Origin: Sphingopyxis italica
Lineage (GTDB): Bacteria > Pseudomonadota > Alphaproteobacteria > Sphingomonadales > Sphingomonadaceae
Length of the DNA stretch: 64,000 bases
Reading direction: 5' to 3'
Assembly: GCF_011926545.1 (NCBI RefSeq)
Contig: NZ_JAATIT010000003.1
Coordinates: 62,001-126,000, forward strand
Made by a program: the position numbers and the translations under genes. This document shows positions 1 to 64,000 of this stretch, piece by piece. The notes below the pieces were generated by a model. It saw nothing but the letters and a program-made list of their open reading frames with translations. It was not told the origin of the DNA and did not search any database. The first letter of the stretch is position 1, and every line of letters begins with the position of its first letter.

Positions 1-207
1 GCCGGTACAAAAGGCCTTGTCGCCGGCCCCCGTCAGCACCACCGACGAGACGCCCTTGTCGTCTGCCGCGAGCTTGAACGAGGCGATGAGTTCCTCGATC
101 GTCTGGGCGCGGAACGCATTGTAGAGCTTCGGCCGGTTGATGATGATCCAGGCGGCGCGGCCGCGGACCTCGTAAATCACGTCTTCGAAAGTGGTGGGGT
201 CGATCAT
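1..207 (-). CDS. badI: BadI-like 2-ketocyclohexanecarboxyl-CoA hydrolase (3' part outside window)
   Basis: The first 69 residues of a crotonase-superfamily protein are visible; the gene continues beyond the window edge. The N-terminus (FEDVIYEV, AWIIINRP, YNAFRAQT, GAGDKAFCTG) follows the BadI/MenB branch rather than ordinary enoyl-CoA hydratases. BadI hydrolytically opens the ring of 2-ketocyclohexanecarboxyl-CoA to give pimelyl-CoA in cytosolic alicyclic acid degradation. The ATG at 207 has a strong AGGAGAG ribosome site, and it overlaps the stop of the upstream thioesterase gene as ATGA. A BadH-like dehydrogenase two genes upstream supports the assignment. MenB-like activity cannot be excluded from this fragment alone, and the substrate may be a substituted ring. 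Confidence 0.75.
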   Translation of the reverse strand, partial: MIDPTTFEDVIYEVRGRAAWIIINRPKLYNAFRAQTIEELIASFKLAADDKGVSSVVLTGAGDKAFCTG

Positions 208-623
208 CTTGTCTCTCCTGAAGGTTCGGGTTTGCGGTAAATTGCCGATGCGCGTCCGATCCTGCGTCCCTTGATAGTGAGCAGCGACTGGACGAACAGC
301 ATCGTGCGGGTCTGGTTCACGAGCTCGACCTGCGCCTCGACGAGCGCGCCGGACGGCGCGGGCGCGAAATAGTCGACACTGAGCGTGATCGTAGGCGTGT
401 GCGCCTCGCCGGACTCGCAGCCCGGCCAGACCGCGACGATCATGGCATCGGAAAAGGTCGCGAGCGCCCCGCCATGGCAGGTGTCGACAGGGTTGAGATG
501 CTGCTCGTCGACGCGAAAGGCCATGCGCTGGCCCGACCGGTCGATGAAGACCGGCCCGAACCTTGCGCTATAACCCTTGCCTAGATCGACGAGCGCATAG
601 CCGGGAGGCGGCCCTTCGGACAT
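204..623 (-). CDS. PaaI-type hotdog acyl-CoA thioesterase
   Basis: This 139-residue single hotdog-fold protein has the family motif NPVDTCHGGALATFSD around residues 44-59, where the HGG segment and following acidic residue belong to the thioesterase active site. It probably hydrolyses an aryl- or alicyclic acyl-CoA and so recycles CoA or relieves dead-end thioesters. It sits between the BadH-like and BadI-like genes, 7 bp after the former and overlapping the latter by 4 bp, so all three should be cotranscribed. The substrate cannot be read from sequence. Confidence 0.8.
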   Translation of the reverse strand: MSEGPPPGYALVDLGKGYSARFGPVFIDRSGQRMAFRVDEQHLNPVDTCHGGALATFSDAMIVAVWPGCESGEAHTPTITLSVDYFAPAPSGALVEAQVELVNQTRTMLFVQSLLTIKGRRIGRASAIYRKPEPSGETR

Positions 624-630
624 GAGCAGA

Positions 631-1392
631 TCAGATCATGTTCATGCCACCGGCGACCGAGAAGGTCTGGCCGGTGATGAAGCCCGCATCGTCGGATGCG
701 AGGAAAGCGACGATACCCGCATAGTCCTCGGGCTCCCCCATGCGCTTCAGCGGAATGCCGCGAACCATCGCATCCTTCCACTTGACCGCCTGTTCGCCTT
801 CGCCGAGCACGCTCGCCATCATCGGCGTGTTGGTCGGTCCCGGGCAGACGACATTGAGCAGCACGCCCTTCGAGGCAAGCTCGCGCGCGACCGACTTGGT
901 GAAGCTGATCAGGCCGCCCTTGCAGGCCGAATAGACCGCTTCGTTGCTGGTACCGACGCGTGCAGCGTCCGACGCGATGTTGATGATCCGTCCACCGCCG
1001 CGCGCGACCATGCGCGGTGCGACCGCATGATGGGTGAAGAGCGGCCCGTAGAGGTTGATCGCGATGATCTTGTCCCAGAGCGACTTGTCGGTCGCGAGGA
1101 ACGGCGCGGGCTTGTCCCAGCCGGCGTTGTTGACCAGCGCCCAGACGGGACCGAGGTCGGCTTCGACCGCCTCGACCGCCGCGTTCACCGCCGCCTGGTC
1201 GCTGACGTCGAGTGCGTAGGTCTTGATAACCGCGCCCTCGCCCGCGATGCCCGCGGTTTCCTCACCGGCTTCCGCCTTGAGATCGAAGATCGCGACCTTG
1301 CAACCTTCGGCTGCTAGGCGGAGCGTAAGCGCCCTGCCGATACCCTGACCGCCGCCTGTGACGATCGCTACCTTGCCCTGCAAACCCAACAC
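631..1392 (-). CDS. badH: BadH-like 2-hydroxycyclohexanecarboxyl-CoA dehydrogenase (SDR)
   Basis: A 253-residue classical SDR with the TGGGQGIG cofactor motif near residue 11, NNAG, catalytic Ser in NIASDAARVG and YSACK. The stretch INIASDAARVGTSNEAVYSACKGG, VCPGPTNTPMM and the AGFITGQ ending are those I associate with BadH of Rhodopseudomonas palustris. BadH oxidises 2-hydroxycyclohexanecarboxyl-CoA to the 2-keto ester that BadI cleaves. I chose GTG at 1392 because AAGGAG lies 7 bases upstream; longer in-frame starts run into the MarR gene. Neighbouring badI-like, thioesterase, acyl-CoA dehydrogenase and MarR genes fit an alicyclic acid cluster. The exact ring substituents are unknown. Confidence 0.8.
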   Translation of the reverse strand: MLGLQGKVAIVTGGGQGIGRALTLRLAAEGCKVAIFDLKAEAGEETAGIAGEGAVIKTYALDVSDQAAVNAAVEAVEADLGPVWALVNNAGWDKPAPFLATDKSLWDKIIAINLYGPLFTHHAVAPRMVARGGGRIINIASDAARVGTSNEAVYSACKGGLISFTKSVARELASKGVLLNVVCPGPTNTPMMASVLGEGEQAVKWKDAMVRGIPLKRMGEPEDYAGIVAFLASDDAGFITGQTFSVAGGMNMI

Positions 1393-1409
1393 CGTGTCTC
1401 TCCTTGAAG

Positions 1410-1895
1410 CTAAGTCATGAATTCGGGATCGGAGCCGATCGCCTCGCCCTCGCTGCCGGCGAGTTCGAGGAGCGTCTCCTTGATCGTCACGAGCGTCGCG
1501 GCGGCCTGATTGAGGGCCTCCTCCGACACATTCTCGAGGATCTGGAGCTCGATCTGCTCCACATTCTCGCGGATGGTGATCACCATCTTGCTGCCCGCGC
1601 GCGTCAGATAGACGCGGCGCGCGCGGCCATCGCTGGCATCGGCCCGGCGCTCGACGAAGCCCGCCGCTTCCATGCGGTCGAGCAGCCCGCCGATCGCGAC
1701 CTTGGTGAGGTCGAGATCCGCCGCAAGCGCGGTCTGGGTCATCCCGTCGCGGCGCGACAGAAAGGCCAATACCCACCATTGCGAGCGGGTGATGCCGAGC
1801 GGCTTGAGGGCCCGGTCCACCACGACGCGGCGCAGACGCGACACATCGTGAATGAGAAAGCCGAAGCGAAGTCCGGTGTTGAGGTCTTTGGTCAC
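1410..1895 (-). CDS. MarR-family transcriptional regulator (BadR-like context)
   Basis: A 161-residue winged-helix regulator with the MarR core: ITRSQWWVLAFLSRRDGMTQTALAADLDLTKVAIGGLLDRMEAAGFVERR and the wing DGRARRVYLT. I prefer GTG at 1895 (AAGGA six bases upstream, start matching the usual family N-terminus). An ATG at 1991 would add 32 residues of low-complexity sequence. The choice leaves about 100 bp before the upstream acyl-CoA dehydrogenase gene, holding the dyad TTGAAGGATTTTCAA at 1940-1954, a possible autoregulatory operator. BadR, the known regulator of alicyclic acid genes in R. palustris, is also a MarR protein, so a CoA-thioester-responsive role is plausible but inferred. Confidence 0.85.
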   Translation of the reverse strand: MTKDLNTGLRFGFLIHDVSRLRRVVVDRALKPLGITRSQWWVLAFLSRRDGMTQTALAADLDLTKVAIGGLLDRMEAAGFVERRADASDGRARRVYLTRAGSKMVITIRENVEQIELQILENVSEEALNQAAATLVTIKETLLELAGSEGEAIGSDPEFMT

Positions 1896-1939
1896 AGCAG
1901 ATCCTTGGTGTTGGTTTGCACCGACACCGCTAGACCCGA

Positions 1940-1954
1940 TTGAAGGATTTTCAA
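1940..1954. promoter_or_regulatory. Candidate MarR operator dyad
   Basis: The sequence TTGAA-GGATT-TTCAA forms a 5-bp dyad about 45 bp upstream of the preferred MarR start. Position and symmetry fit an autoregulatory site, but only one copy was seen. Confidence 0.3.
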
Positions 1955-1998
1955 AAGGAACTGTTTCGGAATTTTTTGGCCCGCGCGCCATGACCTGG

Positions 1999-3165
1999 TC
2001 AGCCCCGGCTCTTCTGAAGCTTGCCCTTGAACATTTCGCGCGCGATGATCGTCTTCATGATCTCGATCGAGCCGCCCGCGATCTTGACGATGCGCGCATC
2101 GGCATAGGCCCGGCAGATCGGATACTCCCACATATAGCCCCAGCCGCCGAAGAGCTGGAGGCACTTGTCCGCGGCCTCGCAGTGAAGCTCGGACGTCACC
2201 ATCTTCGCCATCGCGGCGTCGACCGGATCGAGCTCGCCCTTCATGAACAGGTCGATGCACTTGTCGGTGAAGACGCGCGCCATCACCGACCGTGCCTTCA
2301 AATCTGCGAGCACGAACTGGGTGTTCTGGAAATCGCCGATCGACTGGCCGAACGCCTGGCGCTCGGCGGTATAGTCGACGGTCCATTCGAGCATCACTTC
2401 GGTGACCGTTGCGGAGCGGATCGCCTGTGCAAGGCGCTCCTGCGGCAGCTTGGTCATCATGAGCTTGAAGCCCTCGCCCTCGCCGCCGAGCATCGCGCCC
2501 TCGGGAATGCGCATATTGTCGAAGAAGAGCTCGGACGTGTCTTGCGCCTTCATGCCGAGCTTCTCGAGATTCTGGCCGCGGTTGAACCCGGGCGTCGCCG
2601 CATCGACGAGGAAGAGCGTCACGCCATGCGCGCCGGCCTGGCTGTCGGTCTTGGTCGCGAGCACGATGACGTCGCAAAGCTGACCGTTCGAGATGAAGAC
2701 CTTCTGGCCGTTGATCACAAACTCGTCGCCGTCGCGCACCGCCTGTGTGCGCACCGCCTTGAGGTCGCTCCCCGCGTGAGGCTCGGTCATGCCGAGCGAG
2801 CCGATCGCCTCGCCCCGGACCATCTTGGGCAGCCAGTGGCGTTTCTGCTCTTCGCTTCCGAAGGACAGGATATAGGTCGCCACAAGATCGGTATGGATCA
2901 GAAAGCCCGGCCCGCTCGCCCCGACGCGCCACAATTCTTCATAGACGACAGCATCGAACAGATAGTCGAGGCCGAGGCCGCCATATTCCTCGGGCACGGT
3001 GCAGCATAGCATGCCCGCCTCGCCGGCCTTCAGCCAGAGCTCACGCGGGACGATGCCCTCCTTCTCCCACCGCTCATGATGGGGGACGATTTCCTTTTCC
3101 ACGAACTTGCGAACGCTCTCGCGCCACATTTCATGTTCTTCGCTGAAGATATTGCGTTCGATCAT
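1999..3165 (-). CDS. Acyl-CoA dehydrogenase
   Basis: A 388-residue FAD-dependent acyl-CoA dehydrogenase with the signature GMTEPHAGSDLKAV at about residues 129-142, the substrate-side SNGQLCD region and the C-terminal FGGWGYMWEYPICRAYADARIVKIAGGSIEIMK block. Such enzymes introduce an alpha,beta double bond into an acyl-CoA and pass electrons to ETF. It is transcribed leftward between the dienoyl-CoA reductase-like gene and the MarR/badHI genes. An AliB-like cyclohexanecarboxyl-CoA dehydrogenase role is attractive from context, but the family is too broad to fix the substrate. Confidence 0.85.
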   Translation of the reverse strand: MIERNIFSEEHEMWRESVRKFVEKEIVPHHERWEKEGIVPRELWLKAGEAGMLCCTVPEEYGGLGLDYLFDAVVYEELWRVGASGPGFLIHTDLVATYILSFGSEEQKRHWLPKMVRGEAIGSLGMTEPHAGSDLKAVRTQAVRDGDEFVINGQKVFISNGQLCDVIVLATKTDSQAGAHGVTLFLVDAATPGFNRGQNLEKLGMKAQDTSELFFDNMRIPEGAMLGGEGEGFKLMMTKLPQERLAQAIRSATVTEVMLEWTVDYTAERQAFGQSIGDFQNTQFVLADLKARSVMARVFTDKCIDLFMKGELDPVDAAMAKMVTSELHCEAADKCLQLFGGWGYMWEYPICRAYADARIVKIAGGSIEIMKTIIAREMFKGKLQKSRG

Positions 3166-3192
3166 AGCCGAGGCCCCTGTTTTTCTTGTTCG

Positions 3193-4080
3193 TCAGCCTG
3201 CCCGATTGGCCTTGTCGCGCTGCGTCGATTGCTCGATCGCCTCGCGCGCCGTCTGCCACTGGGCGTCGGTCATGCCGGTCAGATCCGCGAAGGTTCCGGG
3301 TCCCGCGAGATGCTGGCCGCCGTCGATCGCGATCGTCTGGCCGGTGAGATAGTCGCAGCCGTCCGAGAGCAGGAAGGTGATGAGGTTCTGGAGTTCGGGC
3401 ATCGCGCCGTAGCGCCGGAGCGGTACCGTCTCGTCGCTCGTCGCGGAGGATTTCGCATCGGGGATCGGGTTGAGCTTTTCCCAGGCGCTCTCGGTCGGGA
3501 ACGGCCCGGGGGCCGTCGCATTGAGGCGAATGCCATAGGGGCCCCATTCGACCGCAAGTGACATCGTCATTGCGTGGAGTGCGGTCTTCGCCATCGCTGA
3601 GGGAACGACGAAGGCCGAGCCCGTCCAGACCCAGGTGACGAGGTTGCTGACGACCGAGCCCTTGATGCCTTCATCGATCCAGCGCTTGCCGAGCGCCAGC
3701 GTGACATGGAAGCTCCCGTCCATCACCGTCGAGGTGATCGCGCGAAAGCCGCGCGGGCTCAGGCCCTTGGTCGGAGCGATGAAATTGGCGGCAGCGTTGT
3801 TGACGAGACTCGTGACCGGTCCCACCTTCCACATCGCTTCCACCATCGCGTCGACCTGATCGGCGTCGCGGATGTCACAAGTATGCCAATGTACCTTTCC
3901 TGCCGCGCCTTTCGCGATTTCGGCAGCGGCTTCCTCAAGGACATTCGCGCGGCGGCCGCAGATATGGACGGTAGCCCCCTTTGCGGCCAGCGCCTTCGAA
4001 ATTTCCAAGCCCAGCCCGGATCCGCCACCTGTCACGAGAATCGATTTGCCCGCGAGCACGTCGGACCGGAATATATCCAT
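3193..4080 (-). CDS. 2,4-dienoyl-CoA reductase-like SDR
   Basis: A 295-residue SDR with TGGGSGLG at about residue 17 and NNAAANFIAPTKGLSPRGFRAI in the middle, a pattern typical of eukaryotic-type 2,4-dienoyl-CoA reductases (DECR). The usual YxxxK is replaced by SAMAK, as in DECR enzymes that lack the SDR tyrosine. The predicted role is NADPH-dependent reduction of a dienoyl-CoA, removing pre-existing ring double bonds. ATG at 4080 has GGAAGAGG nine bases upstream; the longer frame up to 4125 lacks such a site. It is the first gene of the leftward operon and is preceded by a palindrome at 4138-4151 shared with three other promoters. Confidence 0.75.
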   Translation of the reverse strand: MDIFRSDVLAGKSILVTGGGSGLGLEISKALAAKGATVHICGRRANVLEEAAAEIAKGAAGKVHWHTCDIRDADQVDAMVEAMWKVGPVTSLVNNAAANFIAPTKGLSPRGFRAITSTVMDGSFHVTLALGKRWIDEGIKGSVVSNLVTWVWTGSAFVVPSAMAKTALHAMTMSLAVEWGPYGIRLNATAPGPFPTESAWEKLNPIPDAKSSATSDETVPLRRYGAMPELQNLITFLLSDGCDYLTGQTIAIDGGQHLAGPGTFADLTGMTDAQWQTAREAIEQSTQRDKANRAG

Positions 4081-4137
4081 GGTGAACCTCTTCCCCGTTT
4101 GTGATTCTGACAAGCGGCTTGGCACCGCTCCAATTTC

Positions 4138-4151
4138 GTAAGCCAGTTTAC
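4138..4151. promoter_or_regulatory. Shared palindromic operator, copy A
   Basis: GTAAGCCAGTTTAC lies between the divergent starts at 4080 and 4220. It matches three other upstream palindromes at 16959, 19511 and 32522 (pattern RTAARNNNGTTTAY). It probably binds a dimeric TetR- or MarR-type regulator controlling both operons; the regulator is not identified. Confidence 0.65.
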
Positions 4152-4219
4152 AACTTCAAAAATTGCTGTCAAGGATGGTTGCAGGAAACAACTGAACGTA
4201 TGGCGGGAGGTAGCGAAAG

Positions 4220-5650
4220 GTGACCCATGAACCGGGGTCGATTGTGGCTGTTGGCGGCTATCTGCCGCTCTTGCGTCTGGACCGGGCGCAGGCTGCCAAA
4301 TCGCTGAGACATTTCGGCCTGGGCGGACGCCAGGCGGGCTATCGCGCCGTTGCGGGCTGGGACGAGGATGCGTTCACGCTCGCCGCCGAAGCGAGTCGCG
4401 CCATCGTCGAGTCGCCGCCGGCACGCGTTTGCTTCGCCTCGACGTCGGCCCCCTTCATCGACCGGGCCCATGCGAGTCTGCTCGTCGACGCGCTTGCGCT
4501 TCCCCGCAGCACGCGAACCCTCGACGTCGCTGGCAGCCGCCGCTGCGCGGTCGCCGCGCTGCTCGATGCATTGCTCGGCGCCGACGATGCGCTGATCGCC
4601 GCGGGCGAACGCCGCCCGGCCAAGGCCGGCAGCCCGTCGCACCTTGCCTATGGCGACGGCGGCAGCGCCGTGCGCACCGGGACCAACGGGGCGGCGAAGC
4701 TGGTCGGCTGGGCGTCGGAGGCGCATGACCTTCTCGACAGCTATGCCGCGCGCGGACATGAGACCGCCTATGCGAGCGAGGAGCGGTTCATACGCGATAT
4801 CGCGGGCGGGACGATCATTGCTCCCGCCATCCTCGCGGCGTGCACGAGGGCTGGTATTGCACCCGGCGACATCAAATGGGCCGCGGTCCATGAGCCACTC
4901 TCGGGCATGTGGAAGGATATCGCGCGCCGGACCGGCATCACCGCGCCCAATGATGCCGCGACGCTCGCCGAACAGACCGGAGATCTCGGCGCGGCGCATG
5001 CGCTCTTCGCGCTCGCTCTCGCCTTCGATGCCGCGCGCCCGGGCGACCATGTCCTGCTCGCTGGCTTCGGCAGCGGCTGCGATGCCCTCATATTCCGTGT
5101 CGATGCGAAAGTCCCCGGCGCCGCGGAAGCGCGTGCCGCGCTCGGTCTTGGCGAGGCGAGCGCCGACTATGTGCGCTTCCTCTCGCTTTCGGGGGCGCTC
5201 GATCTCGACTTCGGGGTCCGCTCCGAATTCGAGCAAAAGGCGCAGGCGACGGTGCTCGAACGCTACGGCCGCGACACGCTCGGCTTCATCGGCGGGCGCG
5301 ACGCCAAGGGCAATGTGCAATTCCCCAAGACCGCGATCCCCGTGCGCCCCGGCGCCGAGGGACGCGAAGCCCTCGAGGATGTCCGGCTCGCCGATCTCGC
5401 CGCGACGGTCGCCTCGGTCACCGCCGACCGCCTCAACTACACGCCCGACCCGCCCTTCTGGTTCGGCCTCGTGCAGTTCGACAATGGCGCGCGCATCCTG
5501 ATGGAACTGACCGACGCCGGGCCCGCCGGCTTCAAGGTCGGCGACCCGCTCGGCATGCGGCTTCGCATCAAGTCTGTAGACAAGCGTCGCGGCATGCGGA
5601 CCTATTTCTGGAAAGGCGCGCCCGCGAAGCGGCCGCAGATGGAGGCCTGA
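4220..5650 (+). CDS. HMG-CoA synthase/KAS III-like condensing enzyme fused to DUF35 OB-fold domain
   Basis: A 476-residue two-domain protein. Residues 1-310 are a thiolase-fold HMG-CoA-synthase/KAS III-like half with nucleophile candidate Cys109 in DVAGSRRCAVAALL, His224 in AAVHEPLSG and a FGSGCDAL C-terminal loop. Residues 340-470 are a DUF35 module. In DUF35 proteins the rubredoxin-like segment usually carries zinc cysteines, but here FIGGRDAKGNVQFP (356-369) has none. GTG at 4220 follows GGGAGG by nine bases. The SCP-x type thiolase starts 4 bp downstream. This resembles, in fused form, the thiolase-HMGCS-DUF35 complexes of archaea and the thiolase/aldolase-DUF35 pairs of steroid degraders. 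Likely acyl-CoA C-C bond chemistry; the exact reaction is unknown. Confidence 0.7.
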   Translation: MTHEPGSIVAVGGYLPLLRLDRAQAAKSLRHFGLGGRQAGYRAVAGWDEDAFTLAAEASRAIVESPPARVCFASTSAPFIDRAHASLLVDALALPRSTRTLDVAGSRRCAVAALLDALLGADDALIAAGERRPAKAGSPSHLAYGDGGSAVRTGTNGAAKLVGWASEAHDLLDSYAARGHETAYASEERFIRDIAGGTIIAPAILAACTRAGIAPGDIKWAAVHEPLSGMWKDIARRTGITAPNDAATLAEQTGDLGAAHALFALALAFDAARPGDHVLLAGFGSGCDALIFRVDAKVPGAAEARAALGLGEASADYVRFLSLSGALDLDFGVRSEFEQKAQATVLERYGRDTLGFIGGRDAKGNVQFPKTAIPVRPGAEGREALEDVRLADLAATVASVTADRLNYTPDPPFWFGLVQFDNGARILMELTDAGPAGFKVGDPLGMRLRIKSVDKRRGMRTYFWKGAPAKRPQMEA

Positions 5651-5653
5651 GCG

Positions 5654-6853
5654 ATGGCGACGGGTATCAAGGACAAGGTCGCGATCATCGGCATGGGCTG
5701 TTCGGTGTTCGGCGAGCGCTGGGACCGCGGCGCCGACGATCTGATGATCGAGGCATTCGAGGAAGCGATTGGCGACGCCGGCATCGAGCGCAGCCAGATC
5801 GAGGCCGCGTGGATGGGCAATGCGCTCGACGACATCAATGTCGGCAACAGTGCGCTCCCGCTCGCCCACGCGCTCCGTCTCGAGACGATCCCGGTAAGCC
5901 GCGTCGAGAATATGTGCGCGACCGGCACCGAGGCGCTGCGCGCCGCGGTCTATGCCGTCGCCTCGGGCGCGATCGATTTCGGACTCGCCCTCGGCGTCGA
6001 GAAATTGAAGGACACGGGCTATGGCGGCCTTCCCTTGCGAACCAAGGGCCTCGCGAACGACCTCTGGATGCCCTATGGTTCGGCGCCCGGCACCTTCGCG
6101 CAGCTTGCGGGCGCCTATAGCGCCGCGCACAGCCTCGATGGCGGCGATCTCAAGCAGGCGATGGCGCATGTGAGCTGGAAGAGCCACCAGAATGGCGCGC
6201 TCCACGGCAAGGCGCATCTGCGCAAGACAGTCGGGATGGACACGATCCTCAAAGCCCCGATGATCGCCGACCCGCTCGGACTCTTCGATTGCTGCGGCGT
6301 GTCGGACGGCGCGGCCTGCGCGATCGTGACCACGCCCGAGATCGCAAAGAGCCTCGGCATCACGAACCCCGTCGTCGTAAAGGCCATCCAGTTGTCGGCC
6401 AGCAACGGCTGGGAGATGGGCTATGGCGAGTGGGACGGCGCCTCGGTGCGCAACACCCAGGTCGCCGCCAGGCGCGCTTATGCCGAGGCCGGGATCAAGG
6501 ACCCGCGCGCCGAGATTTCGATGACCGAGGTCCATGACTGTTTCTCGGTGACCGAGCTCGTCACGATGGAGGATCTCGGTCTCTCCGATCCGGGCCGCGC
6601 GGTGTTCGACATTCTCGACGGCAAATATGACCGCGGCGGCGCGATCCCCTGCCAGACCGACGGCGGGCTCAAATGCTTCGGCCATCCGGTCGGCGCCTCG
6701 GGGCTCCGAATGGCCTATGAGGTTTATAACCAGCTCAAGGAGCGCGCTGGCGACCGGCAGCTGTCGCGGGCCGATTTCGGACTTACGCACAATCTTGGCG
6801 GCGCTCCGTTCAACAGCGTCGCGGCGGTCTCGATCCTCGGCCGCCTCGACTAG
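5654..6853 (+). CDS. SCP-x type thiolase (acetyl-CoA acyltransferase-like)
   Basis: A 399-residue thiolase of the lipid-transfer/SCP-x branch. Cys88 sits in RVENMCATGTEALRAA, followed by EVHDCFSVTEL near residue 293, GHPVGASG near 345 and the ending HNLGGAPFNSVAAVSIL. It should cleave a 3-ketoacyl-CoA (or act in aldol-type cleavage) with CoA. Members of this branch often need a DUF35 partner, which is the C-terminal domain of the gene immediately upstream (4 bp apart), so the two proteins probably form one complex in the cytosol. Branched or ring-derived acyl chains are the likely substrates. Confidence 0.85.
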   Translation: MATGIKDKVAIIGMGCSVFGERWDRGADDLMIEAFEEAIGDAGIERSQIEAAWMGNALDDINVGNSALPLAHALRLETIPVSRVENMCATGTEALRAAVYAVASGAIDFGLALGVEKLKDTGYGGLPLRTKGLANDLWMPYGSAPGTFAQLAGAYSAAHSLDGGDLKQAMAHVSWKSHQNGALHGKAHLRKTVGMDTILKAPMIADPLGLFDCCGVSDGAACAIVTTPEIAKSLGITNPVVVKAIQLSASNGWEMGYGEWDGASVRNTQVAARRAYAEAGIKDPRAEISMTEVHDCFSVTELVTMEDLGLSDPGRAVFDILDGKYDRGGAIPCQTDGGLKCFGHPVGASGLRMAYEVYNQLKERAGDRQLSRADFGLTHNLGGAPFNSVAAVSILGRLD

Positions 6854-6864
6854 GGAGAGATATT

Positions 6865-7317
6865 ATGGCGGGACTTTATTTCGAGCAGTTCAGCGTCGGC
6901 CAGGTGTTCGATCACGAGATCCGGCGCACGGTGACCGACATGGACAATATCCTGTTCAGCTCGCTCACCTATAATCCGGCAGCGATCCATATCGACCATG
7001 CCTATGCCGCGACGACCGAGTTCGGCAAGCCGCTGATGAACTCAATCTTCACGCTCGGCCTTGTCATCGGGGTGACGGTCCAGGACACGACGCTCGGCAC
7101 GACGATCGCCAATCTCGGGATGAGCGAGACGACCTTCCCCAAGCCCGTCTTCGCCGGCGACACGATCCGCGCCCGCACAACGGTTGTCGAGCTGCGCGAC
7201 AGCAAATCGCGACCGACGCAGGGCATCGTCACCTTCGAGCATCTGGGGCTCAACCAGAAGGACGAGATCGTCTGCCGCACGCTGCGCGGCGCACTGATGA
7301 TGCGGAGCCCCGCATGA
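6865..7317 (+). CDS. MaoC-like (R)-specific enoyl-CoA hydratase, single hotdog
   Basis: A 150-residue MaoC-type hydratase. The segment TDMDNILFSSLTYNPAAIHIDHAYAATTEFGKPLMNSIFTLG (about 23-65) corresponds to the hydratase-2 motif with the D..H dyad (here NPAAIHID). It probably hydrates a branched 2-enoyl-CoA; mesaconyl-CoA hydratase-like enzymes share this architecture. It lies 11 bp after the thiolase and overlaps the CitE-like lyase gene by 4 bp (ATGA), implying coupled translation and a shared pathway with a hydroxyacyl-CoA intermediate handed to the lyase. Confidence 0.8.
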   Translation: MAGLYFEQFSVGQVFDHEIRRTVTDMDNILFSSLTYNPAAIHIDHAYAATTEFGKPLMNSIFTLGLVIGVTVQDTTLGTTIANLGMSETTFPKPVFAGDTIRARTTVVELRDSKSRPTQGIVTFEHLGLNQKDEIVCRTLRGALMMRSPA

Positions 7318-8177
7318 GGCTGCGCTCGCTCCTCTTCGTGCCGGGCGACAGCGAGAAGAAGTTCGCCAAGGCAAGCGGCATCGGTGCGGACGTCCTCATC
7401 CTCGACCTCGAGGACAGCGTCGCACCGAGCATGAAGGAAGCGGCCCGCGCGCAGGTCGCGGCGCTGCTCGACGATCGCAGCCAGCGCGACTGGTCCTTCT
7501 TCGTGCGCGTCAATCCCTTCGACACCGGCATTACCTTCGACGATCTCGCCGCGGTGGTGAAGCCCGGGCTCGACGGCCTGCTGATCCCGAAGGCCAATGG
7601 AGCTGCCGACATCGCGCGCATCGGCGAAGAGCTCGACCGGCTCGAAGCAAAGGCCGGAATGGAGCAAGGCAGCGTCAAGATCGCGGTGGTCGCGACCGAG
7701 ACCCCGCTCGCGATGTTCAATCTTGGCAGTTACACGCCGCCGCATCCGCGGCTTGTCGCGCTGACCTGGGGCGCCGAGGATCTTGCCGCCGCGATCGGAG
7801 CGACGGGCAACAAGGAAGAGGATGGGCACTGGACCGATCCCTATCGGCTCGCCCGTTCGCTCTGCCTTTATGCGTCCGCATCGGCCGGCGTCGCGCCCGT
7901 CGACACGCTCTACGCCGATTTCCGCAACCCCGAAGGCCTCGAGGCCGATTGCCGCCGCGCGCGGCGCGACGGCTTCACCGGCCGCATCGCGATCCATCCC
8001 GACCAGGTCGCGATCATCAACCGCTGCTTCAGCCCCTCGGACGAAGAAATCGCCGAGGCGCAGAAGATCGTCGATGCCTTCGCCGCGAATCCCGACGCCG
8101 GCACGCTCGGGATCGACGGGAAGATGGTCGACATTCCCCATTTGAAGGCCGCGCGCCGCACGCTTGCCAGCGCCTGA
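7314..8177 (+). CDS. CitE-like HpcH/HpaI-family acyl-CoA lyase
   Basis: A 287-residue TIM-barrel protein starting RSLLFVPGDSEKKFAKA, with DVLILDLEDSVAP at 26-38 (metal-binding acidic residues), FVRVNPFDT, the second acidic cluster in LTWGAEDLAAAIGA and KGRIAIHP-type ending GRIAIHPDQV. This is the CitE/malyl-CoA/citramalyl-CoA lyase family, which cleaves 3-hydroxyacyl-CoAs bearing a carboxylate into two carbonyl products. Directly after a MaoC hydratase it likely cleaves the hydrated product, for example a branched hydroxy-diacyl-CoA from ring opening. Substrate is inferred, not seen. Confidence 0.82.
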   Translation: MRLRSLLFVPGDSEKKFAKASGIGADVLILDLEDSVAPSMKEAARAQVAALLDDRSQRDWSFFVRVNPFDTGITFDDLAAVVKPGLDGLLIPKANGAADIARIGEELDRLEAKAGMEQGSVKIAVVATETPLAMFNLGSYTPPHPRLVALTWGAEDLAAAIGATGNKEEDGHWTDPYRLARSLCLYASASAGVAPVDTLYADFRNPEGLEADCRRARRDGFTGRIAIHPDQVAIINRCFSPSDEEIAEAQKIVDAFAANPDAGTLGIDGKMVDIPHLKAARRTLASA

Positions 8178-8193
8178 CCACGGAGAGACGCAC

Positions 8194-9372
8194 ATGACTG
8201 CCACCCGCCCGCTCCCGACCGAAGAGGATCTCACCGCGATCCGCGAAGGCGTCCGCGCCGTCTGTGCGCCCTTCAACGATGAATATTGGCTCGACCGCGA
8301 CAATACAGGCGAGTTTCCGAAGGATTTCCACCGCGCCATGGCCGACGGCGGCTGGCTCGGCATCACCATGCCCGAGGAGTTCGGCGGCTCGGGCCTCGGC
8401 GTCACCGAGGCGATGACGATGATGAACGAGGTGGCGGCCTCGGGCGGCGGTTTCGCCGCCGCGTCGACGATCCACATCAATCTCTTCGGCCCGCACCCGA
8501 TCGTCGTGAAGGGTACGCCCGAGCAGAAGGCGCGCTGGGTGCCGCGGCTCGTCGTCGGCGAGGACCAGTGCTGCTTCGGCTTCACCGAGCCCGACGCCGG
8601 GCTCAACACGACGCGCATCAAGACCTTCGCCGAGAAAGTGCCAGGCGGCTATGTCGTCCATGGCCAGAAGGTGTGGACCTCGACCGCGCAGGTCGCGAAC
8701 AAGATCATGCTGCTCACGCGCACGACCAAGTTCGAGGATTGCGCGCGGCCGACCGACGGCATCACCATCTTCTACACCGACCTCGACCGGAGCAAGATCG
8801 ACGTCCATCTCATCCCCAAGATGGGCCGCAAGGCCGTGGATTCGAACGCGATCTTCATCGACGGGCTGTTCATTCCCGAGGAGGACCGGATCGGCGAGGA
8901 GGGCAAGGGCTTCTCCTATATCCTCCACAGTCTCAATCCCGAGCGCGTGCTCATCGGCGCCGAGGCGATCGGCATCGGGCGCGACGCGCTGCGGCGCGCG
9001 ACCCAATATGCCAAGGAACGGATCGTGTTCGACCGGCCGATCGGCCAGAACCAGGGCATCCAGCACCCGCTCGCCGAGAAATGGATGTATCTGGAAAGCG
9101 CCTGGCTGATGGTCGAAAAGGCGGCGCGCCTTTACGACAGCGGCCTCCCCTGCGGCGCCGAGGCGAACAGCGCGAAGTTTCTGGCCGCGCGCGCGTGCCA
9201 CGACGCGGCCTGGCAGGCGGTCGCGACGCATGGCGGCTTCGGTTACGCCAAGGAATATCATGTCGAGCGGCTCTACCGCGAAAGCGCGCTGACCCGCCTC
9301 GCCCCGATCACCGAGCAGCTGATCATGAGCTTCATCGCCGAGAAGGTGCTCGATCTCCCCAAAAGCTATTGA
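8194..9372 (+). CDS. Acyl-CoA dehydrogenase
   Basis: A 392-residue acyl-CoA dehydrogenase. ATG at 8194 has GGAGAG eight bases upstream. Visible signatures are FGFTEPDAGLNTTRIKT, QKVWTSTAQVANKIML and the C-terminal THGGFGYAKEYHVERLYRESALTRLAPITEQL. The substrate loop differs from the two other dehydrogenases here (1999 and 32586), so the three probably act on different acyl-CoAs. Position between the lyase and an SDR suggests beta-oxidation of a ring-cleavage product. Electrons would go to ETF, encoded at 30796-32471. Confidence 0.87.
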   Translation: MTATRPLPTEEDLTAIREGVRAVCAPFNDEYWLDRDNTGEFPKDFHRAMADGGWLGITMPEEFGGSGLGVTEAMTMMNEVAASGGGFAAASTIHINLFGPHPIVVKGTPEQKARWVPRLVVGEDQCCFGFTEPDAGLNTTRIKTFAEKVPGGYVVHGQKVWTSTAQVANKIMLLTRTTKFEDCARPTDGITIFYTDLDRSKIDVHLIPKMGRKAVDSNAIFIDGLFIPEEDRIGEEGKGFSYILHSLNPERVLIGAEAIGIGRDALRRATQYAKERIVFDRPIGQNQGIQHPLAEKWMYLESAWLMVEKAARLYDSGLPCGAEANSAKFLAARACHDAAWQAVATHGGFGYAKEYHVERLYRESALTRLAPITEQLIMSFIAEKVLDLPKSY

Positions 9373-9383
9373 GGACACAAGTC

Positions 9384-10298
9384 ATGGGAATGATGGACGG
9401 AAAAGCCGTGCTGGTCACCGGTGCGGGACGCGGCGTCGGCCGCGGTATCGCGCTCGAGATGGCGAAAGCCGGCGCCGCGGTGGTGGTCAACGACCTCGGC
9501 GTGTCGCTGACGGGCGAAGGCGGCGGCGAGGGCTCGCCCGCCGAGCAGGTAGCCGCCGAGATCGTCGCGATGGGCGGCAAGGCCGTCGCCAACCATGACA
9601 GCGTCGCCGACTGGGACGGGGCCTGCGCGATGGTGAAGGCCGCGGTCGACGGGTTCGGCCGCATCGACGCGGTCGTGAACAACGCCGGGAACCTGCGCGA
9701 CGTCTATTTCCACAAAATGGGTCCCGACGATTTCGACGCGGTGCTCGCCGTCCACCTCAAGGGCAGCTTCAACACCAGCCGCGCCGCCGCCCCCTTCTTC
9801 AAGGAGCAGGCGTCGGGCGCCTATGTCCATATGACCTCGACGAGCGGGCTCATCGGCAATTTCGGGCAGGCCAATTATGCCGCCGCCAAGCTCGGCATCG
9901 TCGGCCTCTCGAAATCGATCGCGCTCGACATGCAGCGCTTCGGGGTGCGCTCGAACGCGATCGCGCCCTTCGCCTGGACGCGGATGATCGACTCGATCCC
10001 GACCGACACGCCCGAGCAGCAGAAGCGTGTCGACGGGCTCAAGAAGCTCGAGGCCGACAAGATCGCCCCCTTCGTCGTCGCGCTCACCGCCGATGCCGGC
10101 GCCAAGGTGACCGGACAGATTTTCGCGGTGCGCAACAACGAGATCTTCCTCTTCTCGCAGCCGCGCCCGATCCGCACCGCGCATACCGCCGATGGCTGGA
10201 CCCCCGAAACGGTCGCCGAGCGCGTGTTCGACCAGTTCGCGAACGACTTCTACCCGCTCCACCGCTCGGCCGACGTCTTCACCTGGGAACCGGTCTGA
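9384..10298 (+). CDS. SDR 3-hydroxyacyl-CoA dehydrogenase of the multifunctional-enzyme type
   Basis: A 304-residue SDR resembling the N-terminal domain of peroxisomal multifunctional enzyme type 2. It has TGAGRGVGRGIALEMAKAGAAVVVNDLGVSLTGEGGG near the N-terminus, NNAGNLRD, catalytic MTSTSGLIGNFGQANYAAAKLGI and SNAIAPFAWTRM. It should oxidise (R)-3-hydroxyacyl-CoA with NAD. The gene begins 11 bp after the acyl-CoA dehydrogenase and is followed after 3 bp by a double-hotdog hydratase, which reproduces the hydratase/dehydrogenase pairing of the multifunctional enzyme as separate proteins. Confidence 0.85.
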   Translation: MGMMDGKAVLVTGAGRGVGRGIALEMAKAGAAVVVNDLGVSLTGEGGGEGSPAEQVAAEIVAMGGKAVANHDSVADWDGACAMVKAAVDGFGRIDAVVNNAGNLRDVYFHKMGPDDFDAVLAVHLKGSFNTSRAAAPFFKEQASGAYVHMTSTSGLIGNFGQANYAAAKLGIVGLSKSIALDMQRFGVRSNAIAPFAWTRMIDSIPTDTPEQQKRVDGLKKLEADKIAPFVVALTADAGAKVTGQIFAVRNNEIFLFSQPRPIRTAHTADGWTPETVAERVFDQFANDFYPLHRSADVFTWEPV

Positions 10299-10301
10299 GC
10301 C

Positions 10302-11156
10302 ATGACGTTTCGGCCGGACCGCATTCTCGCCCATGATTTCGGCGAAGCGCGGCAAAGCTACACCGCGCGCGACGCCATCCTCTACGCGCTCGGCGTCGGG
10401 CTCGGCGGCGACCCGCTCGACGAGGGCGACCTCGCCTTTCTCGACGAGACGCGGCTGTCGGTCCTGCCCACCTTCGCGGTCACCCTCTGCTCGCCCGGCA
10501 TGTGGATCCGCGACGCGGCTTTCGGCGTTGATTTCCGCCGCCTCGTCCACAGCGCGCAGTCGGCCGAATTTCACGCGCTGCTGCCCGCGTCGGCAGAGGT
10601 CGTCGGTACCGCTCGCGTCGTCGGGCTCGCCGACCGCGGCGAGGGCCGCGGAGCGGTGCTCGAGCTCGAGCGCCAGATCGCCGATGCGGCGGATGGCGGC
10701 CTTTATTGCACGCTCCGCCAGACGCTGCTGCTGCGCGGCAACGGCGGCTTCGGCGGTTCGCCGCCGCCACCCACGACATCTGTCATTCCAGATACCGCAC
10801 CGGACGCGGAGGCCAGCGCCCGTCTCTCGCCCCGCGCCGCACTCATCTACCGCCTCTCGGGCGACTGGAACCCGCTCCATATCGACCCGGCCTTCGCGAA
10901 ATCCGCGGGCTTCGAGCGCCCGATCATGCACGGTCTCGGCAGCTACGCCGTCGCCGGCGCCGCCGTCTCCCGCGCACTGGACCGCAATCCCGCCGACATG
11001 AGCGCCCTCTCCTGCCGCTTTTCGGGGATCGTCCTGCCCGGCGACACGCTCACGTTCAGCATCTGGCTCGACGCCGACGGCGCCGCCTTCCGCGCGCATG
11101 TGGAGGGCCGGCTCGTCCTCGACGAGGGACGGATCGCCTGGAGGAGCGGCGAATGA
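10302..11156 (+). CDS. MaoC-family double-hotdog 2-enoyl-CoA hydratase
   Basis: A 284-residue hydratase 2 with two hotdog halves joined by a proline-rich linker (SPPPPTT near residue 150). The C-terminal half carries the complete catalytic motif YRLSGDWNPLHIDPAFAKSAGFERPIMHGL. The family forms (R)-3-hydroxyacyl-CoA, the substrate of the SDR encoded just upstream, and the extra domain accommodates bulky acyl chains such as cyclic or steroid-like side chains. Its stop overlaps the next start by 4 bp. Confidence 0.85.
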   Translation: MTFRPDRILAHDFGEARQSYTARDAILYALGVGLGGDPLDEGDLAFLDETRLSVLPTFAVTLCSPGMWIRDAAFGVDFRRLVHSAQSAEFHALLPASAEVVGTARVVGLADRGEGRGAVLELERQIADAADGGLYCTLRQTLLLRGNGGFGGSPPPPTTSVIPDTAPDAEASARLSPRAALIYRLSGDWNPLHIDPAFAKSAGFERPIMHGLGSYAVAGAAVSRALDRNPADMSALSCRFSGIVLPGDTLTFSIWLDADGAAFRAHVEGRLVLDEGRIAWRSGE

Positions 11157-12100
11157 CAGACCCCATACTGGCCGCCCGCCTCAAGGCCGGTCTCCGCCTC
11201 CCGGTCATGGCGGGACCGATGTTCATCGCCTCGACGGCCGATCTCGTCATCGCGCAGTGCAATGCGGGGATTATCGGTGCCATGCCCGCGCTCAATCCGC
11301 GGAGCACCGAAGCGCTCGACAAGGACCTGGCGCGCATCGCGTCAAGCGTCGGTAGGCAGCCCTGGTGCGTCAATCTCGTCGCCCACAAGAGCAACGAACG
11401 TCTCGCTCCCGATCTCGAAGTCGTGCTGAAGCACAAGGTGCCGATCGTCGTGCTGGCACTCGCCGCCGACCCGGGGCTCGTGCGCGAACTCCAGGCCAAC
11501 GGCAGCCTCGTCTTCCAGGACGTGATCCGCAACCGCCACGCTCAGAAATGCGCCGAGATGGGGGTCGACGGGATCATTGCGGTGGCCGCCGGCGCCGGCG
11601 GACACACCGGCGACCAGTCGCCCTTCGCGCTCGTGGGCGAAATCCGCGAATGGTGGGACGGCCTGCTCCTGCTCGCGGGCTGTATCGCGAACGGCCGCGG
11701 CGTCCTTGCCGCCGAAGCGATGGGCGCCGACCTCGCCTATATCGGCTCGCCCTTCCTCGCCTCGAGCGAAGCCAACACCCAGCCTGGATTCAAAACCATG
11801 CTCGTCGAAGGCAGCGCGAAGGATGTGCTCGTCACGAGCAGCTTCACCGGCGTGAAGGCGAGTTTCCTCAAGCCTTCGCTCGTCGAAAACGGCCTCGACC
11901 CCGACAATCTCGTGCCCGCGACGAGTGGCGGGGCGATCAACATCAACAATGGCGGCGCGAACAGCAAGGCGTGGCGCGATATCTGGAGCGCGGGGCAAGG
12001 GATCGGCGCGATCAAGTCGGCCGGACCTGCGGGCGAATGGCTCGACTGGCTCGCCGACGATTATGCCGCTGCGCGCCGCAGCATGGGACTTGCCCAATGA
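11153..12100 (+). CDS. Nitronate monooxygenase-family FMN enzyme (enoyl reductase-like)
   Basis: A 315-residue TIM-barrel flavoprotein of the 2-nitropropane dioxygenase/nitronate monooxygenase family. PVMAGPMFIAS at the N-terminus, AAGAGGHTGDQSPFALV in the middle and MGADLAYIGSPFLASSEA are FMN-binding segments. Catabolic members of this family include the IpdC reductase of steroid ring degradation, so a flavin-dependent acyl-CoA reduction is more likely here than nitronate oxidation. Start and stop overlap both neighbours (ATGA), so it is translated as part of the operon. Confidence 0.78.
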   Translation: MTDPILAARLKAGLRLPVMAGPMFIASTADLVIAQCNAGIIGAMPALNPRSTEALDKDLARIASSVGRQPWCVNLVAHKSNERLAPDLEVVLKHKVPIVVLALAADPGLVRELQANGSLVFQDVIRNRHAQKCAEMGVDGIIAVAAGAGGHTGDQSPFALVGEIREWWDGLLLLAGCIANGRGVLAAEAMGADLAYIGSPFLASSEANTQPGFKTMLVEGSAKDVLVTSSFTGVKASFLKPSLVENGLDPDNLVPATSGGAININNGGANSKAWRDIWSAGQGIGAIKSAGPAGEWLDWLADDYAAARRSMGLAQ

Positions 12101-13092
12101 ACCGCCAATGCCTCCTCGTCTGCCGCCCCGAAGGTATCGCGCAAGCGAAGAATTTCGAGATCGTCGAGGCGCCGCACCAGAAGCTCGGCGAGGGTGAGAT
12201 CCGGGTCCGCAATCACTTCCTGTCGGTGGAGCCCGCGATGCGCGGCTGGATCGCCGATAAGGGCAATTATGCCGAACCGGTGGCCATCGGCTCGGTGATG
12301 CGTGCTCTCACTGCAGGCATGGTCACCGAAACGCGTCACCCCGGCTATGCGGTTGGCGACGCGGTCACCGGCTGGTTCGGCTGGCAGGAAGAGGCTGTCG
12401 CCCCCGCGAGCGCCGTTGTGCGCAAGATCGCCGAGACCGATCTGCCGCTTTCGCTGAGCCTTGGCCTATTGGGGATCAACGGCGTCACCGCGCACCTCGC
12501 ACTCACGGGCATCGGCAATCCCCAGCCCGACGAGACCTTGCTCGTCTCGACGGCGGCCGGCGCGGTCGGGTCGGCGGTCGGCCAGATCGGCAAGCTGCTC
12601 GGTTGCCGCACGGTCGGCATTGCGGGCGGTCCCGACAAGGTGAAGCTTTGTCTCGAGCGTTTCGGCTATGATGCCGCGATCGACTACAAGGCGGGGGATC
12701 TCCGCGCTGCACTCGCACGCACCTGTCCCGAGGACATCGATATCTATTTCGACAATACCGCGGGCGCGATCAGCGACGCGGTGCTGGCGCATCTGGCGCT
12801 TCGCGCCCGCGTCGTCGTTTGCGGCACGGCTGCCATCGATCGTTGGGATCCCTGGCCCGAAGGTCCGCGCGTCGAACGGCACCTGCTCGTCAAGCGCGCG
12901 CGCATGGAAGGCTTTGTGATCTTCGATCATATGGACCGCTATGAAGCGAGCGTCGCGCAGCTTGCCGAATGGGTCCGCACCGGCCAGCTCGCCTATGAAG
13001 AAGATATCCTCTCGGGTATCGAGGCGTGCCCCGATGCGCTCGCCGGGCTGTATCGCGGCGAGAACAAGGGCAAGAGGATCATCCGGCTCTGA
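12097..13092 (+). CDS. MDR-superfamily NADP-dependent oxidoreductase (prostaglandin reductase/CurA type)
   Basis: A 331-residue zinc-free medium-chain reductase. N-terminal half shows LSVEPAMRGWIADKGNYAEPV (PTGR-like), and the Rossmann half shows LLVSTAAGAVGSAVGQIGKLLGCRTVGIAGG at about 150-180. Family members reduce the 2-alkene of an enone with NADPH or act on quinones. It overlaps the preceding flavoenzyme gene by 4 bp and precedes a small SDR by 14 bp, fitting a role in removing double bonds from a cyclic or enone intermediate. Confidence 0.82.
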   Translation: MNRQCLLVCRPEGIAQAKNFEIVEAPHQKLGEGEIRVRNHFLSVEPAMRGWIADKGNYAEPVAIGSVMRALTAGMVTETRHPGYAVGDAVTGWFGWQEEAVAPASAVVRKIAETDLPLSLSLGLLGINGVTAHLALTGIGNPQPDETLLVSTAAGAVGSAVGQIGKLLGCRTVGIAGGPDKVKLCLERFGYDAAIDYKAGDLRAALARTCPEDIDIYFDNTAGAISDAVLAHLALRARVVVCGTAAIDRWDPWPEGPRVERHLLVKRARMEGFVIFDHMDRYEASVAQLAEWVRTGQLAYEEDILSGIEACPDALAGLYRGENKGKRIIRL

Positions 13093-13106
13093 AGGAAAGG
13101 CGCGAC

Positions 13107-13817
13107 ATGCTCGAAGGCCGTCACATCGTCATCATCGGCGGAAGCTCGGGCATCGGCTTTGCCGTCGCCGAGTCTGCATTGGCCGCAGGCGCCAAGGTCC
13201 ATATAGGTTCGTCGAGCGCGGCAAAGATAGAAGATGCGCTCGCGCGTCTCGGGCTTCGGGCGAGCGGCGGGGTCGTCGACACCACCGACGAGGCGAGCCT
13301 TGCCGCCTTCTTCGCCGGGCTCGAAGACATCGACCATCTCGTGCACAGCGCCGGTGACCGCCTGCCGCGCGGGCTCGCGATCGGCCCCGACTTCGACCTA
13401 TCGGCCGCGCAGGCTGCGATGGGTGCCCGCTTCTGGGGTCCGTTGCTCGCGGTGAAGCATGCGCTTCCGAAACTGTCGCCCGAGGCCTCGATCACGCTGA
13501 CGGCGGGACTTTACGCCCACCGACCGAGCAAGGGGTCGACGATGTCGACCGCGATTGCCGGCGCGGTCGAACATCTGACGCGCGGGCTTGCCGTCGACCT
13601 GGCCCCCGTGCGGGTCAATGCGGTGACGCCGGGTCTGATCGCGACCGAAATGTGGGCCAAGGTCCCCGAGGATGCGCGCGGAGCGATGACGAAATCCCAG
13701 CCGCTCCCCCGCATGGGTTTTCCGGTCGAGGCGGCCGAGGCCTATCTCTATTTCATGCGCGCCGGCTTCACGACCGGCCAGGTCGCCGTGGTCGACGGCG
13801 GCCGCCTATTCGCCTGA
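13107..13817 (+). CDS. Atypical SDR without the YxxxK active site
   Basis: A 236-residue SDR with intact cofactor motif GGSSGIGFAVAESALAAGAKV. The region that normally holds Ser and YxxxK reads SITLTAGLYAHRPSKGSTMSTAIAGAVEHLTRGLAVDLAP, where no lysine stands four residues after the tyrosine. This is a recognisable SDR branch (RPxxG...GAVExLxRGLAxxLAP) of uncertain chemistry. It is the last gene of the rightward operon and its 3' end overlaps the convergent crotonase gene by 12 bp. An altered mechanism or non-catalytic role is possible. Confidence 0.78.
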   Translation: MLEGRHIVIIGGSSGIGFAVAESALAAGAKVHIGSSSAAKIEDALARLGLRASGGVVDTTDEASLAAFFAGLEDIDHLVHSAGDRLPRGLAIGPDFDLSAAQAAMGARFWGPLLAVKHALPKLSPEASITLTAGLYAHRPSKGSTMSTAIAGAVEHLTRGLAVDLAPVRVNAVTPGLIATEMWAKVPEDARGAMTKSQPLPRMGFPVEAAEAYLYFMRAGFTTGQVAVVDGGRLFA

Positions 13818-14588
13818 GCCGCCCGCGCCCTGCTGCGCGCGGGCCCGCGTAAAGCCCGCCGCGACGTCCTCGGGCGCGACAGCGAGATTCGCTGCACGCG
13901 CCGCGGTATCTTCCTTGCGCAGGCCCGCCTCGAGCGTCGCCTCAAACCCGGACCGGATCAGCGCCTTCATCGCCCGGACCCCGCCAGGTTCGTGCGAGGC
14001 GATCTGCTGCGCGAGGGAAAGCGCAGCGGGCACCAGGTCGGCGGCCGGATAGACGTGGTTGGCAAGTCCCCAGGCAACAGCTTCCTCCGCGCCGAGCGGG
14101 CGCGCCGAAAGCGACAGCTCGTTGGCGCGAGACAGCCCGACCGCCCGTGCCAGTCGCTGCGACAGCCCCCATCCCGGTGTGATCCCTACACGGACATGGC
14201 TGTCGATGAAGGACGCTTCCTCGGCGACGAGCAGGATGTCGAGTGCCAGAGCGATCTCGAAGCCGCCCGTTACCGCGATACCGTTGATCGCGCCGATGAT
14301 CGGTTTCGGGAAGGCCGCGATCGCATCGACCATATTCTCGGCGCCGACATTGGCCTCGACGCTGGCGCCCGACGCGGCAATCTCACCGAGGTCGAGGCCC
14401 GCCGAAAAGGCGCGCCCCGCGCCCGTCAAGACCGCCGCGCGCACCCCGTCGTCGTCCGCGAGGTCCGAAAGAGCGGCAACAAAGGCGCGGCGGAGCGCCG
14501 ACGTAAGCGCGTTGAGCTTATCGGGGCGGTTGAAGGTAAGCAGCGCCACGGCACCGTGGCGTTCGACGAGCAGCGGATCGCCGCTCAT
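13806..14588 (-). CDS. Enoyl-CoA hydratase/isomerase (crotonase)
   Basis: A 260-residue crotonase with FNRPDKLNALT, the oxyanion-hole segment GAGRAFSAGLDLGE (about 57-70) and the second site AINGIAVTGGFEIALALDILL. The position equivalent to the first catalytic glutamate of hydratases is in GGFEIAL and the later one falls in SHVRVGITPGWG, so isomerase chemistry is possible as well as hydration. It overlaps the upstream CoA ligase stop by 4 bp and is the distal gene of a three-gene minus operon starting at 16934. Confidence 0.83.
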   Translation of the reverse strand: MSGDPLLVERHGAVALLTFNRPDKLNALTSALRRAFVAALSDLADDDGVRAAVLTGAGRAFSAGLDLGEIAASGASVEANVGAENMVDAIAAFPKPIIGAINGIAVTGGFEIALALDILLVAEEASFIDSHVRVGITPGWGLSQRLARAVGLSRANELSLSARPLGAEEAVAWGLANHVYPAADLVPAALSLAQQIASHEPGGVRAMKALIRSGFEATLEAGLRKEDTAARAANLAVAPEDVAAGFTRARAQQGAGGSGE

Positions 14589-16144
14589 GCGACGCTGCGC
14601 TGTTGCCCATCCCAATAGGGCGCCCGAAGGTCCTTCTTGGACACCTTGCCCGACGGGACGAGCGGGAAAGCCTCGACGAAATCGACGCTCTTGGGCACTT
14701 TGTATCCGGCCAGCAGCCCGCGGCAATGCTCGACCAGCAGGGCTTCGTCGGCCGCATGTCCATCGCGCACGATCACGATCGCCTTGACGCATTCCCCCCA
14801 CCGCGGGTCGGGCACGCCGATGACGGCGACGCCGGCGACCGCGGGATGGGTCGAGAGGACATTTTCGATTTCGGCAGAATAGATATTTTCACCGCCAGAG
14901 ACGATCATGTCCTTGGCGCGGTCGACGATATAGTAGAGCCCCTCCTCGTCGCGCCGGGCGATGTCGCCCGAGCGGTACCAGCCGTTTTCGAGAACCTGCT
15001 GGGTGAGGTCGGGTTGACGCCAGTAGCCGGTCGTGATCGAGGGCTGGCGGATCAGGAGTTCGCCGGGTTCGCCGTCCGGGACATCGGCACCGTCGCCGTC
15101 GACGATGCGGAATTCGATCAGGGGCAACGGGCGGCCGCAGCTCTTGAGCTTCTCTTCATGCTCGAGGTCATGCTCGTCGGGACGGAGGATCGAGGTCGCC
15201 CCTCCCGCTTCGGTCGAGCCGTAAAATTGCATGAACTCGCCGGGCATGGACGCGATCGCACGCTTGATGAGACCGAGGCTGATCGGCGAGCCCGCATAAA
15301 GGGTCAGCCGGATCGAAGAGAAATCGGTCTTCGCCGCGTCGGGATGGTCGAGGAGCATCTGCAGCATCGTCGGCGTCAGCGTCAGCAGCGTCGGCTTCAT
15401 CCGGTCAATCGTGGCGAGCATCGCGGCGGGGTCGAACTGCCGGACGATATCGATCGCGACGCCATTGTAGAGGCATTGCAGCATGATGCCGATGTGCAGG
15501 AGATGGAAGTTGGGTAGCCCGTTGACGAAGCTGTCGCCTGCCTCCCATTTGTAGGTCGGCTCGAGATGCTCCGAGAGGCGCATCATGTTGGTGCCGCCGT
15601 GCGAGAGCATCACGCCTTTGGCGTTCCCCGTGGTACCCGAGGTGTAGAGCTGGAACGCCGTGTCTTCGAGATGCGGCCGCTTGCCGACCGGCTTCTCCGA
15701 ACAGGCTGCGACGCGCTTTTCCAGCGTCTCCTGCTCATCGATCCAGATCGCCTGCGGCGGCGTGCTGAGATGGGCACAGGCTGCCTGCCAAAGCTCCGCC
15801 TGCTCGCGTTCGACGATCGCGTGGCGGACCTCGCTGTCGGCGATCTGCGCAGCAAGTTCGGCGGGCGCGAGGCGCCAGTTGAAGATGACGAGGCCGGCGC
15901 GGGTGCGCGCGCAGCCGAAGAGCGCGAAATAGAAGTCGAAGCTGTTCTTGCCCATGAAGCCGACAAGCTCGCCGGGACGCGCGATCCCGTCCGAGAGATA
16001 GTTGGCGACGCGCGCGCAGGCGCGATCGAACTCGGCGAAGTCGACGACCCGCGCCGCGGTGCGGAGAGCCGCGCGCGAAGGGTCATGCCGCGCCCAATAT
16101 TCGGGATATTGGCCAAGACTGCGGATTTCCGGAAAGAGCCACAT
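14585..16144 (-). CDS. Acyl-CoA synthetase (FadD-like AMP-forming ligase)
   Basis: A 519-residue adenylate-forming ligase with the P-loop YTSGTTGNAKGV at about 171-182, QFYGSTEAGG, YRSGDIARRDEEGLYYIVDRAKDMI and the C-terminal catalytic lysine segment PLVPSGKVSKKDLR. It converts a carboxylic acid, ATP and CoA into the acyl-CoA that enters the beta-oxidation-like operons on either side. Start ATG at 16144 has GGAGGG upstream and lies one base before the upstream crotonase stop. Alicyclic or fatty side-chain acids are the probable substrates; AliA-like function is a guess from the badHI context. Confidence 0.85.
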   Translation of the reverse strand: MWLFPEIRSLGQYPEYWARHDPSRAALRTAARVVDFAEFDRACARVANYLSDGIARPGELVGFMGKNSFDFYFALFGCARTRAGLVIFNWRLAPAELAAQIADSEVRHAIVEREQAELWQAACAHLSTPPQAIWIDEQETLEKRVAACSEKPVGKRPHLEDTAFQLYTSGTTGNAKGVMLSHGGTNMMRLSEHLEPTYKWEAGDSFVNGLPNFHLLHIGIMLQCLYNGVAIDIVRQFDPAAMLATIDRMKPTLLTLTPTMLQMLLDHPDAAKTDFSSIRLTLYAGSPISLGLIKRAIASMPGEFMQFYGSTEAGGATSILRPDEHDLEHEEKLKSCGRPLPLIEFRIVDGDGADVPDGEPGELLIRQPSITTGYWRQPDLTQQVLENGWYRSGDIARRDEEGLYYIVDRAKDMIVSGGENIYSAEIENVLSTHPAVAGVAVIGVPDPRWGECVKAIVIVRDGHAADEALLVEHCRGLLAGYKVPKSVDFVEAFPLVPSGKVSKKDLRAPYWDGQQRSVA

Positions 16145-16145
16145 G

Positions 16146-16934
16146 TCACATCCCTCCGAATTCAGGTCGGCGGCGCTCGGTGAACGCCTTGATCGCGCCG
16201 GCGGCGTCGCGCGTCCCCGACGACCGGCTGAGCGCCTGGGCTTCGAGTTCGAGCTGCGTTTCGAGCGGCTGGTCGAAGACCGAGAGCATGAGGCGGCGGA
16301 TTTCGCCGAACGCCTTGGTCGGACCCGCAGCCAGTTGCAGCGCGACTTCTTCGGCCCGCGCACGAAATGCGTCCTTTGGGTGAACCTCGTCGGCGAGGCC
16401 GCATGCGAGCGCCGCCTCAGCGCCGAGGCTTTCGTTGAGCAGCAGAAAGCGGCGCGCGCGCGACGCGCCCATGCGCCGCGCATACATGATCGACGATCCC
16501 GCGTCGCACGAGAAGCCGATCCCGGGATAGGCGGCGACGAACTTCGCATCCTCGGCGGCGATCAGGATGTCAGCGCCAGCAACAAATGCCGACATGCCGC
16601 CGGCGCAAACGCCATGCACCGCCGCGACGATCGGGGCGTCCATGCGCTGGAGCCGCGCGATCCCGCTATGGAGCGTGGTCGTCCAGCGTTTGATATTCGC
16701 AGGAAGTGAGTCGAGCTCGTTCACGAAGCTGGTAATGTCGCCGCCATAGCCGAAGGCATCGCCAAGCGCGGTGACGAGGACGCAGCGCACCGAGGGATCC
16801 ACCGACAATAGGGTCGCTGCCTCGCAGGTTTCGGCGCAGAAGGTCTCGTCGATCGGGTTGCCCCGAACTGCATTGTTGAACTCGAGACGGGCCAGCCCGT
16901 CTTCGACTGTAAGCGTCAAGCGCTCGAACGCCAT
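16146..16934 (-). CDS. Enoyl-CoA hydratase/isomerase (crotonase)
   Basis: A 262-residue crotonase: LEFNNAVRGNPID near 18-30, GDAFGYGGDITSF (oxyanion hole), AAVHGVCAGGMSAFVAGADILIAAEDAKF and PGIGFSCDAGSSIMYARRMGASRARRFLLL. The usual paired glutamates are not obvious (MSAF and FSCDAG at these positions), so isomerase or hydrolase-like chemistry should be considered. It is the first gene of the minus operon with the CoA ligase and second crotonase. A conserved palindrome lies 25-38 bp upstream of its start. Confidence 0.82.
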   Translation of the reverse strand: MAFERLTLTVEDGLARLEFNNAVRGNPIDETFCAETCEAATLLSVDPSVRCVLVTALGDAFGYGGDITSFVNELDSLPANIKRWTTTLHSGIARLQRMDAPIVAAVHGVCAGGMSAFVAGADILIAAEDAKFVAAYPGIGFSCDAGSSIMYARRMGASRARRFLLLNESLGAEAALACGLADEVHPKDAFRARAEEVALQLAAGPTKAFGEIRRLMLSVFDQPLETQLELEAQALSRSSGTRDAAGAIKAFTERRRPEFGGM

Positions 16935-16958
16935 GCCACTCTCCCATGATCCTTATTT

Positions 16959-16972
16959 GTAAGTATGTTTAC
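16959..16972. promoter_or_regulatory. Shared palindromic operator, copy B
   Basis: GTAAGTATGTTTAC lies 25 bp upstream of the crotonase start at 16934. Ten of fourteen positions match copy A, including both outer arms GTAAG and GTTTAC. Confidence 0.6.
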
Positions 16973-17025
16973 TAGATCGCACTGCCTGGTCAAGCGGGCA
17001 CCAAAAATAAGTTATAGGCATACGC

Positions 17026-17071
17026 AAAAAAGGGGCCGGAAGATGCCGCGTTGCCGACATCCTCCGGCCCC
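17026..17071 (-). terminator. Intrinsic terminator of the TonB receptor gene
   Basis: On the minus strand a 14-bp stem (GGGGCCGGAGGATG pairing with CATCTTCCGGCCCC, one G-T pair, 12-nt loop) is followed by six T residues. It lies about 45 bp after the stop of the receptor gene. Confidence 0.85.
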
Positions 17072-17114
17072 CGAGTCCGCCGCCCGCTAGCCCTAGCGGG
17101 ACGACCGGAGGAGA

Positions 17115-19451
17115 TCAGAAGCGGTAGCCCACCTTGAGGCCGTAAATCCGCGGTTCGCCGGGGAAATCGCTCAGCGTCGAGCCGAGCGCCAGGACCGTAC
17201 GGCGATAATTTTTGTTCGTGGCATTGGTCACATAGGCGGTGATCCTGAAGTCGCCGATCTCATAGGCGGCACGAAGGTCGAGCAGCCCGTAGGAAGGCTC
17301 CTTCGACAGGCTGACTGCGCCACCATAGATGGGATCGGCCTCGCCGGGCTCGTGATAGAATTTCGCGAGCATCGCATAGTCCGCGCGCAGGGTCAGGCCG
17401 CTGTCGTCGCCGATCGGAATGCGCCATTCGCCGCCGACATTGATGCTGTGCTTGGGTGCGCGAACCAGGGGACGGTCGGAAAAGTTCGTGGCGGCCGTCG
17501 GCGGGACTCCTGCCGCGTTGGTGAAGTAGGAATCATATTTGGCGTCGAGATAGCCATAGGTCACGCTGAGGTCGAAATTGTCGCTCGGACGAAGCAGCAG
17601 TTCGACGTCGGCGCCGTAGATTTTCGACGAGGCGGCATTGCTGATCAGGCTCGCTGCCGCACCGCCGCCGAGGTCGACGATGCGCGAGACCTGCAGGTCC
17701 TTATAGTCGTAGTGGAAGGCCGCGACGTTGAAGCGAAGACGGCGATCGAGCCATTCCGACTTGAAGCCGACTTCATAGGTCGTGATGTCCTCGGGCTGGA
17801 ACAGGACGTTCGCCTGCGCCGCCGAGAAGGGAACATATTGGAAGCCGCCGCTCTTGAAGCCGGTCGAGAAGCTCGCATAAATGCTCGCGTCGGGGCTGAA
17901 CTTGTAGGTGGCGACGACGCGCGGGTCGAAGCTCTCGTAAGTGGCGCTGTTATCGACCGCAAACGGCACCGCGACAAGCGGCACGCCCGGACGCGTATTG
18001 AGCCCCTGCTGGACCGCACGCTTCTCGTCGCGGGTATAGCGGCCGCCGAGCGTGACCTCGAACTTCTCGCCGAGATGGAGCGTAGCCTGGCCGAAGATGG
18101 CATAGCTGTCGATCTCATAGTCCGAGATCGCGGTGCTGACCTGCGGGCCTCCTGGGGTCCCCGCTGGGTTCGGCGGACTGGGCAGCGGAATCCCCGCAAC
18201 CACACTGTCGTTGCCCAGCCGGAACTCGTCGCGCCGCGAGCTCCGATCGCGATAGTAGAAGGCCCCGATGATCCAGTCGAGCGCGCCGTCGAACGAGGCC
18301 GGTCCGCTCGGATCCGAGGTGATGCGGATTTCTTGCGTGAACTGCCTGGAGCGCTCGTTGCTGAGCTGGTTGATCACGTCGAGCGAGGAGCCTTCGAGGT
18401 CGCGGCCGTCGGAAATGCGAAGCTTTTTCAGCGCACTGATCGACGTGATCGTCGCGAAGCCGGCATCATATTCAACCCGGCCTATGTAGCTTTCGGTCTT
18501 GCGATCGAGATAGGGATCGAAGGACCAATAGCCCTCGTTGCCGCCGGTGTAGGCGATCGGCGTGCGTCCCGCCCGGCCGAGGAAGACGGCGAAGGGGTTG
18601 GCGGGCGTCGTGACGCCGGCAAGCGAACGCGCCGGGCCGCTACCGCGGTTGAAGCCGGCGAAGGCGGCCTTGTCGCCGTCCCGCGACAGTTCCGCGGTGA
18701 GATCGATCGTGAACTCGTCGCTGGGCGCGAACTTCAGGCGGGCGCGGCCGCCCCAATTGTCGATGCCCTGGAACTTGTTCCCGGTGGTGAGGTTCGTCTG
18801 ATAGCCATCGCGCTCGGCCTTCCAGCCGGCGACGCGGAACATCAGCTTGTCGCTTGCGATCGGACCTCCGACGGCGCCGAAAAGGCTGTAGCCGTCATAG
18901 TTGCTGATGCCCGCTTCGGCCTCGCCGGTGAAGTGATCCGTCGGCCCTTTGGTAATCACGTTTATTGCACCCGCGATCGTGTTTCGGCCATACAGCGTGC
19001 CCTGCGGACCGCGCAGGACCTCGATGCGTTCGATATCGCGAAGCGAGCCGAAAGACCCCGAAGCGCGGCCGGCATAGACGTCGTCGATGAACACGCCGAC
19101 CGAGCTTTCCGAGCCGGGATCGAAGGAGCGCGTACCGATGCCGCGAATATAAAGCTGCGGCCGTGCCGCGCCGAACGACCCAAAATAGAAGGACGGAACG
19201 CGCGGGGCGATATTCTCAAGGCTGAGAATTCCGAGCTTTTCTACCTGCTGGCCGCCAAATGCCGTAATCGCGACCGGGATATCCTGAACCCGTTCCTCGC
19301 GGCGCTGGGCCGTGACCAGGATCTCGCCGGAGTAGGCATCTTCCTGTGCGGCAGGCGCTTCGGGCGCCGCGGCATCCTGTGCCATGGCGGCGTGCAGCGG
19401 CGCCATCAGGGCCGCTCCGGACAAAAGGATTCTGAGTGTAGTGGCCTTCAT
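17115..19451 (-). CDS. TonB-dependent outer membrane receptor
   Basis: A 778-residue receptor with a signal peptide (MKATTLRILLSGAALMAPLHAAMAQDA), a TonB-box/plug region (EILVTAQRREERVQDIPVAITAFGGQQVEKLGI), plug motifs RGIGTRSFDPGSESSVGVFIDDVYAGR and EVLRGPQGTLYGRNTIAGAINVIT, and a terminal aromatic residue in YGLKVGYRF typical of beta-barrels. ATG at 19451 follows GGGAGGG. Such receptors in sphingomonads import hydrophobic catabolic substrates across the outer membrane. Placement between the CoA-oxidation and p-cumate-type clusters and the palindrome at 19511-19524 suggest coregulation with the former. Confidence 0.92.
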   Translation of the reverse strand: MKATTLRILLSGAALMAPLHAAMAQDAAAPEAPAAQEDAYSGEILVTAQRREERVQDIPVAITAFGGQQVEKLGILSLENIAPRVPSFYFGSFGAARPQLYIRGIGTRSFDPGSESSVGVFIDDVYAGRASGSFGSLRDIERIEVLRGPQGTLYGRNTIAGAINVITKGPTDHFTGEAEAGISNYDGYSLFGAVGGPIASDKLMFRVAGWKAERDGYQTNLTTGNKFQGIDNWGGRARLKFAPSDEFTIDLTAELSRDGDKAAFAGFNRGSGPARSLAGVTTPANPFAVFLGRAGRTPIAYTGGNEGYWSFDPYLDRKTESYIGRVEYDAGFATITSISALKKLRISDGRDLEGSSLDVINQLSNERSRQFTQEIRITSDPSGPASFDGALDWIIGAFYYRDRSSRRDEFRLGNDSVVAGIPLPSPPNPAGTPGGPQVSTAISDYEIDSYAIFGQATLHLGEKFEVTLGGRYTRDEKRAVQQGLNTRPGVPLVAVPFAVDNSATYESFDPRVVATYKFSPDASIYASFSTGFKSGGFQYVPFSAAQANVLFQPEDITTYEVGFKSEWLDRRLRFNVAAFHYDYKDLQVSRIVDLGGGAAASLISNAASSKIYGADVELLLRPSDNFDLSVTYGYLDAKYDSYFTNAAGVPPTAATNFSDRPLVRAPKHSINVGGEWRIPIGDDSGLTLRADYAMLAKFYHEPGEADPIYGGAVSLSKEPSYGLLDLRAAYEIGDFRITAYVTNATNKNYRRTVLALGSTLSDFPGEPRIYGLKVGYRF

Positions 19452-19510
19452 GATCAACCCTCCCAAGTTGGCCGCAGTCTGTTGCTGTCGGCATTGATTA
19501 TCGAATCTAT

Positions 19511-19524
19511 GTAAACCAGTTTAT
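19511..19524. promoter_or_regulatory. Shared palindromic operator, copy C
   Basis: GTAAACCAGTTTAT lies 60 bp upstream of the TonB receptor start and just past the 3' end of the CoA-ligase gene. It carries the 12-bp core TAAACCAGTTTA. Confidence 0.65.
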
Positions 19525-19540
19525 ATCTTTTGAGTCAAGG

Positions 19541-21433
19541 CTATCCTTCCAGCATGGAAGTTTTGGCGACCGATTGGTAAATGTGGTCGAGGGCGGCCGG
19601 ATCCTCGATCGTGGCGGGCACGGCGACGGTCTCGCCATTGGCAATTGCACGGATCGTTGCACGCAGGGTTTTGCCCGAGCGCGTCTTGGGCAGCGACTTC
19701 ACGACATGAACCGATTTGAATGCCGCCACGGGCCCAAGCTCGTCGCGAACCCGCGCCACGACTTCGCGCGCGACCAGCGCGTCGGTCGCCTTCACGCCGG
19801 CCTTGAGGACGATGAAGCCGAGGGGAATCATTCCCTTGATGGCGTCGTTGGCCCCGATCACCGCGCATTCGGCAACCGCGGGATGCGCGGCGACAATCTG
19901 CTCGATCGAGCCGGTCGAGAGGCGGTGGCCCGCGACATTGATGATATCGTCGATCCGGCTCATGACGTGGACGAAGCCGTCTTCGTCGATCAGTCCCGCA
20001 TCGCCGGTCGTATAATAGCCCTGATGCTGGCTCAAATACGCGTCCTGGAAGTGGGCATGGCGCTGCCAGAGCGTCGGGAAGCAGCCGGGCGGCAGCGGCA
20101 GCCTGAGAACGATGTCGCCGACCTCGCCCGTCGGGAGGCAGTTGTCCTCGGCATCGAGGATTTCGAAACCATAGCCTGGAATGGGATGGCCCGCGCTTCC
20201 GTGGCGCGTGCGCGTGTCGCCGAGCCCGATACAGGTTCCAAGCGCGGGCCAGCCGAGCTCGGTTTGCCACCAATGGTCGATTACGGGCACGCCGAGCATC
20301 GCCTCGGCCCAGCCGAGCGTATCGGGGTCGGCGCGTTCGCCCGCGAGGAAGAGCGCGCGCAAGCGGCCGGTTCCCTTCTCGGCCAGCAACCGCCCTTCGG
20401 GATCGTCGCGCTTCACCGCACGGATCGCGGTCGGGGCGGTGAAGAAAACATCGACGTCATGGTCGCGGATCACACGCCAGAAGGCGCCCGCATCGGGTGT
20501 GCCAACGGGTTTGCCCTCATACATCACGCTGGTGCAGCCGTGGATGAGCGGGCCGTAGACGATATAGCTGTGGCCGACGGCCCAGCCGATGTCGGAGCCT
20601 GCCCAGAAGGTCTCGTCGCGGCCGACGCCGTAAATATTGGGAACCGACCACGCCATGGCGACCGCATGTCCGCCATTGTCGTGGACGACGCCCTTGGCGA
20701 TGCCGGTCGTTCCCGAAGTATAGAGAATGTAGAGCGGATGATCGGAGGGCACCGCAACGCAGCCCGCCGGTTCGGCGCCGGCGAGGGCCTCGAACCAGTC
20801 GAGATCGCGGCCCGCGACAAGCGACGCCGCAAGCTCGGGCCGCTGGAGGACGATCGTGCGCGGTACTTTGTGCGCGGCGAGATCGATCGCCGCGTCGAGC
20901 AGCGGCTTGTAAGCGACGATCCGGCCAGGCTCGAGCCCGCACGATGCGGTGAGCACGAGGCGAGGCTGGGCGTCATCGATGCGCTTGGCGAGTTCGTTCG
21001 AGGCGAAGCCGCCGAACACCACCGAGTGAACCGCGCCGATGCGCGCGCAGGCCAGCATCGCGAATACCGCCTCGGGCACCATCGGCATATAGATGATGAC
21101 GCGATCGCCGGGCGCGACGCCCTCGGCCGCGATCATTCCCGCGACGCGAGCAACCTCGCGCTGAAGGTCGGCGTAGCTGTACCGCGTGACCTTACGCGTC
21201 ATCGCGCTATCGTGAATAAGCGCTATCCGGTCGCCCCGGCCCGCCGCGACGTGGCGATCGACCGCGTTATGACAGGTGTTGAGGCGCCCGTCGGGGAACC
21301 AGGTCCAGATGCCGTCGTCCTGCGCGTCCGCTGCCCGTGTCGGCGCCTGGTCCCAGTCGATCGCCTTCGCTGCTTCCATCCAGAAGGCCGCAGGATCGGC
21401 GATGCTTGCCGCATAGACCGACGCGTAGGTCAA
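19541..21433 (-). CDS. Propionate/isobutyrate-CoA ligase (PrpE-like)
   Basis: A 630-residue AMP-forming ligase of the acetyl/propionyl-CoA synthetase type: ASIADPAAFWMEAAKAIDWDQAP at the N-terminus, YTYTSGTTGIAKGVVHDNGGHA-like P-loop region, TDRDVDVFFTAPTAIRA-type hinge region and C-terminal PKTRSGKTLRATIRAIANG with the catalytic lysine. TTG at 21433 is preferred: AGGAGAGG lies upstream and TTGA overlaps the stop of the preceding gene. In a cmt-type pathway the C-C hydrolase releases isobutyrate; a short-chain acid ligase as last gene of the lower operon would activate it to isobutyryl-CoA. Acetate or propionate activation is the alternative. Confidence 0.82.
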   Translation of the reverse strand: MTYASVYAASIADPAAFWMEAAKAIDWDQAPTRAADAQDDGIWTWFPDGRLNTCHNAVDRHVAAGRGDRIALIHDSAMTRKVTRYSYADLQREVARVAGMIAAEGVAPGDRVIIYMPMVPEAVFAMLACARIGAVHSVVFGGFASNELAKRIDDAQPRLVLTASCGLEPGRIVAYKPLLDAAIDLAAHKVPRTIVLQRPELAASLVAGRDLDWFEALAGAEPAGCVAVPSDHPLYILYTSGTTGIAKGVVHDNGGHAVAMAWSVPNIYGVGRDETFWAGSDIGWAVGHSYIVYGPLIHGCTSVMYEGKPVGTPDAGAFWRVIRDHDVDVFFTAPTAIRAVKRDDPEGRLLAEKGTGRLRALFLAGERADPDTLGWAEAMLGVPVIDHWWQTELGWPALGTCIGLGDTRTRHGSAGHPIPGYGFEILDAEDNCLPTGEVGDIVLRLPLPPGCFPTLWQRHAHFQDAYLSQHQGYYTTGDAGLIDEDGFVHVMSRIDDIINVAGHRLSTGSIEQIVAAHPAVAECAVIGANDAIKGMIPLGFIVLKAGVKATDALVAREVVARVRDELGPVAAFKSVHVVKSLPKTRSGKTLRATIRAIANGETVAVPATIEDPAALDHIYQSVAKTSMLEG

Positions 21434-22095
21434 AGCACCTCTCCTGTCAGATGGTGCCACATCCGCTCGACGACGCCGCCCGACCAGATTTGCCGCGCGT
21501 CGATCTCTTCGGGCGAAAGCCGTGCCGCCTCGACATCGAGACCCATGCTGCGGACCGACTGCTCGACCCGCGCCGCATCCTCGAGGAACCAGCCGAGGGT
21601 AACCGCCTGCGGCAGGTCTGCGCCGACGACGACCGCGCCATTGCCGCGCATGACGAGCGCGGGCGCATCCCCAAGCATATTCGCGAGCGCTGCCGCCGCC
21701 GCGTCGTCGCGCAGCAGCCGCGGATCGTTCCAGAGCGGGAGCCGTCCGAAATAGGCGCCGATGCCGTGACGCGGGACGGGAACGAGGCCAGCCACCGAGA
21801 GCGCCATCAGCGCGGGCGGCATGATCCGGCAAACACCACCCACCTCGGGGCGACGCCGGTAGATTTCGCGGTGGATGCGCACTTCGCCGAGCACACCCTC
21901 GGGCAGCGGCCCATCGATCGGCACGACGATGCCCGGCTCGTCCGTGATACGCCCCATCGGGAGCGGCGCGCAGACGAGAAAGCTGCCCACGTCGAGGCGA
22001 GCGCTACAATGACCGAAAGCATGGACGAGCCCCGCCGAAGCGAGCGCCCGGGCAGCGAGCCGGACCTGCGCGTCGAGGCCGGCCGGCACCGTCAT
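21430..22095 (-). CDS. Class II aldolase/adducin-fold protein, putative HCOMODA-type decarboxylase (CmtD-like)
   Basis: A 221-residue class II aldolase-fold protein (AFGHCSARL at 26-33, [19 protein letters not shown] at 70-88, [18 protein letters not shown] at 148-165). In the p-cumate pathway the ring-cleavage product is decarboxylated by CmtD, a member of this superfamily, and the gene's position between aldolase and ligase genes fits that step. The usual metal-binding HxH is replaced by Cys89-Arg-Ile-Met92, and the RGHG histidine by Asn152, so the metal site appears lost. Function is therefore a context-based inference. Both ends overlap neighbours by 4 bp. Confidence 0.65.
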
Positions 22096-23120
22096 TTGCG
22101 GGTCCGGACCATGTCGAGTGCGACATCGACGATCATGTCTTCCTGCCCGCCGACCATCTTGCGGCGACCCAGTTCGACAAGGATTGCGCGCGTATCGAGG
22201 CCGTGATCGGCAGCGGCCTTTTCAGCGTGGCGCAGGAAGCTCGAGTAAACTCCAGCGTAGCCGAGGGTCAGCGTTTCGCGATCGACGCGGACCGGCCGGT
22301 CCTGCAGCGGCCGAACCAGATCCTCGGCGGCGTCCATCAGCGCATAGAGGTCGCAGCCATGGTTCCAGCCATGGACGTCGGCGGCGGCGATGAAGACTTC
22401 GAGCGGGGCATTGCCTGCCCCTGCCCCCATGCCCGCGAGCGATGCATCGACGCGGATCGCACCGCCCTGCACCGCGACGATGCTGTTCGCGACCCCGAGG
22501 CTGAGGTTGTGGTGCGCGTGGACGCCGCGCTGCGTCTCGGGCCTGAGTACCCGGTCATAGGCCGCGAGCCGCGCGGCATATTGGTCCATCGTCATCGCAC
22601 CGCCGCTGTCGGTGACATAGACGCAGTGCGCGCCGTAGCTTTCCATAAGAAGCGCCTGGCTCGCGAGCGCATCGGGCTCGGACATATGGCTCATCATCAG
22701 GAAGCCCGAGACGTCCATTCCAAGACCACGCGCCGCCTCGATATGCTGCTTCGATACATCGGCCTCGGTGCAATGCGTCGCGATGCGCACCGACCGCACG
22801 CCCAAATCATAGGCGCGCTTCAGATCGTGAACGGTGCCGATGCCGGGCAGCAGCAAGGTCGTGAGCACGCTATGCTCGAGCACCTCGGCGACCGCACCGA
22901 TCCACTCCCAGTCGGTGTGCGCGCCGAACCCATAGTTGAAGCTCGAACCCTGCAAGCCGTCGCCGTGCGCGACCTCGATCGCATCGACCTTGGCGCGGTC
23001 GAGGGCGCGGGCGATCGCCTGCACATGGTCGAGGCCATATTGATGGCGGATCGCATGCATGCCGTCGCGCAGCGTGACGTCTTGAATATAGAGCTTGGTC
23101 GTGGCGGGATCGAAGGTCAT
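22092..23120 (-). CDS. mhpE: 4-hydroxy-2-oxovalerate aldolase
   Basis: A 342-residue DRE-TIM metallolyase with [17 protein letters not shown] at 13-29 (catalytic Asp/Arg), [48 protein letters not shown] (metal-binding His pair) and a C-terminal [28 protein letters not shown] segment. It cleaves 4-hydroxy-2-oxopentanoate to pyruvate and acetaldehyde and works in a channelled complex with the acylating dehydrogenase, whose gene overlaps its start by 4 bp. Start ATG at 23120 was chosen over longer frames because of that coupling. CmtG is the corresponding name in p-cumate clusters. Confidence 0.94.
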
Positions 23121-24058
23121 GCCGCTGCTCCCGACTGCATCCGCGCCGCGATCTTCTCGGCGGTCCTGAGCGCCGCCGAGGTCATGATGTCGAGATTGCC
23201 CGCATAGGCAGGCAGGTAATGCGCCGCGCCCTCGACCTCGAGGAAGACGCTGACCTTGAGGCCGGTAAAGCTTCCGCCCATTTCGGGAATGCGCAGCGGC
23301 GCATTGCTGCCGATGCTTTCGAACTGGACCGCCTGCTTCAGCCGATATCCGGGGACATAGGTCTGCACCTCGGCGACCATATCGGCGACGCTTTGCGCAA
23401 TCGCCTCGCGGTCGCCATCCTCGCAAAGGCAATAGACGGTGTCGCGCATGATCAGCGGCGGCTCGGCGGGATTGAGGACGATGATCGCCTTGCCGCGCGT
23501 CGCGCCGCCGACATCGACGATCGCCTGGCTCGTCGTCTCGGTAAATTCGTCGATATTGGCGCGGGTGCCAGGACCCGCGCTCTTCGAGGCGATCGAGGCG
23601 ACGATCTCGCCATAATGGACTTTCGCGACGCGGTTCACCGCCGCGACGATCGGGATCGTCGCCTGCCCGCCGCAGGTCACCATATTGACGTTCGCGGCAT
23701 CAAGGTTGGCGTCGCCGTTGACCGGCGGAATCGTATAGGGACCGATCGCCGCGGGGGTCAGGTCGACGACACGCTTGCCGTGACCGATCAGCACCTCACT
23801 ATGGTGCTTGTGCGCACCTGCCGAGGTCGCATCGAAGACGATGGCGATGTCGGAAAAGCCCGGCATCGCGACCAAGCCGTCGAGCCCGTCCGCGGTGACC
23901 GGCACGCCCATGCGCTCCGCGCGCTTCAGCCCGTCGCTCTCGGGGTCGATGCCAACGAAGGCGCCCATCTCCAAAACGCCTGACAGGCGCATGATCTTGA
24001 TCATCAGGTCGGTGCCGATATTGCCCGATCCGATGATTGCGACCTTGGACTTCGCCAT
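23117..24058 (-). CDS. mhpF: Acylating acetaldehyde dehydrogenase
   Basis: A 313-residue NAD- and CoA-dependent dehydrogenase: [18 protein letters not shown] at the N-terminus, [17 protein letters not shown], catalytic Cys in [17 protein letters not shown] and [16 protein letters not shown]. It converts acetaldehyde (or propionaldehyde) from the partner aldolase into acetyl-CoA. It lies 4 bp after the hydratase gene and overlaps the aldolase gene by 4 bp, the standard meta-cleavage lower-pathway arrangement. Confidence 0.94.
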
Positions 24059-24062
24059 CACA

Positions 24063-24839
24063 TCAGGCCCGGTACGTGAAGCTGCAGCGGCCGATCCCGG
24101 CAATCCGCGCTTCGACATGGTCACCGGAAGTGAGCGCCACCATCGGCCCGAGCGCGCCGGCGAGCAATATGTCGCCCGCTTTCAGCGGCTCGCCTCTCCC
24201 GGCCAATGTCTGCGCTAGCCACGCAGCGGCGTTTAGCGGGTTGCCGAGCGCCGCGGCGCCCACCCCGGTCGAGGCGGTCGTGCCGCCGACGTCCATTTCC
24301 ATCGCCGCGCCTTCGAGATCGAGTCCGGCGAGCGGCAATCCCTGTTCAGCCAGTACGAAGAAAGCCGAGGAGCCATTGTCCGCCACCGTGTCGGCAAAGC
24401 TGATCTTCCAGTCGGCGATGCGGCTGTCGACGATCTCGATCGCAGCATGCACACTCCCGACTGCCGCCGCGACCTGCTCCACGGTCGTTGCCGGGTCCGG
24501 CAGGTCGGCGCCCAGCACGAAGGCGATCTCGGCTTCGGCTTTCGGCTGCAGCGTCTTCGCGGGATCGAGCGTGCCGCCGTCGGCGATGCGCATATCGTCG
24601 AACAGCACCCCGAAATCGGGCTGGTCTACGCCAAGCTGGGTCTGAACCGCCTTCGCGGTCAGTCCCGCCTTGCGGCCGACGATGCGGCGCCCCTGCGCTT
24701 CCCAATAGCGCGTGTTAATCGTCTGCACCGCATAGGCGCCATCGGCATCACCAGGTTCGAGCGCATCGCGCAGCGGAGGAACGGCGCCGCCTGCATAGGC
24801 TTCGCGTAGCCGCGCGGCGGTGTCGTGATGGCTCGGCAT
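24063..24839 (-). CDS. mhpD: 2-hydroxypenta-2,4-dienoate (2-oxopent-4-enoate) hydratase
   Basis: A 258-residue MhpD/FAH-like hydratase with [57 protein letters not shown] (metal-binding acidic residues) and [31 protein letters not shown]. It hydrates the dienoate released by the C-C hydrolase to 4-hydroxy-2-oxopentanoate. It is the first gene of the leftward operon, divergent from the Rieske oxygenase genes, and the TetR-type operator at 24895-24920 sits 56 bp upstream. Confidence 0.92.
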
Positions 24840-24894
24840 CGTCCCTCTTCCCGTCTGCGGCGTTTGTTCACCGATTGACTAATTGCGACTCATG

Positions 24895-24920
24895 TTACAT
24901 ACCAAGTGCACGGTTTGTAA
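24895..24920. promoter_or_regulatory. CymR-like operator, copy 1
   Basis: The dyad TTACATACC-N8-GGTTTGTAA lies in the 110-bp divergent region, 29 bp from the Rieske alpha start and 56 bp from the hydratase start. The central eight bases AAGTGCAC match those of copy 2 (AAGTGCCC) when that copy is read on its minus strand. Position, length and pairing with an adjacent TetR gene make it a likely repressor site. Confidence 0.8.
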
Positions 24921-24949
24921 AGAGCCCAAGAGCTCGAAAGGGAAGAGGA

Positions 24950-26212
24950 ATGGAGCAAAGCCTGCGGCCGGTCGTCGACGAAACACGCGGAATCTACCGT
25001 GTTCCGCGCCGTGCCTTTGTCGATCCGGGGGTGTTCGAGCGCGAATGCCGCGCCATTTTCGATAAATGCTGGCTCTATCTCGGCCATGCGTCCGAGCTTC
25101 CGAACCCGGGCGACTATGTGACGCGCAAGGTCGCCGGCCGCCCGATGCTCTTCACCCGCGACAAGGATGATCAGTATCACGCGCTGATCAACGTCTGCCC
25201 GCATCGCGGCGCGGTCGTCTGCCGCGAGCGCAAGGGCTCGTCGCCCGCCTTTCAGTGCATGTATCATGGCTGGGTGTTCGCCAACACCGGGCGGCTGATG
25301 GTCGTGCCCGGGCATGCCGGCTATCCCGCCGACTATAAGGACGACCCGGGCAAGCAGCTTAGCCACGCGCCCCGCTTCGACCGCTTCGGCGACTTCTTCT
25401 TCGTGAGCTTTGCCGCCGACGGCGAAGATCTCGCGACCTATCTCGCAGGCGCCGGCGACTATCTGAAACTCGTGTCCGAGCAATCGTCGAAGGGCATGAC
25501 GATCGTCGGCGGGACGCAGGAATATTCGATCCGCGGCAACTGGAAGCTGCTCGCCGAGAACAGCGTCGACGGCTATCATGCCGCGAGCACGCACTCGACT
25601 TATCTCGAATATCTCAAGAACGCGAACGGCTCGACGCACGATACGCGCCTCGCCGGGTTCGGGCACGATCTCGGAAACGGCCATGCGGTTATCGAATATT
25701 TCGCGCCATGGGGCCGGCCGATCGCGAACTGGATCCCGCTCTGGGGCGAGGAAGGCAAGCGCGAGATTGAGGCGATCCAGCAGGATCTGACTGCACGCCT
25801 CGGACAGGAGCGCGCCGAGCGGATCGCAAAGCAGAGCCGCAACATGATCATCTTCCCCAATCTCGTCATCAACGACGTGATGGCGATCACGGTGCGCACC
25901 TTCTGGCCGACCGCGCCCGACTATATGGAGGTTAATGCCTGGGCCCTCGCTCCCGCCGAGGAATCGGAGTGGCTGCGCAAATTCCGCCTCTTCAACTTCA
26001 CCGAATTTCTGGGACCCGGCGGTTTCGCGACCCCCGACGACGTCGAGGCGATCGAGAAATGCCAGACCGGCTACCAGGCGGCACGCGAGGCACAATATAA
26101 TGATATCTCGCGCGGCATGCTGCGCGAGGGCGGGTCGGCCTATGACGACGAGCTTCAGATGCGCTGTTTCTGGAACGAGTGGGATCGCCGCATCCAGGAG
26201 CATGGCGCATGA
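24950..26212 (+). CDS. Rieske ring-hydroxylating dioxygenase alpha subunit (p-cumate dioxygenase-like)
   Basis: A 420-residue oxygenase large subunit. The Rieske cluster ligands are Cys83, His85, Cys103 and His106 (CPHRG...CMYHGW), and the mononuclear iron site contains NSVDGYHAASTH with His210 and His215. It dihydroxylates an aromatic ring, here probably a benzoate-type acid such as p-cumate given the downstream genes. ATG at 24950 has GGAAGAGG upstream. The beta subunit gene overlaps by 4 bp. No dedicated ferredoxin or reductase gene is in this operon, so electrons must come from proteins encoded elsewhere. Confidence 0.9.
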   Translation: MEQSLRPVVDETRGIYRVPRRAFVDPGVFERECRAIFDKCWLYLGHASELPNPGDYVTRKVAGRPMLFTRDKDDQYHALINVCPHRGAVVCRERKGSSPAFQCMYHGWVFANTGRLMVVPGHAGYPADYKDDPGKQLSHAPRFDRFGDFFFVSFAADGEDLATYLAGAGDYLKLVSEQSSKGMTIVGGTQEYSIRGNWKLLAENSVDGYHAASTHSTYLEYLKNANGSTHDTRLAGFGHDLGNGHAVIEYFAPWGRPIANWIPLWGEEGKREIEAIQQDLTARLGQERAERIAKQSRNMIIFPNLVINDVMAITVRTFWPTAPDYMEVNAWALAPAEESEWLRKFRLFNFTEFLGPGGFATPDDVEAIEKCQTGYQAAREAQYNDISRGMLREGGSAYDDELQMRCFWNEWDRRIQEHGA

Positions 26213-26715
26213 CCCGCGAGGCCGAGATCGACGCGATGCTGCTCCAGCACCGCGTGCAGAGCTTCCTCTTCCACGAGGCCGACCTGCTCGACCGCTGGCA
26301 GCTCAATGAATGGGAAGCGCTGTTCGCGGACGAGGCGAGTTATCTCGTGCCCCCGACCGACGTCGATGGCGACTTCGCCGACCCGAGCAAGTCGCTCTTC
26401 TACATCTTCGACGACCGGACCCGCATTCATGAGCGCGTCGTGCGTCTCGAGAAGAAAGGCGCTCACAGCGAGTTCCCGCGATCGAAGACCCGCCACCTCG
26501 TCAGCAATGTCCGGGCCTCGGCGGACGGTGACACGATCGAAGCGACCGCCTCCTTCGCGGTCTGGCGGTCGAAGGATGGGAACACCGATATCTTCGTCGG
26601 TCATTATGCGTACAAGCTCGTCGAGATCGACGGCGCACTGCGCATCGCCGAGAAGAAATGCGTGCTCGATATGGACGCGCTCCGGCCGCATGCCCGCATC
26701 AGCATCTTGCTCTAG
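26209..26715 (+). CDS. Ring-hydroxylating dioxygenase beta subunit
   Basis: A 168-residue NTF2-fold small subunit (HRVQSFLFHEADLLDRWQLNEWEALFADEASYLVPPTD at the N-terminus, KTRHLVSNVRA, RIAEKKCVLDMD near the C-terminus). It assembles with the Rieske alpha subunit as a structural alpha3beta3 oxygenase and has no metal site. It starts within the stop of alpha (ATGA), so subunit synthesis is coupled. Confidence 0.92.
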   Translation: MTREAEIDAMLLQHRVQSFLFHEADLLDRWQLNEWEALFADEASYLVPPTDVDGDFADPSKSLFYIFDDRTRIHERVVRLEKKGAHSEFPRSKTRHLVSNVRASADGDTIEATASFAVWRSKDGNTDIFVGHYAYKLVEIDGALRIAEKKCVLDMDALRPHARISILL

Positions 26716-26724
26716 GATGACGAT

Positions 26725-27621
26725 ATGACCGCACCCTTCCGCTACCGGCGCCTGTCCTACGTCGCGCTCGACGTCTCCGACCTCGAACAATCGCTCGGCT
26801 TCTACCGCGATCTCGTCGGTCTCACCGTCGATCGGCGTGATGGCGATACCGCCTATCTTCGCTGCAGCGAGCTACCGCAAAACCTCGTGCTGCGCGAGGG
26901 CGACACGCCCGGCCTCGCGCGCGCGGCGTTCGAGCTCGAAAGCCAGGCCGATCTCGATCGCGCCTATACCTATCTCGACGACGAGGGCTTCGCGCCCGAA
27001 TGGTTGACTGCCGAGGAAGCGGGCGAGCTGAAAGTCGGAGCGGCGCTCCGATTTCGCGAGCCCGGCTGCGGTCTGCATTTCGAGTTTCACGTCGAGCCAG
27101 AACTGCAGGATGATTTCGAGGCCGGGCATACCGCGATCGCGCGTCTCGGCCATGTCGTGCTCAACGTCGCCGACTTCGCCACGGTGGAAGGCTCGCTCGT
27201 CGGCAAGCTCAACTTCCTGATTTCGGACCATGTGCCTGGGAAGATCGCCTTCCTGCGCGCTTTTCCCAACAAATATCACCACAGCTTCGCGATCCTGACC
27301 GGCCCATCGGACGGCTATAATCACGTCAATTTCATGGTCTCGGACATCGACGACGTCGGGCGCGCGATCAACCGGATGAAGAAGGCCGAGGTGCCGATCG
27401 TCTTCGGCCCCGGGCGCCACGAGCCCTCGGGCAGCATCTTCCTCTATTTCCTCGACCCCGACGGGATGACCACCGAATATAGCTTCGGCATGGAGGAGTT
27501 CGAGGAAGAGGGGGCGCGGCCGCCGCGCGAACTCGAAGCGAAACCCGAGGTGCTCGACACCTGGGGCAGCATTCCCGACCCGCGCTTCGGCAAGGGCGGC
27601 GCGATCCTCGCCCATGCGTGA
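26725..27621 (+). CDS. Type I extradiol ring-cleavage dioxygenase
   Basis: A 298-residue two-domain vicinal-oxygen-chelate enzyme. The C-terminal domain carries the iron ligands His143 (ARLGHVVLNV), His200 (GYNHVNFMV) and Glu251 (MTTEYSFG), and His185/186 (YHHSFAIL) corresponds to the second-sphere active-site histidine. It cleaves a catechol next to its hydroxyls; in the cmt pathway the substrate is 2,3-dihydroxy-p-cumate, cleaved 3,4. It follows the oxygenase beta gene by 9 bp and overlaps the SDR gene by 8 bp. BphC-type substrates are the alternative. Confidence 0.9.
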   Translation: MTAPFRYRRLSYVALDVSDLEQSLGFYRDLVGLTVDRRDGDTAYLRCSELPQNLVLREGDTPGLARAAFELESQADLDRAYTYLDDEGFAPEWLTAEEAGELKVGAALRFREPGCGLHFEFHVEPELQDDFEAGHTAIARLGHVVLNVADFATVEGSLVGKLNFLISDHVPGKIAFLRAFPNKYHHSFAILTGPSDGYNHVNFMVSDIDDVGRAINRMKKAEVPIVFGPGRHEPSGSIFLYFLDPDGMTTEYSFGMEEFEEEGARPPRELEAKPEVLDTWGSIPDPRFGKGGAILAHA

Positions 27622-28357
27622 GTCGCTCCATGACGGCCGGGTTGCGATCGTCACCGGCGCCGGACAGGGTATCGGCCTCGCCATCGCGCGCCGCCTCGAG
27701 GCCGACGGCGCCCGCGTCATGTTTGCCGATCTCGAGGAAGCGGCCGCGCGCAAGGCGGCAGGCGAGACGGGCGCCGCCTTCTGGGGCGATCTCGCCGACG
27801 AAGAAACGGCAGCGCGGCTCGTCGCCAAAACCGTCGAAACGCTCGGCGCGCCGGCGATTCTCGTGAACAACGCCGGGGGCGGCATCCTCCGCCCCTTTCT
27901 CGACCATACGCCCGAGACGCTGCGCGCGACGATCGACCGCAATCTCTGGACCGCGATCTGGTGCAGCTGGCACGCGCTGCCCCACATGAAGGCGGCCGGC
28001 TGGGGCCGCGTGATCAACATCGGTGCCGACAGCGTTCGCAACGGCCTCTTCGACCATGCCGGCTACAATGCCGCCAAGGGCGGCATGCACGGCATGACCA
28101 CGGGGCTCGCCCGCGAGTTTGCGAGGGACGGCATCACGGTCAACACCGTCGCCCCCTGCGCGGTGGTGACCCCGCAATATCGCGAGATCGAGAAGAGCAA
28201 TCCCGACCTCATCGCCAAGGTGGTGAGCGTGATCCCGATGGGGCGCGCCGGCACCGAGGAAGAGGTCGCCAGCATGGTCGCCTATCTGGCGCGTGACGAG
28301 GCCGGTTTCGTGACCGGCCAGGTCGTCAGCGTCAACGGCGGCACGACAATGCTCTGA
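27614..28357 (+). CDS. SDR cis-dihydrodiol dehydrogenase (CmtB-like)
   Basis: A 247-residue classical SDR with TGAGQGIG at 14-21, VNNAGGG, catalytic Ser in IGADSVRNGL and YNAAK (Tyr about 149). It would rearomatise the cis-dihydrodiol formed by the Rieske oxygenase using NAD, giving the catechol for the extradiol enzyme. The role is assigned from operon position; SDR sequence alone would not distinguish it from other dehydrogenases. Confidence 0.8.
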   Translation: MRESLHDGRVAIVTGAGQGIGLAIARRLEADGARVMFADLEEAAARKAAGETGAAFWGDLADEETAARLVAKTVETLGAPAILVNNAGGGILRPFLDHTPETLRATIDRNLWTAIWCSWHALPHMKAAGWGRVINIGADSVRNGLFDHAGYNAAKGGMHGMTTGLAREFARDGITVNTVAPCAVVTPQYREIEKSNPDLIAKVVSVIPMGRAGTEEEVASMVAYLARDEAGFVTGQVVSVNGGTTML

Positions 28358-28391
28358 GCGATCACGCTCCAACCCAGAGACAAGGAAGACC

Positions 28392-29222
28392 ATGACCAAC
28401 CCCGAAATCGGCCAGTCGATCGTCGCGAACGGCATTCGCACCAACTATATCGAAGCTGGCGACGCATCGCTGCCGGCGCTCGTCCTGATCCACGGCTCGG
28501 GGCCCGGCGTCACCGCCTTCGCCAACTGGAATGGCGTGATCCCCGCGCTCAGCGAACATTTCCACGTCCTTGCGCCCGACATGGTCGGCTTCGGATATAC
28601 CGAGGTTCCCGAGGACGTGACCGACTTCACGCTCGATTTCTGGGTCGATCATATCATCGGCTTTCTCGACGCGCTCGGGATCGAGCAGGCCAGCTTCATC
28701 GGCAACAGCTATGGCGGCGCGCTCAGCCTCGCCGTCGCCGCCCGCCATCCGGCGCGTGTCCGCCGCTTCGCGTTGATGGGCGCGGCAGGCCTCCGGTTCG
28801 AGATGTCGAAAGGGCTGCTCGACGTGTGGGGTTATGAGCCGTCCGAGGCGAATATGCGCAAGCTCATGGAAACCTTCGCCTATAATCCGGGCCTCGTCAC
28901 CGACGCGATCGTGCTCTCACGCCACAATGCCAGCATCCGTCCCGGTTCGCACGAGGCCTTCTCGCGCCTCTTCCCCGAGCCGCGGCAGGCCAAGCTCGAC
29001 CGGCTCGCGACGCCCGAAGAGGATATCCGCAAGATCGAGGCTCCTGCGCTCATCATCCATGGGCGCGAAGATGTGATCGTTCCCGTTGACGTGGCCTATC
29101 GTTTCTCGGCATTGCTCCCCCATTCGGAGCTGCATGTGTTTGGGGAATGCGGGCATTGGACACAGATAGAGAAGAAGGACCGGTTCGTGGAGGTCGTGCT
29201 GCCGTTCCTGAAGGCAGCGTGA
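28392..29222 (+). CDS. Meta-cleavage product C-C hydrolase (CmtE/BphD-like)
   Basis: A 276-residue alpha/beta hydrolase of the MCP hydrolase type: IHGSGPGVTAFANWNGVIPAL, nucleophile Ser106 in GNSYGGA, DMVGFGYTEVP, acid Asp in GREDVIVPVD and His in GECGHWTQIE. It hydrolyses the C-C bond of a 2-hydroxy-6-oxo-dienoate to 2-hydroxypentadienoate plus a carboxylic acid (isobutyrate in the p-cumate case). The stop overlaps the TetR start as GTGA. Confidence 0.91.
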   Translation: MTNPEIGQSIVANGIRTNYIEAGDASLPALVLIHGSGPGVTAFANWNGVIPALSEHFHVLAPDMVGFGYTEVPEDVTDFTLDFWVDHIIGFLDALGIEQASFIGNSYGGALSLAVAARHPARVRRFALMGAAGLRFEMSKGLLDVWGYEPSEANMRKLMETFAYNPGLVTDAIVLSRHNASIRPGSHEAFSRLFPEPRQAKLDRLATPEEDIRKIEAPALIIHGREDVIVPVDVAYRFSALLPHSELHVFGECGHWTQIEKKDRFVEVVLPFLKAA

Positions 29223-29833
29223 AACGCCAGCGGCGCTCGCAGGGCGAGCGCTCGGAGGAGATGCGCGAGCGCGTCGCGCACGCCACGTTCGAGGTCATTG
29301 CCGCCCGCGGCTTTTCGGGGCTCCGGACAGCCGCGGTCGCCGAACAGGCGGGGGTTAGCCAAGGCGCGCTCCTCCACCATTTCGAGACCAAGCATGGCCT
29401 GACGCTCGCGACGGTCGAATATGCCTTCGCGCGCGCGTCGGCCAAGACCGAGGACATCATCGAGGCGGGACTTGCCAGGGGCGAGGATCCGATCGACCTC
29501 ATGCTCGACGACTTCCGGCTCTATTTCTTCAACGATGATTTCTGGGTGTCGCTCGACATCACCATCAACGCATCGAAGGATCCCGAGCTCAAGGGCGGGA
29601 TCCGCGAGATCGTGCCGCGCTACCGCCTCGGCGTCTACCGGCGCTGGGTCGGCATCCTTTCGGAAAATGGCTGGTCGACGAGCGATGCCGAAGAAATCGT
29701 GCGGATGAGCGCGGCGCTCACCACCGGCCTCGGCATCCGGACACTTTTCGACGACGTCGATGAATATCTTGCCTCGACGCTCCGGAAATGGCGCAAGATG
29801 GTCGACGCGGCCTGGCCTCGCAAAACGGCTTAG
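29219..29833 (+). CDS. CymR-like TetR-family repressor
   Basis: A 204-residue TetR regulator. The N-terminal helix-turn-helix covers SEEMRERVAHATFEVIAARGFSGLRTAAVAEQAGVSQGALLHHFETKHGL (about 11-60). From memory, the C-terminal ligand domain shares a scattered pattern with Pseudomonas putida CymR, the p-cumate-responsive repressor: MLDD..FF.DDF..SLD, DP.L..GI, W.G.L...G.S..DAE.I and GL..R.L, and the length is nearly equal (CymR about 203). GTG at 29219 is used because it overlaps the hydrolase stop. As the last gene of the upper operon it probably represses from the dyads at 24895 and 30722 and releases with the pathway acid as inducer. Confidence 0.85.
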   Translation: MKRQRRSQGERSEEMRERVAHATFEVIAARGFSGLRTAAVAEQAGVSQGALLHHFETKHGLTLATVEYAFARASAKTEDIIEAGLARGEDPIDLMLDDFRLYFFNDDFWVSLDITINASKDPELKGGIREIVPRYRLGVYRRWVGILSENGWSTSDAEEIVRMSAALTTGLGIRTLFDDVDEYLASTLRKWRKMVDAAWPRKTA

Positions 29834-30687
29834 CGCGCTTCGGCGACCACCGGATTCTCGATCGCGCCCACCCCGTCAATCTCGCATCGCACGATGTCGC
29901 CGACTTTCAGGAAGACCGGCGGGTCCATCGCGATGCCGACGCCCTCGGGCGTGCCCGTCGCGATGAGGTCACCGGGTTCGAGCGTGAAGGCAGTCGAGAG
30001 ATATTCGATCTGCTCGTAGATATTGTGGAGCATCATGCCGGTGTTCGACGACTGACGCTCTTCGCCATTTACCAGGCAGCGGATCGGCAAGTCATGCGGA
30101 TCGGCAATCTCGTCGGCAGTTACGATCCAAGGGCCGATCGGGCCATGGGTGTCGAAGGACTTCCCCATCGTCATCGTCTGCGAGTGGAATTGCCAGTCGC
30201 GGGTCGAGACATCGTTGGCGACGAAATAGCCGAAGATATGCGCAGGCGCGTCGGCGGCGGACACATGCTTTGCAGCCTTGCCGATCACGACCCCAAGCTC
30301 TGCCTCATAATCGATCTGGTCCGACACATCGGGCTTCAAGATGCCATCGAAAGGACCGGCGATCGACGTCGTCTGCTTGTTGAACCAGAGCTGCTTCTTG
30401 GGCTCGGCAATGCCGAGCTTTGCCCCTTCTTCGACATGCTTGCGATAGTTCATGCCGATCGCGAGATATTTGCCGGGTCGTTCGATCGGCGCGAGGAGCC
30501 GAACCGATGCCATAGGTACCGACGCCGCGGACGCGGCAAAGTCGGTGATGCGAGCGAGCGCCCCCACGCCCTCCCGCACCACCGACAAGAGATCGAGGAA
30601 ACCAAGCGGTTCCAGATCGACCACAGCATCGCCGATCACCATGCCTGCGCGCGCGCCAGCACCACCGTCGAACCGAACCAGCTTCAT
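29830..30687 (-). CDS. Fumarylacetoacetate hydrolase-family protein
   Basis: A 285-residue FAH-fold protein with GMNYRKHVEEGAKLG, the metal-binding acidic segment DYEAELGVVIGKAAKHV, the VANDVSTRDWQ motif and the ATGTPEGVGIAMDPP loop. Relatives are acylpyruvate hydrolases, oxaloacetate decarboxylases and HHDD isomerases. It converges on the TetR gene (4-bp overlap) and has its own copy of the CymR-like operator 35 bp upstream, so it belongs to the same regulon. It might act on the carboxylated ring-cleavage product, for example as an alternative decarboxylase or isomerase. Confidence 0.82.
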   Translation of the reverse strand: MKLVRFDGGAGARAGMVIGDAVVDLEPLGFLDLLSVVREGVGALARITDFAASAASVPMASVRLLAPIERPGKYLAIGMNYRKHVEEGAKLGIAEPKKQLWFNKQTTSIAGPFDGILKPDVSDQIDYEAELGVVIGKAAKHVSAADAPAHIFGYFVANDVSTRDWQFHSQTMTMGKSFDTHGPIGPWIVTADEIADPHDLPIRCLVNGEERQSSNTGMMLHNIYEQIEYLSTAFTLEPGDLIATGTPEGVGIAMDPPVFLKVGDIVRCEIDGVGAIENPVVAEAR

Positions 30688-30721
30688 TTTGCCCTCACCC
30701 CTCGATCCCTGATGGCGTCAT

Positions 30722-30747
30722 TTACATACCGGGCACTTGGTATGTCA
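30722..30747. promoter_or_regulatory. CymR-like operator, copy 2
   Basis: The dyad TTACATACC-N8-GGTATGTCA lies 35 bp upstream of the FAH-family gene start at 30687. Arms and spacer match copy 1 in length and sequence. Confidence 0.8.
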
Positions 30748-30795
30748 ACGATGCAGCGACAACTGGCGTTCGCTCCGGCGCAGCATTCTTCAGCC

Positions 30796-31725
30796 TCAGA
30801 TCTTCGCCGTCAGCTCAGGCACGGCCGAGAAGAGATCGTCGACCAAGCCGAAGTCGGCGACCTGGAAGATCGGGGCGTCTTCGTCCTTGTTGATCGCGAC
30901 GATCGTTTTCGAATCTTTCATGCCGGCGAGGTGCTGGATCGCGCCCGAGATGCCGATGGCGAAATAGACTTCCGGCGCGACGATCTTGCCGGTCTGGCCG
31001 ACCTGATAGTCGTTGGGGACATAGCCCGCATCGACCGCGGCGCGCGAAGCACCGAGCGCGGCGCCGAGCTTGTCGGCGAGCGGAACGATGACTTCCTGAT
31101 ATTTCTCGCTCGAACCCAGCGCACGGCCGCCCGACACGATGATCTTCGCCGAGGTCAGCTCGGGACGATCCTGCTTGGCGATTTCGGCGCCGACGAAGCT
31201 CGAGATGCCCGTGTCACCACCAGCCGACACGGCTTCGACCGCACCCGAACCACCGGTGCTGGCAGCCTTTTCGAAGGCAGTGCCGCGAACGGTCAGAACC
31301 AGCTTCGCGTCCGAGCTTTCGACGGTCGCAATCGCGTTGCCGGCGTAGATCGGACGGGTGAAGGTCTTCGGACCTTCGACCGACAGGATTTCCGAAATCT
31401 GCATCACGTCGAGCAGCGCGGCGACGCGCGGCGCGATATTCTTGCCGGTGGTCGTGGCGGGCGCGACGAACGCATCGTGCGACCCCATGAGGTCGGCGAC
31501 GAGCGGCGCGATATTCTCGGGTAGGTTGTGACCGAAAGCGGCGTTGTCGGCGACATGGACCTTGCCGACGCCGGCAATACCGGCCGCAGCCTTGGCAACG
31601 CCATCGACGCCGCTACCTGCGACGAGCAGATGGACTTCGCCGAGCTTCGAGGCGGCGGTCACCGCGGCGAGCGTGGCATCCTTGACGGCGCTGCCGTCAT
31701 GTTCGACCCAGACGAGCGTTTTCAT
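30796..31725 (-). CDS. etfA: Electron transfer flavoprotein alpha subunit
   Basis: A 309-residue EtfA. The C-terminal FAD domain shows [72 protein letters not shown]. It accepts electrons from acyl-CoA dehydrogenases and passes them to ETF-ubiquinone oxidoreductase. It overlaps etfB by 4 bp. Being next to a dehydrogenase and sharing its operator, it may serve the three acyl-CoA dehydrogenases encoded in this window. Confidence 0.96.
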
Positions 31726-32471
31726 GAGTGCACTCCCATCGCCTTCAGCTTGGCAACCAGTTCATCGACATCGGCGACCTTGACGCCGGCCGAGCGGACG
31801 GGCGGTTCCGACACCTTGACCGTCTTGACGCGCGGTGCGGTGTCGACACCGTAATCGGCGGGCGACTTGGTATCGAGCGGCTTCGACTTCGCCTTCATGA
31901 TGTTCGGCAGCGACGCATAGCGCGGCTCGTTCAGACGAAGGTCCGTGGTGACGATCGCGGGAAGCTTCAGCTTCACGGTTTCGAGACCGCCATCGACTTC
32001 GCGGGTCACGCTGACATGATCGCCCTCGACGTCGACCGCGCTGGCGAAGGTGCCCTGCGCCCAGCCGGTGAGCGCGGCGAGCATCTGGCCGGTCTGGTTG
32101 TTGTCGCCGTCGATCGCCTGCTTGCCGAGGATCACGAGACCCGGGCCTTCGGCATCGGCAATCGCCTTGAAGATTTTCGCGAGCGCGAGCGGCTCGACCT
32201 CATCGTCGGTCTGCACGAGGATCGCGCGGTCGGCGCCCATCGCAAGCGCGGTGCGCAGCGTTTCCTGTGCCTTCGCCGGGCCGACGCTGACGGCGACGAT
32301 CTCGGTCGCGACGCCCTTTTCCTTCAGGCGGATGGCTTCTTCGACACCGATCTCGTCGAACGGGTTCATCGACATTTTGACATTGGCCAGGTCAACGCCG
32401 GTGCCGTCGGACTTGACCCGCGGCTTAACGTTGTAATCGAGCACCCGCTTCACGGGGACGAGGATTTTCAT
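31722..32471 (-). CDS. etfB: Electron transfer flavoprotein beta subunit
   Basis: A 249-residue EtfB ([103 protein letters not shown]). It forms the AMP-containing half of the ETF heterodimer. It is the first gene of the leftward pair; palindrome copy D lies 51 bp upstream, shared with the divergent acyl-CoA dehydrogenase. Confidence 0.96.
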
Positions 32472-32521
32472 GCGGCTCTCCCAATCCGGTGCAGTTCGAC
32501 TGCACGACTGGCTCCAAATAG

Positions 32522-32535
32522 ATAAACTAGTTTAC
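32522..32535. promoter_or_regulatory. Shared palindromic operator, copy D
   Basis: ATAAACTAGTTTAC contains the perfect 12-bp palindrome TAAACTAGTTTA and sits midway (50-51 bp) between the divergent starts of etfB at 32471 and the acyl-CoA dehydrogenase at 32586. Confidence 0.7.
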
Positions 32536-32585
32536 CTTTGTCAATCTCTTCCCTATGCAGCCGGCAAATGGGATAGGAGAGCGCA

Positions 32586-33728
32586 ATGCTCGATCGCGAT
32601 GGAAGCAGGCTGTTCGGCGAGGAGCATCGCGCCTTTCGCGCGATGGTACGCAAGTTCATCGAACGCGAGTTTTCGCCGCGGATCGAAGCCTTCGAGGAGG
32701 CAGGAAAGGTCGCGCGCGACTTCTGGCTGAAGTGCGGCGAAGCCGGCCTGCTATGTCCGACAATGCCTGAGGCCTATGGCGGGCTCGGTCTCGACTTCAG
32801 CTTCAATGCGATCATCAACGAGGAATTCACCTATGCGATGATGGCGGACTCGATCACGCTCCAGACCGACATCACCATGCCGTATATCCTCCACTATGGG
32901 AGCGAGGCGCAAAAGGCGGCACTTCTTCCGCGCATGCTGTCGGGAGAGACGATCGTCGCAATTGCGATGACCGAACCTGGAGCCGGATCCGATCTTCAGG
33001 GCGTTCGCACCACGGCCCGGCTCGAAGGTGCCGACTATGTGATCAATGGTGCCAAGACCTTCATCACCAATGGGCAGAACGCCGATCTCATCATCACCGT
33101 CTGCAAGACGGACCCCGCCGCGGGTGCCAAGGGCACGTCGCTCATTCTGGTCGAAGCGGATCGCCCAGGTTTCGCGCGCGGGCGCAACCTCGACAAGGTC
33201 GGGCAATGGATGGCCGACACCTCAGAGCTCTTCTTCAACGACGTCCGCGTTCCAGCGGCCAACCTGCTCGGCCGAGAAAATGGCGGGTTTCTCCATCTGG
33301 TGAGCGACCTGCCGCAAGAGCGGCTCTCGATCTCGATCACCGCGCAAGCGGCGGCGCAGCGCGCGTTCGACGAGGCAGTGGCCTTCACGCGCGAGCGCAA
33401 GGCGTTCGGAAAGGCTGTAATCGATTTCCAGAACACGCGCTTCGTGCTCGCCGACATCAAGGCCAGGCTGCAGGCCGGCTGGGCACATCTCGACTGGGCA
33501 ATCGCGCGGCACGTCGCCGGCGAGCTCACCGCCGACGAGGCCGCAGCCAGCAAATATTGGCATACCGAGATGCAGTGGGAGGCTTGCGACGCCGCGCTCC
33601 AGCTCCATGGCGGGTCAGGCTATATGAATGAATATCCGATCGCACGAATCTGGCGCGATGCGCGCGTCCGCCGGATCTACGGCGGGACGAGCGAAATCAT
33701 GCGCGAGTTGGTCGGGCGCGGCCTCTAG
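32586..33728 (+). CDS. Acyl-CoA dehydrogenase
   Basis: A 380-residue dehydrogenase with AMTEPGAGSDLQGVRTTA at about 122-139, FITNGQNADLIITVCKTDP, QERLSISITAQAAAQRAFD and HGGSGYMNEYPIARIWRDARVRRIYGGTSEIMRELVGR at the C-terminus. It resembles the enzyme at 1999-3165 in overall pattern (both start with RxFVEREI/RKFIEREF helices). RBS AGGAGAG precedes the ATG. Divergent from etfBA, which it probably reduces. Isobutyryl-CoA or a ring-derived acyl-CoA are plausible substrates. Confidence 0.88.
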   Translation: MLDRDGSRLFGEEHRAFRAMVRKFIEREFSPRIEAFEEAGKVARDFWLKCGEAGLLCPTMPEAYGGLGLDFSFNAIINEEFTYAMMADSITLQTDITMPYILHYGSEAQKAALLPRMLSGETIVAIAMTEPGAGSDLQGVRTTARLEGADYVINGAKTFITNGQNADLIITVCKTDPAAGAKGTSLILVEADRPGFARGRNLDKVGQWMADTSELFFNDVRVPAANLLGRENGGFLHLVSDLPQERLSISITAQAAAQRAFDEAVAFTRERKAFGKAVIDFQNTRFVLADIKARLQAGWAHLDWAIARHVAGELTADEAAASKYWHTEMQWEACDAALQLHGGSGYMNEYPIARIWRDARVRRIYGGTSEIMRELVGRGL

Positions 33729-33762
33729 CCCACCCCCCGAGCGCGACAAGCCGCGCCCGATC

Positions 33763-33796
33763 GTGCCAAAATCGGCGGTTGCCCTTGCCTTTCGGC
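33763..33796 (+). promoter_or_regulatory. Possible third copy of the AraC-region box
   Basis: A 34-base segment begins GTGCCAAA and ends TTCGGC, the same ends and length as the second element upstream of the P450 gene (52347-52380); the interior does not match well. It lies 55 bp before the 2-hydroxyacid dehydrogenase start. Confidence 0.25.
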
Positions 33797-33850
33797 CCAC
33801 CCTTCGGCCTGATCCCCGCTGCGCATGAACCAGCAAGGGACGATCGTTCG

Positions 33851-34813
33851 ATGGATAGCCAGAAGATCCTCATAGGCGGCCCTGCGAGCGCGCAGGCCTT
33901 TTTGGAGAAGCTCGCGTCGGCGGTCGGTTCGGATGAGGCCAAGGTCGACGTGCAGTTCGGGCTGGCGTCTCCGGCCGATGCGCCCGGCTGGAACGAAACG
34001 CAGATCTTCGTCTCGTTCGGAGTCCCGTGCAGCGGCGCCGATATGGATGCTGCGCCCGGGCTTACGGCGATCGTCACGCCATCGCTCGGCTATGAAGGCA
34101 TCGATGTCGATGCCGCGCACGGCAGAGGGATCGCCTTCGCCAACGGCCGTGTTGCGGAGAATTTCGAATCCGTCGCGGAGGCCGCAATGCTCTTCATGCT
34201 GACCGCCCTTTACCGGCTTCGCGATGCCGAGGACCGTCTTGACCGCGGCGAGACGCGAACGGGCCCTCCGCGCGCCCGCATGCTGAAGGGCAAGACCGTC
34301 GGGATTATAGGTCACGGCAACATCGCCAAGGCGCTGATCGAGCGCCTGCAAGGCTGGCACACCCGCATTCTGGTCAGCAACCGGTCGAAAGTGCCGCCGT
34401 CCCCGGCCTTCGAGCAGCGCGATCTCGACACGCTTCTCGCCGAAAGCGACATCGTTCTGCCGCTTCTGCCCCTGACGCCCGAGACCGACAATCTGCTGTC
34501 GCGATCGAGGCTGCTTGCGATGAAACCGGGAGCCATCCTCATCAATCTGTCGCGTGGTGCGATCGTCGAGGAGAGTGCCCTGTTCGACCCGGACGTCGCG
34601 GCTCACCTCGGCACCATCGCACTCGATGTCTTTGTGACCGAGCCGCTGCCACTGGACAGTCCGCTCCGCGACCTTCCCGACCGGCTTCTCACCAATCACG
34701 AGATTTCGCACACGCAGGAGAATCTTGGTGCGCTCTTCGCAATGGCGGTCGCCAATATCCAGGCGGCGATCGCCGGCACGAAAATGCCGACAGCCTTGCC
34801 CACTGGAGGCTGA
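33851..34813 (+). CDS. D-isomer-specific 2-hydroxyacid dehydrogenase
   Basis: A 320-residue NAD(P)-dependent dehydrogenase with GIIGHGNIAKALIERL in the nucleotide domain, the catalytic Arg in LINLSRGAIV, Glu in VTEPLPLDS and His in NHEISHT. It interconverts a 2-oxo acid and a D-2-hydroxy acid. ATG at 33851 follows AAGGGA; the frame extends upstream to 33779 without a good site. It converges with the minus-strand operon encoding a hydroxyacid oxidase and a 2-oxoacid ferredoxin oxidoreductase, matching a 2-hydroxy/2-oxo acid theme. Confidence 0.85.
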   Translation: MDSQKILIGGPASAQAFLEKLASAVGSDEAKVDVQFGLASPADAPGWNETQIFVSFGVPCSGADMDAAPGLTAIVTPSLGYEGIDVDAAHGRGIAFANGRVAENFESVAEAAMLFMLTALYRLRDAEDRLDRGETRTGPPRARMLKGKTVGIIGHGNIAKALIERLQGWHTRILVSNRSKVPPSPAFEQRDLDTLLAESDIVLPLLPLTPETDNLLSRSRLLAMKPGAILINLSRGAIVEESALFDPDVAAHLGTIALDVFVTEPLPLDSPLRDLPDRLLTNHEISHTQENLGALFAMAVANIQAAIAGTKMPTALPTGG

Positions 34814-34822
34814 GAGCCGGTC

Positions 34823-35161
34823 CTATCCGCTCGCCGGGGACCGCATGTTGAGCATGATCGTCCCCAACAGGATGAAGCCGATCGCGGCAAGAGCCCATCC
34901 ATCGAGCTTCTGGTCGTAGACGATCCACGCTATGGCGGTGACCAGAACAATCCCGACCCCGCACCATATCGCATAGGCGACGCCGACCGGAATGGTGCGC
35001 AGCGCCATCGAAAGGCAGTAGAAAGCCAGAGCGTAGCCGAGGACGACCACCACCGAGGGAAGCGGCCGCGTGAAGCCGTCGGCCATCTTGAGGAAGGACG
35101 TCGCGAGGACTTCGCAAAGGATGGCCAGCGCCAGCCAACCGGGACCGCCGAGATTGATCAT
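34823..35161 (-). CDS. Small multidrug resistance (SMR/EmrE-like) transporter
   Basis: A 112-residue protein with four transmembrane helices: WLALAILCEVLATSFLKMADGF (first helix with the conserved Glu in CEV), SVVVVLGYALAFYCLSMALRTIPVGVAYAIWCGVGIVLVTAI and a final helix ending GTIMLNMR. SMR proteins exchange protons for cationic or polar compounds across the inner membrane. It is the last gene of the minus run and is 46 bp after the MFS gene, so it may export an intermediate or simply be a neighbour. Confidence 0.88.
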   Translation of the reverse strand: MINLGGPGWLALAILCEVLATSFLKMADGFTRPLPSVVVVLGYALAFYCLSMALRTIPVGVAYAIWCGVGIVLVTAIAWIVYDQKLDGWALAAIGFILLGTIMLNMRSPASG

Positions 35162-35207
35162 TGCCCTGACCCCAGGCCAAATCTTACATCTCGGTGGTCG
35201 TCCGGTC

Positions 35208-36449
35208 TCATCCCGCCCGTGATGACATGGGCGGCTGCTCGCGGCAACTGCCCACCGGTTGTCGCTCCTGCCGAAGTCCCAGCATGAGCAGCGCGGCAAG
35301 GGCAACCAGCAGCCCGCTCACCATGAGCGCGGCACCATAATCGCCGCTGGCATCGCGCATCTTACCGAGGACGAAGGGGCTGAGCCCATAGCCCAGAGCG
35401 AAGACGCTATATTGCCAGCCGTAGATGGCCCCATATTGCCGCTGCCCGAAATGCAGCGCGGTCAGATAGGCCAGGAGGTCGATCTCGGCGCCCGCCGCCA
35501 TGCCGAGCAATATCGCTGCGAGCGCCCCCATTGCGAGCCCATCGAAGCGCAAGAGAGCGATGCCCACGGCAGCGAGGGCCAGGACTGCCAGCGAGACGAT
35601 GGCCGCGGGAAAGCGGTCGAGCAACAGGCCGATGCCGAGCCGCCCGACGACGCTGGACAGGCCGACAAGTGAGGCCGTGCTTGCCGCTGCGAGCGGATCT
35701 GCGCCAAGATCTCGAAACAGCGGCACGAGATGAACGACCACCCCGCCGAGGCCGGCCGCCATCGCAAAAGAAATCACCGTGAGCAGCCAGAAACGGCCGG
35801 TCCGCTGCGCCTCTGCAGCCGTCATGCCGCCGACCGCGGCTTCGGACGGGTCGGCCCTCCTGCCCTGCGGCACGCTCCGGAATCCGAACCAGACGATGGG
35901 CGCGGAAGCGACGGCGATCGCGGCAAGCGCCAGATAGGCGGCCCGCCAGCCGGCGGCCTCGGTCACCGCCGCGACGAGCTGTGGAACCCAGAAGCCGGCG
36001 AGCCCCGCGCCGGTGAGCGCGATCCCGAGCGCCAGCCCGCGTTGCTTTTCGAACGCCGCCGCGATCGGGCGAACGAGAACGATGGGGGTCGAACCGACGC
36101 CAAGAAGCGCGATGAGCGCATAAAGCGCCCAAAAGACGTGGATGCTGCCCGCAGTGGCGACGAGAAGCACCACGCCTAGGGCATAGGCAACAAGGCTGGC
36201 GGCGCCTACGTTCGCGGCGCCGTACCGATCGCAGAGGCGCCCGGCTGCCGATCCGGAGACGAACACAGCGAGCGTCATCAGCGTTACGGCGAGCGAGATG
36301 TCGCCGCGACTCCAGCCGAACTCGGCTTCCAGCGACGGAATGAACGTACCGAGACTGTAGAAGAGTGTCGCCGTCATGCCGGCGGACAGGCCGATCGCCG
36401 CGCTGGCCAGCAGGACGCTCTTTCCGCCGAACTCGCCCGGCAGCGTCAT
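35208..36449 (-). CDS. Major facilitator superfamily transporter
   Basis: A 413-residue MFS permease with about twelve hydrophobic segments, opening ASAAIGLSAGMTATLFYSLGTFIPSLEAEFGWSRGDIS and the loop motif GRLCDRYGAANVG between helices 2 and 3. The pattern FGWSRGDIS...T resembles monocarboxylate/oxalate:formate type porters. The start overlaps the EthD gene stop (ATGA). Likely uptake of the acidic substrate of this operon across the inner membrane. Confidence 0.88.
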   Translation of the reverse strand: MTLPGEFGGKSVLLASAAIGLSAGMTATLFYSLGTFIPSLEAEFGWSRGDISLAVTLMTLAVFVSGSAAGRLCDRYGAANVGAASLVAYALGVVLLVATAGSIHVFWALYALIALLGVGSTPIVLVRPIAAAFEKQRGLALGIALTGAGLAGFWVPQLVAAVTEAAGWRAAYLALAAIAVASAPIVWFGFRSVPQGRRADPSEAAVGGMTAAEAQRTGRFWLLTVISFAMAAGLGGVVVHLVPLFRDLGADPLAAASTASLVGLSSVVGRLGIGLLLDRFPAAIVSLAVLALAAVGIALLRFDGLAMGALAAILLGMAAGAEIDLLAYLTALHFGQRQYGAIYGWQYSVFALGYGLSPFVLGKMRDASGDYGAALMVSGLLVALAALLMLGLRQERQPVGSCREQPPMSSRAG

Positions 36450-37177
36450 GGGGCGGCTGCTATTCCATACACGGCGCGAACGACCGCCTCGCTGAGCTGG
36501 TTATCGGCCCCCGCCTCCTCGATCGTCCGTACCGCATCGAGGCCGCGAAGCCCGACCGGAGTAGGCCTGCCGCCGTCGACCATCACATGACGTTCGTCGA
36601 GCATGTAGGCGGCCCCCGCGAATTTCCCGGCGGCGGTCACCGCGCTGTCGCGGTCCGCCCAGACGCCGTGCAGCAACGCAGTGAAAACACGGCCGCTCGT
36701 ATCGGTCTGGTTCCATCCCGACGGATCGCCTCCCGTCAGATCGTAGACTGCCAGATAGAGCGGCGTGTCGTCGAGCGCCGCGAGATCCGCATCGATATCG
36801 TGCCCCGCCTCCGCGACAATGAACATCGCGTGGCCCGCGGCATCCTCGCTCCCGAGAAGCTGGCGCGCGGCCCCCTCGCCCAGATTGTAGAGGAGCGCGC
36901 GGCGGAAGACATTCTGCTCGTCGCGGTGGATATGCTGGGTCACCTCGCTGTGGATCAGCCCGGCGCGGTCGTCTTCGGAACCGTAGGTAACGATCGCGAT
37001 CCCCTCGAACGGTTCGGAGGCGGTGTCGAGCGGCGTAACATGATGCTGCGTATAACGATCGAAACCCGGTATCCTCGCCGCCATCACCCCATGAACGTCG
37101 CGCCAGTAGCGCGTGAAGAGCGAGCGGGTAATATCAGGACGCCGCTCGATCAGCGCAACGGTGCTTACGCCGCCCAA
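36446..37177 (-). CDS. EthD-domain protein, function unknown
   Basis: A 243-residue protein whose N-terminus (RRPDITRSLFTRYWRDVHGVMAARIPGFDRYTQHH) is an EthD/dimeric ferredoxin-like domain, with a second such half possible in YLAVYDLTGGDPSGWN...FTALLHGVWADRD. The start appears to be TTG at 37177, with GGAAGG upstream, overlapping the stop of the EthD-SDR gene by 13 bp. EthD-like proteins accompany P450s and dehydrogenases in catabolic operons and may act as dehydratases, isomerases or accessory proteins. Confidence 0.72.
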   Translation of the reverse strand: MGGVSTVALIERRPDITRSLFTRYWRDVHGVMAARIPGFDRYTQHHVTPLDTASEPFEGIAIVTYGSEDDRAGLIHSEVTQHIHRDEQNVFRRALLYNLGEGAARQLLGSEDAAGHAMFIVAEAGHDIDADLAALDDTPLYLAVYDLTGGDPSGWNQTDTSGRVFTALLHGVWADRDSAVTAAGKFAGAAYMLDERHVMVDGGRPTPVGLRGLDAVRTIEEAGADNQLSEAVVRAVYGIAAAP

Positions 37178-38298
37178 AGGGCACCTTCCACCGGGAGGAT
37201 CGATCCGGAAACGTAAGCGCCAGCCTTGGAGGCGAGAAAGATGACTGCGCCGCCGATGTCGCTTTCGCTGCCGAGACGCTCAGCGGGTATTCCCTCGATC
37301 ATCTGCTCCTTGAGACCGGGAACGGCAGTAAAAAAGCCGTCGGTCATGTCGCTGGGAAAAAAGCCCGGCGCGACGGCATTCACATTGACACCCTTGCGGG
37401 TCAGATCCGACGCGAGCGCGCGCGTAAGCTGGTGAAGCCCGCCTTTCGCGGCGCTGTAGGCATAGGCGCTGCTGCTTTTCGCCCAGAGCGCGGCGATCGA
37501 TCCGATGTTGATGACGCGTGCCGGATCGCCTTCGCGTGCCGCAGCCGTCAATTGGGGTAGCAACTGCTGGACAAGGAAGAAGGGAGCACGAAGGTTGACG
37601 CCGAGTTCTCGGTCCCATTGCTCCGGCGTAATCGCTTCGATGGGTGCCCCGGTAAACGTCCCCGCATTGTTGACGAGTATATGGACCTCATCGGTTTCGC
37701 CAGCGATGTCCGAGACTGCGGCGGCGATCCCCTCGCTCGTCGAGAGATCATGTGCGAGCAGAATACAGGAGCCGTCGGCGTTCAGGTCATCGGCGAATGA
37801 CTCATTCTCCGCTGTGCCCCGCGCGACGATCAACACTCGTGCCCCCGCCGCCAGCAGCGATCGGCTGATCATCGCGCCCACGCCCTTCGCACCGCCGGTC
37901 ACGACCGCGGTCTTTCCGGTCAGATCGAAGAGGCCCTGCGCCGACCCGACGACCGGGGCCGGATTGGTGACGAAGGACTGGCAATTCTCGAGATCGACGA
38001 AATTTGCTTCGTCTGGCTGCACCTCCGCCAGATAGGCGGGTTCGGCGAAAGCTTGCCGCATCGCAGCCTCGCTCCGGAAATCGAGCACGGCAACCCCGTC
38101 ATAGTCGCCCGATACCCCGAAGAGTTTCGCTACCGGACTGTCGCGATCGGCCAGTGCATGCTGGGTGTAGCTTCGCAGATGGCGCGTGAAGTCGCGGCAC
38201 GATCGAAGCAGCGGCCCGTGCCGATCCTGCCAGTAGGTTGTGAAGGCTTCGGGACTGAGGCCGGGCTTGCGCTTGATACAAACGATGAGCGTCGTCAC
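37165..38298 (-). CDS. EthD domain fused to short-chain dehydrogenase
   Basis: A 377-residue two-domain protein. Residues 1-110 are an EthD-like ferredoxin-fold domain (CIKRKPGLSPEAFTTYWQDRHGPLLRS...RSYTQHALAD). Residues 125-377 are a classical SDR with TGGAKGVGAMISRSLLAAGA, VNNAGTF, Ser in IGSIAALWA and YAYSAAK, ending AYVSGSILPVEGALWAA. GTG at 38298 overlaps the aldehyde dehydrogenase stop (GTGA). The fusion suggests that the EthD domain channels substrate to or from the dehydrogenase; the reaction is unknown. Confidence 0.82.
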   Translation of the reverse strand: MTTLIVCIKRKPGLSPEAFTTYWQDRHGPLLRSCRDFTRHLRSYTQHALADRDSPVAKLFGVSGDYDGVAVLDFRSEAAMRQAFAEPAYLAEVQPDEANFVDLENCQSFVTNPAPVVGSAQGLFDLTGKTAVVTGGAKGVGAMISRSLLAAGARVLIVARGTAENESFADDLNADGSCILLAHDLSTSEGIAAAVSDIAGETDEVHILVNNAGTFTGAPIEAITPEQWDRELGVNLRAPFFLVQQLLPQLTAAAREGDPARVINIGSIAALWAKSSSAYAYSAAKGGLHQLTRALASDLTRKGVNVNAVAPGFFPSDMTDGFFTAVPGLKEQMIEGIPAERLGSESDIGGAVIFLASKAGAYVSGSILPVEGALWAA

Positions 38299-39710
38299 CC
38301 TGCGGCCACCGGCTTTGCCACGTTGATGGTCTGCAACGCGAGATAAGGGTAAAGGCCTTCGACTCCGCCCTCGACGCCGAACCCTGATTGTTTGTTCGCC
38401 GGAAAAGGCACTTGCGGATCGAGTGCGCAATGCTGGTTGACCCACACGCTTCCGCTTTCAAGGCGCGCCGCGACCTTGGTTGCGGCCGCGGTGTCGCTGC
38501 CCCACACCGAACCGCCGAGCGCGAAGGGCGAGGCATTGGCGCGCGCGACGACGTCGTCGACGTCGCTGTAGCGTATGATTGGAAGTATCGGTCCGAAGGG
38601 TTCTTCGTCGACGATCGCAGCACCGTCCGAAACGTCGCGAACGACCGTCAGCGGCACAAAGTACCCAGCACCTTCCGGGACGTCTCCGCCTGCTACGATC
38701 TGGCCTGCCGCGCGCGCTTCGCCCAGATAATGAAGGACTTTCTCATATTGCGCCTTATTCTGAACCGGCCCGAACTCGGCGGCGGCATCGCTTCCCGGCG
38801 CCACGGTTGCGGACGAGGCAAGGCCTGCGATAGCGTCGCACATCGCATCGTAGAGGCTGTCATGGACATAAAGGCGCTTGATGACCGCGCAAACCTGGCC
38901 CGAGTTGAAGAAGGCAAATGCGAAAATGGCGGGCGCGATGGCCGCAACGTCGGCGTCGGGGAGTATGATCGCCGCATCGTTCCCGCCGAGTTCAAGCGTC
39001 ACGCGCTTGAGGGTGGGTGCGGCAGAAGCCATGATCTTGCGCCCGGTTTCGGTCGACCCGGTGAAGGTGATCTTGGCGACATCCTCGTGCGCAACGAGAA
39101 GTGCGCCCGCATCATTGCCGCCCGACAGGATATTCACCACGCCCGCCGGCACGATATCGGCCCATAATTCGCCGAGCCGCAGAGTGGTGAGCGGGGTCGT
39201 CGGAGCCGTTTTCACCACGATCGTGTTGCCGGCTGCGAGCGCGGGCGCGATCTTGTTCGCCGCAATGAAGACCGGCGCGTTCCAGGGCACGATCGCGCCC
39301 ACAACCCCCAACGCCTTGCGATGAAGTTCGACACGCCGCGTATCGTCTTCGACGATTAGCTCGGGCAGCGCTTCGAGCCCTGCATAATAGTTCAGATAGC
39401 CGACAGCGAGATGGAGCACCTCGAACTGAGCCAATCCCATCGGCCGCCCGGTCTCCTGAACCAGAAGCGCGCAAAGTTCCTCGGCATTTTCGGTAACTTT
39501 CGCCGCCATAGCGCGGAGAATTTCGCCGCGCGCAGCCGGCGTCAGGTCACGCCAGGCGGGATAAGCCGCCTTTGCGGCCGCTACCGCCCGCTCGACATCG
39601 GCCGCGTCCGCATCGGGGACCTGGGTGAAGATGCCACCGGTACAGGGATCAACGACGTCGAGCCCGCGGGTTCCTTCTACAAGTTCTCCGCCAATCAGCA
39701 TCCGGACCAT
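38295..39710 (-). CDS. Aldehyde dehydrogenase
   Basis: A 471-residue NAD(P)-dependent aldehyde dehydrogenase: IVPWNAPVFIAANKIAPALAAGNTIVVKTA, FTGSTETGRKIM, catalytic Glu in VTLELGGNDAAII, catalytic Cys in FFNSGQVCAVIKRLYVH and EEPFGPILPI. ATG at 39710 with GGAGAG is preferred over an upstream in-frame ATG. It would oxidise an aldehyde intermediate to the acid in the cytosol. It lies 16 bp after the ferredoxin oxidoreductase gene. Confidence 0.92.
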   Translation of the reverse strand: MVRMLIGGELVEGTRGLDVVDPCTGGIFTQVPDADAADVERAVAAAKAAYPAWRDLTPAARGEILRAMAAKVTENAEELCALLVQETGRPMGLAQFEVLHLAVGYLNYYAGLEALPELIVEDDTRRVELHRKALGVVGAIVPWNAPVFIAANKIAPALAAGNTIVVKTAPTTPLTTLRLGELWADIVPAGVVNILSGGNDAGALLVAHEDVAKITFTGSTETGRKIMASAAPTLKRVTLELGGNDAAIILPDADVAAIAPAIFAFAFFNSGQVCAVIKRLYVHDSLYDAMCDAIAGLASSATVAPGSDAAAEFGPVQNKAQYEKVLHYLGEARAAGQIVAGGDVPEGAGYFVPLTVVRDVSDGAAIVDEEPFGPILPIIRYSDVDDVVARANASPFALGGSVWGSDTAAATKVAARLESGSVWVNQHCALDPQVPFPANKQSGFGVEGGVEGLYPYLALQTINVAKPVAAG

Positions 39711-39726
39711 GTCACTCTCCTCATTC

Positions 39727-42700
39727 TCAGGCGCCTGCTGCAACCCGCTTGTCTTCATTCGCTTTCACGGGAACAGCGGCTGCGCTGTGGAACCGTTCCA
39801 CAACGCTCGCCTCGAGACCGCGAACCAGTTCGACCGAGGCCTCCTTGATATGACCATAGCCGCGGATTTGCGCAGGCAGGCTCGCCGCTTCCACAGCAAA
39901 TTTGTGATTGGCGGACGAAAGCACCGCAGCCATCCCGCTCAGGCGCGCCTCATATTCATCAATGAGGGCCCGTTCCATCTTGCGCTCGGCGGTATGGCCG
40001 AACGGATCAAGGACGGTTCCGCGAAGCCGCTTGCCTTTGGCGAGCAGCGGAAACAGCTTGCCGACCCACGGACCGAACTCCCGCTTCAATAGATGGCCGG
40101 TCTCCGGATCGCGCTTCGAAAAAAGCGGCGGCGCAAGATTGTAGCGCAGCTTCGCCCCGTCTTCGAATGCCGCGGCGAGATCGCGCTTGAAAGCGGGATC
40201 GGCGTGAAGGCGCGCGACCTCATATTCATCCTTGTAAGCCATAAGCTTGGCAAAGTTTCGGGCCACCATGACGGCCAAGGCCGTACTCCCCGGGACGACC
40301 CGCTCCTCGGCGGCCGCCACGGCATCCACAAGGGCGCGGTAGCGTGCCGCATAGCCGGCGTCCTGATACGCTGTGAGCAAGGCTGTGCGATGCGCAACGA
40401 TTTCGGCCAGATCGGTGAGCGGCTGGAACTCGGCGACGGTCTTCGTGGCGGCGACGGCAGCGGCGACCTTCTCAGGGTTCACGACGAGAAGGCGCCCGAG
40501 AGCAAAGGCCGACTGATTGAACGCAATCGCGACGCCATTGATTTCCACGGCGCGCGCGATCGATGCGGGCGATACGGGCAGTAATCCGAGCTGCGAGGCA
40601 TAGCCCAGCATGAACAGATTGGCGGCGATCGTGTCGCCGAACAGCGCGAGTCCCAGCCCAGTCGCATCGACCCCGTGCAGATCGGAGGACAGCTTCTGAA
40701 GCCGTCCGACGATCAGGCTCTGATCGAGCACGAGGTCCGGATTGCGCTGAAACGCGGGGGTCGGGGTAATCCGCGCGTTGACGACCGTCCGCGTGCGCGT
40801 ATCCGACAGGGTGACGACTGGCTCCTTCGCCAGTGCCGCGATGGCATCGAAGGCCAGCGCGAGGTCGGCTTCGCCGGTGCCGAGCTTTTGCGCAGCAAGA
40901 TCGCTTGCCACGGCGGCAATGCGGACGTGGCTGTAAACCGCCCCATTTTTCTGGCTGAGCCCCGTCATGTCGAAAACCGAGCAGGCAAGCCCTTCGAGAT
41001 GCGCCGCCATGCCGAGCAACGCGCCGATCGTCACGACACCGGTCCCGCCGATCCCCGAAACCATGATATTGAACGCGCCGCCGGTGAGCGCCGCGAGCGC
41101 GGGCTCAGGTAAATCGGTCTGCGCCTCGCTCGCGAGCGACGATACCTTCGGCTTGCGCGGCTCGGCGTCGAGCACGGTAATGAAGCTCGGACAGAAGCCT
41201 TTGACGCAGCTATAGTCCTTGTTGCAGTTCGACTGGTCGATCTGGCGCTTGCGGCCCAGCTCGGTTTCTTTCGGCCAGACGCTGACGCAATTGGACTGAA
41301 CCGAACAGTCGCCGCAGCCCTCACACACGGCGCTGTTGATGAACATGCGCTTCGCCGGGTCTGGAAACTTGCCGCGTTTCCGGCGGCGACGCTTCTCGGC
41401 GGCACAGGTCTGCTCATAGACGATGACGGTGACGCCCTTCACCTCGCGCAGTTCGCGCTGCAACACATCGAGTTCATCGCGGTGATGGACGGTGACGCCT
41501 TCGCCCAAGCCGCTGTTCGCGTCGTAAAGGTCGGGCCGGTCGGTCACGACTATGCAGCGCTCGACGCCTTCGGCAAGCACCTGGCGCGTAACGTCGCCGG
41601 GGGTGAGAGGGCCATCGACGGGTTGGCCGCCGGTCATCGCCACCGCGTCGTTGAACAGGATCTTGTAGGTCATATTGACCTTGGCCGCGACCGCACCGCG
41701 GATCGCGAGCAGTCCCGAGTGATAATAGGTGCCATCGCCGATATTCTGGAAAATGTGCGGCGTCTCGGTGAAATAGGCGAGGCTGTACCAATGCGCGCCC
41801 TCGCCGCCCATCTGGGTATTGGGAAGCATCTCGGGACCTGAATACATCGCCATGGCGTGGCAGCCGATGCCGCCGCCAGCGAGGCTCCCATCCGGGAAGC
41901 GGGTTCCCGTATTATGCGGACAGCCCGAACAGAAATAGGGCGCGCGCACCGCGTCCCCGGGCTTCTGGCTTGCGACCCTGGTCATCGCGGTCCGGAGGGC
42001 AGCGACGCGCTCGATGATCGCCGGCGGCTCGCTTCCGAGCCGCCGCAGCCGCTCGGCAATGACAAGCGCGAGCTGCAAGGGATCGAGCTGCTCGTCGCTC
42101 GGGATCATGAAGGCGCCGGTCTCGTCGCTCTTGCCGACGATCGGTGGCGCACCGGTACGCCCGTAAAGGATCGCCTTCGCCTGCGCCTCGGTCAGGCCGT
42201 CCTTTTCCTCGATAAACAGGAGTTCGGCCTGCCCCTCGGCGAATTCGGCCAGCCCCTCGCGCTCGACGGGGTACATGCAGCCGAGCTGGTAGAGCGAGAT
42301 ACCGAGCGCCGCCGCTTCGGCATCGTCGAGACCCAGGAGCTTGAGCGCCTGCCGCGCATCCTGCACCGCCTTGCCCGTCGCAACGATGCCGAGCTTTCGC
42401 ATGCCCGTGTCGATGAGGATCCGGTCGATGCCGTTAGCGCGCACGAACTTCTCGACCAGCGGCCAGCGATACCGCTTGGCGACGATCTCCGACTGGACGC
42501 GGTCGAGGTGGGTCGGAAAATTGTTGAAACCATTGGCAGGCGCGACACCGCGATCGGGCAGTACCGGGCCATTGTCGCGCTTTGGCAGCTCGACCGTCAT
42601 CGTCTGCTCGAGCACCTCGTTGCACATCTTGAAGCCGGTGAAGAGGCCGGTGTAGCGCGACATCGCCCAGCCGAGCAGGCCGAACTCAAGCACATCCTGG

Positions 42701-43221
42701 ACATCCGACGGCGCCAAGATCGGCATGCCCGCATGCATCAGCGCCATTTCGCTCTGATGCGCGACCGTCGACGACTTTCCGGTATGATCGTCGCCCGCAA
42801 CGATCAGCACGCCACCGTTGGGATGCGACCCCGCCATATTGCCATGTTTGAAGGGATCGCCCGAGCGATCGACACCGGGACCCTTGCCGTACCAGATGGC
42901 AAATACCCCGTCCTTGGTGGCGTCCGGGATGCCCGCGAGCATCTGTGTGCCCCAGACCGCCGTTGCCGCCAGATCCTCGTTGACGCCGGGCTGGAACATG
43001 ACATCCATGCTCTCGAGCAGATCTTTCGCGCGCCACAGTTCCTGATCATAGCTGCCGAGCGGCGAGCCGCGGTAGCCCGAGATGAACCCGCCGGTGTCGA
43101 GCCCGGCGCGCGTGTCCCGCTCCTTCTGCAGCATCGGCAGCCGCACAAGCGCATGCGTGCCGGTCATCAGCACGGTGCCTTCGTCGATCGTATATTTGTC
43201 GCTCAGTTTGACGTCACGCAT
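39727..43221 (-). CDS. Fused indolepyruvate ferredoxin oxidoreductase
   Basis: A 1164-residue IorA-IorB fusion. The N-terminal thiamine-diphosphate part has TGTHALVRLPMLQKERD, FISGYRGSPLGSYDQELW and CSGCPHNTGTRFPDGS. A 4Fe-4S segment follows (CEGCGDCSVQSNCVSV, CNKDYSCVKGFCPSF), then the gamma-type domain VSGIGGTGVVTIGALLGMAAHLEG. It oxidatively decarboxylates aryl- or branched 2-oxo acids to acyl-CoA. I use ATG at 43221 (8-bp overlap with the GST gene); 43266 is the alternative. With the hydroxyacid oxidases nearby it suggests a path 2-hydroxy acid to 2-oxo acid to acyl-CoA. Confidence 0.9.
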   Translation of the reverse strand: MRDVKLSDKYTIDEGTVLMTGTHALVRLPMLQKERDTRAGLDTGGFISGYRGSPLGSYDQELWRAKDLLESMDVMFQPGVNEDLAATAVWGTQMLAGIPDATKDGVFAIWYGKGPGVDRSGDPFKHGNMAGSHPNGGVLIVAGDDHTGKSSTVAHQSEMALMHAGMPILAPSDVQDVLEFGLLGWAMSRYTGLFTGFKMCNEVLEQTMTVELPKRDNGPVLPDRGVAPANGFNNFPTHLDRVQSEIVAKRYRWPLVEKFVRANGIDRILIDTGMRKLGIVATGKAVQDARQALKLLGLDDAEAAALGISLYQLGCMYPVEREGLAEFAEGQAELLFIEEKDGLTEAQAKAILYGRTGAPPIVGKSDETGAFMIPSDEQLDPLQLALVIAERLRRLGSEPPAIIERVAALRTAMTRVASQKPGDAVRAPYFCSGCPHNTGTRFPDGSLAGGGIGCHAMAMYSGPEMLPNTQMGGEGAHWYSLAYFTETPHIFQNIGDGTYYHSGLLAIRGAVAAKVNMTYKILFNDAVAMTGGQPVDGPLTPGDVTRQVLAEGVERCIVVTDRPDLYDANSGLGEGVTVHHRDELDVLQRELREVKGVTVIVYEQTCAAEKRRRRKRGKFPDPAKRMFINSAVCEGCGDCSVQSNCVSVWPKETELGRKRQIDQSNCNKDYSCVKGFCPSFITVLDAEPRKPKVSSLASEAQTDLPEPALAALTGGAFNIMVSGIGGTGVVTIGALLGMAAHLEGLACSVFDMTGLSQKNGAVYSHVRIAAVASDLAAQKLGTGEADLALAFDAIAALAKEPVVTLSDTRTRTVVNARITPTPAFQRNPDLVLDQSLIVGRLQKLSSDLHGVDATGLGLALFGDTIAANLFMLGYASQLGLLPVSPASIARAVEINGVAIAFNQSAFALGRLLVVNPEKVAAAVAATKTVAEFQPLTDLAEIVAHRTALLTAYQDAGYAARYRALVDAVAAAEERVVPGSTALAVMVARNFAKLMAYKDEYEVARLHADPAFKRDLAAAFEDGAKLRYNLAPPLFSKRDPETGHLLKREFGPWVGKLFPLLAKGKRLRGTVLDPFGHTAERKMERALIDEYEARLSGMAAVLSSANHKFAVEAASLPAQIRGYGHIKEASVELVRGLEASVVERFHSAAAVPVKANEDKRVAAGA

Positions 43222-43915
43222 GGGAATGAGGCCTTGGGAGTTCGTCGGGACGATAGGCAGCGCCATGATCCGCGAGATAAGTTTGGAAGCTCGTATAAAA
43301 ATCGGCGAGGACGAGCTGGGTACTCGGCCGATCGTGCATCACCGCGAGCCACTCATCGAGGCCGCCGATCTCGTCGATGATCGAGCGCTGATAGACGAAG
43401 CGCGACACGCGCTCGGCGATGTCGAGATTATAGAATAGAAAGAGATCGATCTGGCCGGGACGTTCGCCGAACAGGAACGGAAATGGCGTAAGCAACTGCG
43501 ACAAGGCGGCTGTGGCGCGGTCTAGCATGGCCCGAACCGACGCTTCTGTCGCGGCGGTGTTGTTCCCGCCCATGAAGGCGCCCGGAAACAGCTGGCGCAC
43601 CTGCGCCTCGACATAGAGCTGCACCAGATTGATGATCTGGCGCGACCGGGCGCGCGAGAAGGAATCCGGGTGCCTCAGAGGCACGCCGGGATATTCGTCG
43701 TCCAGATAGTCGAGAATGGCGACCGTTTCGCTCAGATACCCCTCGCCCGTATCGAGCACCGGAATCTTTCCGAGCGGACTCATCCTGCGAAAGTCTGGCT
43801 CCTGCGACGCTCGGGTGACGACGAACTCGAACGGGAGCTGCTTTTCAAGGAGAGCAGCACGTACGATGTTGCCATAATTGCTCACCGGATAGCCGAGGAG
43901 ACGAAGACCGGTCAT
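43214..43915 (-). CDS. Glutathione S-transferase
   Basis: A 233-residue GST: thioredoxin-like N-terminal domain (MTGLRLLGYPVSNYGNIVRAALLEKQLPFEFVV, cis-Pro in GKIPVLDTGEGYLSETVAILDYLDDEYPG) and a helical C-terminal domain with PGQIDLFLFYNLDIAERVS. Ser11-Asn13 near the N-terminus are candidate thiol-activating residues. Such enzymes may isomerise, cleave ethers or dehalogenate in catabolic operons. It overlaps both neighbours (4 bp and 8 bp), so it is an integral pathway gene. Confidence 0.85.
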   Translation of the reverse strand: MTGLRLLGYPVSNYGNIVRAALLEKQLPFEFVVTRASQEPDFRRMSPLGKIPVLDTGEGYLSETVAILDYLDDEYPGVPLRHPDSFSRARSRQIINLVQLYVEAQVRQLFPGAFMGGNNTAATEASVRAMLDRATAALSQLLTPFPFLFGERPGQIDLFLFYNLDIAERVSRFVYQRSIIDEIGGLDEWLAVMHDRPSTQLVLADFYTSFQTYLADHGAAYRPDELPRPHSHA

Positions 43916-45321
43916 GGCCGCAAATCCATGATCTTGCCCGGATTAAGGATGTTCCCGGGATCGAGCAACCTTTTGATCTCCGCCATCAGTCCACGCTCGC
44001 CTTCCGAGCGCGACACGTCGAGCCAGGGCTTCTTCTCGAGGCCGATGCCATGTTCGGCAGAAATCGATCCGTTGATCGGCCGGAGCGGTTCGTAGACGCA
44101 CGCCTCGACGCCGTGCCGGTCGCCCTCGCCGCCCGCACCGATCGCGATATGGAGATTGCCGTCGCCCATATGGCCGAGAAAGGCGATCTTGCCATCGGGC
44201 CAACGACCCTTGAGCATAGCAGTCACCGCCGCGATGTAATCCTGCATGTCGCCTACCGGGAGCGAGACATCGAAGGCGTAGAAGGGCTGGAACTCCCGAA
44301 CCACATGCTCGAGGTCTTCGCGAATTTCCCAGATTTGCTGACGCTGAGCTACCGACCGCGCGAGAACCGCATCGTCGAAGTAGCCGCGCTCGCCGGCTTC
44401 GCCGAGGACCGTCTCGAAAAGCTCGGTATCGCGTTCCTGGTGCGATCCGAGCATCTCGATGATCGCATAATAGGGCTGGTCGGCGGTGAGCGGCGGCGCA
44501 TGTTTCCCGGCGCCCGTGTTGACCCGGTAGAAGCTGTTGTCGATCAGCTCGAACGCGCTCAGCAAACCTCCGAAACTCTGGTCGACGAAGCGTAAGAGGT
44601 TCACCATCTGATCGAAGCTCGCCGCGCAGACGATCGCGGTGTTCGAACTCGACGGGCGCTCGCGAAGCCGCAAAACCAGCCGCGTGATGACCCCGAGTGT
44701 CCCTTCCGAGCCGATGAAGAGCTGCTTCAGATCATAGCCCGTGTTGTTCTTGATCATCTGGTTGAGCGACGAGATGATCCTTCCATCGGCGAGTACGGCC
44801 TCGACCCCGAGCACCTGTTCGCGCATCATCCCGTAGCGGATGACGCGCATGCCGCCGGCGTTGGTCGAGGCATTCCCCCCCAGCTGGCATGATCCGCGCC
44901 CGCCGAGATCGAGTGGGAAGGTCAGGCCATAGTCCATGAGCGCCGTTTCCAACGTGTCCAGTATGACACCTGCCTGCACCGTCGCGGTGCGGTTTACCGG
45001 GTCGATGGCTTCAATCGCGGCCATGCGCTCAAGCGAAAGCGCGATCTCTCCGCCCCGGGTTTCGGTCGCGCGAACCCAGCCCGACATGCCGCCCTGGACC
45101 ACGACGGGCTGGCCGGCGGCGCTGCACAGGCGCAGGACCGCAGCGACCTCGTCGGTCGAGCGCGGCCGGATGATCGCATCGGCGCCTATCCGGTCCATGA
45201 AATAGCCCGGATAGCGCGCGGCGACCTCGTCACCCGTCAGCACGCCCGCATCGCCGACGACCGCGCGGAGTTCCGCGATCAGCGCTGCCGGCACGGCAGG
45301 AAGGGCACCCACCTCACTCAT
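43912..45321 (-). CDS. FAD-linked 2-hydroxyacid dehydrogenase (GlcD/D-lactate dehydrogenase family)
   Basis: A 469-residue flavoprotein of the vanillyl-alcohol-oxidase fold. VVVQGGMSGWVRAT and GRGSCQLGGNASTNAGGMRVIRYGMMREQVLGVEAVLADG are the FAD-binding segments, and FLGHMGDGNLHIAIG plus EHGIGLEKKPWL are the C-terminal metal/substrate motifs. It oxidises a D-2-hydroxy acid to the 2-oxo acid. Located two genes upstream of a 2-oxoacid ferredoxin oxidoreductase, it likely feeds that enzyme. Coupled to both neighbours by 4-bp overlaps. Confidence 0.88.
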   Translation of the reverse strand: MSEVGALPAVPAALIAELRAVVGDAGVLTGDEVAARYPGYFMDRIGADAIIRPRSTDEVAAVLRLCSAAGQPVVVQGGMSGWVRATETRGGEIALSLERMAAIEAIDPVNRTATVQAGVILDTLETALMDYGLTFPLDLGGRGSCQLGGNASTNAGGMRVIRYGMMREQVLGVEAVLADGRIISSLNQMIKNNTGYDLKQLFIGSEGTLGVITRLVLRLRERPSSSNTAIVCAASFDQMVNLLRFVDQSFGGLLSAFELIDNSFYRVNTGAGKHAPPLTADQPYYAIIEMLGSHQERDTELFETVLGEAGERGYFDDAVLARSVAQRQQIWEIREDLEHVVREFQPFYAFDVSLPVGDMQDYIAAVTAMLKGRWPDGKIAFLGHMGDGNLHIAIGAGGEGDRHGVEACVYEPLRPINGSISAEHGIGLEKKPWLDVSRSEGERGLMAEIKRLLDPGNILNPGKIMDLRP

Positions 45322-45629
45322 AGACTCACGAAGACATCGTCGCCATCGATGCGGACCGGATAGCGTTCGAGGATGATGCTATCATCTTCCTGGCATGCAC
45401 CCGACTCAAGATCGAAGGTCCAGCCATGCCACGGGCATGTCAGGATAGTCCCTTCCACATCGCCCTCATGAAGCGGGCCTTCCGCGTGCGGACATTGGCC
45501 GTTGGTCGCGATGACGCGGCCGCGGCACATGAAGAGCGCGACATCCTGCCCGCCCGCCTCGGTGAGGATTGGTTCGCCGGCCTCGACAGCGGCAAGCGAT
45601 CCGATGCGATATTCCTTCGTGTCGGTCAT
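45318..45629 (-). CDS. Rieske-type [2Fe-2S] ferredoxin
   Basis: A 103-residue soluble Rieske ferredoxin with CPHAEGPLHEG and CPWHGWTFDLESG (two Cys and two His ligands) and no membrane anchor. It may be the electron donor of an oxygenase, for example the P450 or the Rieske oxygenase encoded elsewhere in the window, or a partner of the adjacent flavoenzyme. It overlaps the hydroxyacid oxidase gene by 4 bp. Confidence 0.9.
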   Translation of the reverse strand: MTDTKEYRIGSLAAVEAGEPILTEAGGQDVALFMCRGRVIATNGQCPHAEGPLHEGDVEGTILTCPWHGWTFDLESGACQEDDSIILERYPVRIDGDDVFVSL

Positions 45630-45637
45630 GACCGTGG

Positions 45638-46054
45638 TCACCCGGGGATCGCTTCGAGCTGCTGCAGTACGGGAATGGCGTCCCAGATGCTGCGCTCCAG
45701 GACGATCTTGCCGTCCTCGTTCCAACCCATAACGGTCACGCCGCGCGTTTTGGTGACCTTGCCCTTCGCATCGACGCCGAGAAAGTCGCCGGCATGCTTG
45801 GTTTCCCACGTCCATTGAAACGATCCGAGGCGATCGTCGCCGACATAATCGAACACGTCGAACTTATTGTAGCTGAGGGCCGGATCCTCGATGATGAAGC
45901 CCTCAAAAAAGGAACGCAGCGCCGGCAGATCGTTGTTGATCCGCAGATCGAAATTGACGTCCTCGAACTGGAACTCGGGGGCATAGAGCGTCATCAGCTC
46001 GTCGGTCCCACCGGCGAAAAGGCCGATCCAGTATTGCGCCCATTGCTTGTTCAT
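45638..46054 (-). CDS. NTF2/SnoaL-like protein
   Basis: A 138-residue NTF2-fold protein (WIGLFAGGTDELMTLYAPEFQFEDVNFDL, SYNKFDVFDYVGDDRLGSFQWTWETKHAGDFLGVDAKGKVTKTRGVTVMGWNEDGKIVLERSIWD). The family includes limonene-epoxide hydrolase-like, ketosteroid isomerase-like and polyketide cyclase enzymes. It is the first gene of the ten-gene run, with GGAG before the ATG at 46054. It is clearly paralogous to the protein at 52486-53193 (see findings). Substrate unknown. Confidence 0.8.
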   Translation of the reverse strand: MNKQWAQYWIGLFAGGTDELMTLYAPEFQFEDVNFDLRINNDLPALRSFFEGFIIEDPALSYNKFDVFDYVGDDRLGSFQWTWETKHAGDFLGVDAKGKVTKTRGVTVMGWNEDGKIVLERSIWDAIPVLQQLEAIPG

Positions 46055-46080
46055 TGCGTATCTCCGTGGCTCGGTCTCAT

Positions 46081-46095
46081 GTCGCGATGCGCGAC
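46081..46095. promoter_or_regulatory. Dyad upstream of the ten-gene operon
   Basis: GTCGCG-ATG-CGCGAC is a perfect 6-bp dyad 27 bp upstream of the NTF2-like gene start. Only one copy seen, and it is GC-rich, so it may be fortuitous. Confidence 0.25.
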
Positions 46096-46119
46096 GGCAC
46101 CGCACTCGCCGATCATCTC

Positions 46120-46156
46120 AAAAATGTCCGTCCCCGGCAAAGACTGTCGGGGACGG
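46120..46156 (-). terminator. Intrinsic terminator of the second TonB receptor gene
   Basis: On the minus strand a perfect 9-bp stem (CCGTCCCCG with CGGGGACGG, 11-nt loop) is followed after three bases by five T residues, 15 bp past the receptor stop. It separates the receptor from the ten-gene operon. Confidence 0.7.
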
Positions 46157-46170
46157 CCAGTTGGGAGAGA

Positions 46171-48450
46171 TCAGAAGTTGAACCGCCCTTCCACGCCGAG
46201 ATGGCGGGTTTCAGCGCGCGACGTGAGCTGGAACACGCCGAGCAGCGGAAGGACCGAGCGGTTGTATTTTTCGTTGAAGATATTCTTGCCGAAGATCGAC
46301 AGGCTCCACCGGTCTGCTTTCGCAAGCGTCAGACGCGCATCCACGAGATCAACCGGGCTGCGCCGCGATCCCGGTGTATTGATGACGTCCCACCAGATCG
46401 AGCCGATCCGCGTATATTCGACGCGCGGTGTCAGCATCAGATCATTGCCGAGCTCGAAATCGTGCGTGATCCCGGCATTGAGGTTATATTTGGCGGCGTT
46501 GGGCGCCCGGTTGCCGACATATGCGGGGTTCGCAGCGAAGGCGCGCACCTTGCCGTCAGTATAACCATAAGCGCCGAAGATCTGCGGCCCGCCGGGTATG
46601 CGCCAGTTGAAGTCCACCTCGAAACCGCGCAGGCGAACCTTGTCGATCGACGTCGTCGTCTGGAGACCGGCCGACGGGAAGAACTCGAACTGTTGAGCGC
46701 CCGACACATTGGTGGTGAAAGCGGCGAGATTGAGGCTTAGCGAGCGATCGAACAAGCGCAGCTTCGTGCCGACTTCCCAAGAGGTCGATTTCTCGGGCTC
46801 GAACTGGTCCTGGACGAAGACCTGAGCGCCGGGAGGCGCAACGGCGAGAAGCGCGGCGCGGCTGCCGAGCGGGTTGAAGCCGCCGCTCTTGAAGCCCTTG
46901 CCGTAGCTCGCATAGACGCTGCCCGTCCGGCCGAGATCATAGGAAATGCTCGCCTTCGGCTCGAATTCCTTGAAGGTTTCCGATGCCTGACAGTCGGCGA
47001 GCGTGGTGCCGGGACCCCGCGCCTGGATGCACAGATTGTAGTTGGCGCCGGTCACCGGATTGATTGCATCGGGTGCGAGTTCGACGACGCTGCGCTTCTC
47101 GATGTCGTAGCGGCCGGCGAGGTTCAGGTGCAGCTGGTCGGTTACGTCGAACTGGACGCTCGCGAACGGTGCGAAGCTCTCGGTCTTGTAGGACTGGCGC
47201 GCATAGGACACGGTCGCACCGATGATCGGATCGCCCGGGGCGTCGATACCGTCCGAAGGCGGCACGACACCGACGAGGTCCTGATTGAGCTCGCTTATCT
47301 GGCCGCGCTTGAAGTTGAGGTAGTAGAGACCGACCTGCCAACGAAAGCGCTGATCGCTCGCAGAGGTCAGTCGCAGTTCCTGCGAGAAATTGCGGTCGCG
47401 ATACTTGTAGCCCTGGACCGTAGCGCCGGGCGAACCCGAGTCTGCCAGATACGGCGGCGAGTCCCCGCCGAAGAACTGGTAGAGCTTGTCGGCTGCAGTC
47501 ACCGAGGTGATCGTCGCCCAGCCCATGTCATAATCGATCTTGAGCGACCCGGCGACGAGCCACTCGTCGAGTTGCCCCTCGACGTTCGTCACGAACGGCA
47601 GGTCGGTGCGGTCGGCATCGAGCTCGTTCACCGGGATCCCGCCGATCGGAAGACCGACGAACTGCGACTGGAGCGCGGTCGAACCGCCCTTCGTATCGTG
47701 CCCGCTGAGCTTGAAATCCACCGTCAGCCCGTCGGCGGGCTCCCAATAGAGCCGCGCCTGCCCGAGCACGGTGCGCAGACGATAGGGCTTCTCGCCCGTC
47801 GTGATGTTGGTGAAAGGCCCGTCGGTATCGCGGAAAGACGCCGCGAGACCGAAGCCGAGCGTGTCGGTCAGCGGACCGCTGACCTCTGCCTGCGCGCGGG
47901 CCGTGTTCCAGCTGCCATAACCTGCCAGGAAGGATCCGCCGAGTTCCTCGCGCGGCAATTTGGTGGTGACAACGATCGCGCCGGCCGCGGCATTTCGGCC
48001 GTAAATCGCGCTCTGCGGACCTTTCAGAACCTCGATCTGCTGGATGTTGAACAGATCCTGGTTGAATTGCTTGAGACTCGACAGCTGGACGCCGTCGATC
48101 ACGACGGCGACGTTCGGGTCGGAGTTGCGGACCGAGGTCTGGCCGCGAATGTTGGTGAAACTGTCGCCGGTCGCCTCGTCGATGAAGGTCACATTCGGCG
48201 TAGAAATCAGATAGTCCTGCGGCCGGACGATGCCCTTGGCGGCGATATCCTCATCGGTCGTGACCGAGACCGCGATCGGCACCTGGCTCAGATTTTCGTT
48301 CCGCTTCGTCGCCGTCACGATGATGTCCGTCGGATCGCTGGTTTCCCCGACCGGTGCCGGCTCGGTTTGAGCCATCGCCGGTGCGGCCGTCAGTGCCATG
48401 CCGACGACCCAGGCCGCCGACGCACGAAAAAGATAACCCCTGGTGCGCAT
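46171..48450 (-). CDS. TonB-dependent outer membrane receptor
   Basis: A 759-residue receptor with signal peptide (MRTRGYLFRASAAWVVGMALTAAPAMAQTE), TonB-box-like DIIVTATKRNENLSQVPIAVSV, plug motifs RGQTSVRNSDPNVAVVIDGVQL and EVLKGPQSAIYGRNAAAGAIVVTT, and a barrel ending in GVEGRFNF. ATG at 48450 follows GGAGGAGAGG. It is divergent from the AraC regulator and has the conserved box 101-142 bp upstream. It probably imports the substrate of the region 3 pathway. Confidence 0.92.
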   Translation of the reverse strand: MRTRGYLFRASAAWVVGMALTAAPAMAQTEPAPVGETSDPTDIIVTATKRNENLSQVPIAVSVTTDEDIAAKGIVRPQDYLISTPNVTFIDEATGDSFTNIRGQTSVRNSDPNVAVVIDGVQLSSLKQFNQDLFNIQQIEVLKGPQSAIYGRNAAAGAIVVTTKLPREELGGSFLAGYGSWNTARAQAEVSGPLTDTLGFGLAASFRDTDGPFTNITTGEKPYRLRTVLGQARLYWEPADGLTVDFKLSGHDTKGGSTALQSQFVGLPIGGIPVNELDADRTDLPFVTNVEGQLDEWLVAGSLKIDYDMGWATITSVTAADKLYQFFGGDSPPYLADSGSPGATVQGYKYRDRNFSQELRLTSASDQRFRWQVGLYYLNFKRGQISELNQDLVGVVPPSDGIDAPGDPIIGATVSYARQSYKTESFAPFASVQFDVTDQLHLNLAGRYDIEKRSVVELAPDAINPVTGANYNLCIQARGPGTTLADCQASETFKEFEPKASISYDLGRTGSVYASYGKGFKSGGFNPLGSRAALLAVAPPGAQVFVQDQFEPEKSTSWEVGTKLRLFDRSLSLNLAAFTTNVSGAQQFEFFPSAGLQTTTSIDKVRLRGFEVDFNWRIPGGPQIFGAYGYTDGKVRAFAANPAYVGNRAPNAAKYNLNAGITHDFELGNDLMLTPRVEYTRIGSIWWDVINTPGSRRSPVDLVDARLTLAKADRWSLSIFGKNIFNEKYNRSVLPLLGVFQLTSRAETRHLGVEGRFNF

Positions 48451-48550
48451 CAATCCTCTCCTCCATTATGGCATCATCGGCCTTTGCGGCGCTATCTGCC
48501 TTCGTCGCAGCGTGCATCGGGTATCGGGGCGGCAAACGACAGGGCGCGGC

Positions 48551-48592
48551 GTGCCAAGGAAAAGCCGTTCGGGACAAAGCGACACGTTCGGC
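48551..48592. promoter_or_regulatory. AraC-region box, copy 1
   Basis: GTGCCAAGGAAAAGC (48551-48565) is followed by GGAC-N7-CACGTTCGGC (48572-48592). Both parts recur upstream of the P450 gene. It lies in the divergent region between the TonB receptor and the AraC gene, 101 bp from the former and 88 bp from the latter start. Confidence 0.65.
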
Positions 48593-48679
48593 ATGGAATG
48601 AGAGGCCAGGCAGGCCTTTCGTGACATAGGCGTCCGATTGGCCTAGTCATCCGATCCATAAAATAACGACGAGGGTCGG

Positions 48680-49726
48680 GTGACTGATACGGAATCAAAG
48701 TCGGGTTTGACAGGTTGGGTGCTCGCGATCGTGAGAGCGATGCACGCGAGCGGCATTGATCCCGACAAGGTGCTGAGCGACATCGGCATGGATCCAGCGC
48801 GGCTCGAAGGCGGCTATGGGCGCTACTCGCAGGAACAGATCAGCATGCTTTGGCGCAAGGCGGTTGCGCTGAGCGATTCCGATTTCGCGCTCCGCGTCGC
48901 AGCCGAGGTTCGGCCATCGACTTTCCATGTCGTGGGGTATGCGATGAGCTGCTCGGCGACCCTCTCGCGCGCGCTTCACAGATTCGCCTTCTATTGCCGG
49001 CTCATTTCGGATTCGGCGACCGCGACACTCACCGAATCTGGCGAGCAGGTCACATTGTCTATCTTCTTCGACACCGGCGGTGAGCCGCCCATCTATCAAA
49101 CGGTCGACACGGTGCTCGCCTCGGTCCTTGGCTATCTTCGCTGGATTGCCGGCATCGAAATCAAGCCGGTCTCGGTCAGCCTCGCCCATCCCAAGCCTCG
49201 TCAGGGCGATGGTCTCGAAGCGTTTTTTGGTTGCCCCGTATCCTATGGCCAACCCGAGGATTCGATCGTCTTCGCGCGCTCCGATCTTGACCGCCCGATC
49301 CTCGTGGCTGACGAAGAACTGGCCTCGCTGCTCGATGGCGTCGCCAACCGCTATCTCGAGACGCGCATGGCCGGACGGTTTGCGGTTCGTGTCCGCGATG
49401 CCCTCATTGCCCGCATGCCCGACGGAATGGTCCGCAAGAGCGACATTGCCAAGAGCCTGCACATGACCGAGCGAACCCTGCTCCGGCGGCTGAAGGACGA
49501 GGGTACGACCTTTTCGGACGTGCTCGACCGTGTGCGTCTGCAGCTCGCCTTTCAATATTTGAAGCGAAGCGACCTCGTCATCCGCGATATCGCCTATATG
49601 CTCGGCTTCTCCGACGAGGGGACATTCTCGCGCGCGTTCAAGCGATGGACGGGCCGCCGGCCAAGCGTGGTTGCCCAGATGAAAGCCGACGAGATCGTCG
49701 AAGTCGCCCGCAAGCTCGATATCTAG
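48680..49726 (+). CDS. AraC-family transcriptional regulator (arabinose-binding-domain type)
   Basis: A 348-residue regulator with an N-terminal effector domain of the PF12625 type (AMHASGIDPDKVLSDIGMDPARLEGGYGRYSQEQISMLWRKAV; FHVVGYAMSCSATLSRALHRFAFYCRLISD) and a C-terminal pair of helix-turn-helix motifs (VRKSDIAKSLHMTERTLLRRLKDEGTTFSDVLD; IRDIAYMLGFSDEGTFSRAFKRWTGRRPS). Start is GTG at 48680 with GAGGG upstream. It is divergent from the TonB receptor and converges on the hydroxyacid dehydrogenase gene (4-bp overlap). It is the obvious candidate to bind the box at 48551 and 52327. Confidence 0.92.
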   Translation: MTDTESKSGLTGWVLAIVRAMHASGIDPDKVLSDIGMDPARLEGGYGRYSQEQISMLWRKAVALSDSDFALRVAAEVRPSTFHVVGYAMSCSATLSRALHRFAFYCRLISDSATATLTESGEQVTLSIFFDTGGEPPIYQTVDTVLASVLGYLRWIAGIEIKPVSVSLAHPKPRQGDGLEAFFGCPVSYGQPEDSIVFARSDLDRPILVADEELASLLDGVANRYLETRMAGRFAVRVRDALIARMPDGMVRKSDIAKSLHMTERTLLRRLKDEGTTFSDVLDRVRLQLAFQYLKRSDLVIRDIAYMLGFSDEGTFSRAFKRWTGRRPSVVAQMKADEIVEVARKLDI

Positions 49727-50943
49727 GCTTGCCGCAGCGCGGGACCGGACCGCTCGATGTCGTACGCTTCGGCCTCGTTCGCGAGAAATGCAGGCGCTGC
49801 TCCCGCAAGCCGCACATGCTCGCGGCTGACTTCCGCGAGCGTTGCGCATCCGATCAGCGCCATCGTTCGCAGCGTCTCCTGCTTTATCCCTCCGAGCCAG
49901 CGCTCAACCCCGGCCGTGCCGAAAGCGGAAAGGGCATAGAGATAGGGCCGGCCGGTCATGCAGGCGTGCGCGCCCATCGCGATGGCTTTGACGATATGGC
50001 TCCCCCGGCGGACGCCGCCATCGAGGATCACCTCAACCCGATCGCCTACCGCGTCGACGATGTCAGCCACGATGTCGATCATGGCGGCGCCGCCGTCGAG
50101 TTGCCGGCCGCCATGGTTGGAAATGATGACCGCGCTCGCGCCCGCGTCGGCCGCGCGAAGCGCGTCGTCGGCGCATTGAAGGCCCTTGATCGCGAAAGGG
50201 CCGCCCCAATAGGCCGCGATCTTTGCGATCCGCTCCCAGCTGATGTGCGATTCCATCTTCGAGGCGAAGAAAGCAGCGAGCGTCGACAGGTCGCCGCCGC
50301 CGTCCGCGGTCACGTTGGGGAGCGAGAATTTACCGCCACCGAGATAGCCGAGGCACCAGCCCGGCCGCGTCGCGAAGGAGGCAAGCGAGGTCGGGGTGAG
50401 CCGCGGCGGTACCGTGAGACCCGAGCGAAGGTCCCGCTCGCGATTACCCGCGACGATCGTATCGACCGTCAGGCACAGCGCGTCGAAACCCGCCGCCTTG
50501 CAACGATCGATGCTGGCAAAATTGAGGGCGTCGTCGGCGAGGAGATAAAGCTGGTAGATTTTCGGGCCGGCACTGATCGCGCCGATTTCCTCGATCGAGG
50601 CGGTCGCCATCGTCGAGAGCGCATAACCGCAGCCAGCATCTGAGGCCGCTATCGCCACGCCCTGCTCGCCATCGGGATGAAACATGCGGCTCATGCCCGT
50701 GGGCGCAAGGATGAGCGGCCACTCGAGGTCGCAGCCCAGAACGCGGGTTGCAGCGCTGACCCGCGTCACGTCCGCCATGTAGCGCGGAACTAGGTCGTAA
50801 CGATCGAAGGAGGCCACGTTCGCCGCGGCCGTCTTCTCGTCATCTGCCGCCCCGCAGATGTAATCGAAAAGCGGCCGCGGCAGGCGGCGCCGCGCGGCGT
50901 CCTCATAGTCAGCGGTGCCGTAGCATTGCGCCAGCCTTGGCAT
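49723..50943 (-). CDS. FMN-dependent alpha-hydroxyacid dehydrogenase
   Basis: A 406-residue enzyme of the lactate/mandelate dehydrogenase family: PRPLFDYICGAADDEKTAAAN, LAPTGMSRMFHPDGE, KIYQLYLLADD, LTVDTIVAGNRERDLRSG, FAIKGLQCADDALRAADAGASAVIISNHGGRQLDGG (catalytic His) and ILDGGVRRGSHIVKAIAMGAHA. It oxidises an (S)-2-hydroxy acid to a 2-oxo acid. ATG at 50943 follows GGGGAG. With the FAD-linked D-specific enzyme at 43912 both stereoisomers of a hydroxy acid could be used. Confidence 0.92.
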   Translation of the reverse strand: MPRLAQCYGTADYEDAARRRLPRPLFDYICGAADDEKTAAANVASFDRYDLVPRYMADVTRVSAATRVLGCDLEWPLILAPTGMSRMFHPDGEQGVAIAASDAGCGYALSTMATASIEEIGAISAGPKIYQLYLLADDALNFASIDRCKAAGFDALCLTVDTIVAGNRERDLRSGLTVPPRLTPTSLASFATRPGWCLGYLGGGKFSLPNVTADGGGDLSTLAAFFASKMESHISWERIAKIAAYWGGPFAIKGLQCADDALRAADAGASAVIISNHGGRQLDGGAAMIDIVADIVDAVGDRVEVILDGGVRRGSHIVKAIAMGAHACMTGRPYLYALSAFGTAGVERWLGGIKQETLRTMALIGCATLAEVSREHVRLAGAAPAFLANEAEAYDIERSGPALRQA

Positions 50944-50981
50944 ATTGCCCACTCCCCTGTTCGGACCCGCGCGAGCCTCGC

Positions 50982-52232
50982 TCAGCCGCGCGCCCGAAAG
51001 CGAACCTTGAGGTGATGCGGCCCCCGCGCGAAGTAGGAGTCGAGCCACTCCACCTCGTCCGACACAGGCTCAAGGAGTTCGAAGCGCTGGAAGACGGTTT
51101 CGAGAGCCGATCGCGCTTCCATGCGCGAGAGATAATTGCCGAGGCAGAAATGCGGCCCCTGCCCGAAGGACATCAGTGGGAAAGCGATCTTGCGATCGAT
51201 ATCGAAGACTTCGGGATCGGCGAACTTGCTCTCGTCGCGGTTCGCCGAGGCGAGCAGCGGCATGACAGTCGAGCCCTTCGGAATCTTGACTCCGCCAAGC
51301 TCGGTATCCTCCATGGTGTGACGGAAGATGATCTGGACCGGCGGATTGTAGCGCAGCACTTCCTCGATCAGCGCTGGGATCAGCTCGGGATTGGCGCGGA
51401 CCCGTGCATAGACTTCTGGATGGCGCTTCAGTTCCACCAGCGTCGTGCCGAGCAGGTTTGTGGTCGTCTCGACGCCGCCGATGAGGAGGAGGATCGACAT
51501 CTGGATGACTTCGATCCGTGACATCTTCTCTCCGTCGATCTCGGCGACGATGAACTGCGAGATCAGATCGTCCTGCGGATCGGCCGCGCGCTCGTCGTAG
51601 AGATCTTCGAAAAAGGCCCGCACCTTGTCCGAGCTGTCCTGGATTTCGGCAAGCCGCTCGGGACCATAGGCGGCGCGGTTCGCGGCGGCGAGGATGTTGT
51701 CGACCCAGACCTTGAACTCGGCGCGCCGCGCCGTCGGCACGCCAAGGACCTGCGCGATGACGGTGACGGGATAGAGCGCACAGAAATCTGTCGCGAAATC
51801 GAACTCGCCTTCAACGCCATGCTTGGCGATGATGTCGTCGATCAGCTCGTTGGCAACCTCATAGGTGCGGTCGACGAGAATCTTGATCTTGGAGGGCACG
51901 AACGCCTTGTTCGCGAGCTTGCGAAGATGGACGTGGCCCGGCGGGTCCATCGAGATCATCGGCGGGACTTCGGGAACCGGGTCATATTCGCCGAGCAGCG
52001 CCGGCCAGAACATCGAGCTGCTGTAGAGCTTGCCGTTCTTCAGCAGCGTGTCGACATCTTCGTAGCGCGCGACGCCGAAGGCCTGGAGCGAAGGCAACCA
52101 GGTCACGGGATCATCGCGGCGCAGCTTGGCGTAAAAGGGATAGGGCTCGTGCTTCACCACGGGGTCGAGCGGGTCGTAGACCCGTTCGTCACCGCCCGTG
52201 TCGTCGCTCCGATTGAGGAGGGTCTCGCTCAT
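50982..52232 (-). CDS. Cytochrome P450
   Basis: A 416-residue soluble class I P450: I-helix LLIGGVETTTNLL (acid-Thr pair replaced by E-T-T), ExxR in IEEVLRYNPP, PERF-equivalent FADPEVFDIDR and heme loop FGQGPHFCLGNYLSRME with the cysteine ligand. ATG at 52232 follows GGAGAG; a frame extension to 52415 overlaps the regulatory box and is not credible. It hydroxylates a hydrophobic substrate using a ferredoxin partner not found beside it (a Rieske-type ferredoxin is at 45318). The shared box lies 95-148 bp upstream. Confidence 0.93.
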   Translation of the reverse strand: MSETLLNRSDDTGGDERVYDPLDPVVKHEPYPFYAKLRRDDPVTWLPSLQAFGVARYEDVDTLLKNGKLYSSSMFWPALLGEYDPVPEVPPMISMDPPGHVHLRKLANKAFVPSKIKILVDRTYEVANELIDDIIAKHGVEGEFDFATDFCALYPVTVIAQVLGVPTARRAEFKVWVDNILAAANRAAYGPERLAEIQDSSDKVRAFFEDLYDERAADPQDDLISQFIVAEIDGEKMSRIEVIQMSILLLIGGVETTTNLLGTTLVELKRHPEVYARVRANPELIPALIEEVLRYNPPVQIIFRHTMEDTELGGVKIPKGSTVMPLLASANRDESKFADPEVFDIDRKIAFPLMSFGQGPHFCLGNYLSRMEARSALETVFQRFELLEPVSDEVEWLDSYFARGPHHLKVRFRARG

Positions 52233-52326
52233 AAATCTCTCCGCATGCGGGACGGCGCGCCGCGCCATCCTCTTTCTGGTTGATGGGAAGCCTATGGGCA
52301 GCAAGCGCCGCCCCGAAGGGCCAGCC

Positions 52327-52380
52327 GTGCCACGAAAAAGCAGAGGGTGCCAAAGATTTGGACCTGCTGGCACGTTCGGC
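52327..52380. promoter_or_regulatory. AraC-region box, copy 2
   Basis: GTGCCACGAAAAAGC (52327-52341), a second GTGCCA at 52347, then GGAC-N7-CACGTTCGGC (52360-52380). It sits between the divergent P450 (95 bp) and NTF2-like gene (105 bp) starts. The inner GTGCCA and TGGCAC (52368-52373) also form a dyad. Confidence 0.65.
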
Positions 52381-52485
52381 CTCGCCGTGACCCCTTCTGC
52401 CGTGGCAAAGACCATATAGCAGGATAATTTGCCGGCACTGAGAACGGGCTAAGCCCGCACGATTCCGGACGAGAGAGGAAGACAC

Positions 52486-53193
52486 ATGCATTTTCTATAT
52501 GCCGCCCACGTCACCGACGAACATCTGACGCCCGACCAGCAGCGCGTGCTCCGCGGCATTCGCTCGCCGACCATGGCGACGGGCGTCGATACGCCTTCGC
52601 ACAATAGCCGGGCGAAGGACTTCAACAGTGCGCAGGACTGGGTCACCGCATTCTTCGACAAGGGCGCCGAGGAAGTGCTCGGCTATTATGCCGACGACTT
52701 CGTCTGGGAAGATATCGAGTTCATGCAGACGATCACCACCAAGGAGGATCTCTACAAGGCGTTCGTCGTCTTCAACAATTCGGGGCCGGACTCGCCGTTT
52801 GGCGTCCACAAGTTCGAAGTGCTGAGCTACGATGGCGATCGCTGTCCTCGCCAGCACGCCCAGACGCGCAAGGGCCCGACGCCCGGCGAGTTCCCCGAGG
52901 ACGTCTATCGCCGCTACGCCGACAATATCTTTCTCGGCGCCGATTTCGAATATGACGAATGGGGCTATATGCAGTGGATATGGAAAGCCACGCATAACGA
53001 GGATTTCTTCGGCATCCCCGCCGCCGGCAAGACAACCTATACGCGCGGCACGACCACGCAATTCTACCGCGACGGCAAGATCGTGCGCTGCCGCACCCAC
53101 TGGAACTTCCGCGAGTTCGCGATGCAGCTCGGCGTGATCCCCAATCCCGATGAAGCCTGGCGAAACAACCCGGGCCTCGGCGAGCAGGCCTGA
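52486..53193 (+). CDS. NTF2/SnoaL-like protein with insertion
   Basis: A 235-residue protein. An N-terminal segment (MHFLYAAHVTDEHLTPDQQRVLRGIRSPTMATG) precedes an NTF2 domain (WVTAFFDKGAEEVLGYYADDFVWEDIEFMQTITTKEDLYKAF, FEVLSYDGDR, GYMQWIWKATHNEDFFGIPAAGKTTYTRGTTTQFYRDGKIVRCRTHW). It has about 35 extra residues after GDR compared with its paralogue at 45638. It is the first gene of a two-gene plus operon with the aldo/keto reductase (TGATG overlap). A hydrolase, isomerase or dehydratase role is possible. Confidence 0.8.
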   Translation: MHFLYAAHVTDEHLTPDQQRVLRGIRSPTMATGVDTPSHNSRAKDFNSAQDWVTAFFDKGAEEVLGYYADDFVWEDIEFMQTITTKEDLYKAFVVFNNSGPDSPFGVHKFEVLSYDGDRCPRQHAQTRKGPTPGEFPEDVYRRYADNIFLGADFEYDEWGYMQWIWKATHNEDFFGIPAAGKTTYTRGTTTQFYRDGKIVRCRTHWNFREFAMQLGVIPNPDEAWRNNPGLGEQA

Positions 53194-54239
53194 TGCGCTA
53201 CCGCCTGCTCGGGAAGAGCGGCCTGCGCGTGTCGCAGGTCGCGCTCGGCACCATGACCTTCGGGACCGCGGCAGACTGGTCGCGGCCCGAAGAGGAGTGC
53301 CGACCGGTGTTCGACGCCTTCGTCGAGGCAGGCGGTAATTTCATCGACACGGCCAACATGTACACCGGGGGCGAGAGCGAGCGGATCGTCGGGCGGATGG
53401 TCGCACCCGACCGCGACCGGTTCGTGATCGCGAGCAAATATGCCAACGCCGTGCCCGGCGGCGGCGACCCCAATGCCGCAGGCATGCACCGCAAGAGCCT
53501 CACACGCTCGCTAGATGCCAGCCTGAAGCGTCTCGGCGTCGACTATATCGACCTCTATTTCGTGCATTGGTGGGACTTCACCACGCCTGTCGAAGAGGTG
53601 CAGCGCGCCCTCGATGATGCGGTCAGCGCCGGTAAGATCCTGCACATAGGCTTGTCTGACGTTCCTGCCTGGGTGGTCTCGCGTGCACAAGCTTTCCACG
53701 ATTTGCGCGGACTGGTGCCGGTAAGTGCGATGCAGCTCGAGTATAGCCTCGTCCAGCGCTCGATCGAGCGCGAGCATCTGCCGCTCGCCCAAGCGCACGA
53801 TATCGCCGTCACCGCCTGGTCGCCGCTGGCCGGCGGGATTCTCTCTGGCAAATATACGCGCGGGACGGCGGGCGACGGCAATAATCGCATGGACAGCATG
53901 CAGCTCCAGCCCCTGGACGAACGCAATCGCGAGATCGCCTTGGCGCTCGACAAGATTGCGGACGGACTCGGAGCCACCTCGGGGCAAGTCGCGCTTGCCT
54001 GGATGATGGCGCGCGGCGTCATCCCGATCGTCGGCGCAACCCGTGCGGAGCAGCTGACGGAAAATCTGAGGGCGGTGGAGCTCGTCCTGAGCGACGAGAA
54101 ACTGGCAGACCTCGACGCTGCCAGCGCGTTCGACGCCGGTCATCCTTACAGCATGCTCGAATGGGATATGCCTATGGCGCTAGGCTATGGCGGCATGTTC
54201 GATCAGATTGACATCCCACGCTTTCCAGGCCGCCGCTGA
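53193..54239 (+). CDS. Aldo/keto reductase
   Basis: A 348-residue AKR with the catalytic tetrad segments: Asp and Tyr in FIDTANMYTGGESE, Lys in VIASKYANA and His in YFVHWWDFTTP, plus C-terminal cofactor region IPIVGATRAEQLTENL. It reduces an aldehyde or ketone with NADPH, or runs in reverse on the P450-derived alcohol. Translation is coupled to the upstream NTF2-like gene (stop and start share TGATG). Confidence 0.92.
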   Translation: MRYRLLGKSGLRVSQVALGTMTFGTAADWSRPEEECRPVFDAFVEAGGNFIDTANMYTGGESERIVGRMVAPDRDRFVIASKYANAVPGGGDPNAAGMHRKSLTRSLDASLKRLGVDYIDLYFVHWWDFTTPVEEVQRALDDAVSAGKILHIGLSDVPAWVVSRAQAFHDLRGLVPVSAMQLEYSLVQRSIEREHLPLAQAHDIAVTAWSPLAGGILSGKYTRGTAGDGNNRMDSMQLQPLDERNREIALALDKIADGLGATSGQVALAWMMARGVIPIVGATRAEQLTENLRAVELVLSDEKLADLDAASAFDAGHPYSMLEWDMPMALGYGGMFDQIDIPRFPGRR

Positions 54240-54527
54240 CCGGCAATCTCTCCGAACGCATTGCCGCTAATGGATGCTGAATTTGTTCCAAGACGCGCTG
54301 CTATCGCTTCTTCCCAAGTGCGGGCGCAGAGGCCGGTTGCAAAAAAGGCGGCCTAAAAGGCCGCCAGGTTTGTGATGAAGGAGCCCCTTCATCGGGTCGC
54401 GTCGTGCGACATACTCATTTGCGATCCGGTGGCGATAAAAATAGACAACCACTTGCTCGAATAATGCTCGAGTGATGCTGCAGCGCAACACGTAGTATCT
54501 CTGGATACTTTATGCCCTACCGCCGGG
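54240..54527. other. Intergenic stretch marking the end of the catabolic cluster
   Basis: No coding frame is convincing in these 288 bp. They hold the minus-strand terminator at 54341-54365, and local sequence is visibly AT-richer than the flanks. The repeated GCTCGA within CTTGCTCGAATAATGCTCGA at 54452-54471 has no obvious role. Confidence 0.5.
54335..54365 (-). terminator. Intrinsic terminator of the XRE-ImmA gene
   Basis: GGCGGCC-TAAAA-GGCCGCC forms a 7-bp stem; on the minus strand it is followed by six T residues. It lies about 160 bp past the stop of the XRE-ImmA gene and could also halt readthrough from the aldo/keto reductase side. Confidence 0.75.
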
Positions 54528-55682
54528 CTATTTGTGATCGTCCCGAATATCGGCATGGAGCCTTATGGGTACAACGCGCTGGTCGAGGTAGCCATGGTCG
54601 AGACCAGCAATCGCCTCAACGTCACGCAGGTTCAGGCTGAGCGACGCTTCGATCTGAGAGCGGCTGTGGACCCCATGCTCGACGAGCATGCGCAGACCCT
54701 CACCAAGCACCGTCGGACGATTGACCGGAAACATGTCGTCGAGCGGTTCGACCTTTCGGATCCGCTGCGCGTTCATCTGCCGAAACAAATAGGAATATTG
54801 GTTCTCCGACAAGATACCGAGATCGCGGCTTCGATATGCCATCGCCGCGATCGCAACGCCCCATCGGCTTTTGAGCGATTTGAAATAGGCGAGCGAACTG
54901 CCAAGCACCTCGCGGCTGAAGCTTTCGCGGGGAAGCAGGAAGGCGCTTGCGAAGCGGTTGGCCTGCTTCTCGATCATGTCGAGATTGGCACCGCTCACTT
55001 CGACGTCGGGATGCAACGCTAGGTGACCGAGTTCGTGCGCGAGATTGAAAAGATCGCGCGGACCGCTGACGACTTCCTCCGATAGCAGCACGATGGGACG
55101 GCCGCCGATCCAGCAGCTGACAGCATCCATGTCCTGGCAGCGCACGGGCTCGCGGACGATGAGAATACCGTTCTGCTCCATGATGGCGGCAAGGCCGCGG
55201 ATCGGACCACGGCCAAGTCCCCAATGATCGCGCAGCGATTCGGCAGCACGTTCGATATCGTCCTCATCGCCGCGCTCGAGATCGAATTCGAAGTCCGGGA
55301 AGTTCACTGCCGGAAGATCAATAAAGCGCTCGAGGAGCATGCCAATATCGCCAGCCCACTGCATGCGGCGTACGATACGCCGGCGCTGCTGCTGCTCCAT
55401 TCTTTTCAGGCTGCGAAAAAAGGGAGCGCGTGGCTCGCCGGGTCGCGATGGCACATTCGTGAAAAAGGATATCGGCTGACCGGTCTCGGCAATTATCCGG
55501 CTCATCGTCTCGCCGCCCGGCGAGGTCTGGCCGGTCTCGAACTGCGCGACCGCCTGCCGACTGACGCCAATCGCGTCAGCAAAGCTCTCCCCTGACAGCC
55601 CACGCGCTTCGCGGGCTTCCCTTATCCGTTCCGGAATCGGTTTTGCTCCGACCGAGGTCGGAGCGTCCTTGTCTTTGCTCAT
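54528..55682 (-). CDS. XRE helix-turn-helix regulator with ImmA/IrrE metallopeptidase domain
   Basis: A 384-residue protein. An N-terminal XRE domain (IREAREARGLSGESFADAIGVSRQAVAQFETGQTSPGGETMSRI, about 18-62) is joined to an ImmA/IrrE domain with the zinc motif HELGHLALHP around residue 215. Such proteins cleave or control a partner repressor in phages and integrative elements in response to stress. It is 14 bp downstream of the hypothetical gene at 55697 and one gene from an integrase, so it likely regulates the element. Confidence 0.88.
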   Translation of the reverse strand: MSKDKDAPTSVGAKPIPERIREAREARGLSGESFADAIGVSRQAVAQFETGQTSPGGETMSRIIAETGQPISFFTNVPSRPGEPRAPFFRSLKRMEQQQRRRIVRRMQWAGDIGMLLERFIDLPAVNFPDFEFDLERGDEDDIERAAESLRDHWGLGRGPIRGLAAIMEQNGILIVREPVRCQDMDAVSCWIGGRPIVLLSEEVVSGPRDLFNLAHELGHLALHPDVEVSGANLDMIEKQANRFASAFLLPRESFSREVLGSSLAYFKSLKSRWGVAIAAMAYRSRDLGILSENQYSYLFRQMNAQRIRKVEPLDDMFPVNRPTVLGEGLRMLVEHGVHSRSQIEASLSLNLRDVEAIAGLDHGYLDQRVVPIRLHADIRDDHK

Positions 55683-55696
55683 GTCGTCACCGGTAA

Positions 55697-56374
55697 TCAG
55701 GAGCCTTCGTCGGCACCAGAGCCTTCATCGTCGCGGCGCAATTCTTCTTCGATATGCTCGCGAAAGCGCAGTACCACCGAGGGAGCGGTAGCCTCCGGCG
55801 CCTCGACCGGATATTCGAACGCCGGGCCGAGGCGATTGAGGACGTTCGTGCGCGCCAGCCAGCTGTTACGGCCGGCCTCGGGCATACCCCAGCACAAGTG
55901 GGTGAGATCACGCCCCTCGGCCCCAAACGTCAGCCAAGCGTACATCTCGGTCTCCGAGGGCGCACGGAACGGCACGACTACAGGGTCGGGTTCGAACATG
56001 TCGAGCTGGTTGCTGAGGCGCTGGTCCTGGCGCGTCGGCGTTTCTTCGGGAAAAGCCACGGGACCATCGGTCCGGCAGATGTGCGCGCGATACACCCCCG
56101 AACGAAGCTCGACCCAATGCCCCCCGCCCAGCGGCATGCGCGTCATCTCGGAATCGAACGGGAGATCCCCTGCCCGGCAGCTTTGGTGGACATTGAAGAG
56201 CACTGCGGCGCGGCGAATATGGCCGCGAATATCGCTCCCGATCAGTGAATTGAGGAACGGCTCGTTGGCCATCACGTCGCCGGCAAGCATGATCGCCTGC
56301 GCAACGCAGCGAGCAAGCGCCGCATCGGCGTCCGGGGGAAAGGCCTCATCGAGTTGTTCCTGGAACGACGGCAT
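55697..56374 (-). CDS. Hypothetical protein paired with XRE-ImmA regulator
   Basis: A 225-residue protein I do not recognise. It has no membrane segment or obvious catalytic motif; notable parts are FNVHQSCRAGDLPFDSEMTRMPLGGGHWVELRSGVYRAHICR and an acidic C-terminus (EHIEEELRRDDEGSGADEGS). ATG at 56374 has AAGGA six bases upstream; a longer frame begins at 56422. The close spacing to the XRE-ImmA gene suggests the two form one operon, perhaps a toxin-antitoxin-like or stress-switch pair. Confidence 0.65.
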   Translation of the reverse strand: MPSFQEQLDEAFPPDADAALARCVAQAIMLAGDVMANEPFLNSLIGSDIRGHIRRAAVLFNVHQSCRAGDLPFDSEMTRMPLGGGHWVELRSGVYRAHICRTDGPVAFPEETPTRQDQRLSNQLDMFEPDPVVVPFRAPSETEMYAWLTFGAEGRDLTHLCWGMPEAGRNSWLARTNVLNRLGPAFEYPVEAPEATAPSVVLRFREHIEEELRRDDEGSGADEGS

Positions 56375-56428
56375 GCAATGTCCTTCTACGAGCTTCTGCA
56401 AGCTGTTTCCCGAATCTTTCATCTCGCG

Positions 56429-56444
56429 TCAAGTCAATTCTTGA
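56429..56444. promoter_or_regulatory. Palindrome upstream of the XRE-ImmA operon
   Basis: TCAAG-TCAATT-CTTGA is a 5-bp-arm dyad 55 bp upstream of the hypothetical gene start, the position expected for an autoregulatory XRE operator. Confidence 0.4.
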
Positions 56445-56566
56445 ATCGCCAACAACGGTTGAAACGAGCCACTCGGAGCTGCGTCTTGACGATCGATGGC
56501 AACCTCTTCCGCTCGCCGCGTCTGGAAAGAGACGCTGTCGCAGCGCCGTCTGCGTGTGCGAAGCGC

Positions 56567-57892
56567 CTAATATCGACCAATGGTGGTTCGGGAACGCTGC
56601 CAAAACACCTCGCGCCCCACGACCAAAGGTTGGGGCCTCGACGGCGGGACATTGCGTTGGGCGATCCTTGTTTGCTTTGCGATGGCCGGAAGTTGCTTGC
56701 CGCCATCTTCGGCGCCCTTCCCGTCGAGATGATTGGCCCAATCCTCCAGCATGCGGCGGCGGGGCGAGAGGTAGAGCGCGCTGTTGTATGCGCCGCGGAC
56801 CTCGTCCTCATCAACATGGGCGAGCGCCATTTCGATCCAGTCAGGCCGATAGCATTCGGCCTCATTGGCCCACGTCGACCCAAGACCCCGGAATCCGTGA
56901 ACCGTCTGTTTCCCGAGATAGCCCATGCGATAGCAGGCATAGATCATCGTGTTTTCCGAAATCGGCTGGCCCGGCTTTTCGCCGGGAAAGACGTAGCGAT
57001 CGTTCGATATGCGCTTGCGGCGCAGCAACATCTCGGAGACTTGCGCGGACAGCGGCACCAGATGTTCGCGCTCCATCTTCATGCGCTCGGGCGAAATGCG
57101 CCACAGCGCGTTTTCGGTTCCAAGATCCTCGAACTCGTCCCACTCGCAAAAGCGCGTCTCGCTCGTCCGTGCCCAGGTCAGCAAAGTGAACAGCATCGCA
57201 TCGCGCGTCGTCTCGCGCCGACGGCTATCCGCTTCACCATCATAGTTCCGGATCGCGGTCACCAGTCCGGGAAGCTCGGCGAGCGATACCCTCGCCCGGT
57301 GCCGGACTTTGGGCTTGGGCCTCAGCGCATCGTTGAGACTGAGCGTCGGATCGGTCTCCGCCCAGCCGCTCGCAATCGCGAACCGGAACACCTGGCTGAT
57401 GCCCTGCTTGAGCCGCCGGCTGATGTCGAGCGCGCCGCGTGCCTCGACCGCACGGATCACGTCCAAAACCTCCGGTGCATCGATCTCATCGATCGGCCGC
57501 GCGCCCAGAGCCGGAAAGGCGTCTCGCTCCATGCGCCGGATGACGCGGCTGGCATGGGCGGCATCCAGGCTTTCGGCACGATTGGCGTGCCATGCCCGTG
57601 CGATGGGCTCGAACGTCGTCGGTGCGTCAGGACGGGCAAGCGAGACTGCCGGATCGACGCCTTCCTTGAGCGTCGCCTTTGCGTCTTTTCTTTTCTGCCT
57701 CGCGGCGGCGGCGGCAACCTCGGGGTATTTCCCGAAATTCAGCACCTTCTCCTTGCCATCGAAATGATATTTCAGGCGCCAAAGCTTTGTACCGCCCGGT
57801 TGTACGAGCAGGTAGAGGCCCTGGCCGTCGAACAGCTTGTAGGGGCGTTTGCGAAGAGTCGCATATTTGATCTCGAGATCGGTCAGCGGCAT
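56567..57892 (-). CDS. P4-type tyrosine recombinase (integrase)
   Basis: A 441-residue integrase: N-terminal arm-binding DUF4102-like domain (LTDLEIKYATLRKRPYKLFDGQGLYLLVQPGGTKLWRLKYHFDGKEKVLNFGKYPEV), core-binding SAM-like region, and catalytic domain with Arg in TWARTSETRF, HGFRGLGSTWANE (HxxR) and the Tyr in VRGAYNSALYLSPRRRMLEDWANHL. ATG at 57892. It lies 190 bp from the 3' end of a tRNA-Met gene on the same strand, the usual position of a P4-type integrase just inside an element inserted at a tRNA. Confidence 0.93.
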   Translation of the reverse strand: MPLTDLEIKYATLRKRPYKLFDGQGLYLLVQPGGTKLWRLKYHFDGKEKVLNFGKYPEVAAAAARQKRKDAKATLKEGVDPAVSLARPDAPTTFEPIARAWHANRAESLDAAHASRVIRRMERDAFPALGARPIDEIDAPEVLDVIRAVEARGALDISRRLKQGISQVFRFAIASGWAETDPTLSLNDALRPKPKVRHRARVSLAELPGLVTAIRNYDGEADSRRRETTRDAMLFTLLTWARTSETRFCEWDEFEDLGTENALWRISPERMKMEREHLVPLSAQVSEMLLRRKRISNDRYVFPGEKPGQPISENTMIYACYRMGYLGKQTVHGFRGLGSTWANEAECYRPDWIEMALAHVDEDEVRGAYNSALYLSPRRRMLEDWANHLDGKGAEDGGKQLPAIAKQTRIAQRNVPPSRPQPLVVGREVFWQRSRTTIGRY

Positions 57893-58082
57893 TTTGGGGC
57901 TAGCCTGTAGTTGATACAGGGCGAATCTAGCCCCCATTTTTCGCAAAAATCAAATCGCTGCAGGCGGATTCAGACGGTCGCGAACGGACGCAATCGGCCC
58001 GCAGAGGACGCCAGAAATATTTGATTTTATTGCGAAAAAAGACATCGGCGGACGATGACGGACTTTTGTAGATTTTGGGTCT

Positions 58083-58105
58083 TGGTAGCGGAGGAGGGAC
58101 TCGAA
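58083..58105. other. Candidate attachment site at tRNA-Met 3' end
   Basis: P4-type integrases usually recombine within tRNA 3' ends. The integrase gene points away from this end and lies immediately beside it. I did not see a second copy of this segment elsewhere in the window, so the other element end is either outside or degenerate. Confidence 0.4.
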
Positions 58106-58159
58106 CCCCCGACACGCGGATTATGATTCCGCTGCTCTAACCTGCTGAGCTACTCCGCC
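58083..58159 (-). tRNA. tRNA-Met (CAT anticodon), probably elongator
   Basis: A 77-nt cloverleaf on the minus strand: acceptor arm GGCGGAG pairing with CTCCGCT (one G-U), D-arm AGCTCAGCAGGTTAGAGC, anticodon stem GCGGA/TCCGC around loop ATCATAA (anticodon CAT), T-arm GGGGGTTCGAGTCCCTC and encoded CCA. The first pair is G-U, not the unpaired initiator form, so elongator Met is favoured over initiator; the sequence is like elongator Met of alphaproteobacteria rather than tRNA-Ile2. Its 3' end probably served as attachment site for the adjacent integrase. Confidence 0.93.
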
Positions 58160-58220
58160 CCGAAAGGCCGCCGCATCGGGCGAGCAGCGCCTATAGGCAG
58201 GCTCTCCGCGCCGGTCAATA

Positions 58221-58850
58221 TCATCTGTGCAGACCCCGAAAACTGCGCGCGAAGGCGGGCTCCCACGGGCCGCCGCGATAGTGATGCGCCGCGAGTCCCT
58301 TGATCGCGAGTGGACGCGAGCGGAAACCGGACGCCAGTTCCGCGAGCAGCGCACGCGCTTCGGCCGCGGCGACCTTGTTCTGCACGGTGATGTGAAGCCG
58401 CGGCGTTCCCTGATCCTGCGCGGTCAGCATGCCGGCGAAATGATCGGCTATGCGCGCGCGGATCGCGAGCAGCTCGGGGCTCTCGATGCGGAAGGCGACG
58501 CCCTGTCCGAGCGAATAGACCTCGCGCAGCATCGCCGCGGGCGGCGGCGTATCGGCGGCGATGCGGCGGAACAGGCGATCGAGTTCGTCGAGGCACGACG
58601 GCGGCAGCTGGTGAAAGAGCGTGATATGCGCCGCGAGATAATTGCGTTCGGGCGGGAAGTGCGCGGCGCGCAGCGCGTCGAAAAAGCGCTGATCCGCCGC
58701 GCCCATCGTCGCGGTCGCGATGATGGGCGCGGCGCCAGTGGTCCGGTCGGGAGGGGGGAGGTCCGGGCCATCTGCTTCGAGAGGGGATGGGCGAGGCGGT
58801 TTCGGGGGAGATTTGCCATCGTCCACGGGACGCCCTTTCTCGATATCCAT
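58221..58850 (-). CDS. 2'-5' RNA ligase family protein (2H phosphoesterase)
   Basis: A 209-residue protein with the paired HxT motifs of 2H phosphoesterases, HITLFH and HITVQN, about 80 residues apart. The N-terminal 45 residues are proline-rich and may be disordered or an annotation artefact; ATG at 58850 is used, with a TTG at 58910 as a longer option and ATG of MGAADQRFF as a shorter one. The family acts on 2',3'-cyclic or 2'-5' phosphates of RNA; physiological role is uncertain. First gene on the chromosomal side of the tRNA. Confidence 0.78.
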   Translation of the reverse strand: MDIEKGRPVDDGKSPPKPPRPSPLEADGPDLPPPDRTTGAAPIIATATMGAADQRFFDALRAAHFPPERNYLAAHITLFHQLPPSCLDELDRLFRRIAADTPPPAAMLREVYSLGQGVAFRIESPELLAIRARIADHFAGMLTAQDQGTPRLHITVQNKVAAAEARALLAELASGFRSRPLAIKGLAAHHYRGGPWEPAFARSFRGLHR

Positions 58851-58936
58851 CCAATGCGCCGGATCGTTTCGGCGTTCCAATCGATTTATTGCGTCACAAT
58901 AATCGTGCAAAGCGATGAAATAAAATTATCCACGCT

Positions 58937-59689
58937 TTAGAGGCTGTTCCAGAAGGCGCGGAGCGCGGCGGCGACCTCGGCCGGACGCTCGGCGATCGCC
59001 CAATGCCCCGCCCCTTCGATGATCGTGAGCGGCGTGCCGGTGTTCGCGGCATAGCTGCGCGCGACCGACAGTTCGACATAGGGATCGCCCTCGCCCCAGA
59101 TCAGCGCGCCGTTCGCGGGCAGTTTCGGGATGTCCAGCGCCCAGTCGTGCGCGAAGCTCAGCCCCCTCGCCGAGCGATAGAGTTTGAGGATCGCGCGGCG
59201 CTTGTCCTTGTTCTTCCACTGTTCGGCCTCTTCGCGCGCGATGTCGGCGGGCATGCCCTGCACCGCGAGCCCCTCGGCGAGCTTGTCGGCCTTGCTCAGC
59301 GCCATGAAGATTTCGCCGAGGATCGGCGTGTTCCAGATGCGCGCGATGCGGTGGCCGCGATAGTCGGGATCGATAACCGCGTTCGAGATCGCCCAGCTGC
59401 GGATCAGGTCGGGGCGCAACATCGCAACGCGCTGCGCGATCAGCGCGCCCCAGTCATGCCCGACGATGTCGATCGGGCCGTGCGCGGCGACCAGGGCCTC
59501 GGCTTCTCCCACCGCCCAGTCGGCATAGGCTTCCTTGGTCGCGGCAAAGCCGGCGGGCAGCGGCGCCGTGAAGCCCGGAAGCGCGGGGACCGCGACGGGG
59601 GTGTCGCCGAGGTCGAGTTCGGTCAGGAGCGGCCGCCAGATCGCCGGGCTGTCGGGGACGCCGTGGATGAAGAGTTTCGCGGTGGTCAT
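58937..59689 (-). CDS. Alpha/beta hydrolase of the haloalkane dehalogenase/epoxide hydrolase type
   Basis: A 250-residue hydrolase. The nucleophile elbow reads GHDWGA, so the nucleophile is Asp as in haloalkane dehalogenases and epoxide hydrolases, not Ser. Oxyanion segment is IHGVPDSPAIWRPLL, the acid is in GEGDPYVEL and the His in GAGHWAIAERP. GGGAGA precedes ATG at 59689; MGDSM at 59701 is an alternative. Substrate cannot be predicted. It follows mltG by 26 bp. Confidence 0.82.
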   Translation of the reverse strand: MTTAKLFIHGVPDSPAIWRPLLTELDLGDTPVAVPALPGFTAPLPAGFAATKEAYADWAVGEAEALVAAHGPIDIVGHDWGALIAQRVAMLRPDLIRSWAISNAVIDPDYRGHRIARIWNTPILGEIFMALSKADKLAEGLAVQGMPADIAREEAEQWKNKDKRRAILKLYRSARGLSFAHDWALDIPKLPANGALIWGEGDPYVELSVARSYAANTGTPLTIIEGAGHWAIAERPAEVAAALRAFWNSL

Positions 59690-59715
59690 CGAATCTCCCA
59701 TTTCGCTTGGAACTG

Positions 59716-60654
59716 CTATTCCATCTCGCCCCGCTGGCGGCGGAGCGCATACCATTTCTGGACGTTCGCATTATGCTCCGACAGCGTCCGCGCAAAGACG
59801 TGGCTGCCGTCGCCCTGCGCGACGAAGAAGAGATAATCGTTCGCCTCGGGGTCGAGCACGGCGGCGATCGACGCCTTGCCCGGGTTGGCGATCGGCCCCT
59901 TGGGCAGCCCGGCCATGCTGTAGGTGTTATATCCGTTCACCGCCTGGATTTCGGAGCGCAATATGCGCCTTCCGAGCGGCTTGCCCTTGGTGACCGGGTA
60001 GATGATCGTCGGATCGGCCTGGAGCCGCATCCCGACGCCGAGGCGGTTGGTGTAGACGCCCGCGACGGTGCGGCGCTCGGCCGCGACGGCGGTTTCCTTC
60101 TCGACGATCGACGCGAGCGTGATCGCTTCGTTGCGGTTCTTGACCGCGGTACGCGGGGTGCGCTTGGTCCACAGCTCGGCGAACGCCTTGTCCATCGCCG
60201 CCTGCATCCGCTTCACGACCGCGGCGCGGGTCTCGCCGGTGGTGAAGGCATAGGAGTCGGGCAATATGCTGCCTTCGGCGGGCACCGGAATTTCGCCCTT
60301 AAGGCGCGGCTCGGCCATCAGCCTTTCCCACACCATGATCGAGGGCATGCCTTCGGGGATCATCACGAGCCGCTGGATCGTCTTGCCCGACTGGAACAGC
60401 GCGAGGATGTCGCCCGCGTCCATCCCCTTTTCGATCTTGTATTCGCCGGGCTTGATCGGCTCGTCCGAGCCGAAGAAGCGCGCCTGATTGCGAAAGCTCG
60501 ATGCCGAGACGAGCCCGGCGTCCTCGAGAATCTCTCCCGCCTTCGCGATGCTCGCACCCTGCGGGATGACGACCTCGGCATCCTTCGGCGCCCCCGAACA
60601 GGCGGCGAGCAGCAGGGCGAGCAAGGTGGCCAGCAGGAGGCGCCCGATTGTCAT
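59716..60654 (-). CDS. mltG: Endolytic murein transglycosylase MltG
   Basis: A 312-residue YceG-family protein. It begins with a short lipoprotein-like or anchor segment (MTIGRLLLATLLALLLAACSG) and carries the YceG catalytic block with Glu in LASIVEKETAVAAERRTVAGVYTNRLGVGMRLQADPTIIY. It cleaves nascent glycan strands in the periplasm. Location after fabF is the common alphaproteobacterial order. Confidence 0.92.
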   Translation of the reverse strand: MTIGRLLLATLLALLLAACSGAPKDAEVVIPQGASIAKAGEILEDAGLVSASSFRNQARFFGSDEPIKPGEYKIEKGMDAGDILALFQSGKTIQRLVMIPEGMPSIMVWERLMAEPRLKGEIPVPAEGSILPDSYAFTTGETRAAVVKRMQAAMDKAFAELWTKRTPRTAVKNRNEAITLASIVEKETAVAAERRTVAGVYTNRLGVGMRLQADPTIIYPVTKGKPLGRRILRSEIQAVNGYNTYSMAGLPKGPIANPGKASIAAVLDPEANDYLFFVAQGDGSHVFARTLSEHNANVQKWYALRRQRGEME

Positions 60655-60671
60655 GGAGCTCGCATCCAAAC

Positions 60672-60760
60672 CCGTTCGTGCTGAGCTTGTCGAAGCACTG
60701 TTCTTTCTTTCCACGTCGGAGAGGAGAAGGACGGCCCTTCGACAAGCTCAGGGCGAACGG
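60672..60760. repeat. Inverted intergenic repeat (dispersed sphingomonad-type element)
   Basis: Two 24-bp arms, 60672-60695 (containing GCTGAGCTTGTCGAAG) and 60737-60760 (containing CTTCGACAAGCTCAGG), are inverted copies matching at 22 of 24 positions. The core is a dispersed intergenic element familiar from sphingomonad genomes. It may form a hairpin between fabF and mltG. Confidence 0.8.
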
Positions 60761-60778
60761 AAGTCGGTGAGCGGCGCG

Positions 60779-62041
60779 TCAGTCCTCGACGGCTTTCACG
60801 ATCAGGCTGGCGTTGGTGCCGCCGAAGCCGAAGCTGTTGTTGAGCGCGGCCTTGACCTTGCGCTTCTTGGCGACCTTCGGGACGAGGTCGGCGCCCTCGG
60901 TGCCCTCGTCGGGATTGTCGAGGTTGAGCGTCGGCGGCACGATCTGGTCGCGGATCGCGAGGATGCAGAAGATCGTCTCGACCGCGCCCGCGCCGCCGAG
61001 CAGATGGCCGATCGCCGACTTGGTCGAGCTCATCGAGACATTGGACATCGCGTCGCCGAACAGGCGCTTCACCGCGCCGAGTTCGATCGTGTCGGCCATC
61101 GTCGAAGTGCCATGCGCGTTGATATAGTCGATGTCGGCGGGGGTCATGCCCGCCTTTTTGAGCGCCGCCGCCATCGAACGGTACGCGCCGTCCATTTCGG
61201 GATCGGGCGCGGTAACGTGATAGGCGTCGCCCGACAGGCCGTAACCGACGACCTCGGCGTAGATCTTGGCGCCGCGCGCCTTGGCATGCTCATATTCCTC
61301 GAGCACGACGACGCCCGCGCCCTCGCCCATCACAAAGCCGTCGCGGTCCTTGTCATAGGGACGGCTCGCCTGTTCGGGGCGGTCATTATAGCTCATGTTG
61401 AGCGCGCGCGCCTGCGCGAAGCCGGCGATGCCGATCGGGCAGATCGTCGCCTCGGCGCCGCCTGCGAGCATGATGTCCGCATCGTCGTCCCTGATCATCC
61501 GCGCCGCATCGCCGATCGAATGCGCGCCGGTCGAGCAGGCGGTGACGACGGCGTGGTTCGGCCCTTTCAGGCCATATTTGATGCTGACCTGGCCCGAGAT
61601 AAGGTTGATCAGGCGGCCGTGGACGAAGTGCGGGCTGACGCGGCTCGGCCCCTTTTCGGCGAGCAGCAGGCTTTCGCTCTCGATGCCCGGCAGACCGCCG
61701 ATGCCCGAGCCGATCGAGCAGCCGGCGCGCACCTTCTGTTCTTCGGTCAGGTCGGTCAGCCCAGCGTCTTCGAGCGCCTGCCCCGCGGCGTCGATGCCGA
61801 AGATGATGAAGGGATCGACCTGGCGCTGGACCTTGTGATCGACGCGCTTGCCGGGATCGAAGCCATATTCATGGTCGGGACCCTTCACTTCGCACGCGAT
61901 CGTGCATTTCTGGTCCGACGCGTCGAAATGGGTGATCGTACCCGCGCCCGATTTGCCCGCGATCAGATTGGCCCATGTGGTTTCCACATCGGCGCCCAGC
62001 GGCGTCACCAAACCCAAACCCGTCACCACAACCCGGCGCAT
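60779..62041 (-). CDS. fabF: Beta-ketoacyl-ACP synthase II
   Basis: A 420-residue condensing enzyme with the catalytic triad: Cys in VVTACSTGAHSIGDA, His in NAHGTSTMADTIELG and His in KSAIGHLLGGAGAVE. It elongates acyl-ACP in fatty acid synthesis. ATG at 62041 follows AAAGGA by six bases; a second ATG two codons earlier is less well placed. Downstream of acpP, as usual. Confidence 0.96.
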   Translation of the reverse strand: MRRVVVTGLGLVTPLGADVETTWANLIAGKSGAGTITHFDASDQKCTIACEVKGPDHEYGFDPGKRVDHKVQRQVDPFIIFGIDAAGQALEDAGLTDLTEEQKVRAGCSIGSGIGGLPGIESESLLLAEKGPSRVSPHFVHGRLINLISGQVSIKYGLKGPNHAVVTACSTGAHSIGDAARMIRDDDADIMLAGGAEATICPIGIAGFAQARALNMSYNDRPEQASRPYDKDRDGFVMGEGAGVVVLEEYEHAKARGAKIYAEVVGYGLSGDAYHVTAPDPEMDGAYRSMAAALKKAGMTPADIDYINAHGTSTMADTIELGAVKRLFGDAMSNVSMSSTKSAIGHLLGGAGAVETIFCILAIRDQIVPPTLNLDNPDEGTEGADLVPKVAKKRKVKAALNNSFGFGGTNASLIVKAVED

Positions 62042-62121
62042 AGTCATTCCTTTCATCGGCCCCTGCCCCCGCAGGGTGCCGCGTCATTATCCTCGGCGCG
62101 CTTCTAAAGGAGCCGCGCGCA

Positions 62122-62170
62122 TAAAAAAAGCTTCCCGGCCACTGCGCGCGAACGCTCGGGGCCGGGAAGC
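62122..62170 (-). terminator. Intrinsic terminator after acpP
   Basis: On the minus strand an 11-bp perfect stem (GCTTCCCGGCC with GGCCGGGAAGC, 19-nt loop) is followed by seven T residues. It lies between acpP and fabF and would uncouple their expression, partly terminating the abundant acpP transcript. Confidence 0.88.
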
Positions 62171-62225
62171 CGGAAACGCGTGGGCGGCGTCGCCGCCGCG
62201 TCCGGCCACGCCGGACAGAGCCATA

Positions 62226-62462
62226 TTAGCCCTTGTTCGCTTCGATATAGTCGATCGCGTCCTTGACGGTGGCGATCTTTTCCGCCGCGTCGTCGGGGAT
62301 TTCGACGCCGAATTCTTCTTCGAACGCCATCACCAGTTCGACGATGTCGAGGCTGTCGGCGCCCAGATCGTCGATGAAGCTCGCTTCCTCGGTAACCTTG
62401 TCGGCTTCGACGCCCAGATGTTCGACGACGATCTTTTTAACCTTTTCGGCCGAATCGCTCAT
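62226..62462 (-). CDS. acpP: Acyl carrier protein
   Basis: A 78-residue acidic carrier protein with the phosphopantetheine serine in [15 protein letters not shown]. It carries acyl chains for fatty acid synthesis and is encoded immediately before fabF. Confidence 0.97.
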
Positions 62463-62677
62463 GCACAGTTCCTTTTTTCTGACTATGTCGTGAATGTTGA
62501 AAATTGCCCTAGTGCCCGAGGGCGGGACTGGCAAGAGGGCTGGCATCGGCCGGCCGCTCTTCCGCAGCGATAGGCCGAATGCGTCCCTTTCCGCCCCCTC
62601 GGCACCTGCGTGCGGAAATAGGGGGTGGTGTCGCCGCATTCAAGGTCGAACCGAACCGTTCGCCGCGTTTGGCCGCT

Positions 62678-64000
62678 TTATGGCGCGGTCTCGGTGGGCA
62701 CGACGCCTGAATCGCGCAGCGCCGCCGAGGCGCGCTGGATCACCGCGGGGGTGATCATGAAACGGCCGAGCACGGTTTCGGGCGCCGCGTCGGCCGGCTG
62801 GCGCGTATAGGCGAGCAGGCGCTGCCACTGCGCACGCGCCGCGGCTACATCGCCCTGCCGTGCGAGCACGACCGCGCGCACCATCATATATTGCGGCTCC
62901 ATATTGCTCGGCGACGGCATTTGATCGAGGATCCGGTCCGCCTCTTCCAGCTCGCCGCGCTGCGACAGGACGAAGGCCAGGGTGACCGCCGGGACGCCGG
63001 GATAGGAGGCGTCGAGTTGCAGCGAGCGGCGGAGCAGCGCCTCGCCTTCGTCGGCCTGCCCGCACGTCAGCTTGAACAGACCGAGGAAGCCCGCCATGTC
63101 GGCGTCATAGGGGTTGAGCGCGAGCGCCGCTTCGCCCATCGCATTGCCGCCGGCGCAATTGCCCGAATAGAAATTGGCGCGCGCCATCGCGAACAGCCCC
63201 GCCGCCGAATTGGGGCTGCTTTCATAGGAGCGCAGCGCGAGCGCGCGCGCTTCGCCGAGCGCCTCGCGGCCCGCCGGCATCAACCGCTGCGGCTGCCAGT
63301 CGCCATAGCGCACGAGCGACAGCGCGGTCAGCGCAACCGGATCGCGCGGATTCGCCTCGATCGTCGCGCGCAGGCAGGTATCGACCCGCTTCGCCGACGC
63401 GGCATTGCGCATCTGGCGCATCCGGTTGAACTGCGCGAGGCACGGAAAGCCCGCCGCGAAATTGTCGGGCTGGCGCTGAATCTGGTCGCGCACGATCACG
63501 CCATAATCGCCGGCGAGCTGGGCGATCAGCGGTTCGATCGCGGTGAATTCGGGGGTTTCGTCGCTGGTCAGGCGCATCTGCTGCGACCAGATCGCGCGCT
63601 GGTCGGCGACGCGGTTGAGGACGAGCGTGACATCGGTGTCGCCTTCGACCGTGCGTACCAGCGAGGTATCGAGCCGATAATCGCCCGCGCGCGCCGTCGC
63701 GCCGCCCGGCGCCTTCGCACTCAGGAGATCGACCAGTTCGAAGCGCCGCAGCCCGTCGCGCAGCTTGCCGTCGAGCGCGCGCGCCAGCGCCCGCGACTGC
63801 GGCGAATTGCCCGCAAGCGGCGGCCTGACTTCGAGCAGCGGAGCGGGCACCGGGTCGCCGACGAACAACCGGCTGGAACCGCCCCGGAGCGTCCACAGGG
63901 TGAAAAGCGCGAGCGCCATGAGGATGAGCACGACGAGCCACCGGCCGAACCGCGACCCGCGATCACCGGGCCGCGAGCGCGCGCGCGGATCGGCGGGCGC
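62678..64000 (-). CDS. Membrane-anchored TPR-type protein (5' end outside window)
   Basis: At least 440 residues are visible; the frame stays open to the window edge, so the N-terminus is missing. The visible part starts with a basic stretch and one transmembrane helix (WLVVLILMALALFTLWTL), followed by a periplasmic segment of tetratricopeptide-like helices (SPNSAAGLFAMARANFYSGNCAGGNAMGEAALALNPYDADMAGFLGLFKLTCGQADEGEALLRRSLQLDASYPG). The layout resembles CadC-type regulators (cytoplasmic winged helix, membrane helix, periplasmic TPR), in which case a DNA-binding domain lies beyond the edge. That is inference. Confidence 0.7.
   Translation of the reverse strand, partial: APADPRARSRPGDRGSRFGRWLVVLILMALALFTLWTLRGGSSRLFVGDPVPAPLLEVRPPLAGNSPQSRALARALDGKLRDGLRRFELVDLLSAKAPGGATARAGDYRLDTSLVRTVEGDTDVTLVLNRVADQRAIWSQQMRLTSDETPEFTAIEPLIAQLAGDYGVIVRDQIQRQPDNFAAGFPCLAQFNRMRQMRNAASAKRVDTCLRATIEANPRDPVALTALSLVRYGDWQPQRLMPAGREALGEARALALRSYESSPNSAAGLFAMARANFYSGNCAGGNAMGEAALALNPYDADMAGFLGLFKLTCGQADEGEALLRRSLQLDASYPGVPAVTLAFVLSQRGELEEADRILDQMPSPSNMEPQYMMVRAVVLARQGDVAAARAQWQRLLAYTRQPADAAPETVLGRFMITPAVIQRASAALRDSGVVPTETAP

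Follow-up and report, generated by a model that had tools for sequence, protein, structure and literature searches.

A predicted repressor related to CymR, with a distinct putative operator, on a mosaic and probably p-alkylbenzoate-degrading pathway in Sphingopyxis italica

A cluster of aromatic-degradation genes in Sphingopyxis italica raises the question of whether it is the p-cumate (cmt) pathway known from Pseudomonas putida and whether the TetR-type protein encoded within it is the repressor CymR. An earlier note, made from the sequence of a 64,000-nucleotide stretch of this genome (the window), had read the locus as a complete cmt-type meta-cleavage cluster that matches the P. putida pathway one gene at a time under a CymR-like repressor with two operators. 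The analysis reported here (Table 1) points to a patchwork gene set that probably serves the breakdown of p-cumate-like aromatics, and to a regulator that apparently switches the pathway as a distant cousin of the CymR used in laboratories.

Table 1. Genes and sites of the cluster and its neighbourhood, in window coordinates; percentages are identities, to cmt proteins of Paraburkholderia xenovorans where LB400 is named.
Feature	Position	Strand	Remarks
Two enoyl-CoA hydratase-family genes and AMP-binding CoA ligase, same gene run	13806..16934	-	
TonB-dependent receptor	17115..19451	-	89% to S. macrogoltabida
Acyl-CoA synthetase, PrpE type	19541..21433	-	692 bits, under the 955-bit cut-off
Class II aldolase-fold decarboxylase, CmtD-like	21430..22095	-	63% to LB400
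4-hydroxy-2-oxovalerate aldolase	22092..23120	-	74% to LB400
Acylating acetaldehyde dehydrogenase	23117..24058	-	71% to LB400
2-hydroxypenta-2,4-dienoate hydratase, CmtF-like	24063..24839	-	56% to LB400
Possible -35 element TTGACT	24875..24880	+	14 bp ahead of operator 1; consensus match only
Putative operator 1, TTACATACC-AAGTGCAC-GGTTTGTAA	24895..24920	+	lies between the starts of the divergent genes for hydratase (24839) and Rieske alpha (24950)
Rieske oxygenase alpha subunit, CmtAb-like	24950..26212	+	58% to LB400
Oxygenase beta subunit, CmtAc-like	26209..26715	+	53% to LB400
Extradiol ring-cleavage dioxygenase, CmtC-like	26725..27621	+	49% to LB400
SDR dihydrodiol dehydrogenase, CmtB-like	27614..28357	+	58% to LB400
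C-C hydrolase	28392..29222	+	54% to PDB 1iun; 30% to CmtE
TetR regulator	29219..29833	+	GTG start overlapping the hydrolase stop codon
Fumarylacetoacetase (FAH)-family protein	29830..30687	-	preceded by operator 2
Putative operator 2, TGACATACCAAGTGCCCGGTATGTAA read toward its gene	30722..30747	-	35 bp 5' of the FAH-family gene start

All of the gene types listed in the earlier note are present (Rieske alpha and beta subunits, extradiol dioxygenase, SDR, C-C hydrolase, hydratase, both aldolases, aldehyde dehydrogenase and TetR), but the span given for them, 24063-30747, leaves out the CmtD-like gene, the aldolase and the aldehyde dehydrogenase. In protein comparison, eight of the products (oxygenase alpha and beta, SDR, extradiol enzyme, CmtD, hydratase, aldolase and acylating dehydrogenase) are 49-74% identical to cmt proteins of LB400, and homologues of LB400 CymAa (50%), CymAb (48%) and CymC (40%) lie upstream on the same contig; together with a hydrolase family that suits the same intermediate, these matches bear out the cmt-type meta-cleavage reading. 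A XylM-type upper enzyme was set aside, as the upstream monooxygenase is only about 42% identical to annotated XylM, an assignment made by comparing identities rather than from a tree. The description of the cluster as complete and matching one by one is not supported, since the hydrolase is not CmtE and the cluster has no match to a cmt-type reductase (CmtAa) or ferredoxin (CmtAd). The best matches to the cmt reductase and ferredoxin are on another contig, C1, at 40-41%, and a weak ferredoxin match lies at 45324-45554 of the window (31%, E 2.9e-7).

The C-C hydrolase is 30% identical to CmtE over 271 residues and nearer to PDB 1iun, with which it shares 147 of 274 query residues. That entry is named 2-hydroxy-6-oxo-7-methylocta-2,4-dienoate hydrolase, the substrate being the intermediate that CmtE uses, and the enzyme is CumD of a cumene pathway; its Sphingopyxis counterpart sits in a p-alkylbenzoate-type cluster. 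Most likely these genes make up the ring-cleavage part of a p-alkylbenzoate pathway of sphingomonads, for which p-cumate derived from p-cymene would be the favoured substrate. The PrpE-type synthetase would be a candidate activator of the released acid and the TonB-dependent receptor a candidate for substrate uptake. The FAH-family gene behind the second dyad is without counterpart in the compared LB400 cmt stretch, and because this gene and the CoA genes are foreign to cmt, the substrate may exceed p-cumate in size. That the natural substrate and the TetR effector are some other or larger p-alkylbenzoate is a possibility that we consider rather doubtful; it would suit a hydrolase from outside the CmtE lineage, the presence, in the stretch shared with the S. 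macrogoltabida plasmid, of genes for CoA ligase, enoyl-CoA hydratase, thiolase and acyl-CoA dehydrogenase, the divergence of the effector part of TetR from that of CymR, and, in excerpts of PMC12442788, the growth on 4-ethylbenzoate of P. citronellolis EB200, whose pathway for p-alkylated benzoates is treated there as a p-cumate pathway. Weighing against it are the likeness of the hydrolase to one named for an isopropyl intermediate and the closer match of the same-contig monooxygenase to CymAa than to XylM.

Window positions 635-30748 are 88% identical to plasmid NZ_CP009430.1 of S. macrogoltabida strain 203. Excerpts of PMC7273453 note cmt and xyl genes in S. macrogoltabida 203N, and these are very probably the same genes as those of the window; the excerpts give gene names and make no mention of the regulator, the operator or the hydrolase replacement. 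With the cym/cmt system of LB400, described also for P. putida F1 in excerpts of PMC5224996, the Sphingopyxis locus has in common the oxygenase, dihydrodiol dehydrogenase, extradiol enzyme, CmtD, hydratase, aldolase and acylating dehydrogenase, as well as an in-cluster TetR gene and the CymAa, CymAb and CymC homologues on the same contig. It differs in the lineage of its hydrolase, in having no ferredoxin or reductase in the cluster, and in its arrangement as two divergent operons plus the FAH-family gene.

The cluster TetR carries a TetR-type N-terminal DNA-binding domain (PF00440, E 2.4e-11) and is 27-29% identical to CymR; the resemblance to CymR over its length that had been noticed is therefore real but weak (28.9% over 194 residues for LB400 CymR). 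Most comparisons of the TetR protein were made with the translation of 29222-29833, its first residue read as M; the GTG start is at 29219. All NCBIfam names for the gene scored far under their cut-offs, solved relatives of this protein and of CymR gave weak matches, mostly in the DNA-binding part, and a search of part of the literature returned no account of a sphingomonad CymR-like regulator, PMC7273453 being the one paper returned that concerns the cluster. True orthology to CymR, with no more than a drift of the operator, is unlikely, even though the gene is linked to cmt-type genes, the CymR homologue of B. paludis (28%) is the protein's best match in that species, two trees place the protein in a superclade with CymR (support 95/94 and 91/96), and the arms ACAWAC/GTWTGT are common to both operators. 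Against orthology, the best match of LB400 CymR in the Sphingopyxis genome is a TetR at C1:751137 (36% vs 29%) and that of the cluster TetR in LB400 is another TetR (36% vs 28% for CymR), so the two are not reciprocal best matches. In the trees, the cluster TetR falls in a sphingomonad clade of its own (support 100/99 and 99/99) whereas CymR joins a second TetR of LB400. A clade made up of the window group and CymR alone has a p-AU of 0.045, and one that also takes in the LB400 paralogue 0.225; by these values and the best matches, placement of the protein outside the CymR clade is borderline. The designation CymR-like stands only at the level of the superclade.

Both 26-bp dyads are present where the earlier note placed them and with the sequences that it gave. 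Four matches were observed in the window against a chance mean of 0.01, a number reached in 0 of 100 shuffles, and the proposed scan for further copies returned just these two sites at up to three mismatches in the 4.04-Mb genome. The shuffles, this rarity and the conservation across loci rule out a chance origin, and two copies are too few for a genome-wide motif. In the whole-genome scan no dyad lies at the upper-pathway genes, a further difference from LB400 cym/cmt. The arms of the putative operator read ACAWAC-N10-GTWTGT as against ACAAAC-N14-GTTTGT for CymR, the spacing count being made on overlapping stretches and without a shuffle control. The CymR operator itself (ACAAACAGAC-N6-GTCTGTTTGT; a scan for it gave seven stretches, of which those of LB400 and B. 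paludis were used) has 0 sites in the S. italica genome at up to three mismatches, which rules out an additional CymR-type operator there and argues again against orthology.

Operator 2 is also present on the plasmid of S. macrogoltabida (L003) and in genome G069 (L055). The predicted operator precedes the oxygenase alpha gene in 8/8 related sphingomonad loci (0/300 shuffles each) in a blind test that took the best match within 200 bp on both strands (in L083, the same site on the opposite strand), and this footprinting backs the earlier claim of a distinct operator. Over the nine loci, pairwise identity is 74% within the site and 30% in each flank, for 26-base sites picked by eye. TTGACA occurs 17 bp ahead of the site in six of the eight relatives (6/9 loci), and six of the eight have a related TetR gene no more than about 14 kb from alpha, with none seen on the short contigs of L087 and L072. 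The right half reads GGTWTCT in most relatives, whose sites therefore have only partial symmetry. The same test found no site upstream of alpha in eight less similar loci; they control for little, as alpha does not head its operon there, or seems not to, and a promoter need not be expected (a reductase gene sits before alpha in LB400, B. paludis and Pseudosulfitobacter, and in the remaining five the upstream DNA resembles coding sequence). A close alpha subunit was found in 14 other genomes of the family, and the test for the site covered 12 of them, all but G098 and G390. A scan with the site pattern gave nine hits, five of them cmt loci, a recovery that is not independent because the pattern was derived from sites already seen; among the others, L118 and L119 were read and L112 and L120 left out.

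Across 80 genomes of the genus, a TetR at least 90% identical to that of the cluster occurs in three, and the same three have the dyad at the cluster, twice each. The arms ACATACCAACYRGTYGGTATGT (ACATACC-N8-GGTATGT) are found away from the cluster in seven of the 80 and were set aside as diagnostic by themselves. A TetR of another type stands beside them at the six loci read (G076 had none, and a further hit in G073 was left out), with the helix VTKGAFFHHF at five and the start of a similar protein at the sixth; since another TetR type adjoins the same arms, the regulator cannot be told from the arms alone. These neighbours, and a second CymR-like TetR in the S. italica genome itself, would be expected if the dyads were real operators bound by a regulator other than the in-operon TetR. 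We think this improbable, given that the cluster site is confined to the three genomes holding the cluster TetR and that the second CymR-like TetR (37-39% identical to it) is present in 13 of the 80 genomes, 11 of which lack the cluster TetR and have no site at up to two mismatches.

Taken as a whole, the locus is probably best explained as a p-alkylbenzoate ring-cleavage pathway under a local TetR repressor of a sphingomonad subfamily related to, yet separate from, CymR. The Rieske oxygenase and SDR would yield a 2,3-dihydroxy acid, whose ring would be opened by the extradiol enzyme, with decarboxylation by the CmtD-type enzyme; the 1iun-type hydrolase, replacing CmtE, would then release a short branched acid and 2-hydroxypentadienoate, which the hydratase, aldolase and acylating dehydrogenase would convert to pyruvate and acetyl-CoA. 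The effector-free TetR would bind at ACAWAC-N10-GTWTGT, a dyad overlapping what is probably the core promoter, and so block the oxygenase operon and the FAH-family gene, and perhaps also the divergent hydratase operon, until the aromatic acid or a pathway intermediate released it.

CymR and its operator are a widely used gene switch, to which a relative with another operator spacing could add an independent one that answers to the same inducer or one like it. More tentatively, CymR may belong, as a single branch, to a broader group of TetR repressors of aromatic pathways that mostly use the 22-bp ACAWAC-N10-GTWTGT dyad, with the 26-bp CymR operator as the exception; the sphingomonad branch, reading p-cumate or a close relative without binding the CymR operator, would then be a natural switch orthogonal to CymR, on a mosaic pathway with a cumene-type hydrolase in CmtE's place. 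The N10/N14 pair would let one ask how a TetR family alters operator spacing, and the cluster offers a testable sphingomonad route for p-cumate with a substituted hydrolase.

Most proteins of the cluster were clearly related to products of the cmt DNA of Paraburkholderia xenovorans LB400, whose cmt genes are described in the excerpted text of PMC5224996 (see table). The exception was the C-C hydrolase, which differed from LB400 CmtE (30% identity) and whose best solved relative was 1iun (325 bits versus 178 for the next different protein; 147/274 query residues identical), a 2-hydroxy-6-oxo-7-methylocta-2,4-dienoate hydrolase. Since the same excerpt names this compound as the CmtE substrate (PMC5224996), the hydrolytic step was probably kept while the enzyme was replaced. 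No cmt-type match to the ferredoxin and reductase was found inside the cluster; the best matches elsewhere lay on another contig of the genome, C1 (C1:744320, 41%; C1:287859, 40%; C1:728824, 41%), with a weak ferredoxin match (31%) in the window, and electron transfer to the oxygenase would presumably be supplied in trans. The absence of these two genes and the divergent hydrolase make the earlier note's description of a complete p-cumate cluster over-stated. The fumarylacetoacetase-family (FAH-family) gene, PrpE-like synthetase, and CoA genes of the window fall outside the cmt set.

Features of the cluster and its surroundings in window coordinates, with percent identity of window proteins to LB400 cmt DNA
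Feature	Position	Strand	Identity
Block shared with the plasmid of Sphingopyxis macrogoltabida 203	635-30748
Operator 1	24895-24920
Rieske alpha	24950..26212	+	58%
Beta			53%
Extradiol enzyme			49%
SDR			58%
CmtD			63%
Hydratase			56%
Acylating dehydrogenase			71%
Aldolase			74%
TetR regulator	29219..29833	+
FAH-family gene	29830..30687	-
Operator 2	30722-30747
Region resembling the plasmid gene after the block	39727-43266
Weak ferredoxin match	45324-45554

Both 26-bp dyads lie exactly where the earlier note had placed them. Operator 1, oriented to Rieske alpha, reads TTACATACCAAGTGCACGGTTTGTAA and ends 30 bp ahead of the alpha start, and operator 2, oriented to the FAH-family gene, reads TGACATACCAAGTGCCCGGTATGTAA, 35 bp ahead of that gene; read in this way, each toward its own gene, they have part of the spacer in common in addition to the arms. 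The genome scan that the note had proposed (4.04 Mb, up to 3 mismatches) returned no further copies.

The alpha subunit was detected at E 1e-120 or better in 15/397 genomes of the family, own genome counted, and the 200 bp upstream of alpha were taken from eight related loci (alpha 69-72% identical), namely seven of those genomes and plasmid pSA1 of Novosphingobium resinovorum, which has a similar gene set (alpha 69%; CymAa-like gene 52% to LB400). At every one of the eight, the best match to operator 1 was the aligned site (18-22 of 26 bases; in L083 read on the other strand), with a score that none of 300 dinucleotide shuffles reached. Across the nine loci, mean pairwise identity fell from 74% within the site to 30% in either flank. 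Six of the eight relatives have a related TetR gene no more than about 14 kb from alpha; the remaining two are on short contigs. The right arm is GGTWTCT in most sphingomonad relatives, so that the site is only partly symmetric there. TTGACA stands 17 bp ahead of the site in 6/9 loci, and TTGACT, TTGACA, and TTGACC stand 14, 14, and 16 bp ahead in the other three; the left arm would thus stand where most of the loci should have their -10 box, as would be expected of a repressor site. Eight loci whose alpha is less similar (LB400, B. paludis, Pseudosulfitobacter, and five family genomes) gave nothing comparable upstream of that gene. They are a weak control because in three of them alpha is preceded by a reductase gene and in the other five the upstream DNA is coding-like, so that the alpha promoter may not lie there; in the Pseudosulfitobacter operon, ACAAACAGCTTAGTTTGTTTGT occurs farther up, ahead of the reductase gene.

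The TetR gene begins with a GTG overlapping the hydrolase stop. In trees of 37 and 22 TetR proteins, its product fell in a sphingomonad clade (support 100/99 and 99/99); the CymR proteins from LB400 and B. paludis clustered with another LB400 TetR (95/84 and 88/87). Enforcing an exclusive clade of the window group and CymR cost 8.7 log units (p-AU 0.045); the window group, CymR, and the LB400 paralogue together gave p-AU 0.225. The best match of LB400 CymR in the own genome was a different TetR (C1:751137), and that of the window TetR was a TetR other than CymR in LB400 and the CymR homologue in B. paludis (28%). On these trees and best matches, the protein is classed as a relative of CymR, probably distinct from CymR itself; the earlier note's likeness to CymR stands to that extent. 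In a second aromatic cluster of the own genome (L093, C1:741500-761400), a TetR that is nearer to CymR (37%) is accompanied by a CoA ligase, Rieske genes, and a CmtD-like gene (63%); 13/80 genomes of the genus have a TetR of its kind, 37-39% identical to that of the window.

The published CymR operator is given in the excerpt of PMC5224996 as ACAAACAGAC-N6-GTCTGTTTGT, i.e., ACAAAC-N14-GTTTGT. A scan for ACAWAC-N(4-20)-GTWTGT, run without a shuffle control on 22 stretches that overlap in part (472,324 bases), gave 15 raw matches: ten at N10 (nine distinct sites), two at N14 (one site of B. paludis cmt in two overlapping stretches), and, as alternative readings within N10 sites, two at N6 and one at N18. 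LB400 also has an N10 dyad, ACAAACAAATATGTATGTTTGT (L094, 3962-3983), flanked by a Rieske gene and a porin-like gene; the LB400 TetR nearest CymR is about 6 kb away, and N10 may therefore be the wider rule, with few loci behind it. The arms alone are not specific to the window TetR, since the look-alike ACATACCAACYRGTYGGTATGT, found away from any such cluster in 7/80 genomes of the genus, adjoins a TetR gene of another type in all six loci read (L103, L104, L106, L107, L108, and L109; helix VTKGAFFHHF in five, the start of a similar protein in the sixth), which is possibly autoregulated through it. In L118 (genome G428), TTACAAACAAACTGGTCGGTATGTTT lies near a Rieske-type gene and a TetR with helix VSRGAQTHHF that fell outside the CymR superclade in the tree.

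The window matches the S. macrogoltabida 203 plasmid at 88% identity over 30 kb, stopping one base beyond operator 2, and upstream of the window the match runs on for another 6.9 kb at 95%, up to where the compared plasmid stretch ends, so the common block measures at least 37 kb. The 30-kb block is probably an exchanged catabolic island. Upstream of the window on the same contig are homologues of LB400 CymAa (50%), CymAb (48%), and CymC (40%); the first, the one compared with the plasmid, is also present there (97%); cmt genes clustered with xyl genes are mentioned for strain 203 (203N) in the excerpted text of PMC7273453. The plasmid gene just after the block, annotated as indolepyruvate ferredoxin oxidoreductase family, shares 67-69% DNA identity with parts of a later window region (see table).

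As a model drawn from the homologies, the dyads, their conservation, and the co-occurrence of regulator and site, a repressor bound to the dyad would cover the core promoters of the oxygenase operon and the FAH-family gene, the divergent hydratase operon, starting 56 bp off the dyad, would perhaps be under the same control, and an aromatic acid or intermediate would release the repressor. The finding is real, though the labels "complete" and "CymR" go somewhat too far, and the operator subfamily and the replaced hydrolase lend it more interest than was first put.
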